Of a stretch of 32,436 nt of DNA, positions 1 through 32,436 are shown piece after piece; within the stretch, counting starts at the first letter, position 1; every line of letters starts with the position of its first letter. The notes beneath the pieces are model-generated. The model was not told the origin of the DNA and searched no databases. It saw only the letters and a list, made by a program, of their open reading frames with translations. The stretch is from a virus. The translations under genes and the position numbers were made by a program. The DNA lies in IMG/VR virus record IMGVR_UViG_3300017991_000287, positions 1 to 32,436 of that record; one strand, given 5' to 3'.

Positions 1-180
1 ACGCTCCCGCCTGCTTCCACGCTCCCGCCTGCTATCACGTTCCCGCCTGCTTTCACGTTCCCGCCTGCTTCCACGCTCCTGCCTGCTTCCACGCTCCCGC
101 CTGCTATCACGTTCCAGCCTGCTATCACGTTCCCGCCTGCTATCACGTTCCCGCCTGCTTCCACGCTCCCGCCTGCCGTC
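1..180. repeat. Ten tandem copies of an 18-bp repeat
   Basis: Ten head-to-tail 18-bp units with consensus ACGYTCCCGCCTGCTWYC, with a few substitutions per copy. The unit length is a multiple of three, and on the minus strand the array is read in frame as a hexapeptide repeat. The array continues to the window edge, so the copy number is a minimum. Such arrays change length easily by slippage or recombination. Confidence 0.95.
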
Positions 181-365
181 ACGCCTGTGCCGTCTCTGAG
201 CAGAATCCCGCCACTTGCGCACAGCGTCTTGATGTAGATGGCGCCAAGATTCTCGTCAGACTCGATGTGTCCGTCAAAGTCAGACAGGTCCGTGTTGCCT
301 ATGTACTCGTTTCGTTCGTTCAGGTCTGCTTTTGTGATTCTATACGTCTTCATTTTTGTTCTCAT
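1..365 (-). CDS. Hexapeptide-repeat (beta-helix-like) phage protein, partial
   Basis: Partial gene running off the left edge of the window. The N-terminal part (about 58 residues, starting MRTKMKTYRITKADLNERN) is followed by at least ten hexapeptide repeats of the type V-E/I-A-G-G-S/N, encoded by the 18-bp DNA repeat at 1-180. A small hydrophobic residue every six positions with Gly-Gly turns is what left-handed beta-helix proteins show, so a rod-like fold is inferred. The start at 365 is chosen because a GAGGTGGGG ribosome site lies just upstream and the upstream gene's stop overlaps it (TGATG); an in-frame ATG at 353 is the alternative. Proteins with this N-terminus plus Gly-Ala repeats occur in phage accessory regions, from memory, without known function. 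The true length and C-terminus are not visible. Confidence 0.8.
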   Translation of the reverse strand, partial: MRTKMKTYRITKADLNERNEYIGNTDLSDFDGHIESDENLGAIYIKTLCASGGILLRDGTGVTAGGSVEAGGNVIAGGNVIAGWNVIAGGSVEAGRSVEAGGNVKAGGNVIAGGSVEAGGS

Positions 366-508
366 CACCCCACCTCGCGCCAGGTGTCGCCGCACTTCTT
401 GCATTCCCAACGGCGCATGAACTTCACCATCTTAGTCCGACCGTTGCACGCCGGGCACCGCCGAAACAGCACCACCTTCCACCAGTTCATTACCAAACCC
501 CATCTCAT
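365..508 (-). CDS. Small zinc-ribbon protein (47 aa)
   Basis: A 47-residue protein, MRWGLVMNWWKVV at its start, with two cysteine knuckles: CPAC (residues 18-21) and CKKC (36-39). This CxxC-x14-CxxC pattern is a zinc ribbon. The start has a near-perfect ribosome site (AGGAGGTAACGAA before the ATG) and overlaps the stop of the upstream gene as ATGA; its own stop overlaps the next start as TGATG. Zinc ribbons of this size in phages may bind DNA or RNA or regulate transcription; no specific role can be read from the sequence. Confidence 0.75.
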   Translation of the reverse strand: MRWGLVMNWWKVVLFRRCPACNGRTKMVKFMRRWECKKCGDTWREVG

Positions 509-723
509 TTCGTTACCTCCTGTGTTGTATCGCCGCGCAGGGCGGCTTCAAATCCGCAAGTGCAACATAGCCCGTTGATAGAATTGAGCGCGCACTTATG
601 CCCTCTGTCGTGTACGCCATACCTGACCAGCGCCTCCCGCAGCCGCTCGTTCTCGGCCTCAAGTTCGACAAACTTAGCTTCACGGCATTCACAAGCCGCA
701 TGGTGTGTCACGCATTCTTTCAT
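505..723 (-). CDS. Small coiled-coil Cys-rich protein (72 aa)
   Basis: A 72-residue protein with a short acidic leucine-zipper-like helix at about residues 20-35 (FVELEAENERLREALVRYG) and six Cys residues, including C10, C12 and a CCTC cluster near residue 53. The ribosome site GGAGTGAGGG precedes the ATG. The C-terminal codons for AALRG are repeated at the end of the tiny upstream ORF (19-bp direct repeat 530-548 and 736-754). It is translationally coupled to the zinc-ribbon gene downstream by an ATGA overlap. Function unknown; small regulator or oligomer-forming accessory protein are possibilities. Confidence 0.65.
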   Translation of the reverse strand: MKECVTHHAACECREAKFVELEAENERLREALVRYGVHDRGHKCALNSINGLCCTCGFEAALRGDTTQEVTK

Positions 724-754
724 CCCTCACTCCTCTCGCCGCGCAGGGCGGCTT
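530..754. repeat. 19-bp direct repeat at two gene junctions (530-548, 736-754)
   Basis: TCGCCGCGCAGGGCGGCTT occurs at 530-548 and again at 736-754. In both places the minus strand reads it as codons for A-A-L-R-G close to a stop codon, followed by a ribosome site and the start of the next gene. It also contains a short dyad (GCCGC/GCGGC). Confidence 0.85.
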
Positions 755-773
755 TATGTGCATTCCTTGACAT
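720..773 (-). CDS. Possible 17-residue ORF with shared 3' end
   Basis: A very short ORF, MSRNAHKAALRGERSEG, with a plausible ribosome site (GAGGA seven bases before the ATG) and a stop overlapping the next start (GGATGA). Its AALRG codons are in the same frame as the end of the following 72-aa gene and come from a 19-bp direct repeat. It may be a leader peptide that couples translation or the remnant of a larger gene lost by recombination. Coding status is uncertain. Confidence 0.3.
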   Translation of the reverse strand: MSRNAHKAALRGERSEG

Positions 774-788
774 CTCTACATCCTCGCT

Positions 789-890
789 TTAGCATATAGG
801 GCATGCCCTATATGTAAGACCCAAGTACAACGTCCGTGTTGCCTCATTCATCGACTTGCACAACGTCCGTGTTGCCTCATAACTCGACAT
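789..890 (-). CDS. Possible 33-residue ORF with internal duplication
   Basis: ATG at 890 to TAA at 789 encodes 33 residues with an internal 11-residue duplication: EATRTLCKSMN then EATRTLYLG. The DNA repeat (827-847 and 860-880, 21 identical bases) has a period of exactly 33 bp, so the frame stays open. The ribosome site is weak (GGGCGGCGAA), and the 3' end overlaps a perfect 22-bp palindrome. It could be real or a chance ORF over a regulatory region. Confidence 0.25.
   Translation of the reverse strand: MSSYEATRTLCKSMNEATRTLYLGLTYRACPIC
793..814. promoter_or_regulatory. Perfect 22-bp palindrome, possible operator
   Basis: CATATAGGGCATGCCCTATATG is identical to its reverse complement over all 22 bases. 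It lies about 20 bp upstream of the 17-residue ORF and about 70 bp upstream of the 72-aa gene. A dyad of this length without a loop is typical of a binding site for a dimeric regulator or a site-specific nuclease. There is no T-run, so it is not an intrinsic terminator. No matching regulator is visible in the window. Confidence 0.5.
827..880. repeat. 21-bp direct repeat, period 33 bp
   Basis: ACAACGTCCGTGTTGCCTCAT at 827-847 is repeated exactly at 860-880. Its inner 13 bases (GTCCGTGTTGCCT) appear a third time at 289-301 inside the hexapeptide-repeat gene. The period is a multiple of three and close to three helical turns, so either an in-frame peptide duplication or a binding-site repeat fits. 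Confidence 0.9.
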
Positions 891-908
891 TTCGCCGCCC
901 ACCCCGTA

Positions 909-925
909 CCCCGCACCGTGCGGGG
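909..925. other. GC-rich hairpin in sparse gap
   Basis: CCCCGCACCGTGCGGGG forms a 7-bp stem with a 3-nt loop in the gap between the 82-aa gene and the tiny downstream ORFs. No T-tract follows on the minus strand, so a true intrinsic terminator is doubtful; an RNA-stabilising hairpin is equally possible. The rest of 774-982 holds only the palindrome, the 21-bp repeats and two very short ORFs. Confidence 0.4.
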
Positions 926-982
926 CTGGCCATACGTGTACGCATTTACCATGTTTCGGCCTGGGGTGGATGGTGTTAGTCC

Positions 983-1231
983 TTAATTTTCCACAAGCGG
1001 CTCGCCTGTGTATTTTCTAAGCTCTCCTTCAACGATTCGCCTGTTCAATATGGACGTATGTCGGACAGGTAGAGTTTCCCAGCCTGATCCTCCCATACAA
1101 GACCAATGTTCTTGCACTTTCCCACATACAGAACAACGTCTGAACTGATTACGAACATGCCTGATTGACGCTCCCAAGAACGTTTCTATATATACTTCTC
1201 CGTAGTATTCCCACTTGTGAAATATGTGCAT
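983..1231 (-). CDS. Small CxxC protein, hypothetical (82 aa)
   Basis: An 82-residue protein with one clear metal-knuckle pair (CSVC, about residue 33) followed by an aromatic segment with another Cys (WSCMGGSGW), which resembles the short zinc-finger proteins common in phage accessory operons. The ATG at 1231 overlaps the upstream stop (TGATG), and a GAGGGGGAG ribosome site precedes it; a GTG three bases upstream is an alternative start. Family not recognised. Confidence 0.65.
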   Translation of the reverse strand: MHIFHKWEYYGEVYIETFLGASIRHVRNQFRRCSVCGKVQEHWSCMGGSGWETLPVRHTSILNRRIVEGELRKYTGEPLVEN

Positions 1232-1881
1232 CACTCCCCCTCAGTCTTGTAGCACGGCAGTATACGGCCATCGTACATCACGCGCTTGTTGTCGGTTTCG
1301 GCCATAGTGCTATGTGCGATACACGCAACATGGCTTTTTGTCACGTTGTATTTAGTCCACTCACCATCTTCCCACTCAATATGCGTACACCCTGCGTAGT
1401 CGGACTGCTCAAGCGGGATGCGCTTCTCTGCAAACACGGGCTTCTCTAGCCCGAACCGCGCCCATATCTCAGCAGGGGCGTCGTTCTTTACGGCGTAGTG
1501 TTCATTGGGACTACCTCCTGGGAAATCTAAAAACCAAGCACCATAGCATCGTGCCATAATGTACTTGGAAGATGACAGGAATCTGTTCTCCTCATCACCA
1601 AACCCAACATAAGTACAACCGTCAGGCACCTCTATACCTTCAGGTATCTCCGGCAGATGCTTGCTCAGGGGTGGCTGGTAGTCGGGCTTGAGACGGAATG
1701 TCGCCAGACTAGTGACTACTGGATGTTCAATGTCACAAACCCAACAACCAACCCAATACAGCCGATCTTTGTAATCAGCATCCTTCAGCACCTTATACAC
1801 TTCAGGTTCCTCTGCCTCAAGATAGTCCATCGTCGCTGTATTCTTCTTCGCCCGTTCGATTGCTTCTGCTTTTGTCATCAT
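1231..1881 (-). CDS. Hypothetical protein, tandem paralogue A (216 aa)
   Basis: A 216-residue soluble protein. Residues 1-150 match the next upstream gene closely: an N-terminal MTKAEAIERAKKN helix, a PDYQPPLSKHLPE segment, the block EVPDGCTYVGFGD, and IWARFGLEKPVFA. It carries an extra C-terminal part of about 65 residues with GCTHIEWEDGEW, which looks like a second, diverged copy of the GCTYVGFGD unit. The ribosome site AGGAGG lies 2 nt before the first ATG and 5 nt before the second, so the second ATG may be used. I do not recognise the family. The order of repeats suggests duplication within the phage accessory region. Confidence 0.75.
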   Translation of the reverse strand: MMTKAEAIERAKKNTATMDYLEAEEPEVYKVLKDADYKDRLYWVGCWVCDIEHPVVTSLATFRLKPDYQPPLSKHLPEIPEGIEVPDGCTYVGFGDEENRFLSSSKYIMARCYGAWFLDFPGGSPNEHYAVKNDAPAEIWARFGLEKPVFAEKRIPLEQSDYAGCTHIEWEDGEWTKYNVTKSHVACIAHSTMAETDNKRVMYDGRILPCYKTEGE

Positions 1882-1896
1882 GTCCTCCTGTGTTGG

Positions 1897-2364
1897 TTAT
1901 CGTAAAGCGCCAGCGGCGAACACTGGCCTCTCCAGCCCGAACCGCGCCCATATCGAGGAATCAGAGCCATTCCTGATGGCGTATTGTGATTTTGGATCAA
2001 ACCCAGTGTGCCCAGAAAACCACTCATTTCCGCACAACTTCAGTATGCTGTGTGTGATCTTCAACGGAGAGTTTTTTTTATCACCAAACCCAACATAAGT
2101 ACAACCGTCAGGCACCTCTATACCATCAGGCACTTCCGGCAGATCCTTGCTCAGGGGTGGCTGGTAGTCGGGCTTGTGACGGAGGGTCAAAGTTCTGCAG
2201 ATTGGTTGACGATTGTCTTGTAGCCATCCTTTATTCCACATAAGCCGATCTTCGTAATAAGCATCTACCAGCACCTTGTACACTTCAGGCTCATAAGCCT
2301 TGAGGTAGCCCATCGTAGCCCTGTTCTTCTTAGCCCGTTCTATTGCTTCTGATTTTGTCATCAT
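1897..2364 (-). CDS. Hypothetical protein, tandem paralogue B (155 aa)
   Basis: A 155-residue protein that is the shorter paralogue of the gene directly downstream: same MMTK-EAIERAKKN start, same PDYQPPLSKDLPE and EVPDGCTYVGFGD blocks, same IWARFGLERPVFA end. By eye about half the residues are identical over the shared region. The start has the same AGGAGGACATGATG arrangement as the paralogue. It follows the primase-helicase gene after about 30 bp. No catalytic motif is obvious; function unknown. Confidence 0.75.
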   Translation of the reverse strand: MMTKSEAIERAKKNRATMGYLKAYEPEVYKVLVDAYYEDRLMWNKGWLQDNRQPICRTLTLRHKPDYQPPLSKDLPEVPDGIEVPDGCTYVGFGDKKNSPLKITHSILKLCGNEWFSGHTGFDPKSQYAIRNGSDSSIWARFGLERPVFAAGALR

Positions 2365-2393
2365 GTCCTCCTTTTGTTTGCTTCAATCAACGG

Positions 2394-4082
2394 CTATGCG
2401 CCTTGTGGTAAATCACCCTTCCATTCCTTGATGATACTATGAGCACCGATATACTCACAGTCTATGGTATCGCCTGCCATGCCTTTTGTCTGTTTCAGCA
2501 CCTTGATTCTCAATAGCTCTCTTGTTGGCCTCCACGCTCCGAGAACTAATGCGCTGCTGTTTTCGATGCTGCCTGAATCCTTTGCATCATGCAATCCTAT
2601 TTCTCCCGCCGTGTCACGGTGTACCTGGCTTGTGATAAATAGCACTGTCTGTGTTGCTTTTGCTACCACCTTCAATTCTTCGGCTATTGCGCTCATGCGC
2701 TCATAGCGTTTACCAAAGCCGCCCTTTACCAGCCCGATGTAATCTACGAAAACAGCTACCGGGCGCTGGCCTATCATCAACTCACTCTTGTTAACCACTT
2801 GCTCAATAAACTCCGGTGTGACCTTGCTCTCAACGCATGTGTAAACGTGATCCATTGCCGACATATCAAATCGCTTCTTCTGTGTACGGCTCAAAAACTC
2901 AACGCGGGCAGCACTCATATCGTGCACCATTGCAATGTCGCGCTCAGCCATTAGCACATCAGTCAGCTCAATCTCAAAGAATACGCATGGTTGCGGGCGC
3001 AATGACCTTGCAATGTTTCTGGCAATAGCCGTCTTTCCAACACCAGTGTCGGCCATGATTGTTACCAAGTCACCAGGATAAAGCGGGCGCACATACTCAC
3101 CAAAGCTAGCCACAAATCTACCTAAATTAACACTAGAAAAATCACCAAGACCAATGAAATCAGCATATCTACTCTCAAGCTCTGCGGAAGAAAGCAACGG
3201 AAGCTCTACGCCCCTGTATATTGCTGCGGTTTCCTTGAACTGGTTGCTTATCCAAGAGGTTGTCTGTACTACGCCATCAGCATCCAGCATGTCAGCAATG
3301 TCGTTATGCGTTTCTGGCATACGAATCACCCTCATGCTCTTCACGTTTGATGCCAGCGATTCTTTGACGCTCTCTAGCCAAGCCTCTCCGGGATCGTCAT
3401 TATCCGGAAACACAACAACCTCTTTGCCCGCTAAGTATTGAGCATAGCCAGATTTCCAGCTCTTGCTGCCGCCTGGGTTTGTTGTTGCCGTGTAGCCGCA
3501 TTCCTCAAGAGCGTGCACGCACTTCTCACCTTCGCACAGCATCACAAGCAACTCATTCATTACCTGCGGCAACCTGTACAGTATGCGCTCCACACCATCC
3601 ATCTTGTAAACCTTGCGGCCAGCCTGAATATGGTACTGGTGAAAGCTCTTTTTCCCGTTTTCATCTTTCAACCTATCAACGCAAAATCTTACCTTGCCGC
3701 TGGCGTCTACATATTCGTATGTTTCTTCAACCTCTTTCTTGCCCTGCTGTTTTGGCGCAAGGGCAGGAGATTTAGCAGCTTGCTGGCGTTGTGTCGTTTC
3801 CTGCTTCACCCTCTCTGCCAATTCCCTGTATGCCGCTCTCGTATTGCCGCCATGATTCATGTGTGCTTCCCAATCAATAGCCGTGCCGCTCTTGCCGCAA
3901 CCGTAGCAATGAAAACTGTCCTGGTCTGGGTAGTACACAAGGCTTGGGGTTTTCTCGTTGTGGAATGGGCAGCAGCACTTCATTCGGCTTCCGTCTTTGA
4001 CCAGCTTGCAGCCGCTTTCCGCTATCATTTTGCGTAGCGGGTAAGCCTGCAAAATGTCGTTGCGCGTTATGTCGTTGCTCAT
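2394..4082 (-). CDS. Fused primase-helicase
   Basis: A 562-residue replication protein with primase and helicase halves in one chain, as in T7 gp4. An N-terminal CHC2-type zinc finger is visible (CPFH at 38-41, CYGC at 59-62). A TOPRIM-like primase domain follows, with the acidic CEGEK motif (183-187) and DNDDPG (227-232). The C-terminal half is a DnaB/RecA-like ATPase with Walker A ADTGVGKT (344-351), Walker B VAVFVDYIG (442-450) and a Q-containing sensor segment FITSQVHRD. It would unwind the fork and prime the lagging strand. The start overlaps the stop of the initiator-like gene (ATGA), supporting co-translation of a replication operon. Confidence 0.93.
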   Translation of the reverse strand: MSNDITRNDILQAYPLRKMIAESGCKLVKDGSRMKCCCPFHNEKTPSLVYYPDQDSFHCYGCGKSGTAIDWEAHMNHGGNTRAAYRELAERVKQETTQRQQAAKSPALAPKQQGKKEVEETYEYVDASGKVRFCVDRLKDENGKKSFHQYHIQAGRKVYKMDGVERILYRLPQVMNELLVMLCEGEKCVHALEECGYTATTNPGGSKSWKSGYAQYLAGKEVVVFPDNDDPGEAWLESVKESLASNVKSMRVIRMPETHNDIADMLDADGVVQTTSWISNQFKETAAIYRGVELPLLSSAELESRYADFIGLGDFSSVNLGRFVASFGEYVRPLYPGDLVTIMADTGVGKTAIARNIARSLRPQPCVFFEIELTDVLMAERDIAMVHDMSAARVEFLSRTQKKRFDMSAMDHVYTCVESKVTPEFIEQVVNKSELMIGQRPVAVFVDYIGLVKGGFGKRYERMSAIAEELKVVAKATQTVLFITSQVHRDTAGEIGLHDAKDSGSIENSSALVLGAWRPTRELLRIKVLKQTKGMAGDTIDCEYIGAHSIIKEWKGDLPQGA

Positions 4083-4768
4083 ATCACATTCCTGCTCTGG
4101 CTATCGTCGCCTATTATGTACTCATCCAGCCAGCACCGCTGATGAAACCAGGTTGCGCCGTGCTTGTACTTCAAATCAGCAAAGCCGTTTTTGCGCTGGT
4201 GCTCTACATACGCAATGTACCTATCAATCCCTTCCATAATCTCAGAATCCGTCACGCCCTCTTTTTTGGCCTTATCGTAAGCCTTCATGGCCCTATCCTT
4301 GCCGTTCTTGCTGGGGTACTTATTCCAGATAGCGGTAAAGGCCTGATCGTTATTATTCTTCTCTTCTCTTCTCTTATTCTTCTCTGGTTTATGGGTGGCC
4401 TTAAGGGTGGCCATAAGGGCAGGATTGCCACCCTGCTTGCCTAACTCGCTTTGCTGCAAAGAGTAAGCGTAGTCTTTCACCATTGACGGAATACACCAAA
4501 GCTCGCCCTCTGCTCGTGCTATGCGGCCATGCTGCTCCAGCTCAGCCCATGCTCTGCTAACGGTCTGGTGGTTCCATGCCAGCATCCTGCTCGCCTCCTG
4601 GGGACCGATAGCCATGCCTCCGTTGCTCAGATACCCATAAGGGTTACCGTTATGGGCGTAGGCCATCAGGTTGATTAGCAGGCCATGAGATTGCGGGCTG
4701 CACATCCTCAAGTGCGGGTCGGCAAGCCACCGGGTCGGGTTGAATTTGAACCAAGGGTTATGCTTCAT
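4079..4768 (-). CDS. Replication initiator/helicase loader-like winged-helix protein
   Basis: A 229-residue protein. The N-terminus (FKFNPTRWLADPHLRMCS, then GLLINLMAYAH) resembles the DUF1376 and lambda-O-like winged-helix domains of phage replication proteins, including a recognition-helix-like stretch NHQTVSRAWAELEQHGRIAR at about residues 65-84. A basic linker (KPEKNKRREEKNNN) separates a C-terminal helical domain containing FTAIWNKYPSKNGKDRAMKAY, common in phage helicase loaders. It lies directly upstream of the primase-helicase with a 4-nt overlap. Role inferred: recognises the origin and recruits the helicase. Exact family not verified. Confidence 0.75.
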   Translation of the reverse strand: MKHNPWFKFNPTRWLADPHLRMCSPQSHGLLINLMAYAHNGNPYGYLSNGGMAIGPQEASRMLAWNHQTVSRAWAELEQHGRIARAEGELWCIPSMVKDYAYSLQQSELGKQGGNPALMATLKATHKPEKNKRREEKNNNDQAFTAIWNKYPSKNGKDRAMKAYDKAKKEGVTDSEIMEGIDRYIAYVEHQRKNGFADLKYKHGATWFHQRCWLDEYIIGDDSQSRNVI

Positions 4769-4769
4769 T

Positions 4770-5270
4770 CTACCACCTCACCCTCAACTGTTGTCCTAGT
4801 GCGCGAAACAATACATTCACAGGCACAGGACAGTTCAGCGTGTTGTAGCCTGGATTAGGCGCTGACTTTCTGCCGTATTCGTTTAGCCAATCCTCCTTGT
4901 TCGTCGCCCATGCTTGTTGTAGCTGAACAACTGGCAGCATATAGCATATTTTGCTAGGCTCTATAGCGTAGGCTATATAGTCACAAAGAAGAGCCTTCTC
5001 TGCCCATCCAGGAGTTCCTGCATGGTCGCATGATACATACTCAACCAATATATCGCCGTAATCCTTGCGCCTTACCTTTTCGTCTATCTTTATACACCTA
5101 GATGATTCTAGCACCACAATCCTGTCAATGCCCGCTCTCTGGTGTTGTCCATCGCTTCTCACACTATGGAAGTCAATCATGTCAGGAAATGCATTCCTAT
5201 AGATTGTCGCCCACATGGAGTTCTCCTCTTGGCTATGGCTATACTTTAGATCTTTAGCAAACTCGTTCAT
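4770..5270 (-). CDS. PD-(D/E)XK-type nuclease-like protein
   Basis: A 166-residue protein with the spaced acidic motif of the PD-(D/E)XK fold: D49 in AGIDRIVV, then D63-E64-K65 in IKIDEKVRRKDYGD, with beta-strand-like hydrophobic stretches around both. Conserved Trp and Tyr residues follow (GWAEKALLCDYIAYAI). Phage proteins of this type act as recombination or Holliday-junction nucleases or as restriction-like endonucleases. The gene lies between the methyltransferase and the replication initiator, overlapping the methyltransferase stop by 4 nt, so a role in DNA processing during replication is likely. Substrate unknown. Confidence 0.7.
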   Translation of the reverse strand: MNEFAKDLKYSHSQEENSMWATIYRNAFPDMIDFHSVRSDGQHQRAGIDRIVVLESSRCIKIDEKVRRKDYGDILVEYVSCDHAGTPGWAEKALLCDYIAYAIEPSKICYMLPVVQLQQAWATNKEDWLNEYGRKSAPNPGYNTLNCPVPVNVLFRALGQQLRVRW

Positions 5271-6373
5271 ACCTCATTACCCCAAGCCCCCCACCCATCG
5301 CGCGGCTGTCGGCAATACATTTCTAGTTTATTGTGACCATGAAAAGCCTGCTCAATCCATTTGTAAACACATTCAGGCTTCTTGCTGTGCTTCCCTCTCG
5401 CTTCCCTGAAAACGCTACTAACCCTGAAGTCAGGCGGTGGCGGGCTTGGGTTTCCTTTTGTGGCAACTATCAGTATTTCATGCTGCCCCCTGAACCAGTA
5501 ACCCATGCCAATCTTCTCTTTGTCCCATACAGCCTGGGTCTTGTATGTAAACCCCCATGCCTCCATAACCCTAAATGCCTCAAGAATTTTTGGAGCAGTT
5601 GCCCACAATAACAGAATGCTATGGTCGCTTGAATCTGGCTTGTGGCTGCATATATCTTCTACAGTAGCAGTAGGGTAATTGTTTTCAATGTCGCGCGACT
5701 TTGTCTCGCTGAAGTCATACCTCCACGGCGGGTCAGCCAATATCAAGTCGTAAGGTCCAGCAGAAGGTGCACGTATTGGTGATTCATTAGCCTGTTTGAT
5801 CCTTCTCTCTACCTCCTTTTTCTTCTTCTCCCGCTTGACCTCGGTATAAGCCTGATTGATACTCACCTCGCCAGCCTTCACTGCTTCCTTGGTTTTATCG
5901 TCGGCTTCCTTCCATACCTTATCGGCCATTGCAACCTTGCCTGTGCTCCACCCCAAGTCGGCGGCTATGGCATTCCTTGTGCGCCCAGACTCTGATGATG
6001 ATTCTTGTGTGTCAATATTTGACACACGACGCTCAAGTCTTTCTTCTTCGTGTTTCTCTGTCAGCAACGCTTTCTTTGCCTGTGCCAGCTCAAACTTCCA
6101 GCCGTCTGTCAGGTTGCGCCGGCCACGCTGGTTGTCTATCATCCACACCTTTGCCTCATCCAGGTTGGCGAAGTTTCGCTCCTCTGTGCCGAATGGCAGG
6201 TTGTGCTCAGTGCATATCTGGTATCTGTTGTGTCCGTCAATAATGGTGTTGTCCCACACTACGAGTGCGTCCCTGCACCCCTCGGCCAGTATGTTGGCTT
6301 CTAGCTGCGCGTATTCCTCGCTAGAGAGTGGCGGGATTAGCGCCTGCAATGATTCTTCAATAGTCAGCTGCAT
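5267..6373 (-). CDS. ParB-like domain fused to MT-A70 adenine methyltransferase
   Basis: A 368-residue fusion. Residues 1-90 are a ParB/Srx-like N-terminal domain with the signature IIDGHNRYQI (44-53). A basic, helical, helix-turn-helix-like middle (NAIAADLGWSTGKVAMADKV, about 134-153) and a coiled-coil lysine-rich stretch follow. The C-terminal half is an MT-A70 methyltransferase: catalytic DPPW at 214-217, GYWFRGQHEIL at 291-301 and a C-terminal LEMYCRQPRDGW. The activity expected is S-adenosylmethionine-dependent N6-methylation of adenine in DNA. In a phage this could protect against host restriction or mark its own DNA. Its start overlaps the preceding small gene by 10 nt. Confidence 0.9.
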   Translation of the reverse strand: MQLTIEESLQALIPPLSSEEYAQLEANILAEGCRDALVVWDNTIIDGHNRYQICTEHNLPFGTEERNFANLDEAKVWMIDNQRGRRNLTDGWKFELAQAKKALLTEKHEEERLERRVSNIDTQESSSESGRTRNAIAADLGWSTGKVAMADKVWKEADDKTKEAVKAGEVSINQAYTEVKREKKKKEVERRIKQANESPIRAPSAGPYDLILADPPWRYDFSETKSRDIENNYPTATVEDICSHKPDSSDHSILLLWATAPKILEAFRVMEAWGFTYKTQAVWDKEKIGMGYWFRGQHEILIVATKGNPSPPPPDFRVSSVFREARGKHSKKPECVYKWIEQAFHGHNKLEMYCRQPRDGWGAWGNEV

Positions 6374-6564
6374 TGCGCCACCTCATTTTTTATGCGATCA
6401 GTCAACATATAAAGTGCGTCATAGGCATAAACCCATTCACGGCTTTTTGTTGCTGCTTCTAATGCCGCGCAAATCGTTTTTAACTCTCTGTCACCGCCAT
6501 CAACTTCATCCATAGCCAATACGCGGCGAGTGGCTTCAGTAAGCGCCTCTTTGTGTGCCTTCAT
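6364..6564 (-). CDS. Small helical hypothetical protein (66 aa)
   Basis: A 66-residue, mostly helical protein (MKAHKEALTEATRRVLAMDE). The start at 6564 is preferred over an in-frame ATG at 6603 because GGAG lies close upstream and because the longer version would read through the structured leader at 6583-6675. It overlaps the ParB-MT-A70 start by 10 nt. No known family. It is the first gene after a putative cis-regulatory RNA, so its expression and that of the methyltransferase may be controlled there. Confidence 0.6.
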   Translation of the reverse strand: MKAHKEALTEATRRVLAMDEVDGGDRELKTICAALEAATKSREWVYAYDALYMLTDRIKNEVAQCS

Positions 6565-6582
6565 CCTAAAGCTCCAAAAGTA

Positions 6583-6675
6583 AGCCCCCGCCGCAGGCTG
6601 CAAATAGAGGTTGGCGTTGCGCCATGTCTAAACCTGCTTTGGGGGCTATATTCACTTCATAATCCTCTATTTGCA
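6583..6675 (-). promoter_or_regulatory. Structured leader: interleaved dyads, possible pseudoknot
   Basis: In the minus-strand transcript a 12-nt arm TGCAAATAGAGG (6675-6664) pairs perfectly with CCTCTATTTGCA (6610-6599). A second arm AGCCCCC (6647-6641), inside that loop, pairs with GGGGGCT (6589-6583), which lies outside it. The pairings are interleaved, as in an H-type pseudoknot or two mutually exclusive states. A small hairpin GGCG-CAA-CGCC sits inside. The 3' arm ends just before the GGAG ribosome site of the gene starting at 6564. Pairing is seen in the sequence; regulation is inferred. No known riboswitch class was recognised. Confidence 0.45.
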
Positions 6676-6721
6676 ATTTCCATAATTCCACACCATTCGT
6701 GCGGCGTCAACCGTTTTTTCT

Positions 6722-7057
6722 CTAAAAAGGTATTTCGTCTTCGTCAACGCCAGCCTGCGTTTCCTCGCGGTTATCAACTGGCTGCGGCTCGGACTGGTTG
6801 CCGCTTATGTGCCATCCGGTGTTGCTCCCGAAGTAGCGCCCGTTGTGCTCCCGGCCACGCAGGTCAAACTTCACCGTCACCGTGTCGCCCTCGTTGTAGT
6901 CAAGCGGCTTGTCCACGCACTTCTGCACAAACTCAAACGGCACCGCCTGCGGGTAGTCTGGGTGGTCGTCAGTGATTACCACCACCCGCTTGCTGAAGTT
7001 TCCGTAGGTTTCCATCTCGCCTATGTGTACTATTCTGCCTGTGTATTCGTAGCTCAT
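6722..7057 (-). CDS. Single-stranded DNA-binding protein (DUF3127-like)
   Basis: A 111-residue OB-fold-like protein: short beta-strands (YTGRIVHIGEM, KRVVVITDD, GDTVTVKFDLRGRE) and a disordered acidic tail ending DEDEIPF. The acidic IPF tip is the hallmark of SSB proteins and recruits partner enzymes. The first part resembles DUF3127 proteins. Its neighbours, an Erf-type annealing protein and a coiled-coil protein, fit a recombination/replication operon. It ends 47 nt before the structured leader. Probably coats phage single-stranded DNA during recombination and replication. Confidence 0.8.
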   Translation of the reverse strand: MSYEYTGRIVHIGEMETYGNFSKRVVVITDDHPDYPQAVPFEFVQKCVDKPLDYNEGDTVTVKFDLRGREHNGRYFGSNTGWHISGNQSEPQPVDNREETQAGVDEDEIPF

Positions 7058-7059
7058 GC

Positions 7060-8124
7060 TTATGCTTCCTTTCTTGTGAATGCGTTGATCGCCTTGTATG
7101 CGGCGTTCAGGTGGTTTCGCACTTCCTCAATCACCTTGATCGCGTCGTCGCTGCTGACTGACGGAATCGACAGCTTGAGCATATCGTCTTTGAGCATATC
7201 AAGCTTCTCTTTATCTGGTGCTGCCAGCTTCTTTTGCTCTGCCTCCTTGTCTGCCTTTATTCTGGCTACTTCTGCAGCCTTGCGAGCTTCTTCTTCTTCC
7301 TGCTTCTTTCGCAGCTCAGCCTCCAGCTTTGCCTTCTCAGCCTCTTGCTGTTTTCGTTCTTCCGCTGCCTTGCGCTCTGCCGCTTCCCTTTCCTTTTGTC
7401 GCTCAGCCTCAATCCTCGCAGCCTCGGCTTCTCTTGCCTTTCTTTCTTCCTCGGCCCTGCGCTCGGCTTCCTCCTGCTTCTTTCGCAGCTCGGAATTTTC
7501 AGCCTCTATCCGCTCACGCTCCTTGCGCTCCTTCTCGCGCTGTTCAGCTTCGGCTTTTTCCTTTGCAATGCGCTCATCCTCAAGCCGCTTGCGCTCGGCT
7601 TCCTCTGCTGCCTTCTTGGCCTTGTGTCCCGCCTCGCTCGTAGACCTGAGCGTTTCATAAGCCTCGTCAGTCATTGCGCCAAGGTCAAAGCAACTACAAT
7701 CAACCTCGTAGTTCTCCAGCTCAATCCTGCGCTTGTCTGCGATTGCGGCAATCCTCTCGGCTTCGATTCGCTTGGCCGTGTCTTCCTGTTCCTGCAACCG
7801 TTCTTCGGCGGGCACGATCAGGTACTTGATAATGTTAGCCATGCCATCAATAGCCTTGCCCTCGCGCAACGATTCCTCCTTTAGTGCCTTTCTGGTTTTC
7901 TCAACATCAACGCGAATATTCTTGAGCTTCAGCCGCAACTCACGCGCTAACGTCATTCCTTTCTTGTCGTTCACGTCAGCGATTTGAACCGCGCTGGCCT
8001 TGCTCAGTATTTCCCTCAGTTGTTCGGTTTTCTCGTTGAATGCTCCTGCAATACGGTTGTGTTTTTCTTCCGGTAGTCCTGATTCATACTTTTCCACTGC
8101 GTCTGTTTTGATTTCTTCGCTCAT
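7060..8124 (-). CDS. Long coiled-coil protein of the recombination operon
   Basis: A 354-residue protein with a folded N-terminal region (residues 1-160, including a short Cys-containing segment VDCSCFDLG) and a central charged coiled coil of about 130 residues of alternating Glu, Lys, Arg and Ala (about 165-305), then a short C-terminal helical part. Its position between the Erf/zinc-ribbon genes and the SSB, with 4-nt overlap upstream and a 2-nt gap downstream, indicates a partner in recombination or single-strand handling. Similar long coiled-coil proteins occur beside single-strand annealing proteins in other phages. Biochemical role unknown. Confidence 0.7.
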   Translation of the reverse strand: MSEEIKTDAVEKYESGLPEEKHNRIAGAFNEKTEQLREILSKASAVQIADVNDKKGMTLARELRLKLKNIRVDVEKTRKALKEESLREGKAIDGMANIIKYLIVPAEERLQEQEDTAKRIEAERIAAIADKRRIELENYEVDCSCFDLGAMTDEAYETLRSTSEAGHKAKKAAEEAERKRLEDERIAKEKAEAEQREKERKERERIEAENSELRKKQEEAERRAEEERKAREAEAARIEAERQKEREAAERKAAEERKQQEAEKAKLEAELRKKQEEEEARKAAEVARIKADKEAEQKKLAAPDKEKLDMLKDDMLKLSIPSVSSDDAIKVIEEVRNHLNAAYKAINAFTRKEA

Positions 8125-8408
8125 GCCTCATCCTTCCATTGCTTTTGTAGCTCACTCTCGATATGCGAGCTGCTAAACCGCCCGCACGCATTGCAAAACA
8201 GCGTTATCCGTCCTCCTATGTATTCCCTTGTTGCTGGCTCGCCACAAGCGCAAAGCTCTGGCGGGTCCATTATCTGTTTCGGATCTGTGTCAGGCTCCTC
8301 AAACATGCCACTGCTATCAAGCGCGTCCTCAACCCTTGCTTCCCACCACAGCTTGCCCTCTTTCGTAGCGCAATCTAGCCGGCCAAAAGCGTCAAACGCC
8401 TCACTCAT
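8121..8408 (-). CDS. Zinc-ribbon protein (95 aa)
   Basis: A 95-residue protein. The C-terminal half has a zinc ribbon: CACG (near residue 53) and CNAC (near 72). The N-terminal half is helical and acidic. It is translationally coupled to both neighbours (ATGA overlaps at 8405-8408 and 8121-8124). It may be a DNA- or protein-binding accessory factor of the recombination operon, or related to Lar-like small proteins; the latter is only a guess. Confidence 0.7.
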   Translation of the reverse strand: MSEAFDAFGRLDCATKEGKLWWEARVEDALDSSGMFEEPDTDPKQIMDPPELCACGEPATREYIGGRITLFCNACGRFSSSHIESELQKQWKDEA

Positions 8409-9040
8409 ACCTCGCTGCCCTTCTTGATTGCGCCCGCTGCCTTTAGCTGCTCAGTCCTGGCTGCGGCCACCGCTGCCTGAAAGTCAGCTTTGTCGGGGTG
8501 CGCTTCCCAACACTCCATGCACTGCTCATACTTCCAGCCGAGCGCCGTCAAATGCTGCACCGTAGGCTCGTCTAAAGCCGCCTTGTAGGGCTTTGGCTTG
8601 GTTGCCGGTGCCTTGGGCTTGCCTTTGGGCTTTGAAGCATTCTTGGGCGGCTCTGGCGTCGTGTCGGTGCCGTCCGTGTCCTCCTCAGTTACCAGCCCAA
8701 ACAGCATGCCGTAGAGGTAGCGCCGTGCGTAGGTATTGCAAGAGCCTATCTGCTGCGGGTCGGTACTCTTGGGTTTCATTGCCAGCGTGCATTCAAGCCA
8801 CTGGTCGCCGCATTGTAGCCGCACCATTGTCACTGCCTCGCTGTCGGCTGCGCTGGTAACGGCCAGCAATGCCAGCCCATGCTTTGCCAATATAGGCTGT
8901 GCCGCCTTGTGTACCGCGTCCAGGGGTGCAAACTTGCTCCTGAAATGCGGGTTGATTGCCGTCTTAGCCACTGTCGGCATCTCTGCCTGTGCCTTGGCTA
9001 TCGCCGTGAATAGTTTGTCTGTTGATTCGCTCGTGTGCAT
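8405..9040 (-). CDS. erf: Erf-family single-strand annealing protein
   Basis: A 211-residue protein with the Erf-type N-terminal domain: NPHFRSKFAPLDAVHKAAQP (31-50), then GLALLAVTS and GSCNTYARRYLYGMLFGL (about 98-115), followed by an acidic EEDTDG segment. A Pro/Lys-rich linker (residues 130-150) leads to a helical C-terminal domain. Erf proteins anneal complementary single strands and promote phage genome recombination and circularisation. Start supported by AGGAGGACGAA before the ATG. It is directly upstream of a zinc ribbon, the coiled-coil protein and the SSB. Confidence 0.9.
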   Translation of the reverse strand: MHTSESTDKLFTAIAKAQAEMPTVAKTAINPHFRSKFAPLDAVHKAAQPILAKHGLALLAVTSAADSEAVTMVRLQCGDQWLECTLAMKPKSTDPQQIGSCNTYARRYLYGMLFGLVTEEDTDGTDTTPEPPKNASKPKGKPKAPATKPKPYKAALDEPTVQHLTALGWKYEQCMECWEAHPDKADFQAAVAAARTEQLKAAGAIKKGSEV

Positions 9041-9049
9041 TTCGTCCTC

Positions 9050-9532
9050 CTATGCTGTGAGCATGAGCCAGAAGGCCATAGTAGCCACGGCCCCGATTAG
9101 TATTACAAGCGCACGCTGTATTATCGGCATGTGCGCCGGTGGTAGCGCGGGAAACTGCCTGCGCTCGTATTCCTTGCGGCTCCCTGGTGTATCAAAGGCC
9201 GCAATCCAAGCGTGCTTGCAGTCAACGCCGCAGAATGTCAGGTGCCGTCCTTGGGCGGTCGTCCAGGCTTCCGCTTGAGCCGGGGCAATGTAGGTGCCGC
9301 AAGCTGCACATTTGCATTGTCCCTTGGTGGATAAGCCCCGCTGGATACCCCGCGCTCGTGCTTTTCCCGCAGCAGCAATCTCAGCGTGTGTGATGTATTC
9401 GCTGTCGGGGCGGTGGCGCAGATGTCGTCCCACATCAGGCTGATCACCTTGTCCTGCCGCTTGTCCAGGTTGAGCACCATCGCAATGGTGCGCTTGTTTT
9501 CTTTTTTCATCTTGTGTCCTCGCTTCGTCCAT
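9050..9532 (-). CDS. Treble-clef/zinc-finger protein with C-terminal membrane segment
   Basis: This frame reaches 160 residues if it starts at 9532, where AGGAGG lies 5 nt upstream. The convincing part begins near residue 44 (EYITHAEIAAAGKARARGI): two zinc-knuckle pairs CAAC and CGVDC about 30 residues apart, then a single C-terminal hydrophobic helix (about 138-158, ALVILIGAVATMAFWLML). The first 43 residues look like a shadow of the other frame, so an internal start (for example GTG near residue 34) is possible. Likely a small inner-membrane protein with a cytoplasmic zinc finger; function unknown. It overlaps a second plausible gene in another frame. Confidence 0.6.
   Translation of the reverse strand: MDEARTQDEKRKQAHHCDGAQPGQAAGQGDQPDVGRHLRHRPDSEYITHAEIAAAGKARARGIQRGLSTKGQCKCAACGTYIAPAQAEAWTTAQGRHLTFCGVDCKHAWIAAFDTPGSRKEYERRQFPALPPAHMPIIQRALVILIGAVATMAFWLMLTA
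9238..9510 (-). CDS. Overlapping small protein with AT-hook-like tail (90 aa)
   Basis: A 90-residue frame starting at 9510 with GAGGACACAAG upstream. It begins MKKENKRTIAMVLNLDKRQD and has a helical N-terminal half, then a Pro-rich basic end RLKRKPGRPPKDGT whose RKPGRPPK is an AT-hook-like DNA-binding motif. It overlaps the zinc-finger gene for most of its length in a different frame (offset of one base). Both frames look coding over part of the overlap. Either two genes are really nested, or a sequencing frameshift has split one gene. Confidence 0.5.
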   Translation of the reverse strand: MKKENKRTIAMVLNLDKRQDKVISLMWDDICATAPTANTSHTLRLLLREKHERGVSSGAYPPRDNANVQLAAPTLPRLKRKPGRPPKDGT

Positions 9533-9554
9533 GGTAGCCTCCTTTTGTCTGTTA

Positions 9555-9612
9555 GCTGGGCTTTCCTCCTTTATGCCCAGCAGCCCGTCCCTACCCCTCC
9601 CAAGGGGCGGGC
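9555..9612 (-). promoter_or_regulatory. Two hairpins, one with a Shine-Dalgarno loop
   Basis: In the gap between two small genes the minus-strand RNA can form GCCCG-CCCCT / AGGGG-CGGGC (9583-9612) and then GCTGGGC / GCCCAGC (9555-9581), whose 13-nt loop is ATAAAGGAGGAAA. A second AGGAGG follows before the ATG at 9532. The first hairpin lacks a T-tract, so it is a weak terminator at best; the second may act as a standby or sequestered ribosome site. Confidence 0.35.
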
Positions 9613-9615
9613 AAT

Positions 9616-9849
9616 TTATCCGATGTCCTTGGCCTCACGCAACCATTCAAGCGCACCCTGTATGATCTGCCATTCCTTTGTGTGCGCCCCGATATCGCCC
9701 CAGCTCACTTCCTGCTTGTCCTTGAGCTGCTCAAACTCTCCCATCAGCTCGCTAATCAGGCTCTCAAGCTCAAAGCCGTGGTTGTACATCATGTGCGCCA
9801 CTTCGCGCGCTGACACGTTGCTGTCTCGTAACTGCTGTGCAGTAACCAT
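9616..9849 (-). CDS. Small helical hypothetical protein (77 aa)
   Basis: A 77-residue protein, helical and acidic, beginning MVTAQQLRDSNVSAREVAHM, which resembles a short helix-turn-helix-like start, followed by a coiled-coil-like segment (ELESLISELMGEFEQLKDKQ). It overlaps the upstream gene's stop by one base (TAATG). No family recognised. Confidence 0.6.
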   Translation of the reverse strand: MVTAQQLRDSNVSAREVAHMMYNHGFELESLISELMGEFEQLKDKQEVSWGDIGAHTKEWQIIQGALEWLREAKDIG

Positions 9850-10226
9850 TAGAATCCCTCCATTTCCTCTATGATGTTTGCCACCTTGTCACGCATTGCC
9901 CATGCCGTCTGCCAAGCGTCAGCCGATATACAAGGGCGGCCACGATCCCGCAGCCTGTCGTTTACCTCAAGATATGTGGTAGCCGTGATTGATGCAGCTA
10001 CGCCGTATCCCTCAACATGCACAGCAACCAAGCTGGGCCCGTTGGCACGCCAGAAGTCTACCGAGCAGTCCGGCCAATGTATGATCTCGCAGCCGTCAAC
10101 CCTGCGCTTGTGGCAAGCCGACATTACAGCCTTGTGTATGTCAATGGCCTGTTCTGCCGTCCATCCAGCGTATTCCTGAGCGCCACACCATAGTACGGTG
10201 ATTGCGCTTTGCGGGTAGGTTTCCAT
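9849..10226 (-). CDS. Hypothetical protein (125 aa)
   Basis: A 125-residue protein of mixed alpha/beta character (SAITVLWCGAQEY, SLVAVHVEGYGVAASITATT) with a helical C-terminus. Three Cys in the first half (C14, C38, C46) do not form an obvious zinc motif. The ribosome site AAAGGAGGCAATC precedes the ATG. It is the second gene after the promoter near 10450 and is coupled to the 77-aa gene. Family not recognised. Confidence 0.6.
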   Translation of the reverse strand: METYPQSAITVLWCGAQEYAGWTAEQAIDIHKAVMSACHKRRVDGCEIIHWPDCSVDFWRANGPSLVAVHVEGYGVAASITATTYLEVNDRLRDRGRPCISADAWQTAWAMRDKVANIIEEMEGF

Positions 10227-10251
10227 GATTGCCTCCTTTCGTGGCGTAACT

Positions 10252-10416
10252 CTATCTCTTGCTTCTTGCGTTAGCTATTGAAACAGCCGAGTCAAACTGT
10301 CCGCAGAGCGTACCAGTGCTCAGCCAGTAGCCATTGGATTGATTGGTGATTCTGATTCCGTTTACTACTACGCTTGAGCCACGTGTCGGTCTTTTGATCT
10401 CTGTTGCCTTGGTCAT
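10252..10416 (-). CDS. Small early protein (54 aa)
   Basis: A 54-residue protein, MTKATEIKRPTRGSSVVVNG at its start. The ATG at 10416 is preferred because GGAGGGCACGACG lies just upstream and because the nearby promoter would start transcription near 10449, removing longer versions that start at 10575. An in-frame ATG at 10449 would lie at the very 5' end of the transcript. The predicted strands SSVVVNGIRITNQSNGYWLS suggest a small beta protein. It is the first gene of the left-hand operon. Function unknown. Confidence 0.55.
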   Translation of the reverse strand: MTKATEIKRPTRGSSVVVNGIRITNQSNGYWLSTGTLCGQFDSAVSIANARSKR

Positions 10417-10453
10417 CGTCGTGCCCTCCGTGTTGTTGTCTGTTGTCATGGTG

Positions 10454-10484
10454 CAAAGGTAGCCTATAGGCGAAACGTGGTCAA
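10454..10484 (-). promoter_or_regulatory. Promoter for the recombination/replication operon
   Basis: On the minus strand TTGACC (10484-10479), a 17-bp spacer, then TACCTT (10461-10456). Read as TACCTTTG, the downstream box also matches the Bacteroidota TAnnTTTG consensus, with a TTG about 20 bp upstream. It lies in the 118-bp gap after the lysis cassette, with an AT-rich upstream tract (AAAAAAAGATAAAAAAG), and faces the early genes. The expected start of transcription is near 10449. Confidence 0.55.
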
Positions 10485-10560
10485 CAACTATTTCAAACTT
10501 TTTTATCTTTTTTTGAAAACACCAACGCAAAGCACTACACAGTAAGCTGTTGCAGAAAGA

Positions 10561-10586
10561 GAAAATATTACACAATCAGCTTGTGT
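10561..10586 (-). terminator. Weak terminator-like hairpin at end of lysis cassette
   Basis: ACACAA-GCTGA-TTGTGT followed by AATATTTTC spans the last codons of the peptidase gene on the minus strand. The stem is only 6 bp and AT-rich and the T-tract is imperfect, so termination here would be partial at best. Confidence 0.3.
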
Positions 10587-11035
10587 GAGTAGTTGAGAAG
10601 CGGGCTGGTGACCACATCGCCGGGACTAACGCGGTGCGGGGCTATGCCTCTGAGAAGCGGATCGCCACAAGCTATGCTCGCAGCCATTACCAGCTCTGAG
10701 CAAAACCAGCGCTCAGGATTGTGCGCCTTGTCGCGCCGAGTCAGAAAGCCGAGCACACCAAAGTAGTCGTAGCCCCTGCCCACCTGACCGCACATGAAGC
10801 GCCATAGCAGCTCTTCCCTGAAGTGCGGCAACGGGTAGCTGTAGCAGTCTATCTGGGTGCCTGGCCTGTGACCTTGGTGGTGGTTGGCCCGGTAGCACAC
10901 CCCGCCGCGCTGCCAAGCCTCTATAATCTCGCCATGCTCATTCATCACCGCAACATGGCTGTACTTGCTCCATGTGCGGAAACGTATCAGCGTGCTTATG
11001 ATTCCCTTCCCCCTATACGCTGCAACGTATATCAC
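10568..11035 (-). CDS. Permuted NlpC/P60 (YiiX-like) cysteine peptidase
   Basis: A 155-residue enzyme-like protein. The order of motifs is permuted relative to classical NlpC/P60: His27 in KYSHVAVMN comes first, and the Cys, C112 in WFCSELV, comes later, as in YiiX/YaeF-type papain-fold proteins. GRGYDYFGVLGF (87-98) and SPGDV (137-141) are also typical. The GTG start at 11035 overlaps the upstream stop (GTGA) with AGGGGG just before it; an ATG at 11116 would run into the previous gene. Its position after two membrane proteins suggests cell-wall or amide hydrolysis during lysis, but no muralytic activity is proven for the permuted family. Confidence 0.75.
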   Translation of the reverse strand: MIYVAAYRGKGIISTLIRFRTWSKYSHVAVMNEHGEIIEAWQRGGVCYRANHHQGHRPGTQIDCYSYPLPHFREELLWRFMCGQVGRGYDYFGVLGFLTRRDKAHNPERWFCSELVMAASIACGDPLLRGIAPHRVSPGDVVTSPLLNYSHKLIV

Positions 11036-11250
11036 GGCTTGCCCCCTGCTATTAGCACTTCCAGCCCCTTGACAATGCCCACCACAACAGCAGGCACCGC
11101 AACACCTATCCCCCACACCCGGCGCTCTATGGCCTTTATCTCCGACTCGTGCCGCCTACAGTTTGGCCCTTGCCCCTGTAGTATCATGTCAACCTTGTCG
11201 TCAATCGTGCTCAGCGCCGCCTTAATTTCAGCAATGTCGTCTGTGCTCAT
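11032..11250 (-). CDS. XhlA-like membrane protein, holin candidate (72 aa)
   Basis: A 72-residue protein with an amphipathic/coiled-coil N-terminus (DIAEIKAALSTIDDKVDMIL) and a single C-terminal hydrophobic segment (about residues 46-68, GIGVAVPAVVVGIVKGLEVLI). This matches XhlA-type haemolysin/holin accessory proteins. The ATG at 11250 overlaps the stop of the tiny lipoprotein gene (TAATG), so the start is likely coupled. It precedes the peptidase with a 4-nt overlap. Holin or holin-like function is inferred from shape and context. Confidence 0.6.
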   Translation of the reverse strand: MSTDDIAEIKAALSTIDDKVDMILQGQGPNCRRHESEIKAIERRVWGIGVAVPAVVVGIVKGLEVLIAGGKP

Positions 11251-11360
11251 TACCAACCGTACACCGGCGCTGTGCTGCACCCGTTTCCGCAAGCGATAAC
11301 CAAAGCCGCCGCTGCCACTATCACAAACCCAAGCCATGCACCCGTGTCATAGCGCTCCAT
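11250..11360 (-). CDS. Tiny membrane lipoprotein candidate (36 aa)
   Basis: A 36-residue ORF: MERYDTGAWLGFVIVAAAAL, then VIACG and a short tail with a second Cys. Residues 9-23 form a hydrophobic segment and VIAC fits a lipobox (Val, Ile, Ala, Cys). The ribosome site GGGAG lies 7 nt before the ATG. It starts 2 nt after the stop of the preceding gene and its own stop overlaps the XhlA-like start. A Rz1-like outer spanin or a small holin component are possible. Too short for family assignment. Confidence 0.55.
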   Translation of the reverse strand: MERYDTGAWLGFVIVAAAALVIACGNGCSTAPVYGW

Positions 11361-11362
11361 GC

Positions 11363-11854
11363 CTATTCTCCCTCGATTACATACACCCGCTCGCCAAGCT
11401 CTATCCACAAGGCTAAGAGTTGCGTTGCCTTCGTGAGCCTCAGTATGGCCTGTGGCTCGTTGCCAGCGTCCAGCGACTCCTGCACCTTGCCCTGTATGAA
11501 AGTCATTATCTGCACAAGCTGGCCCTTCTGTACGGGCAGTGTCAGGCTAAAGTCAGCAGCCAAGTCTGCCCACTTCTGCTCTGTGTCGTTCTGTGGAGTT
11601 GGCGGGTTGTCTGCGGTTTTAGTCCATGCCAAAGCTGTAGCGTAGTCAACCGCCTCGACCTGTTGCAGCGTCGGCCTTGCGCCCCATGCAGACTGCCAGC
11701 CGCCCTGTATGCCATCGTCAAAGCTAACTTCTACGCCGCTGGTGTCTTCGGTTACGCCTTGCTGGTCTGCCCAATATCTGACCTGCGGATAAGTCCATCC
11801 AGCGTGTGAGGCTGTTGCCGTAACCAAGAGAATCAATGCCACTAAATGCTTCAT
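11363..11854 (-). CDS. Signal-peptide protein at end of tail module (163 aa)
   Basis: A 163-residue protein with a classical Sec signal peptide, MKHLVALILLVTATASHAG, with cleavage expected after SHA at residue 18. The mature part has a segment reminiscent of tail-fibre assembly proteins (VEAVDYATALAWTK) and a helical C-terminus (KGQLVQIMTFIQGKVQESLD). The ribosome site GGAG lies 7 nt before the ATG. An exported tail-assembly-like protein is unusual; it could instead be a periplasmic or surface protein made late in infection. Assignment is tentative. Confidence 0.65.
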   Translation of the reverse strand: MKHLVALILLVTATASHAGWTYPQVRYWADQQGVTEDTSGVEVSFDDGIQGGWQSAWGARPTLQQVEAVDYATALAWTKTADNPPTPQNDTEQKWADLAADFSLTLPVQKGQLVQIMTFIQGKVQESLDAGNEPQAILRLTKATQLLALWIELGERVYVIEGE

Positions 11855-12450
11855 CGTATAGCTCCCATTATTAACATATTCAAGTTAGTCCAAGAAGAGT
11901 TGCTAATCTTGTACTCGATGACGCCGTTCTCGTCTGTGTATACCCACGGATAATCATGCACAGTATCGCCAACCGTCCTGAACTGGCCCCGATATGTATT
12001 GAAATCGTTTATGTTGCCATTTTGCCTTAGCCTTATAGTGGCTCCTACTGTGCCCTTAAACGCGAAGCGCATGTACACCAATGCTCGGTTAGTTCCAACC
12101 ACGCTGATTCCAGACAAGTCTAAGTCTCTATAAGTGTTATCGGTTGTGAAATCTCCAGGCTCATAATCCCAAGCGGCAGGATCGCCGCGATCATAATACT
12201 GCTGCCCACTAGACGACATCGCCGCCCAGATGTTCGTTCCCGCCACCTCAAGCTGGCCGCTGATAGCGACGCTGCCGGTGAAGGTGTTGGTGTCGCCGGT
12301 GAAGGTTTGGCTATCTGGCAACTGCGCTGCGTTGGTCAACCGCTCATCCTCTGCAACCGTAAGCGAGCTGTCCTGATCGCCGTCCGTAGTGCTGCCTGCG
12401 TAGCACATGGCCGCCGCAAGCATACTAAATATGATATATCGTAATTTCAT
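11851..12450 (-). CDS. Signal-peptide structural-like protein (199 aa)
   Basis: A 199-residue protein. MKLRYIIFSMLAAAMCYAGS is a predicted Sec signal peptide with cleavage after CYA (residue 18); the Cys is not in a proper lipobox. The mature part has Thr/Ser/Asn-rich beta segments (SQTFTGDTNTFTGSVAISG, a tail-spike-like repeat style) and a C-terminal sandwich-like domain (NRALVYMRFAFKGTVGATIR). Composition is typical of phage fibres or spikes. Overlaps the next gene by 4 nt. Confidence 0.65.
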   Translation of the reverse strand: MKLRYIIFSMLAAAMCYAGSTTDGDQDSSLTVAEDERLTNAAQLPDSQTFTGDTNTFTGSVAISGQLEVAGTNIWAAMSSSGQQYYDRGDPAAWDYEPGDFTTDNTYRDLDLSGISVVGTNRALVYMRFAFKGTVGATIRLRQNGNINDFNTYRGQFRTVGDTVHDYPWVYTDENGVIEYKISNSSWTNLNMLIMGAIR

Positions 12451-12457
12451 GCCTGCC

Positions 12458-12835
12458 TCACTTGGTTATGGTGATGGAATAAGTCAGGTTGGTGCTTGTG
12501 CCGTTGCTCACGCTTAGCGTATCGGTAGCAAGCAACCAAAGCTCGTTTTCAGGCCACCAGACATGATCCTGATTGTTGGTCAGCGTCTTGCAATAAACCT
12601 TGTAGACGGTGCTGCCACGAGTCACGCGCACACAAAGCTCGCCAGTATCGGCGCTGTCCAGGTGCACCATCACGTTGGCTATTGAGCCAAGTGCCCCCTT
12701 GTTGTTATTCGTGAAAGTGTTGCTGGATTCTGCCCCCGCGTTTGCCGTGCCCTGCACAATCTCCTTGAGAGGTGCGGCCTGCGCCAACACAGCGCAAAGT
12801 GCGCCCGCGATTACTAATGCTGCCAACTTCTTCAT
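12458..12835 (-). CDS. Small signal-peptide beta protein (125 aa)
   Basis: A 125-residue protein with a clear Sec signal peptide, MKKLAALVIAGALCAVLAQA, cleaved after AQA at residue 20. The mature part is beta-rich (IANVMVHLDSADTGELCVRV, NLTYSITITK) with two Cys that could form a disulfide in the periplasm. The ribosome site AAGGAGAAGAA precedes the ATG. Sits between two other signal-peptide proteins in a tail-fibre position. No family recognised. Confidence 0.65.
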   Translation of the reverse strand: MKKLAALVIAGALCAVLAQAAPLKEIVQGTANAGAESSNTFTNNNKGALGSIANVMVHLDSADTGELCVRVTRGSTVYKVYCKTLTNNQDHVWWPENELWLLATDTLSVSNGTSTNLTYSITITK

Positions 12836-12847
12836 TTCTTCTCCTTG

Positions 12848-14362
12848 TTATAGATTGATGGCCTTGTTTGTCACAAGCCCGCCAGAATAGTAGATGTAGT
12901 TTGTGATAGCCGTGCCGAAACCGTTAGTCTCCACGCCCGTATAGCCCGCTGAGAAGGCCGCACTAATCTCTCGCTGTACTTGACCTAGGTTGGGTGCGTT
13001 GGTGGCTGCTGTGGCGCTAAATACGTTCTTCACATGCATACCAGCGCCGCTTGAGTAGCCCAAGTCGAAAGCCCTGTTTTTGAAGTCGATGGCAACGTAT
13101 CCGGTATTTGTCCCGAAAAACGCAATAAAGCCGCCGTTGCTGTCTCTCAGCAGCGAAATAGAAGGCTCTTGGAAGGTTGTCTTGTCAACGTCTACATCAA
13201 TGTTGATGTTGTTGCCCTTATTGCCAATCGTAAACACAGAGCCGTCGCCAGTGATATCACCAACATTAGTGTATGAGTTTTGGCCGGCATTCCAGTCGCC
13301 AGACTGAGCCACGCTGCCATCTGCGTAGAATACGCCGCTTGTTGATGCTGCCGAAGCATTCTGGTCTACCACGCAGCCCTTGATGTCTATAACGCCATCA
13401 GTAGCGTCTGCAACCAACACCAGCCCGACAAATATTGCCTTGTTAGGTAAACTTGGAGCAGTTGCGGTTAGTGCGCCGGCCGTAGTTGCGGAAATATAGA
13501 GGTTGTCACCAACATTGAATGCGCTTGTATCTAAGCCGCGCACCTTGCCCGCCGTTGAGGATTTGCCCACCGCGCCCACGGCTATGTCCTCGGTGGCAAT
13601 GCCGTAGAAACGCTGCTCAGAGTCGGTGCCGTCGGCTATCATTGGCCGCACTTCAACATTGTCAGTTGGAGCATCAATCGCAATACCCACAAGCGCCTGA
13701 CCGTTGGTTATCACCAGCGCGGTGCCGTTAACTACGTTTTTGTGGAACTCTTGGCCCATCTGCAAGACTGCGCCATCGCAAACCAAGTCCAGCGTCTCGT
13801 CAACAGCATTCCATGATAGTGTCCCCTGCGTTCCAGTGCCGCCGCTAAACTGCATCTCGCCAACGTTGGATATCTTGTTGCTGCCCATGTCTACGTTTCC
13901 GAGCGGTGTAGACAAGTCAAGCGCCCCAGGTGCGCCTGCCGCTGTGCTAGCCACTATATTCCATTCGCCGCCGCCGCTGTAGTATATTCGCCCGCTTGCG
14001 TCACGCAACAGCACCGTGTACCACCAAGCGCCGTCGGTTGTGTTTGTGTTTGTGTCTGTAACATCGAAGTTGATAGTGAAATAGCCGCTTGCAGGGGTCA
14101 CGCTGGCATTGGCAACCGTGACAAAAGCCGCGTTGGTTGCGCTTGGCCCGCCGTAAAAGGTAGCTGTGTGGGTGGCTATGTTGGTGAAGAGCGCCCCACC
14201 CTGCCTGACGTAAACGCGCATTGACGGGTTAGCTCCCTGAAGCATTGTCAAAGCCTTCAGCTCGCGTTCAGGGTATTGCGTATCTACCCGCAGATCGTAT
14301 GTCTGCGCCTGTGTAGAGAGTGCCAGCAGCAAGCACGCGAAAAAGCTATTCAGTTTCTTCAT
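12848..14362 (-). CDS. Tail fibre-like protein with Sec signal peptide (504 aa)
   Basis: A 504-residue protein beginning MKKLNSFFACLLLALSTQAQ, a signal peptide with cleavage after TQA (residue 19). The ATG at 14362 is chosen over a TTG two codons upstream. Residues 20-130 resemble a baseplate-upper-protein-like domain (MRVYVRQGG, ATFYGGPSA, WWYTVLLRDASGRIYYSGGG). The middle contains phage-fibre phrases (TPLGNVDMGSNKISNVGEMQ, GKSSTAGKVRG, NVGDNLYISATTAGALTATA) and the C-terminus is Asn/Thr/Gly-rich beta. By content it is a receptor-binding or appendage protein; the export signal is unexpected for a virion part. Confidence 0.75.
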   Translation of the reverse strand: MKKLNSFFACLLLALSTQAQTYDLRVDTQYPERELKALTMLQGANPSMRVYVRQGGALFTNIATHTATFYGGPSATNAAFVTVANASVTPASGYFTINFDVTDTNTNTTDGAWWYTVLLRDASGRIYYSGGGEWNIVASTAAGAPGALDLSTPLGNVDMGSNKISNVGEMQFSGGTGTQGTLSWNAVDETLDLVCDGAVLQMGQEFHKNVVNGTALVITNGQALVGIAIDAPTDNVEVRPMIADGTDSEQRFYGIATEDIAVGAVGKSSTAGKVRGLDTSAFNVGDNLYISATTAGALTATAPSLPNKAIFVGLVLVADATDGVIDIKGCVVDQNASAASTSGVFYADGSVAQSGDWNAGQNSYTNVGDITGDGSVFTIGNKGNNINIDVDVDKTTFQEPSISLLRDSNGGFIAFFGTNTGYVAIDFKNRAFDLGYSSGAGMHVKNVFSATAATNAPNLGQVQREISAAFSAGYTGVETNGFGTAITNYIYYSGGLVTNKAINL

Positions 14363-14486
14363 TCTCAACCTTCTTTAGTTTCTTTCGCAAGGCTACCACT
14401 TCCCGCCTCATTATGTCAATTGCGTCTAGCCTATCAAGTATCATTGCCTTGACTTCGTTTACCTTTGTTTTTTTGTCGTCTGCCAT
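14346..14486 (-). CDS. Small coiled-coil protein (46 aa)
   Basis: A 46-residue, strongly charged helical protein: MADDKKTKVNEVKAMILDRL, then heptad-like I/L/V spacing through ALRKKLKKVENEE. AGGTGACAC precedes the ATG. It overlaps the start of the fibre-like gene by 17 nt. Possibly a small trimerising or chaperone-like partner of the adjacent tail proteins. No family recognised. Confidence 0.55.
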   Translation of the reverse strand: MADDKKTKVNEVKAMILDRLDAIDIMRREVVALRKKLKKVENEETE

Positions 14487-14493
14487 GTGTCAC

Positions 14494-15087
14494 CTACTTT
14501 TTGGTCTCTTCTCTGCTCCCTGGTGCGTTGATTTGTATGTGAAAGTCTGCCTCTATCAGATAAACTGCGCTGGAGTAATCATTAGCCACGCTGACATCGC
14601 GGGTCAGGCTGCAAATCAGCATATCGCTAACCCCATCGCTGCCAGCGCCACGGTTGCTGTACAATACCTGACCCAAGTCCATGAAAATATGGTCGTCGGC
14701 ACTATCATTTTGCACATCGCGGGTTGCGGTTAGCGTGGTTTCTGCTGGAAAGCTGCCGCCAATGCCTGCCCATGAGTAGGTCATATCAAACTTGACGTTC
14801 TCTGCACCAGCGCCCGCGCCAGAAGTCGGCAAAGTTATATGCACATGAAAGTCTAAATCCAGACCCATTACCAATCCATGCGGCATCTGTGCATTGAAAG
14901 AAACGCTGTTGTCCTGATTACTGGCAAATGATAGCACTATGCCGCCCTTGTAAGCCTGCTCGGTTGCTGGTTGGGCAGTGCCGACACGCAACGCATTGGC
15001 TGGAAACCGCAGGTCATCCCAATAGTAGGAATACTGCTGGAATCGCTCAATCTCTGGATGCCCGTTTGCGCGTCTGCCCCTGCTCAT
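14494..15087 (-). CDS. Phage structural protein, beta-rich (197 aa)
   Basis: A 197-residue protein with a basic N-terminus (MSRGRRANGHPEIERF) and a beta-rich body (LSFASNQDNSVSFNAQMPHG, LDLDFHVHITLPTSGAGAG). The style resembles jelly-roll-like appendage proteins placed next to tail-tip genes. Its start overlaps the stop of the 112-aa gene (ATGA). Probably part of the tail tip or fibre network; exact family not recognised. Confidence 0.65.
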   Translation of the reverse strand: MSRGRRANGHPEIERFQQYSYYWDDLRFPANALRVGTAQPATEQAYKGGIVLSFASNQDNSVSFNAQMPHGLVMGLDLDFHVHITLPTSGAGAGAENVKFDMTYSWAGIGGSFPAETTLTATRDVQNDSADDHIFMDLGQVLYSNRGAGSDGVSDMLICSLTRDVSVANDYSSAVYLIEADFHIQINAPGSREETKK

Positions 15088-15422
15088 TGTGACTCATCCC
15101 TCCAGTGGCTAACCCAATCAAGCTCGTTGGTGGTTACAGCGCCGCCAAGGTATATCTCAATGCGCTCGGTGGTGGAATCCAGCACCATCGGAAACGGGTT
15201 GCTCCAAGCATCGCCTGTCTGCATGGTTATCTTGTCCATTACGCGATCCGTAGGCCCGCCAGTGTCGTGCTTCTGAATAGTAACAACCGCCTCAACCGTG
15301 TCGTTGTTGAATATGTTGAAGCCGCCGATAGGAATAAGCCGGCTCGTGCTTGCCCCCGGCGAAGGTATCACTGTCACATCAGTCGTGCCGTTGCTCGTGC
15401 CGTCAGTGTTTGCCGCTGCCAT
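15084..15422 (-). CDS. Small structural protein (112 aa)
   Basis: A 112-residue protein, Ser/Thr/Gly-rich at the N-terminus and beta-rich in the middle (EAVVTIQKHD, ERIEIYLGGAVTTNELDWVS). It looks like a small virion or baseplate decoration protein. Two bases separate it from the large tail protein's stop, and it overlaps the next gene by 4 nt. No known family recognised. Confidence 0.6.
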   Translation of the reverse strand: MAAANTDGTSNGTTDVTVIPSPGASTSRLIPIGGFNIFNNDTVEAVVTIQKHDTGGPTDRVMDKITMQTGDAWSNPFPMVLDSTTERIEIYLGGAVTTNELDWVSHWRDESQ

Positions 15423-15424
15423 CG

Positions 15425-17530
15425 TCAGAATCCTTGTGCTATTAGGTTTTGAATGTGATCGGTGACTATGGTGCCAGTGAGCAGGTTGGTTTCGCTTATG
15501 ACAATCCCGCCACTAATGCCGTTTTCTGTGTCTATAACCCCGCTTATACCTCTGCGCTTGTAGACTTTCCCCGTGTCGGCGGTGTCTGCCAAATCAAAAT
15601 CACCGTTTCGGGCACCCCAATCGCCCCAAATCTGACGGTTGTCGTAGTCCATTGATAAGTTTGCAAAGCGGTCATAACATATCCGATCTTGCCAATTAAT
15701 CGAAGCGATATTGGTGTCATCATAAAGCTGACGATCCTTCCAACTTGCGGATATCTCTCCAGCATTGTCATAAAGCTCACGGTTGTGCCAATCTATTGAC
15801 TTCTCGTTTTCTTGCCCGTAGCAAGTCCTGGCGTTGCCGCTGCTCGTGTCGTCCCCCCATATTATCGAGGTATCACCGTCCTCGTCGTGCAGCTTTCTTG
15901 GTGTCGGGCTAATGCTCAAGTTGCCGCTGCCGTCCCCAATCACACCAGACATATTGTTGCGAGTTGCAGGCCCGTCGTGGCGTATGTACCTTGCAGGAAG
16001 CTGGTAGGTGTCGCTAGTGTCGCCCCCGACGCTATCACCATCGTGGTCATCATAGCTAAACCTGTGAGCCTCGTGGCTGTGGAGCTGCGAATCAATCCAG
16101 CCGCCCCAATCTGCGCTTGTGTCCATGTTTGCAGTGTCAATCACAAAGCTGTCAGTATTCACAGTCAGATTGTTGAGTTTGACGTACTTGACAGAGACAT
16201 TGCCGCTGGTGGTATCTTTCACCCGCGCAAGAAACTCAAACTTGGCGTCAATATCCTGCACTGCATCGCCGTTTAGCGAGCTGTCAACGTAGTTGGTATC
16301 GTTGAAGCGATAAACCTGCATCTCGCCTTGGTGCTCTGGCACGGTACTATCAGCATAGTGCAGGCTGTATCCGCGCCCCTGTGCGGTGTCTATCGCGTTG
16401 AGGTTGGCGTCAACGGCATCTGGCCGCGTGTAGTAGTCGATGATGGTGCCGCTGCGCTGTGCAGTGTAGCCAAGCACATAGAATACATTTGAGCCGCCAA
16501 AGGTGTTTAGCTCATAGGTGCCTAGCAAGTGCTGGCCGCCGCTGCCTCTGCCCGTCCAGTCGGTTGGCGTGTATTGTGTGTCGTCAGCCAGCTTGATGGC
16601 AAGGCTGTCTGGCACAAGCGCTTTCTCTGGAGTCGTTGACTGAGCCTGTGTGTCGTTTGGATTGACGGTTGCCCACACCTCACCCCTGCCGTAACTGGTA
16701 GCAGCAGCGTTTAGCGTGGTATCACCGAATGATGTTTGCGCCGATGTCAAAAAAGCTGAGTTGACCGCGCTTGGGAAGTATGCGTTGCCCTCCCCTACAA
16801 TCAGAGTTGGCTTGAATTGCCCACCGCTTAGGCTGTAGCTGATGTTTGGAACAAACCCATACTGGCTTGCGCTATCTGGAGTGCTGCCAAGCGCCAGCGT
16901 AGAGCCATCAATGCGCGGCCCTCTGTGCACCTGTGTGATCTGCGTTATCTCGCCAGACTCTAGTATCACTTCAGCAATTGGCAAATACTGACCGCCGCCG
17001 TCCGATCCTGCCGTGCCGTATGGCACCTTCTCGCTTGAGAATATGTATTCCAGACCATTGCCAAAAGTGCTTGTGCTATTCCAGTCTCCGCTTTCCGGTG
17101 ATAAGTCGGTGAAGCTGCCTGAGTATGTTGTGCCACCCGTGCCGAGACTCTCCTTCATCAGCACATAGATGTAAATGTTTCCGGTGTAGGTCGCACCAAC
17201 CGCGCCAAGAGTTATCACGTCACGCGGGTCGGTGCGCCAAGTAGCGATGGCCGGCAGCGTTGATCCGTTCCATATCTGGTTGCGTACCCATACGCCAGGC
17301 CGAATGATCACCTCTCTGGCACTGTACCGGATAACCTGAAACATATTGCTCAGGTAGCCAGACAAGCCTTCTTCATCCAGCACGATTGTCCAGAAGTTGC
17401 CATTGCGCTCAATATGCCCATTCCACACGTCCAGACGCCGCAGAATTTCGTCAACGTCGTTGTACCACTCCGCTGGTACTGCTGTCCCAGGCTCGCCCGG
17501 TCTAAACTTTCGTCTGCCTAGTGCGCCCAT
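15425..17530 (-). CDS. Large tail-tip/fibre protein with C-terminal repeats (701 aa)
   Basis: A 701-residue protein following the tape measure, where tail-tip or fibre proteins lie in siphoviruses. The N-terminus (GRRKFRPGEPGTAVPAEWYN) is typical of appendage proteins that attach to the tail. The middle has beta-rich phrases with Gly and Thr. At about residues 570-650 there are at least four repeats of about 17 residues built on (S/N)(I/A/L)xWxxRxxYD, for example SIDWHNRELYD, SASWKDRQLYD, SINWQDRICYD, SMDYDNRQIWG. Such repeats often form a triple beta-helix shaft. No lambda J-like central fibre is found, so this may be the main host-range protein. Confidence 0.75.
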   Translation of the reverse strand: MGALGRRKFRPGEPGTAVPAEWYNDVDEILRRLDVWNGHIERNGNFWTIVLDEEGLSGYLSNMFQVIRYSAREVIIRPGVWVRNQIWNGSTLPAIATWRTDPRDVITLGAVGATYTGNIYIYVLMKESLGTGGTTYSGSFTDLSPESGDWNSTSTFGNGLEYIFSSEKVPYGTAGSDGGGQYLPIAEVILESGEITQITQVHRGPRIDGSTLALGSTPDSASQYGFVPNISYSLSGGQFKPTLIVGEGNAYFPSAVNSAFLTSAQTSFGDTTLNAAATSYGRGEVWATVNPNDTQAQSTTPEKALVPDSLAIKLADDTQYTPTDWTGRGSGGQHLLGTYELNTFGGSNVFYVLGYTAQRSGTIIDYYTRPDAVDANLNAIDTAQGRGYSLHYADSTVPEHQGEMQVYRFNDTNYVDSSLNGDAVQDIDAKFEFLARVKDTTSGNVSVKYVKLNNLTVNTDSFVIDTANMDTSADWGGWIDSQLHSHEAHRFSYDDHDGDSVGGDTSDTYQLPARYIRHDGPATRNNMSGVIGDGSGNLSISPTPRKLHDEDGDTSIIWGDDTSSGNARTCYGQENEKSIDWHNRELYDNAGEISASWKDRQLYDDTNIASINWQDRICYDRFANLSMDYDNRQIWGDWGARNGDFDLADTADTGKVYKRRGISGVIDTENGISGGIVISETNLLTGTIVTDHIQNLIAQGF

Positions 17531-17839
17531 TTATGTCTCCAGCGTATAGCTATCGTATGAATCAACGTCTTGCACAAACTTGTAACCATCACAGAATCGG
17601 GACGCTTCAATCGCTCTAACTCTTGAGTTGGCATCACCAGCATGGCAGTCAACGGCATTGCTTGCGGCGTCCTGAGTCACAGCAACCCACTCACGAGTCA
17701 GGATGGTGCGCGTGCGTGTGTATGTGCCGATAGGGAAAAAGTAAACACGCTCTTCGATTGCCTGCTTGTCAATCAGGATGCTATTACCCGTTTGCAAGAC
17801 GCCGCCGCTCGTTATCCATGATGTGTCTCTCAGTGCCAT
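17531..17839 (-). CDS. Small tail-region protein (102 aa)
   Basis: A 102-residue protein (MALRDTSWITSGGVLQTGNS) of beta-rich character with two late Cys. It lies between the tape measure and the large tail protein, directly abutting the latter's start, so a tail-tip or hub role is inferred. No family recognised. Confidence 0.65.
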   Translation of the reverse strand: MALRDTSWITSGGVLQTGNSILIDKQAIEERVYFFPIGTYTRTRTILTREWVAVTQDAASNAVDCHAGDANSRVRAIEASRFCDGYKFVQDVDSYDSYTLET

Positions 17840-17846
17840 CGTTGCC

Positions 17847-19811
17847 TCACTTCAATGCTAGCAGAGTGTTGATATTCTTGCGAATCTCTTTCAGCTCGGT
17901 TACCTGGTCGCGCTGTAGCTTCTCAAGCTCCTTGTCAGCCTCTTTCATGTTCTGAACTGCTTCCATCCTGAACATTGCCGCTAGCTTAGCTTTGGCCTGT
18001 GCTTCTTCTACAGCCTCCGCAGCCTCTAGCTTTTTCAGATCGTCTTCTGCCAAGCCCTCCCTGCCACGAATTTTGACCTTTCTCTTGATTCTTGCGATAT
18101 CTTCCTGGTCTTTTTTCTCCTGATTGGCTATTGCTTCTTTTGCCTTCGCCTCTTTGATAAAGTCGGCAATGCTTTTCCGAGCCAGTTCCTCATTCTCTGC
18201 TGCTAGTTCATTTATATTATCAAGCGCGTTCTGGTGTATTTCCCTCTGTCTTTCAGCCTTTTCACGCGCAACATCCTTTACTAGCTTGGCCTCTTTCTTT
18301 CGCAGCTCTTCAATCTGCTTTTCCCGCTCGGCCTTCTCAAGCCTAGCATTGGCTGCGGCCAGCTTCCTTTGCGCGTCGGCTGTTTCTGCAATCGCCTTGT
18401 CTCTAAATGACGCTAGCTCTTCTTGGTTTTTCTTCTCTTCATCAAAACCACTAGAATCAACCTCTACAGGCTCGGATGGGGTTTCAACCATTGTGCTACG
18501 GGCAGCACCGATTGCCTTTTCCCTAAAACGCTCTTTTACCTGAAGCTCTTTCTCTGCCAATGCCACAAGCTGCTTCTCAGCGTCAATCGCATCGTCCCTG
18601 CGGCCATCCTTGCGAGCCTTGTTTACCTCTGCTATCAGGTCTTTCTCTTCTTCAGCTAGCTCCTGTAGCGCCTGCTCGCGCTTCTGCTTCTCTGCTTCAA
18701 AGCTCATCTCCTGCGAGCGCCGCGTGATGCTTTCAACTATGTCAACCTCTATAGAAGGCTGATTCTCTCTGTCCTTCCTGACTTCATCCTCTTTAGCCGC
18801 TACTTCTTCTATTGCGCCCTGCTCGCGCTTTATAGCTTCCTGCTTGGCTTTCCATTCTGCTTCAATGTTAGCCATTCGCTTCTTGTGGCGATCTTCCTCT
18901 ATCTCAACAGCCTTCTTCCAAGCGCCAACAATCGGCATACCCGACTCGGTGCCAGCAAAAAATGCACCTAGCACCCTGAAGAAGTCGCCTGTTTTTTTGA
19001 TACTTGCATTGAGTTTAGCCAGCTCATTGACTCCGTCGCGTGCCCACCGCGCAACATCACCGCCAGTCGTCAGCTCTTTTATCTTGTTGCTTATGTTTGC
19101 GAGCACACCAGCAAGGTCGTCGCCGCCAACTATCGTCTTGCCTATTTCCTCTAGAGCATCGCCTATGCGCCCCTTCAGCTCTTCCCACCTGCCCGCTGTG
19201 GTTGCCAGCTCGTCTGACTGCTGCTTGTAGCCCTTGGCAACAAACTCTGCGAATATAGCCGCCTTTTCCTGCTCTGAGTTGGCGTCACGCAATGCTGGTA
19301 TGTACCGCGTCAGCATACTGAAGTTGCCAGCAAACGCAGCCGACACTGCACGGGTAGCGGTTGCGCCCTCAAGCCCTGCTGACTTCAAAGCGACTACGGC
19401 CTTGGCTGCTGATTCTAGCTGAGTCTCAAGCACACCTAGCGTGCGTAGCTGGGCAAGGTTGGCTATCGTTGCCTCGTCAGCCACGCCTGTCTCATCCTGA
19501 ATCGCGGAGGCAAGCGCCTTGTACTTGGGCATCAGTGCGTCAACGGCCTCACCGTTAGCCCTGAATGCGGCTGCTAGCTGGCGCTCGGCCTGCTCCTGTT
19601 TGGCAAATGCACGAATGGAAACAGCCGCAGCTCCGACAATAGCCCCGCCAATGCCGACAATAGCCCGACTGGTAGCACGCGCAAAGTTGCCGATCCGCTT
19701 GAACCCGGCCACTATCTGCTTACGCATTCGCTGGAATGAGCGTTGTACCGCCTTGATTCCAGCCTTGACCGCGTTCTCCGCCTGTATCCGAATGCTTAGC
19801 TTTTCAGCCAT
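17847..19811 (-). CDS. Tail tape measure protein (654 aa)
   Basis: A 654-residue tape measure. It has a basic helical N-terminus (KAVQRSFQRMRKQIVAGFKR), a hydrophobic Gly/Ala segment (about 50-65, AIVGIGGAIVGAAAVSI) and a TP901-like domain with alternating ALRDA/ATTAGRWEELKGRIGDALEE (to about residue 220). The C-terminal 300 residues are a long charged coiled coil rich in Glu, Lys, Ala and Arg. Length sets tail length in siphoviruses; at about 0.15 nm per residue this predicts a tail of roughly 100 nm. The start overlaps the upstream gene by 8 nt. Confidence 0.85.
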   Translation of the reverse strand: MAEKLSIRIQAENAVKAGIKAVQRSFQRMRKQIVAGFKRIGNFARATSRAIVGIGGAIVGAAAVSIRAFAKQEQAERQLAAAFRANGEAVDALMPKYKALASAIQDETGVADEATIANLAQLRTLGVLETQLESAAKAVVALKSAGLEGATATRAVSAAFAGNFSMLTRYIPALRDANSEQEKAAIFAEFVAKGYKQQSDELATTAGRWEELKGRIGDALEEIGKTIVGGDDLAGVLANISNKIKELTTGGDVARWARDGVNELAKLNASIKKTGDFFRVLGAFFAGTESGMPIVGAWKKAVEIEEDRHKKRMANIEAEWKAKQEAIKREQGAIEEVAAKEDEVRKDRENQPSIEVDIVESITRRSQEMSFEAEKQKREQALQELAEEEKDLIAEVNKARKDGRRDDAIDAEKQLVALAEKELQVKERFREKAIGAARSTMVETPSEPVEVDSSGFDEEKKNQEELASFRDKAIAETADAQRKLAAANARLEKAEREKQIEELRKKEAKLVKDVAREKAERQREIHQNALDNINELAAENEELARKSIADFIKEAKAKEAIANQEKKDQEDIARIKRKVKIRGREGLAEDDLKKLEAAEAVEEAQAKAKLAAMFRMEAVQNMKEADKELEKLQRDQVTELKEIRKNINTLLALK

Positions 19812-20505
19812 TGTGCCGCTTCCTTATCTCTATCGCTGCAATACCCAAGTTGCGCTGTGCTACGATGCAAGGGTCGTTGGGGTCTTTAACGCCCTCACTC
19901 GCCTCGTGCTGTTGGCAAATCACATCTATCATCTTGAGACAATACCGCTGGCTCACCTGGCGCATCCACACATCTGGATCGCCGTGCACCTTGGCGGTTA
20001 GCCACTGCACCAGCTCTTCATACCCGCCGCCGCTGGTATCGCCGTCATCTTCTTTTGGGCGCAAGTCTTGGTTGTCGTCCTTGAGCACCTCGGCAACAGC
20101 CATATTCAGTTCGCCCACGGTGCAGTCTATACACTTCCACCAAGCCCGCACCCGCTCCTTGGCTGTACGGTAGTCGGAAAGCTCGTCAAATGCGCCCTGC
20201 TGCCGGCCATGTGCCAGCGCATAGGCTAACACCGCGTGCTCAAGCTCGCCGTCACCGTCAAACCATGTAACGGCTTCTGTATACCAGCAAGACGCAGCTA
20301 CGGTGAAAGGCCAAAGCCACTGACTACCAAGCCGCACCGGGCGGCCCGCAGGTATCTCACTGCGAGCGCCCGGCTGGTCAACTTTGCGCGCTAGATCGTT
20401 TAGCCAGATCGTTTCATCAAGAGTCGGGGCAATCCCCGCATCCTTCAGACTCGCTATCTCCGCTTCCGCTAACGGGTGCAACAGGTTCTCTGGCATTAAG
20501 CTCAT
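19804..20505 (-). CDS. Protein in tail-assembly-chaperone position (233 aa)
   Basis: A 233-residue helical protein between the putative major tail protein and the tape measure, where lambda G/GT tail chaperones are found. It contains RPVRLGSQWLWPFTVAASCW (about 55-74) and an acidic Gly-rich linker (EDDGDTSGGGYEEL). A 52-aa ORF overlaps its first 89 nt in another frame, echoing the G/GT layout. Start at 20505 is supported only weakly (AAGGCGA). A tail assembly role is inferred from position, not from homology. Confidence 0.6.
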   Translation of the reverse strand: MSLMPENLLHPLAEAEIASLKDAGIAPTLDETIWLNDLARKVDQPGARSEIPAGRPVRLGSQWLWPFTVAASCWYTEAVTWFDGDGELEHAVLAYALAHGRQQGAFDELSDYRTAKERVRAWWKCIDCTVGELNMAVAEVLKDDNQDLRPKEDDGDTSGGGYEELVQWLTAKVHGDPDVWMRQVSQRYCLKMIDVICQQHEASEGVKDPNDPCIVAQRNLGIAAIEIRKRHNG

Positions 20506-20575
20506 TCGCCTTGGCTTCCATCTGTTTTTTCTTGCGCGGCCCTATAACTATCGGGTTTGTGATGATCTCTTTCAT
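20417..20575 (-). CDS. Small overlapping ORF upstream of tail chaperone (52 aa)
   Basis: A 52-residue ORF, MKEIITNPIVIGPRKKKQME at its start and acidic and Cys-containing at its end (SGDSESEGCGDCPDS). It lies just after the major tail protein and overlaps the 233-aa gene by 89 nt. A run of six A (20530-20525, read as AAG AAA AAA CAG) occurs before the overlap; a -2 or +1 slip there would fuse it to the 233-aa frame. The ribosome site is weak (TAGGCT). Either an independent gene or a lambda-G-like partner made by frameshifting. Confidence 0.4.
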   Translation of the reverse strand: MKEIITNPIVIGPRKKKQMEAKANELNAREPVAPVSGSGDSESEGCGDCPDS

Positions 20576-20578
20576 AGC

Positions 20579-21265
20579 CTACATCTTGGTGAGGTTTTTG
20601 AATACCGTGATCGCACCAGTCTCGTAAGCGGTATTCTCTTCGTTTCCGCTAGTGCCCGCGCTCTTTTCCCAGCCGGTATCCTTAGATGCACCAGGTGCGC
20701 CAGCGCAACCAACCAAGTCAGTAGTCGCCTCAACACGCCCGCCGTACACGTTCATGCAGGCAGTAGCGCCCTGAGAGTCTGCTACCTTGGCAACGCTAAC
20801 AGAAGCAGTTGCGCTTGAGCCTGTGACCTTTGTGTTGGTGTCTGCCGTTGCGCCGATAGCTGTGGCCTTGCGGTCGCCACTGATTTCCAAGTCAGACGGG
20901 TCGTACTTTTCCATCGTAGTATCAGCCACGCCATGTGCGAATTCGCCGCTAATCGTAATCGTCGGGCGCTCGGTGTTGCTAGTTCCTACCTCAATGCTGG
21001 TGATAACATTGCCGCCGATAACCTTGCCAAGCCTGAAGTCGGAACCGGATGCCGTATCGTAAAATACGATATTGCCAGTTCCGCAACGCTGGTATGTCGC
21101 GCTGACAGTCTTGTTGGCCGTGTCGTAAACGGTGCTGGCGCTAACATCGCCATTGCTGTCCAAGCACTGCGCCTCGCCACCAACGCTCGGCTCCTCAGAG
21201 CTGCTCTGTATCTGGTTTTTCGTATCCGCGAAACTCCACGGATCGGTTGCTACTCCGTAACTCAT
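20579..21265 (-). CDS. Putative major tail protein (228 aa)
   Basis: A 228-residue beta-rich protein, Thr/Ser/Gly-rich (MSYGVATDPWSFADTKNQIQ at the start, then TVYDTANKTVSATYQRCG and ITSIEVGTSNTERPTITISG), in the slot just upstream of the tape measure where major tail tube proteins lie. Its start overlaps the stop of the sulfotransferase-like gene (ATGA). No database comparison was possible; the call rests on position, size and composition. Confidence 0.65.
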   Translation of the reverse strand: MSYGVATDPWSFADTKNQIQSSSEEPSVGGEAQCLDSNGDVSASTVYDTANKTVSATYQRCGTGNIVFYDTASGSDFRLGKVIGGNVITSIEVGTSNTERPTITISGEFAHGVADTTMEKYDPSDLEISGDRKATAIGATADTNTKVTGSSATASVSVAKVADSQGATACMNVYGGRVEATTDLVGCAGAPGASKDTGWEKSAGTSGNEENTAYETGAITVFKNLTKM

Positions 21266-22461
21266 GATCTTACCTTCCGTTTGTATGTTGTGTGCACATC
21301 AACATTCATTCCTAATGCATCAGATAGTTTGCGGCTTTCCTCCTGCGGATCGCCGTCGTAGTCGTACTCTATCCAACGCAAATCAACATCTTTAGCCCAA
21401 GCCTTGCGCCTGTTGTAAGCCGCAGCACCAGCTTCTTCGCTGCTCACAAATCCGCGCCTCACCCTGCTCTCTGACTGGTTCTTGTAGTCGCGGACGCAAA
21501 GCACATATTTGGCCTCTGGAAATACCTGCTTGAACGCTTCTGGAAACACGCTAACGCTCGGATGCTTGAAGCCCCAAGGCTTGCTTTTCTCTCGCTGCGC
21601 CTTGTACTGCTCCAGATCGTCAATAAGCTCTTGTGTCGGCTTCGGGAAGGGTGCGCCATCTGCCAGCATGTCGTCAAAGTTGGCAACAATAATGCCTTGC
21701 CGCTGGTATTCCCGCTGCATTATCCGCATCATCTCCATGCACTCTTCGTTGTCGTTTACACCCAAGTAGTGCATATCAACGCCCGCCGCGCTCAAGCACT
21801 TAGCAACATGGCTGGTGCCGGAGTGTAGCAAGCCGCCAACGATTACAGGCTCTTCATACTTTGCCTGCCGCCGACGCTGTATCTGCCCGCCAATCATCTC
21901 GCGCAATCCCTTCAGTCCTTCATCGCCGTCTGGCTCCTGGAAGAAGTCGATTGCGGTGCCGCTGAATGCGATTCCCCTGGCGTGCGCCTGACTCAGCCAC
22001 CAAGCCCAAGAGTGCCGCTGCTGCCGGTGCGTCGGGTCGTTGGTGTCAATACCCCAGCTCCGTATCTCGTCAATCGTCTGGCCTTTGTCGTGCTCATAAA
22101 GCGCGTATGCGACCATCAAGCTGGGAGATCCGAGAAAGTAGTTGCAGTTATGGTGGTCAAACACCTCGGCAAAGTCGTAGCGCACCTGATTCTCGATAAT
22201 AGGCAGGTTTTGCCCAACGTACACTGGGCAGCCAAGGCCGTTGAGTGCACTGAAATGGCATTCAACCCCGCTCTTCCATGTGGTGAGGTATTTGTAGTTG
22301 TGCAATTCAAAAAAACGGTCCCACCGCCCCTTGAGCACCGGGTATTTGAGGTAGCCGTTATTCAGCCCCCATACCTCAGTGCCAGAAACGTACTGCATGA
22401 TGTCGTGCCTGCGCTCGCTGCCGCTTGCACCCATACCCATGATCGTGATTTTTCTACCCAT
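21262..22461 (-). CDS. Rossmann-like domain fused to a sulfotransferase-like domain
   Basis: A 399-residue two-domain protein. Residues 1-195 form a Rossmann-like domain with GMGASGSERR, EVWGLNNGYL (29-38) and WDRFFELHN (47-55), a pattern seen in uncharacterised phage enzymes. Residues 205-399 resemble a sulfotransferase: a 5'-phosphosulfate-loop-like GGLLHSGTSHVAKCL (209-223), FKHPSVSVFPEAF, and a 3'-phosphate-binding-like YVLCVRDYKNQSES (319-332). The predicted activity is transfer of sulfate from PAPS to a glycan or other acceptor. The ATG at 22461 has AGGAGG 6 nt upstream and overlaps the previous gene by 8 nt. The position inside the tail module suggests modification of a virion component or of the host surface. 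Confidence 0.7.
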   Translation of the reverse strand: MGRKITIMGMGASGSERRHDIMQYVSGTEVWGLNNGYLKYPVLKGRWDRFFELHNYKYLTTWKSGVECHFSALNGLGCPVYVGQNLPIIENQVRYDFAEVFDHHNCNYFLGSPSLMVAYALYEHDKGQTIDEIRSWGIDTNDPTHRQQRHSWAWWLSQAHARGIAFSGTAIDFFQEPDGDEGLKGLREMIGGQIQRRRQAKYEEPVIVGGLLHSGTSHVAKCLSAAGVDMHYLGVNDNEECMEMMRIMQREYQRQGIIVANFDDMLADGAPFPKPTQELIDDLEQYKAQREKSKPWGFKHPSVSVFPEAFKQVFPEAKYVLCVRDYKNQSESRVRRGFVSSEEAGAAAYNRRKAWAKDVDLRWIEYDYDGDPQEESRKLSDALGMNVDVHTTYKRKVRS

Positions 22462-22933
22462 CTCCGGCCTCCTTTGTGAATAATACAAGCATCGGGCAGG
22501 TCATCTGCCATACTCTCATATCCCCTCCTATTTCCTGATCACTCCTGCGCGGTATAGTCACGCGCTCCAACGATGGATTCTCTGTAGGCCGTATGCGCCT
22601 AATGCCTGTCAACTGGTTCTCTGGTATGGGCAGGTTGTCCATGACGATGCTAGCCATGCGCTGCGCTTCCTCGCGGCTAGTCCATACGCCTTCCAGCATT
22701 CCAAGAAATTCCTTTTCACCGCATGAGCCTGGTGTATTCATGTTGAAATCGAAATCAAGCGGCTGGCCCCCGCCGGTCAGCGAAAACATAAACATTCCAG
22801 CCTCTTCGCTGTACTGGAAATCTTTAGGAAGCTCGCCAATAAAACTGTTTTCCGCGCTGCCTTCCAGTATGTCGCGGAAGAAACCGAGTATGGATGTCTC
22901 AGCGCCTACCCATGATTCTTGCCAGCTTGACAT
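22454..22933 (-). CDS. Tail terminator-like/tail completion protein (159 aa)
   Basis: A 159-residue protein beginning MSSWQESWVGAETSILGFFR. The ATG at 22933 is chosen because it overlaps the upstream stop (TAATG) after AAGGGCGG; an ATG at 22996 would lie inside the preceding gene. Mixed alpha/beta (IVMDNLPIPENQLTGIRRIR, WQMTCPMLVLFT) with the size expected of a tail-terminator or neck protein, and it follows the Gp10-like gene in the usual order. Confidence 0.6.
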   Translation of the reverse strand: MSSWQESWVGAETSILGFFRDILEGSAENSFIGELPKDFQYSEEAGMFMFSLTGGGQPLDFDFNMNTPGSCGEKEFLGMLEGVWTSREEAQRMASIVMDNLPIPENQLTGIRRIRPTENPSLERVTIPRRSDQEIGGDMRVWQMTCPMLVLFTKEAGDG

Positions 22934-23790
22934 TATGCCGCCCTTCCGAGTTTTCCTGCATTGAACTGGTCTGTAAGTCTGTCCAGCCTGCGCCAAAGCT
23001 GCCCAACAATATCCTTGCGCCTCTTAGCCATTAGAGAAGGCAGAAACCGCATGTACTTCTCTGCTGAGTATCCATAAGGGTTGGTAGCCTCAACATAACC
23101 GCTGCCATCTTCATTCATGCGCGGCTTCCATTCGCCTTTCAACCCCTCGGCCTTGCGTACCCATACAGGAGCCTTGCCCTTGGTGTTTACTGCCCTTGCA
23201 ACTTCATCCAGTGGGTGAATCCATCCCGCAGCCAACTCGCCAACTTTCTTTTGCCTGTGCTTCACATACGACCGGAATGCACGTTCTCTAACATGCAGCT
23301 TGTCTACAAACTTCCAGCGTCCAACATCTTTCGTATTGCGACCTTGCTCAGAGCCACCACGCGCCTCAGTAACTCTGCCATCTTTGCGCCTGTATTTTTC
23401 ATGGTGAGGCTTTATCATTCTGCGGTTGGCGGTTGGCTTCCACAGGTCACGGTCAACCCCGTATATTGCGCCTCTACGAGTCTTGAATACCGCTGCCTCG
23501 CTTACAGTGCCTTTGCTCCCGAAAAGCTCATACAGCGTATTTGCTTTAGCAGGTCCAACTGGCACTATGACTTTGCCAATGTCTTTCTCTACGCGCTCTT
23601 TGCCGATATTTTTGTCTATCTTGCTTCCTGGTTTTTTCTTGCGCGGTGGCGAAAACTTTATCATGTCCTGAAGCAGCAGCCGCATCTGATCCTTGACGAT
23701 GAAGTTGACGGGCACACCAGTATTTTTTGCATAGCTCCGCAAAGCGGAATCAATGCTACTGGTATCAACATCTAGGCTTATTTCTATCAT
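22933..23790 (-). CDS. HK97 gp10-like tail completion protein (285 aa)
   Basis: A 285-residue protein with an N-terminus typical of the HK97 gp10 family (MIEISLDVDTSSIDSALRSY, then LLLQDMIKFSPPRKKKPGSK). It carries a long basic middle part and is longer than a typical gp10 (about 150 residues), with an extra C-terminal half ending in RRLDRLTDQFNAGKLG. Located between the head closure protein and the terminator-like gene, as in lambdoid/HK97 phages. Likely helps join head and tail. Confidence 0.65.
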   Translation of the reverse strand: MIEISLDVDTSSIDSALRSYAKNTGVPVNFIVKDQMRLLLQDMIKFSPPRKKKPGSKIDKNIGKERVEKDIGKVIVPVGPAKANTLYELFGSKGTVSEAAVFKTRRGAIYGVDRDLWKPTANRRMIKPHHEKYRRKDGRVTEARGGSEQGRNTKDVGRWKFVDKLHVRERAFRSYVKHRQKKVGELAAGWIHPLDEVARAVNTKGKAPVWVRKAEGLKGEWKPRMNEDGSGYVEATNPYGYSAEKYMRFLPSLMAKRRKDIVGQLWRRLDRLTDQFNAGKLGRAA

Positions 23791-24101
23791 CAGATTCTCT
23801 GAAGCTGTAATGAAACAGACACGCCATCCTGTCCGCGTAGCTGGCTCTGAATGTAATATTTCACGCCGTCAACCGTAACCACTGTGCGGTTATCGGGAAG
23901 CGTGCCGCCGTCAAAATCGTCAACACTAGCCACCAGCTCGAGGTCTACATTTCTATAAATCCCCTCTTCAGCAACATCATCCTCTAGGTTTCGCTCGCTG
24001 CGCGTGGCCGTGATAGTCTGAGCGCCCCATACAAGCGTACAAGGCAAGTCAGCTATCATGTAGTCCAAGTCGGCCTGCAATGCTGTGATGTCTAGTGCCA
24101 T
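23790..24101 (-). CDS. Head-tail connector / head closure protein (103 aa)
   Basis: A 103-residue protein with a short helix then beta strands (CTLVWGAQTITATRSERNLE, NRTVVTVDGVKYYIQSQLRG, VSVSLQLQRI), the shape of small stopper or closure proteins in lambda gpFII or HK97 gp7 position. It starts a few bases after the terminator at 24105-24138 and abuts the gp10-like gene. Confidence 0.6.
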   Translation of the reverse strand: MALDITALQADLDYMIADLPCTLVWGAQTITATRSERNLEDDVAEEGIYRNVDLELVASVDDFDGGTLPDNRTVVTVDGVKYYIQSQLRGQDGVSVSLQLQRI

Positions 24102-24104
24102 AGT

Positions 24105-24138
24105 AAAAAAGGCGGTTTGGGTTGCCCCGCCCCGCCTT
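24105..24138 (-). terminator. Intrinsic terminator after the 80-aa gene
   Basis: The minus strand reads AAGGCGG (24138-24132), an inner GGG-CAA-CCC element, CCGCC (24115-24111) and then TTTTTT (24110-24105). This is a good rho-independent terminator, placed between the 80-aa gene and the head closure gene with only a few bases before the next start. Confidence 0.75.
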
Positions 24139-24145
24139 CAGGTTG

Positions 24146-24388
24146 TTAGTCCTTGTCGGCTTTCGGCTTTGCCTTGGCCTTCGGCGCAGAAACCGGGGGC
24201 ACCGCAAACTTGATACGCTTGCTGCCTGGCCCGCTCTCCATGTAAACGGCTCTGGTGTATTTGCCGTCGCCATTCTTGGTCTTCAGCTCTTTGTAAAGAG
24301 CCTTCTGGTCGCCTGCCTGCATACCAGGAGTCGCCAGCGTTTCCCAAGTGCCGTCAACTTTTTGTGCCATGACTACTGCTAGTCTCAT
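24146..24388 (-). CDS. Small basic-tailed head protein (80 aa)
   Basis: An 80-residue protein, MRLAVVMAQKVDGTWETLAT at its start, ending in an Ala/Lys/Pro tail (SAPKAKAKPKADKD). The ATG at 24388 follows AAGGAG with ideal spacing. It sits between two terminators (24403-24431 and 24105-24138), directly downstream of the capsid gene. A capsid decoration or head-tail protein is likely from position; a basic tail could contact DNA or capsid. No known family recognised. Confidence 0.65.
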   Translation of the reverse strand: MRLAVVMAQKVDGTWETLATPGMQAGDQKALYKELKTKNGDGKYTRAVYMESGPGSKRIKFAVPPVSAPKAKAKPKADKD

Positions 24389-24402
24389 GATCAACTCCTT
24401 CG

Positions 24403-24431
24403 AAAAAGGGGGCTGGGCTAACCATGCCCCC
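24403..24431 (-). terminator. Intrinsic terminator after the capsid gene
   Basis: On the minus strand GGGGGC (24431-24426), a 12-nt loop, GCCCCC (24413-24408), then TTTTT (24407-24403). It lies 14 bp after the capsid stop codon and just before the ribosome site of the 80-aa gene. It probably limits readthrough so that capsid mRNA exceeds that of the genes behind it. Confidence 0.8.
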
Positions 24432-24444
24432 TCGGTTTCTATGG

Positions 24445-25401
24445 TTAGGCGCTTACGATGCGCTTGAGTGCTTCGGCCTGGCCCTTGGAAGCGCCGTAAA
24501 GCGTTTCGAAGGTGTGGTAAACCTTGCCGTAGTTCTCGCTGTACCATGCGCGGTAAACAAGCGTAGCACCCGTAACTTCGTCAGTCATAACCTCATAGGC
24601 CATGAGCTGCTCAGGAGCTTGGGCGCGCACTGCACGCATAGCAATAGCGATACCAGCGGGCTTTGCAACAAAGCCAGTCAGATTCTCACTTGCAGGGGTT
24701 CCACCAGACGGGGGCAGCGTCGGGGCGCTGACTACGCGGAAGCGGTCAACCTGGTAGCGGTCAAGATCGCCATTCTGGACAACCGGAAGACCGGAAGCAC
24801 TCAAGTCCTGGATAGCGCTATCCTTCTTCAGTGCGCCAACGTAGGAAGGCTTCAGGACAAGGCTTTCCTCGCCCATGAAAGACCACTTGCTAGACTCTTC
24901 CAGGCTGGTGCCGATGTCCACCACGTCGTCCATGTCAAAGTTAGCCGCCGTGCCAGTGTGCACTGCCGCGCCAAAGTTGGCGTTGGTGATGAGGTTGAAA
25001 ACATAGTCCATCATGTGATCGGCAACGGCGTAAGCCTTCTGCGTGATCAGCTTGTTGCGGGTATCTTCCCAGACGCCGCGCCCGATTTCGTGTGCTTCCT
25101 CGTCAGTCAGAGAGAAGCCAGCGATAGGCTGCTGGTTGAGTGTAACCGCCACGGTCGTGGTCGTGATGTCTTCAATGACGTTAGCATCTGCACGGTTGCC
25201 TGTGTCGGCTGTGCCAGTCTGCAAATCAACCGCGGCCTGCGATACAGGGACTATGCGGGTGTTTACGACGGTGCCTTGATCAGCCAAGTCAGAGCTGAAG
25301 TCGGTTGTGAACACGCCCATTGAAATCAAGCGTGCGTTGAACGCCCGGAAGCCAGCCCGTGCGATGTTCGTGAAGGTCATTCCATTCCATGTGTTAGCCA
25401 T
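24445..25401 (-). CDS. Major capsid protein (P22/HK97-fold)
   Basis: A 318-residue protein. The ATG at 25401 is chosen because AGGAG lies upstream and because MANTWNGMTFTNIARAGFRA is a typical P22-gp5-like start (a longer version at 25479 adds a non-conserved tail). It includes SLTDEEAHEIGRGVWEDTR, WSFMGEESLVLKPSYV and an Ala-rich C-terminal region (GFVAKPAGIAIAMRAV), as in HK97-fold capsids. Position after protease/scaffold and head fibre supports the call. It is followed by a strong terminator, in line with the high copy number of capsid protein. Confidence 0.85.
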   Translation of the reverse strand: MANTWNGMTFTNIARAGFRAFNARLISMGVFTTDFSSDLADQGTVVNTRIVPVSQAAVDLQTGTADTGNRADANVIEDITTTTVAVTLNQQPIAGFSLTDEEAHEIGRGVWEDTRNKLITQKAYAVADHMMDYVFNLITNANFGAAVHTGTAANFDMDDVVDIGTSLEESSKWSFMGEESLVLKPSYVGALKKDSAIQDLSASGLPVVQNGDLDRYQVDRFRVVSAPTLPPSGGTPASENLTGFVAKPAGIAIAMRAVRAQAPEQLMAYEVMTDEVTGATLVYRAWYSENYGKVYHTFETLYGASKGQAEALKRIVSA

Positions 25402-25439
25402 TTTCTCTATCTCCTGTGTGTGGGCTTTTGCCCGATTTG

Positions 25440-26003
25440 TTATGGTGTGTATACTTTCAGCGTGCCAGAATCGCTCCAAACGGTGCCAGAGGCCAATCCG
25501 CTTGTGGCTGTCGGAAGCCCTGAAAGAATGATTGCATTGCCGATGGCTGTCAGGTTGCTGATGGATAATGCTCCGTCAGTATCTGTGTATGCGCCATCAT
25601 TCATCGTCAGTCCCTCAACTACGACACCGGATGTGCCCTTCTCGCTGATGGTGTCAACGCTGATACTGCCGTTAGCCGTAATGTTGCTGATGGTCATTGT
25701 TCCATCTGCGTCACTGTAAGCGCCCTGAACCTTGGCCGCGTCAACCACGCCATCCACTGTCACGATGACATTAGTGGTTGCGCCGTTGGTGCTGATCGCG
25801 GTCAGCGTGCTTGTTATCGTGAGGTCTGCATAGCTTGGGCTTGATCCTGATTCCACCTGTGCAAAGTTGGCGTCGATAGCCGCGTATGCCTTCGGAATCT
25901 TGGTTTTGCCGTAGTATTGCGGGCTGTTGATGTCAGTAAAGCTCTGCGCCATTACAACGCCGGCCACCAGGCTCAACAGTGCCGCCAGTGTCAACTTCTT
26001 CAT
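25440..26003 (-). CDS. Head-fibre-like protein with Sec signal peptide (187 aa)
   Basis: A 187-residue protein with an N-terminal signal peptide, MKKLTLAALLSLVAGVVMAQ (cleavage after VMA, residue 19). The mature part is Thr/Ser/Gly-rich with repeated stretches of the type GxYxDxDGxxxISNxTA (AYSDADGTMTISNITA, AYTDTDGALSISNLTA). The C-terminus GLPTATSGLASGTVWSDSGT matches the phage head-fibre/decoration style ending. It is immediately after the protease/scaffold stop and before the capsid, where head fibre genes are found. A signal peptide on such a protein is unusual. Confidence 0.75.
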   Translation of the reverse strand: MKKLTLAALLSLVAGVVMAQSFTDINSPQYYGKTKIPKAYAAIDANFAQVESGSSPSYADLTITSTLTAISTNGATTNVIVTVDGVVDAAKVQGAYSDADGTMTISNITANGSISVDTISEKGTSGVVVEGLTMNDGAYTDTDGALSISNLTAIGNAIILSGLPTATSGLASGTVWSDSGTLKVYTP

Positions 26004-26579
26004 TTAGTCTTCCTCTCCTTCTGCGCGTTCGCGCATCTCTGCACGGATAGCCGCCTCGTTCTCGTTCCAGTAAGTAGTCGCCTCGCCGCGTGTCTGCGGG
26101 TCAGACTGCAAGCCCCAATAGGTTTCCAAGTGAGAAACGTCTGCGCTCTCGCTGTGGGTGCCCTCTTCAGAAGCGCCAGTTTCAACCGGCTCGGACTCGC
26201 CGCCAATAGCCGCGTCAGCGTAGGCAGGGTTTGCAAGCGCCTGTTTTGCCGCTTCCAGCTCTGTCTCTGCTTCGTCCAGCTCTGCCTGCATGGTTTCCAG
26301 CTCATTCTGCAAGCGGCTGATTTCGTCGGACTGCTTGGCAATCTCGTCATTCGCTTCCTGAAGCGCAGCAATGTGGCTACCAGCCTTGTCGCGCTCCTGG
26401 TCTTCCATGTCTGCGATCTGCTGGTGCAGCGCGGCAATCTCGATGTCACGGGTGCCAGCTTCGCCTCTCGCTTCCTCAAGAGCCTTCTGCAATTCGGCAA
26501 TGCGATCTGCAAGCGGACTCTCAGGCAGCTCTTCTTGCACTTCCAGCTCTTCAGCCGGAGTCTCTACCTGTTCGCTCAT
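26004..26579 (-). CDS. Nested scaffold protein (191 aa, internal start)
   Basis: Internal in-frame ATG at 26579 (MSEQVETPAEELEVQEELPE) preceded by AAGGAG with a 5-nt spacer. The product is the 191-residue coiled-coil C-terminus of the protease gene, with the charge and shape of capsid scaffolds. The arrangement is that of lambda Nu3 inside C. Predicted role: assembles inside the procapsid and is removed by the protease. Confidence 0.75.
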   Translation of the reverse strand: MSEQVETPAEELEVQEELPESPLADRIAELQKALEEARGEAGTRDIEIAALHQQIADMEDQERDKAGSHIAALQEANDEIAKQSDEISRLQNELETMQAELDEAETELEAAKQALANPAYADAAIGGESEPVETGASEEGTHSESADVSHLETYWGLQSDPQTRGEATTYWNENEAAIRAEMRERAEGEED

Positions 26580-27236
26580 GTCTTCTCCTTCTGTCATGTA
26601 GTCCGCAAATGCGGCAATGTCCAAACCCTGCGAAGCCATGCTAGATGTATCCGCAGCCGTAAACCTGATCGCGCTCGATTCAGCGCCGATAATCTCATCG
26701 GCAAGCCCGACGTTGATCGCCTCTTCTGCCGTAAGCCAACCGGCCCGCCCCTCGTCAAACCACTCGTCAATCACTTCAAGCGTCAAGTTGGTGTTATTCA
26801 GCAGCGCCACCTTCACGTCGGCATTGATTTTCTCCAGCAGCTCGGCTTCGTCTTGGTGCGCCTGTGCACCGCCGATTGTTGCGGTATAAGCGCCGTGAAA
26901 CATGATCTTGGTGTTTTTGTGCACCCTTACCAACGCAGGCAAAGTAGCGACCATAGCCGCAGCCATACTTGCAGCAAGAGCGCCGACAGTGATCTCGATT
27001 CCTTGCCCGTTCTCAATAGCCCATTCCCTCATTGCGTTGATCATCTCGTTGCCAGCAAACACGCTCCCACCGGGGCTGTTGATTGCTACCTGCAACGTCT
27101 TATCAGGATCGCACTCGGCCAGCGCCGCCCGCACCCTGCTCTCTGGTGTTATCATTCCCCGGTCAATATACGGGGCAAAGAAATCAATGTCGTAATCGGC
27201 TGGGACAATAGCGCCCCTGATCTCTATCTTGTTCAT
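26004..27236 (-). CDS. ClpP-like head maturation protease fused to scaffold
   Basis: A 410-residue protein. Residues 1-185 are a ClpP-like serine protease: oxyanion loop INSPGGSVFAG (52-62), nucleophile Ser90 in GALAASMAAAM, and His114 in IMFHGAY. Residues 220-410 form a long acidic coiled coil (LADRIAELQKALEEARGEAG, LQNELETMQAELDEAE), typical of a capsid scaffold. As in lambda C/Nu3, one gene encodes the protease and, from an internal start, the scaffold. The ATG at 27236 (MNKIEIRGAI) has GAGGACG upstream. It would cut scaffold and head proteins during procapsid maturation. Confidence 0.88.
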   Translation of the reverse strand: MNKIEIRGAIVPADYDIDFFAPYIDRGMITPESRVRAALAECDPDKTLQVAINSPGGSVFAGNEMINAMREWAIENGQGIEITVGALAASMAAAMVATLPALVRVHKNTKIMFHGAYTATIGGAQAHQDEAELLEKINADVKVALLNNTNLTLEVIDEWFDEGRAGWLTAEEAINVGLADEIIGAESSAIRFTAADTSSMASQGLDIAAFADYMTEGEDMSEQVETPAEELEVQEELPESPLADRIAELQKALEEARGEAGTRDIEIAALHQQIADMEDQERDKAGSHIAALQEANDEIAKQSDEISRLQNELETMQAELDEAETELEAAKQALANPAYADAAIGGESEPVETGASEEGTHSESADVSHLETYWGLQSDPQTRGEATTYWNENEAAIRAEMRERAEGEED

Positions 27237-27339
27237 CGTCCTCGCCTTTCGTTTCAATCTCGCACCACACATTAGCCTTCAGCCGGTCGCGGTTGCGTAT
27301 CTGCTCTAACTGCTGAGTTATAGAAGGCTCAACTATCAC
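27184..27339 (-). CDS. Possible small ORF between joining protein and protease (51 aa)
   Basis: A 51-residue ORF with a GTG start at 27339 overlapping the upstream stop region, reading ITQQLEQIRNRDRLKANVWC and an acidic end (GEDDEQDRDQ). It overlaps the protease start by 53 nt. It fills an otherwise empty 90-bp gap and its first 33 residues look like a real helical protein. Ribosome site GAGGCAGA is moderate. Uncertain. Confidence 0.35.
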   Translation of the reverse strand: MIVEPSITQQLEQIRNRDRLKANVWCEIETKGEDDEQDRDQGRYCPSRLRH

Positions 27340-27574
27340 TCTCTGCCTCTGTCTCTGCCGCTGGTTCTACACCATCTCCTTCAGCCTTCAGCGTTATGGG
27401 CTTGCGGATGCCATCAGTTGACGCCCAATCTGCTATGACGCCTTTTGACATAACAGGAAGCCCCATCAACTTACGCACCTCTGCCTCATCCTCTTGCTGT
27501 GGCGTAATCACACCAGCTCGAACGCCAACGCCGTATGCGTCCAGAATCGTTTTGACCTGTGTTATGTCAGCCAT
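27329..27574 (-). CDS. Small protein after portal (81 aa)
   Basis: An 81-residue protein, MADITQVKTILDAYGVGVRA at its start, with a segment ITPQQEDEAEVRKLMGLPVM resembling C-terminal parts of portal proteins, then an acidic tail (AETEAESDS). It overlaps the portal's 3' end by 13 nt. It may be a detached portal C-terminal region or a head-completion protein. Confidence 0.6.
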   Translation of the reverse strand: MADITQVKTILDAYGVGVRAGVITPQQEDEAEVRKLMGLPVMSKGVIADWASTDGIRKPITLKAEGDGVEPAAETEAESDS

Positions 27575-29202
27575 TTCTGCAACCCTTCCCCTGTGCCTGC
27601 CGTGGAATTATCATTAGATTCTTCAGCATCCTCATCATCAATGCCTACATCTGCCTGCGCTGGCTGAGTAGAAGCCGCCGACGCGGTGAAGATAAAATCG
27701 CGCCACGATACGTTAGCGCCTGCGTTTGCCTCGTTGATGGCGTTCGCTTGCTCTATCGCCTGCCGGATGTCGGCAGCTTTCTCGCTCAAAACGCCCCTGA
27801 CTTCACGGCCTTGACTCTTAGTAATCGCACTGAGCGATGTTGCGCCCATGTCGTAGCGCTTTTCATCTGCTTTTGCCTGCTTGTCAGGGTCAACCCAATC
27901 AAAAAACGGCAGCGACCACTCAACCCGCCACCATTCGCTACGCCCGTTTTTGTCTACTGGTGCCGGGGGCAAGTCGCCTTCCTTGATAGCCTTGGCAATA
28001 CGCCAGTTCCATAGCGGCTGCAAAAACACCTTTATCACCCAATCGTGCCACTCGGTGAATATGTGCTTGCTGTGAATAAGCGCCGCACGCTGGCTGCTGA
28101 AGCTGCCCTCGGTGAAAATAAGCATCAGAAACTCGTAAGGAATATCCAAACAGGCTGCGATGGCCTGAAGCTCGTGCTTCATGTAGTCAACATATTCACG
28201 GCTCGGCGTCTTGCCTTCAAAGGCTTCCATTTCCTCGTCAACGCCGATGTTGTGGACGCGACCCCAATCCTGCTTTTCTACGCGCTGCTGGTCTTTGCCG
28301 TCGCTGTTTGTCTTGGTGTATGCTCCGCGCCCGCGCTGGTTAGGCAGAATCTTCCTAACCTTGCGGACAAACTGCTGCATTGCGTCCAGCTTGATTTTGT
28401 TGAGCACATTCTCGTCGGTTTCGTCGTAATCGCGCAGCTTGGCTACTGCTGGCGCGAGGCGGCTAACCCCGCGCACCTGGTCTATGCGGTCAGGCTCAAA
28501 GCAGAAAAGCATGTTTTCTTTCCGCACAAACTGGCTGCGGCTCTTGTCTACGGCCCCGCCTTGGCTGCGCGGACATACAAAATAGCCCGTCAGTATGCCG
28601 CCCTTGGTGCGCCGAATACCCTGTGTAATGCTTTCATCTGCTGCAAACTTCTGTGGGGTGGCTATCAGTGCGCTCTCTACGGGCTGAATCTGCCCATTCT
28701 GCAACAGGATAAAACCGCAATCCCCGTCTATCATGCGGTGGCTGATAACCATTTTCTGAAGCGTTACCAAGTCAACACCCGCTAGCTGCCGGTGGTCGCA
28801 AGTCTTGGAATATATATCATTCCACCAGTTTTCGGCCCGCTGGTTCCATGCTTCGTCCCTGGTATGCGCCTGCGGCTTTATGCCTTTCCAAACGGCATAT
28901 TCGATGAATCTGTTGACCGCACCGCGCACAATCTCGTTGTTTCTGTACAAGTCGCGGCATTCCAGCCTTAGTGTGTCCCGGTCATATTCGCCAAGCGCAA
29001 ACTCTTCTGTGCCCACCAGCGCTCGCTGCCATGCCTGATAGGTGCGGCGCCGGGTGTCGATTACTCCAGCGTAAGCGGTGCCTGGCCCGTACATCATCGG
29101 GCTGCCTTGCGCTTCCTGTATAGCGGACTTGTCAGCTATTCGCCTGAATGCGTAGCCGGGTGCCACTTCCACAAGAAACTTGTCAAGTGCGCTTAGCTTC
29201 AT
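27562..29202 (-). CDS. Portal protein, lambda family
   Basis: A 546-residue portal protein of the lambda B/PF05136 family. Typical phrases include RNNEIVRGAVNRFIEYAVWK, GFILLQNGQIQPVES, AFEGKTPSREYVDYMKHELQ and AACLDIPYEFLMLIFTEGSF. Twelve copies would form the ring at the capsid vertex through which DNA is packaged. It follows the gpW/DUF6148-like gene with a 4-nt overlap. The C-terminus is Asp/Glu-rich (DDEDAEESND). Confidence 0.92.
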   Translation of the reverse strand: MKLSALDKFLVEVAPGYAFRRIADKSAIQEAQGSPMMYGPGTAYAGVIDTRRRTYQAWQRALVGTEEFALGEYDRDTLRLECRDLYRNNEIVRGAVNRFIEYAVWKGIKPQAHTRDEAWNQRAENWWNDIYSKTCDHRQLAGVDLVTLQKMVISHRMIDGDCGFILLQNGQIQPVESALIATPQKFAADESITQGIRRTKGGILTGYFVCPRSQGGAVDKSRSQFVRKENMLFCFEPDRIDQVRGVSRLAPAVAKLRDYDETDENVLNKIKLDAMQQFVRKVRKILPNQRGRGAYTKTNSDGKDQQRVEKQDWGRVHNIGVDEEMEAFEGKTPSREYVDYMKHELQAIAACLDIPYEFLMLIFTEGSFSSQRAALIHSKHIFTEWHDWVIKVFLQPLWNWRIAKAIKEGDLPPAPVDKNGRSEWWRVEWSLPFFDWVDPDKQAKADEKRYDMGATSLSAITKSQGREVRGVLSEKAADIRQAIEQANAINEANAGANVSWRDFIFTASAASTQPAQADVGIDDEDAEESNDNSTAGTGEGLQKWLT

Positions 29203-29495
29203 GGCGTGGCAATCTCCGTGTTAGCGTCTGCCAGCGTCACGGTGCCGTAAACCAACTCGGATAGCTGGTTCTGAAGGTCGTTGATTAGTGCTGTGCCCGC
29301 GTTGGGATCACGCCGAGTCACAGTGCGATTGGTTATTGTATAGCTTTGGATTTCATCGCTTGAAAGCTTGGTCTGCGCGGTGCGTGCCGCAATGTACTGG
29401 TCAAGTATGTAGGTTGCTTCTGCTTTCAGAAGCGCGTTAGAGATTTTGGCAATCTCTGTCTCCCAAGCCGACTTCACATCGTCTATTGCTGCCAT
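29199..29495 (-). CDS. Head-tail joining protein (DUF6148/gpW-like)
   Basis: A 98-residue helical protein with a small beta part (SYTITNRTVTRRDPNAGTAL), in the order of the gpW/DUF6148-like head-tail joining family, and directly upstream of the portal as lambda W is. It would sit below the portal and help seal the packaged head. The ribosome site GGGGA precedes the ATG. Its promoter lies at 29534-29562. Confidence 0.75.
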   Translation of the reverse strand: MAAIDDVKSAWETEIAKISNALLKAEATYILDQYIAARTAQTKLSSDEIQSYTITNRTVTRRDPNAGTALINDLQNQLSELVYGTVTLADANTEIATP

Positions 29496-29507
29496 ATATT
29501 CCCCACG

Positions 29508-29590
29508 GGTAAACTTTTGTTGACGTCACGGGTAGCGTAGTCAGCTTTTGTTGACGTGTCAAGCGGGGGTGTAAACTTTTTTTGACATTG
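29508..29590. repeat. Three operator-like repeats at exact 31-bp spacing
   Basis: The motif CTTTTGTTGAC (third copy CTTTTTTTGAC) starts at 29514, 29545 and 29576 on the plus strand, a period of exactly 31 bp, about three helical turns. Copies 1 and 3 share a preceding GTAAA. The middle copy lies within the -35/spacer of the promoter at 29534-29562, copy 1 near its transcription start, copy 3 upstream. This looks like a cooperative binding array for a phage regulator. Confidence 0.6.
29534..29562 (-). promoter_or_regulatory. Late promoter for portal/head operon
   Basis: Minus strand TTGACA (29562-29557, a perfect -35), a 17-bp spacer and TACGCT (29539-29534). The expected start is near 29527, upstream of the head joining gene at 29495. 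It is preceded by the terminator at 29598-29627 and overlapped by the 31-bp-spaced repeats, so it starts a separately controlled transcript. Confidence 0.55.
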
Positions 29591-29597
29591 TGGGCAC

Positions 29598-29627
29598 AAA
29601 AAAGCCCCCGCCGGTTAGGGCAGGGGC
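29598..29627 (-). terminator. Strong intrinsic terminator after zinc-ribbon moron
   Basis: The minus strand reads GCCCCTGCC (29627-29619), a 6-nt loop CTAACC, GGCGGGGGC (29612-29604), then TTTTTT (29603-29598). The 9-bp stem has one T-G pair. It ends the monocistronic zinc-ribbon gene. Confidence 0.85.
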
Positions 29628-29645
29628 AGGGGGGGGTGATTGGCT

Positions 29646-29912
29646 CTATTTACCGCTGAGCTTGTTTAGCAGCGACTTCAGCCGTGATTCGCGCTCTTGC
29701 TTATCCTTGGGTGCGCCCTCTGGCACTATGCCAAACTTGGCGCTGCACTCTGGGCAGAATGTTAGGTCAACCTTGGACTCCCAAAAGACGCCATAACAGT
29801 ATGCATCTTTGCCGACGCCAACAATGCCCGCGTTCCATCCTTTCGGAAAACCGCCGCCTGTTTCTTCCACCTTGCCGCAATCGTCGCATGTGTATGTTGT
29901 TTTGCTTCCCAT
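29646..29912 (-). CDS. Zinc-ribbon moron protein (88 aa)
   Basis: An 88-residue protein. The ATG at 29912 follows AGGAGGCAGCAC; an upstream ATG at 29990 overlaps the promoter and adds a basic non-conserved stretch. Two knuckles, CDDC (near residue 9) and CPEC (near 52), form a zinc ribbon around a Gly-rich middle (GGGFPKGWNAGIVGVGKDAY). It lies between terminase and portal with its own promoter (29962-29990) and terminator (29598-29627): the definition of a moron. Such genes often alter host behaviour; the function here is unknown. Confidence 0.75.
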   Translation of the reverse strand: MGSKTTYTCDDCGKVEETGGGFPKGWNAGIVGVGKDAYCYGVFWESKVDLTFCPECSAKFGIVPEGAPKDKQERESRLKSLLNKLSGK

Positions 29913-29961
29913 GTGCTGCCTCCTTTTGGTTTTGGTCTTCTGCCCGTGTCTGTTGCGTGGG

Positions 29962-29990
29962 AATATCGCACACCACGCGCCAACCGTCAA
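29962..29990 (-). promoter_or_regulatory. Sigma70-like promoter of the moron gene
   Basis: Minus strand TTGACG (29990-29985), 17-bp spacer, GATATT (29967-29962), with an AT-rich AATAAATAG just upstream. The -35 box lies immediately after the terminase stop. Expected start near 29955, 40 bp before the ATG at 29912. Confidence 0.55.
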
Positions 29991-29994
29991 CTAT

Positions 29995-31743
29995 TTATTC
30001 GACGCTCAATGTCGTGTGAAGCATACCGTCAATCGTCGCAGCCAGCACTTGAAGCACCTCGCAATCCCACAAGTGGTTGTTCGGGTGCCCGCGCTTGGTC
30101 TGCCACTTCCCGTCAACACGCTCCTCACTGGCTACCTGCTTGCAGTATTTTTCCTCAATGCCCCGATAAACGTACCACTTCCGCAAGTGCTCGCCACGCA
30201 ACATCTGCAATGCTATGCTCTTGAATATGTCAGTGTGAAATGTCACCTGTGCAATGCTGGTTTCACCCTGCCCCATCTTGCCCTCAAACGGGTCAACAAC
30301 ACCCTGCTTGAATGGCAGCGCTATCTGCTCGCTGCCGATGGTCGGCATCCATTGCCACTGCAAGCAAGCCTCGTATACTTCCATCTTGCGGTCGCTGTAC
30401 CCATTGTCAACGTATACCAGGCTGGCGTTATGCGTCTGGTCGCATTCACGCAAGTCGTCCAGCAGCACGCCATATCCCCAATCGAGCAAGCCCGAATCAC
30501 CGCCCTCTATCCACTCACGCGCAACCCACCAGTGGTGCCCCTTCTGCATGTCTGCGGTGACATAGACGGCCTTCTCTTTGGGCAGCCATATCTGGAAGTC
30601 TGGCCCTGTGCTTATTAGCTGGCCCTTGCCGTAATCTGCCTGGCGCTCGGCCACTATCCCCTCTGGCGTACTTTCACGCTGGTGGTGCCACTTCTCGGCC
30701 AGGTGCTCGTACATGAACACCTTGAGCTGCTGCGGCCCGCCGTGTTTAGCACGCAGAAACGCCTCGGCTATCGCCCCGAAATCGCCCGACTTGAATGGCA
30801 TGTAGAATGAGCTTATGTGATAGCTACGCCGCCAGCTTGCCGCCTTTTCGTTGGTTGCCACCCATTTGCCGCCCCTAACCACGGCCATGCGCTCGCTATT
30901 CTCAATGCGTGTACCGTCAGGGGTTACATAGTGCGCTGAATCCCGCACCTTCTGCCAGTCGTAGCTGCCATCTTCGCGCTTGCAGTCTTCCCACTTCAGC
31001 CCGTAGCTGCTTGTCTCTGTGCCCATCTCGAAAGCAAAGAGGTTGCCCGTCTGCGGATCTTTCATCATCCATTTGCGCTGGTCGCCCGCCTCGTATTCCA
31101 CAAATATCGGGTCGTCCTCGCTGCTCTGCTTCATGGTCGGGTCAGGGCTGCTTATCCAAACAATATGCGAGAAGGGCACGGTGTCGCAGCGCTTCCGAAT
31201 CATGCCGGGGGTCAGCCCTGGATACGTTGAAAACTCGTCTGCGATTATCAATGACCACGGGTTACGCTTGAAGGCCATCTTGTTTTTCGGCCACGCCGCC
31301 GCCACGGTCATGTCTGCGAAGTCTACCCGCCCCTCGACCTCACGCGCCTTCCGCAGTTTGGCAGCAGTAGCAGCGCAGCAGCCCAGCCCGCCGACAATCC
31401 TGCTCTTGAAGTCTTCCTCTGCCGCCTTCTGGTCGCCCCACACATAAAGTACCCGCCTCGGTGCCACGGCCACGGCGTACCTTATCGGGTTGAGGCATAC
31501 ATTCTCGGTTCCCCCGGCCTGCGAGCACTTCAAGATGGCCTGCTCACGCACGTTGGGGTTGAAGCAGTTTTCCGCTGGCTCTTTCCAGAAGGGCAGCAGG
31601 TCTGGGTCGTAGAAGCCCTTATATTCTGTCGGGTAGGCGGGGTTTAGCGCGAAGTCAACATTTGTTGACGCCCACTCCCAAACGGGCTGCTCATCTATCA
31701 CCGAAAGGCCGGTGCAGATAATATCTATTGCTGACTGGCGCAT
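29995..31743 (-). CDS. Terminase large subunit, GpA family
   Basis: A 582-residue DNA-packaging motor and nuclease. The ATG at 31743 has GGCGGGGAGA upstream; an ATG at 31848 would lie inside the small subunit gene. The ATPase domain shows a lambda-gpA-like deviant Walker A, KCSQAGGTE (72-80), in which the lysine leads the loop as in lambda KSARVGYS, and Walker B LIIADE (165-170). The nuclease domain is marked by VYVTADMQKGHHWWVAREW and LVYVDNGYSDRKMEVY with acidic metal ligands. Overlaps the small subunit gene by 19 nt. It cuts concatemeric DNA and drives it into the procapsid. Confidence 0.92.
   Translation of the reverse strand: MRQSAIDIICTGLSVIDEQPVWEWASTNVDFALNPAYPTEYKGFYDPDLLPFWKEPAENCFNPNVREQAILKCSQAGGTENVCLNPIRYAVAVAPRRVLYVWGDQKAAEEDFKSRIVGGLGCCAATAAKLRKAREVEGRVDFADMTVAAAWPKNKMAFKRNPWSLIIADEFSTYPGLTPGMIRKRCDTVPFSHIVWISSPDPTMKQSSEDDPIFVEYEAGDQRKWMMKDPQTGNLFAFEMGTETSSYGLKWEDCKREDGSYDWQKVRDSAHYVTPDGTRIENSERMAVVRGGKWVATNEKAASWRRSYHISSFYMPFKSGDFGAIAEAFLRAKHGGPQQLKVFMYEHLAEKWHHQRESTPEGIVAERQADYGKGQLISTGPDFQIWLPKEKAVYVTADMQKGHHWWVAREWIEGGDSGLLDWGYGVLLDDLRECDQTHNASLVYVDNGYSDRKMEVYEACLQWQWMPTIGSEQIALPFKQGVVDPFEGKMGQGETSIAQVTFHTDIFKSIALQMLRGEHLRKWYVYRGIEEKYCKQVASEERVDGKWQTKRGHPNNHLWDCEVLQVLAATIDGMLHTTLSVE
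31654..31669. other. Short palindrome GTCAACA-TT-TGTTGAC inside terminase gene
   Basis: A 7-bp inverted repeat with a 2-bp centre, sharing the TTGAC element of the 31-bp-spaced array near 29514-29590. It lies in coding sequence of the large terminase (codons for A-S-T-N-V-D-F-A), so it may be a chance match or a distant auxiliary site for the same regulator. Confidence 0.3.
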
Positions 31744-32204
31744 TCTCCCCGCCTTTGTACGGCCTCGGTTGTCCACCGCTTCACCCTGTCGCGCAGCTCT
31801 TTGGCTTTCTCGACCTGTGCAGCATCTCTTGTCTCGACCATCACCCACTGCACAAATTCCTCAAGTGCCCCAGCCAGTACGCCGCAAAACTCTAGCAAAT
31901 CAGCGTGGTATTCTTCCAGTGGTATCAGCCGATCCTCTATCTGGTCGATTTTCACCTGGTACATCTTGCACTCAAGCTCTAGCTTCCTGCGCTTCAAGTC
32001 AGCATTGGCACCAGTGACCTCTTCCTTCTGTATCTCTTTATAGTCCTGTATGAACTTGCTGCAAGCGGCCACGTCCCACCCCCGGCCAGTCTTCATCGGG
32101 AAGCCTTCTTTTTCCAGCCAGCTCTTATACAATGCCTGCCGAGTTATCTCTAGAGCCTCGGCTAGCTCGGTTGTCGTTTTCGCAAACTGCTTCACCACCG
32201 TCAC
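31725..32204 (-). CDS. Terminase small subunit (Nu1-like)
   Basis: A 159-residue protein with an N-terminal helix-turn-helix (TTELAEALEITRQALYKSWL, 11-30, then a GFPMKTGRGWDV wing as in lambda Nu1-like proteins) and a C-terminal helical oligomerisation region (LKRRKLELECKMYQVKIDQI). It recognises the packaging start site and recruits the large subunit, next gene in the same operon. Start overlaps the preceding small gene by 4 nt. Confidence 0.85.
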   Translation of the reverse strand: MTVVKQFAKTTTELAEALEITRQALYKSWLEKEGFPMKTGRGWDVAACSKFIQDYKEIQKEEVTGANADLKRRKLELECKMYQVKIDQIEDRLIPLEEYHADLLEFCGVLAGALEEFVQWVMVETRDAAQVEKAKELRDRVKRWTTEAVQRRGECASQQ

Positions 32205-32383
32205 CTTTCCTTGATCATCACCTCTAACTGCTTATCAAACATCTCAGCCAGCTTCAAGCCCTGCGCCCTGAACATCAGTGGAATAGCTAATGTCACGCGC
32301 ACCTCGTCGCCGTCGGCCTGGAACGCTGACTTGATGTTGGGTATGTATCCCACAAAGCAGATGCCCTCGTTTTCTTCGCTCAT
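32201..32383 (-). CDS. Small hypothetical protein upstream of terminase (60 aa)
   Basis: A 60-residue protein (MSEENEGICFVGYIPNIKSA) with a beta-alpha pattern, GDEVRVTLAIPLMF then a helix LKLAEMFDKQLEVMIKER. It overlaps the small terminase start by 4 nt and the preceding partial gene by ATGA. No family recognised. Confidence 0.65.
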   Translation of the reverse strand: MSEENEGICFVGYIPNIKSAFQADGDEVRVTLAIPLMFRAQGLKLAEMFDKQLEVMIKER

Positions 32384-32436
32384 TTTTTGTCAACCCTTAC
32401 CATTTTGCTTATTTGTGCGGAAAATACTCCTATACT
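32380..32436 (-). CDS. C-terminal end of an upstream gene, partial
   Basis: An open frame enters from the right edge and ends SAQISKMVRVDKK with TGA at 32380, overlapping the next ATG as ATGA. The ATGA overlap, common in this operon, supports it as the end of a real gene. Only 18 residues are visible. Confidence 0.4.
   Translation of the reverse strand, partial: SIGVFSAQISKMVRVDKK

Follow-up and report, generated by a model that had tools for sequence, protein, structure and literature searches.

The assembly of tailed phages takes place inside the cell, with virions finished in the cytoplasm, so export signals on proteins expected in the head or tail coat are odd. Phage-encoded export signals occur in spanins, SAR endolysins and the phage lipoproteins Bor and Cor, whose targets lie in the host envelope, and the filamentous phage proteins pIII and pVIII are virion proteins with cleavable signal peptides. 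The known decoration and cement proteins are, to our knowledge, made and added in the cytoplasm and have no signal peptide. A search by title and abstract of mainly open-access literature returned no case of signal peptides on tailed-phage structural proteins.

The window, as we call the entire stretch of DNA analysed, is the whole IMG/VR viral record IMGVR_UViG_3300017991_000287 (32,436 bases). Its genes, about 40 by reading of the ORFs, are coded on the minus strand, and its head module is lambda-like: terminase, portal, ClpP protease with a scaffold-like part, the gene at 25440-26003, and major capsid protein (MCP). Among 50,697 phage records the only relative of this MCP is that of Verrucomicrobia phage P8625 (28.8%), which is presented as the first lytic phage of Verrucomicrobia (PMC4642752). 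The family of uncultured tailed phages described below perhaps infects Verrucomicrobia-like bacteria, a lead drawn from sequence relationships; two scans of genome contigs found no host.

Signal-bearing genes of the window

The first-pass annotation had described Sec-type starts on five ORFs, and all five are present on the minus strand, at the coordinates given there and with N-termini as it described (Table 1). Each has the Sec type I form of basic start, uncharged core and small residues at -3 and -1, as scored with a rule-based caller. Some opposite-strand ORFs of the window also score, and were not read as genes. The placing of four of the genes in a tail-fibre/lysis region was loose: they do lie beside the fibre module, with two small genes on the other side (11032-11337 and 10568-11116) that by reading are a possible lysis cassette.

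The caller was checked on a 49-kb stretch of E. coli K-12, where it called five of six proteins known to bear signal peptides and none of 33 others. Residue-shuffled window N-termini score in 2% of cases, which gives the caller background, and some calls are clearly false, e.g., on terminase N-termini. When 28 signal-peptide genes from the window and related phages were pooled, 26 passed, versus 13% of arrangement shuffles; most of the 28 had been chosen with the same caller, so the comparison says that residue order matters and does not give an unbiased rate. Every one of the 26 called signals has alanine at -1, a residue that the caller itself favours. One independent sign of export is missing, since Lys and Arg are not depleted after the cleavage site (0.079 in the first ten mature residues, 0.051 in the rest).

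A purine-rich stretch precedes all five window starts. Shine-Dalgarno-like sites are good for 25440 (gaaggagagg, a ribosome-site-like stretch upstream of its signal) and 12458, and partial for 12848, 11851 and 11363. The start of 12848-14362 was taken as the ATG at 14362, with a TTG also present at 14368. For 11363-11854 the caller cuts after residue 15 and our reading by eye after residue 18.

By reading, 12848-14362 appears to be a BppU-like tail fibre; it weakly matches phrog_1084 (E 0.0013), a family of unknown function, and a model of its fibre domain (pLDDT 48.5) was too poor for fold search. Its middle domain matches phage zth2-2, which shows no such signal-bearing system. No relatives were found for the other three tail genes, and homologue evidence is confined to the head gene and the fibre. 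Elsewhere in the tail module, the second half of 21262-22488 contains a sulfotransferase-like domain (Sulfotransfer_3, E 2e-6) and its first half matches L062 12622-13218. A tandem repeat of period 18 and about 10 copies occupies window 1-184.

Table 1. Positions of the genes and predicted signals in the window, with one set of ORFs from related contigs
Feature	Position	Strand	Remarks
Head accessory fibre-like protein (family A)	25440..26003	minus	Between prohead protease/scaffold gene and MCP gene; predicted N-terminal Sec signal peptide
Predicted signal peptide of 25440-26003	25947..26003	minus	MKKLTLAALLSLVAGVVMA, cut before QSF
Mature start of 25440-26003	25839..25946	minus	Motif SFTDINSPQYYGKTKIPKAYAAIDANF; kept by L014, L015 and L062, whose signals diverge
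C-terminal tag of 25440-26003	25443..25523	minus	SGLPTATSGLASGTVWSDSGTLKVYTP
Tail-fibre-like protein	12848..14362	minus	Predicted Sec signal peptide; signal-bearing homologue in L062
Predicted signal peptide of 12848-14362	14306..14362	minus	MKKLNSFFACLLLALSTQA, cut before QTY
125-aa protein	12458..12835	minus	Predicted signal peptide 12776-12835, MKKLAALVIAGALCAVLAQA, cut before APL; no confirmed relatives
199-aa protein	11851..12450	minus	Predicted signal peptide 12397-12450, MKLRYIIFSMLAAAMCYA, cut before GST; no relatives found
163-aa protein	11363..11854	minus	Predicted signal peptide about 11801-11854, MKHLVALILLVTATASHA, cut before GWT; no relatives found
Major capsid protein (MCP)	24445..25401	minus	phrog_283; clade-defining; without signal peptide
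ClpP-type head maturation protease, then scaffold-like coiled-coil part	26004..27272	minus	
Lambda-family portal protein	27562..29202	minus	
Terminase large subunit, GpA type	29995..31848	minus	
Glycosyltransferase-like ORFs of related contigs	L015 9539; L016 8486; L061 9915 and 12402; L064 9312; L066 9578; L108 1419 and 3893		

The head slot and its homologues in related phages

Related contigs (designated by L numbers) were gathered by terminase search, which gave the first four relatives, and then by MCP search. Viral scans with the window MCP, portal and fibre proteins as single queries found nothing, and with the fibre domain as query L062 was the sole hit. Where the MCP of a contig is 40% or more like that of the window, one or two signal-bearing ORFs lie between scaffold and MCP. 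The signal form is present in 18 of 18 genes in this slot, from 10 contigs: 17 belong to nine contigs of the MCP tree and the other to L068, which has a broken MCP frame. Near-copies are left out of this count, L066_A is included although one Glu makes it fail the strict caller, and the start of L064_A was set by its signal. The nine contigs are monophyletic on the MCP tree (100/100 support), requiring one change of label. No signal gene was seen between scaffold and MCP in the outer contigs inspected, including that of the isolated Verrucomicrobia phage P8625; one outer-contig call, at 2.94 for the L086 scaffold ORF, is weak. At a score of at least 4, signals were called for 18 of 172 near-clade genes, compared with 18 of the 1089 outer-set genes. 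Leaving out the window, for which the 42 genes of our own gene list were subtracted, about 13 of 130 near-clade genes call (P = 5e-6 versus the outer set). Within the clade, the MCP, portal and terminase proteins have no signal calls. At the level of sequence, the signal-peptide form is conserved and is restricted to one clade.

Two families recur in the head slot. In family A the signal is followed by an N-terminal DANF/NANF motif; family B proteins have about 140 residues. For both families and the fibre, identity is 25–33% over the signal cores and 39–58% over mature residues 1–35, a contrast that is only indicative because the cores are short and of limited alphabet; it fits a signal segment kept for form rather than letters. 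The AlphaFold2 model of family B (pLDDT 77) is mainly beta, with weak PDB matches to the KHP40 cement protein, a Pam1 capsid chain and many unrelated beta proteins. Family B did not match window 12458-12775 or 15084-15422. Even cysteine counts were seen in some mature proteins, too few to use.

Some members have signal-free homologues. L108 3432-3911, with a signal, is 39% identical to L015 9164-9535, without one, and L016 6170-6730, with a signal, is 31% identical to the signal-free gp07 of Nipunavirus JG054, whose gene adjoins that of the Nipunavirus major head protein; in neither pair does the comparison give a direction of gain or loss. The fibre 12848-14362 and L062 18134-18794 are 45% identical over the first 134 mature residues, and both have signals, unlike each other. 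L108 9054-9797 has a signal and, by reading only, a fibre-like domain, with a 19% alignment to the window and L062 fibres. The homologue comparison bears out the signals of the first-pass annotation where relatives exist, the head-gene signal being kept across the clade and the tail-fibre signal in L062. Its view that repetition of the signals exceeds chance likewise holds, both on that conservation and on the finding that these five are the only minus-strand ORFs of the window to score.

Proteins from 12 other phage loci (L006-L008 being near-copies) also end in the C-terminal tag of 25440-26003, and the starts of those proteins show no signal peptide by eye. This tag, LPTSxSGLxSGTVWSDSGTLKI (window 25443-25523; L002-L013), ends several unlike phage proteins, and may serve them as a common piece for docking or capping. 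The signal carriers had been taken as structural-module proteins, and they look so by their scaffold/MCP slot, the shared C-terminal tag, the fibre-type tail gene and the Nipunavirus-related member. On gene order the head-slot genes resemble those of decoration proteins, lying beside MCP in a conserved position.

Several further features of the related phages were observed. The structural module of L067, a sister-clade phage, has signal-like ORFs at 7636-8331, 12333-13040 and 13037-14968, the last failing the strict caller. The type of prohead protease seems to vary in the clade, being ClpP in the window (26004-27272) and, by reading, S49-like in L063 (5275-6123). ORFs read as glycosyltransferase-like (motif CDxxLFIDDDMVF) adjoin the head-tail completion genes of the clade.

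Possible fates of the signal-bearing proteins

We give about equal belief and doubt to the following reading: that these are working Sec signals on accessory virion proteins, which are exported and dock on virions at lysis, in a phage that is otherwise ordinary and lambda-like. The accessory proteins would be tail fibres and, on the head, decoration or fibre proteins. Late in infection they would be exported by Sec and cleaved, and would wait in the periplasm (if the host has two membranes), with shell, portal, tail and packaging proteins remaining in the cytoplasm; lysis would then join cytoplasm and periplasm and allow docking onto finished virions. Export, cleavage, virion membership and docking at lysis are all steps that we infer. 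The lipobox flag of the caller was false for all five window proteins and no outer-membrane anchor was seen in them; surface display would on this account seem less likely than a periplasmic stay followed by docking. Given a two-membrane host, proteins with no outer-membrane anchor would wait in the periplasm until lysis, which favours docking at that time. We are somewhat doubtful of a two-compartment virion, in which the packaged core would be made in the cytoplasm and would receive a Sec-exported accessory coat on head and tail either in the periplasm or on lysis, the coat consisting of otherwise ordinary virion proteins that have been given export signals.

The signal-peptide form would also suit proteins that are exported and never enter the virion, acting within the periplasm or at the surface of the host, e.g., in receptor masking or phage exclusion; fibre-type proteins could bind receptors, and other phages have exclusion proteins that bear export signals. 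We consider this unlikely, because the genes occupy head and tail module slots, the family A C-terminal tag is common to other phage proteins, L016 6170-6730 has a relative encoded beside the Nipunavirus major head protein, and no outer-membrane anchor was seen. Since one or two of these genes adjoin scaffold and MCP, the hydrophobic N-terminus might instead be no export signal, serving as a capsid or tail anchor or as a capsid-targeting peptide cut by the prohead protease; T4 internal proteins have cleavable targeting peptides. That would be quite surprising given the same signal form on tail-module genes, the signals that stay where the protease type seems to vary (window ClpP, L063 S49-like by reading), and the basic start, short core and AxA-like end, which fit Sec and in which residue order matters.

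Uncleaved signal peptides can serve as anchors, and the signals could on that account tether the proteins to the inner membrane, where heads and tails would be decorated. The short cores and the alanine at -1 in every called case point to cleavage, with the reservation that the caller favours alanine, and we regard tethering as improbable. Chance resemblance or misplaced start codons could draw on the caller background of about 2% and its clearly false calls. Recurrence at one slot across the clade and the purine-rich upstream stretches speak against this, no internal start with a ribosome site common to the family was found, and we find such an origin very hard to credit.

If the signals work, as docking at lysis supposes, part of a tailed-phage coat would be made beyond the inner membrane, against the rule of completion in the cytoplasm. 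A direct test is within reach, given the clade, its neighbours that lack the signals, and the pairs in which only one homologue bears a signal.

Comparison with known systems

P8625 resembles the window in its related MCP, similar genome size and head gene order, and differs in that none of its 52 genes has a signal call and its protease and MCP genes have no other gene between them. Decoration and cement proteins such as lambda gpD and those of KHP40 and Pam1 are small beta proteins encoded beside MCP, and the family B model is weakly similar to them. Nipunavirus gp07 (phrog_11997), the homologue of L016 6170-6730, has no signal in JG054, and the window has no member of that family. The likeness of the clade proteins to pIII and pVIII lies in the cleavable signals predicted for them; filamentous phages assemble at the membrane, whereas the phages of this clade have tailed-phage head genes. 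Unlike spanins, SAR endolysins, Bor and Cor, the signal genes of the window stand in head and fibre slots and were flagged for no lipobox.

Follow-up and report, generated by a model that had tools for sequence, protein, structure and literature searches.

The closest described systems to the locus analyzed here are found among the operators and late promoters of other phages. In the lambda-type triplets (OR1-3, OL1-3), the operators are spaced about 23-24 bp apart, versus 31 bp in the present array. Ogr-type activators of P2-type phages act from about -55 on sites of the form TGT-N12-ACA, and the stoperators of mycobacteriophage L5 are repressor sites outside the main switch that contain TGTCAA. 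Sites serving DNA packaging are usually located at terS, the terminase small subunit gene. Three operators forming a lambda-type triplet are described for Staphylococcus phage phi11 (PMC3991615).

The window, i.e. the whole stretch of 32,436 bases that we analyzed, is a complete IMG/VR record of an uncultured bacterial virus, which has no end repeats and represents a fragment. Its recognizable genes are all on the minus strand: the terS-position gene, terL, a small zinc-ribbon ORF, adaptor, portal, protease, major capsid protein, tail and replication genes. Three operator-like dyads, promoter-like hexamers and an intrinsic terminator lie between terL and the adaptor gene, as listed below.

29995..31740, minus strand: terminase large subunit gene (terL); phrog_15, E 7e-45 for the longer ORF 29995-31848
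29646..29915, minus strand: small zinc-ribbon ORF flanked by terL and the terminator; cargo-like, unmatched in relatives
29597..29627, minus strand: intrinsic terminator; stem 29627-29604, then TTTTTTG
29571..29586, minus strand: operator-like dyad 3, GTCAAAAAAAGTTTAC in the minus-strand reading; upstream, about -44 to -59
29557..29562, minus strand: predicted -35 element TTGACA, perfect, between dyads 2 and 3
29540..29555, minus strand: operator-like dyad 2, GTCAACAAAAGCTGAC; occupies the -35/-10 spacer
29534..29539, minus strand: predicted -10 element TACGCT, 3/6 to consensus; spacer 17 bp
29509..29524, minus strand: operator-like dyad 1, GTCAACAAAAGTTTAC; about +4 to +19
29199..29495, minus strand: head-tail adaptor gene, start codon at 29495; phrog_118, E 7.5e-5; conserved in relatives, first after the promoter
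27562..29202, minus strand: portal gene; phrog_21, E 4e-60

The array unit is a 16-nt imperfect dyad, GTMARC-N4-KTTKAC, which reads as the GTCAAC-AAAA-GTTTAC type on the minus strand, with 8 or 10 of the 16 positions self-complementary in each copy. The first-pass annotation had reported plus-strand words three helix turns apart, and these are present as it described them: CTTTTGTTGAC at 29514 and 29545 and CTTTTTTTGAC at 29576, in exact 31-bp steps (31/10.5 = 2.95 turns), with both dyad-to-dyad distances likewise exactly 31 bp. The repeats thus exist, but their unit had been given on the plus strand, whereas the head genes are all encoded on the opposite strand. We scanned the window for 16-mers repeated three times at a constant step of 18-60 bp, allowing no more than 3 mismatches. 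Apart from an 18-bp coding array at 1-200, the triple at 29509-29586 was the sole hit, and none turned up in 300 order-2 Markov sequences; the array is more similar and more regular than chance, as expected of operators for a dimeric repressor. Folding of the repeats, as a check for a role at the RNA level, gave no stable hairpins. The 18-bp tandem array at 1-200 belongs to the minus-strand ORF 3-410, truncated at the window end, whose six-residue repeats (e.g. GGNVIA and GGSVEA) have the look of a beta-helix-type repeat protein.

Since the head genes are all on the minus strand, the usable promoter should be the minus-strand TTGACA-17-TACGCT, with a probable transcription start near 29527 on that strand. 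This predicted promoter overlaps the dyads and points toward the adaptor, portal, protease and major capsid protein genes, in line with the earlier proposal of a promoter for the head operon under the repeats. It had been called a perfect TTGACA promoter, which is accurate for the -35 element only, as the -10 element TACGCT is weak. The chance of TTGACA occurring in the gap is 0.03, and TTGACA-N16-18-TANNNT appears on the coding strand in 0.06% of the gap shuffles (0.0006). We rejected the plus-strand TTGACA within dyad 3 (29582-29587) as a promoter, which has no -10 element and faces the terminator, away from the operon. The terminator has a strong RNA fold (-20.4 kcal/mol, z -3.5) and is placed between the dyad array and the zinc-ribbon ORF, insulating the promoter from that ORF and from terL. 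An Rfam search of 29100-30100 gave no match. The zinc-ribbon region (29646-29990) has a promoter-like site of its own at 29990, TTGACG-17-GATATT preceded by TG, plus the terminator.

A pattern built from the sites matches the window at exactly the three dyads and at 31654; other half-matches, e.g. at 24353, score sharply lower and were discarded. The search for further copies returned the palindrome GTCAACATTTGTTGAC at 31654-31669, which the first-pass annotation had considered related, and none at other promoters. The palindrome exists but lies inside terL, where it is better explained as coding sequence. Its right half encodes N-V-D of TerL, within the codons of WASTNVDF, and these three residues are invariant across five aligned TerL proteins, while its left half is missing in the DNA of the two relatives inspected. 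We therefore rejected it as a fourth operator and regard it as a probable coincidence.

Relatives were gathered by TerL and portal searches, and they share the terL-adaptor-portal gene order. We compared the 300 bp directly upstream of the adaptor gene in 10 relatives. Sense-strand TTGACA occurs in four of them (L001, L002, L055 and L056) versus 0.67 expected (P=0.0018), and antisense TTGACA in none of the 10. Judged from these 10 relatives, sense-strand TTGACA in the terL-adaptor gap is a trait of the phage group. In some relatives (L002, L056 and L062) a terminator immediately precedes the adaptor gene. Neither a triple nor a 6-N4-6 dyad was found in the matching gap of the relatives found, whose structural proteins are 41-58% identical. 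Lack of conservation in related phages had been named at the outset as half of what would speak against the operators, and the repeats are indeed absent from every relative found; operators are expected to diverge at 41-58% protein identity. The promoter position seems to be shared and the dyads lineage-specific, which would fit differing repressor specificities but also a dispensable feature. The inserts in the gap differ from relative to relative, which suggests a hot spot for cargo. In two relatives (L002:2130-2297 and L056:9393-9509) a promoter or -35 element and a leader of ~100-150 nt precede a strong terminator that lies directly ahead of the adaptor gene, a layout similar to lambda pR'-tR' antitermination. 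DNA-level matches to known phages cover 19-38% of the query among the matches listed, nearly all over the terminator part, and searches of bacterial genomes with portal and TerL gave no relatives.

We also scanned IMG/VR for pairs of such dyads separated by 5-35 bp, which recovered L069/L068 and L070. L069 is an unrelated phage of 32% G+C whose three similar dyads are flanked by a terminator and terS; as it was selected by the motif itself, only the position of its dyads counts as independent evidence. There may be a small chance that the window phage and L069, with their differing G+C, share a late module consisting of a terminator, three GTMAAM-W4-KTTKAC dyads, a promoter and the first packaging or head gene, under one undescribed regulator family. 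A looser scan gave 31 stretches, which we set aside, as most fall within genes or homologous AT-rich contigs. The intergenic arrays of L010, L009, L070 and L093 were not retained as parallels either, as they are not clearly late promoters. In L009 (9922-9968), the dyads GTAAACGATTGTTTAC and GTCAACGATTGTTTAC precede a ParB-like gene and are spaced 31 bp apart. L010 has four GTAAAC...TTTGAC-type sites (5532-5625) at a spacing of 23-31 bp, some 450 bp ahead of a terS-like gene adjoining an integrase gene.

No repressor or HTH regulator was recognized among the selected ORFs scanned in the window, except for weak HTH matches in the terS-position gene, and neither the zinc-ribbon ORF nor the other ORFs scanned in the fragment matched the Ogr/Delta family. 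ORF 9238-9510 (minus strand, 90 aa), which overlaps another ORF, has an N-terminus that may be ribbon-helix-helix, carries an AT-hook-like tail (KRKPGRPPKDG) and is a candidate DNA-binding protein. A Pfam search of this ORF gave no match, and the single-sequence folds of it and of the terS-position ORF are of low confidence (mean pLDDT 52-53). In the literature, no match for GTCAAC operators was seen among the titles and abstracts listed.

Our analysis suggests, with about an even chance of being right, that a dimeric DNA-binding protein uses the dyads as operators on a sigma-70 promoter of the head operon, this protein most likely being a repressor encoded elsewhere in the phage or by the host. 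As the window is a fragment, the repressor gene could be in another part of the phage. In favor of this reading are the unique triple with its dyad symmetry, the hexamers on the coding strand, the terminator, the sense-strand TTGACA of the relatives and the dyad position in L069; the dyad-free relatives, the search of selected ORFs for a regulator and the want of further sites at promoters speak against it. A dimer bound at dyad 2 would occupy the spacer of the two hexamers and keep RNA polymerase off, and dimers on dyads 1 and 3, on the same face and three turns to either side, may reinforce the repression through cooperative interactions. Loss of the repressor would then switch the promoter on, and the head proteins would be made. 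The terminator would block read-through from terL, and the head proteins would then come from their own promoter.

The weak -10 element means that activation fits as well: a phage late activator sitting on the upstream dyad, whose centre is at about -51, could recruit the polymerase. The adjacent small zinc-ribbon gene and the TGT-N12-ACA form of dyad 3 on the plus strand agree with this idea. We nevertheless consider it unlikely, as the -35 element is perfect, two of the three dyads occupy the spacer and the transcript start, which is typical of repression, only the upstream one of the three sites matches TGT-N12-ACA near -55, dyads 1 and 2 failing to do so, and the neighboring zinc-ribbon ORF is without an Ogr/Delta family match. 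It is improbable that the repeats serve as replication iterons or bind the terminase small subunit as packaging or cosB-like sites, with an incidental promoter overlap. Three repeats near terminase genes do resemble cosB R sites, the terS-position gene has its weak HTH matches, an O-like replication initiator is encoded, and the dyads in L069 are directly before terS. But the array is not beside terS, the terS-position gene being ~2.2 kb away; it is missing in relatives with TerL 47-50% identical, shows no GC-skew switch, and is 25 kb from the initiator gene.

The finding of no phage regulator, together with similar dyad arrays in unrelated mobile elements, could mean that the sites serve a host regulator through which the phage senses the host state. 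This is very doubtful, because bacterial genomes held no relative from which to identify the host and no known motif was matched. Just as doubtful is a functionless array left by duplication or chance, for which one may cite the relatives without the array and the fairly A/T-rich core. Against it stand the zero count in 300 random sequences and the 15-bp linkers, which differ from each other while the dyads agree, and this argues against a fresh duplication.

If the sites act as operators, the head genes in this uncultured phage group would be controlled directly at their own promoter, and not solely through early genes or an antiterminator. The relatives appear to swap promoters, terminators and small genes in the terL-adaptor gap, which could be useful for studying the evolution of late control.

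Compared with the known systems, the array has the upstream dyad (centre about -51) in common with P2-type late promoters, but has additional sites in the spacer and at the transcript start, a perfect -35 element and no Ogr homologue found. The lambda cosB R sites and O-protein iterons likewise consist of three or more phage repeats of similar length, whereas this array is distant from terS and the initiator gene and overlaps a promoter. The L5 stoperators are asymmetric 13-mers scattered genome-wide, unlike the three dyads at one promoter here. The lambda-type triplets also place three similar near-palindromes of ~16-17 bp over a sigma-70 promoter in a way suited to dimers on one face. Those are between cI and cro, while the present ones are in the terL-adaptor gap, at the head-operon promoter and with no adjoining repressor gene. 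On the operator reading, the array is an ordinary kind of control element in a less usual place.
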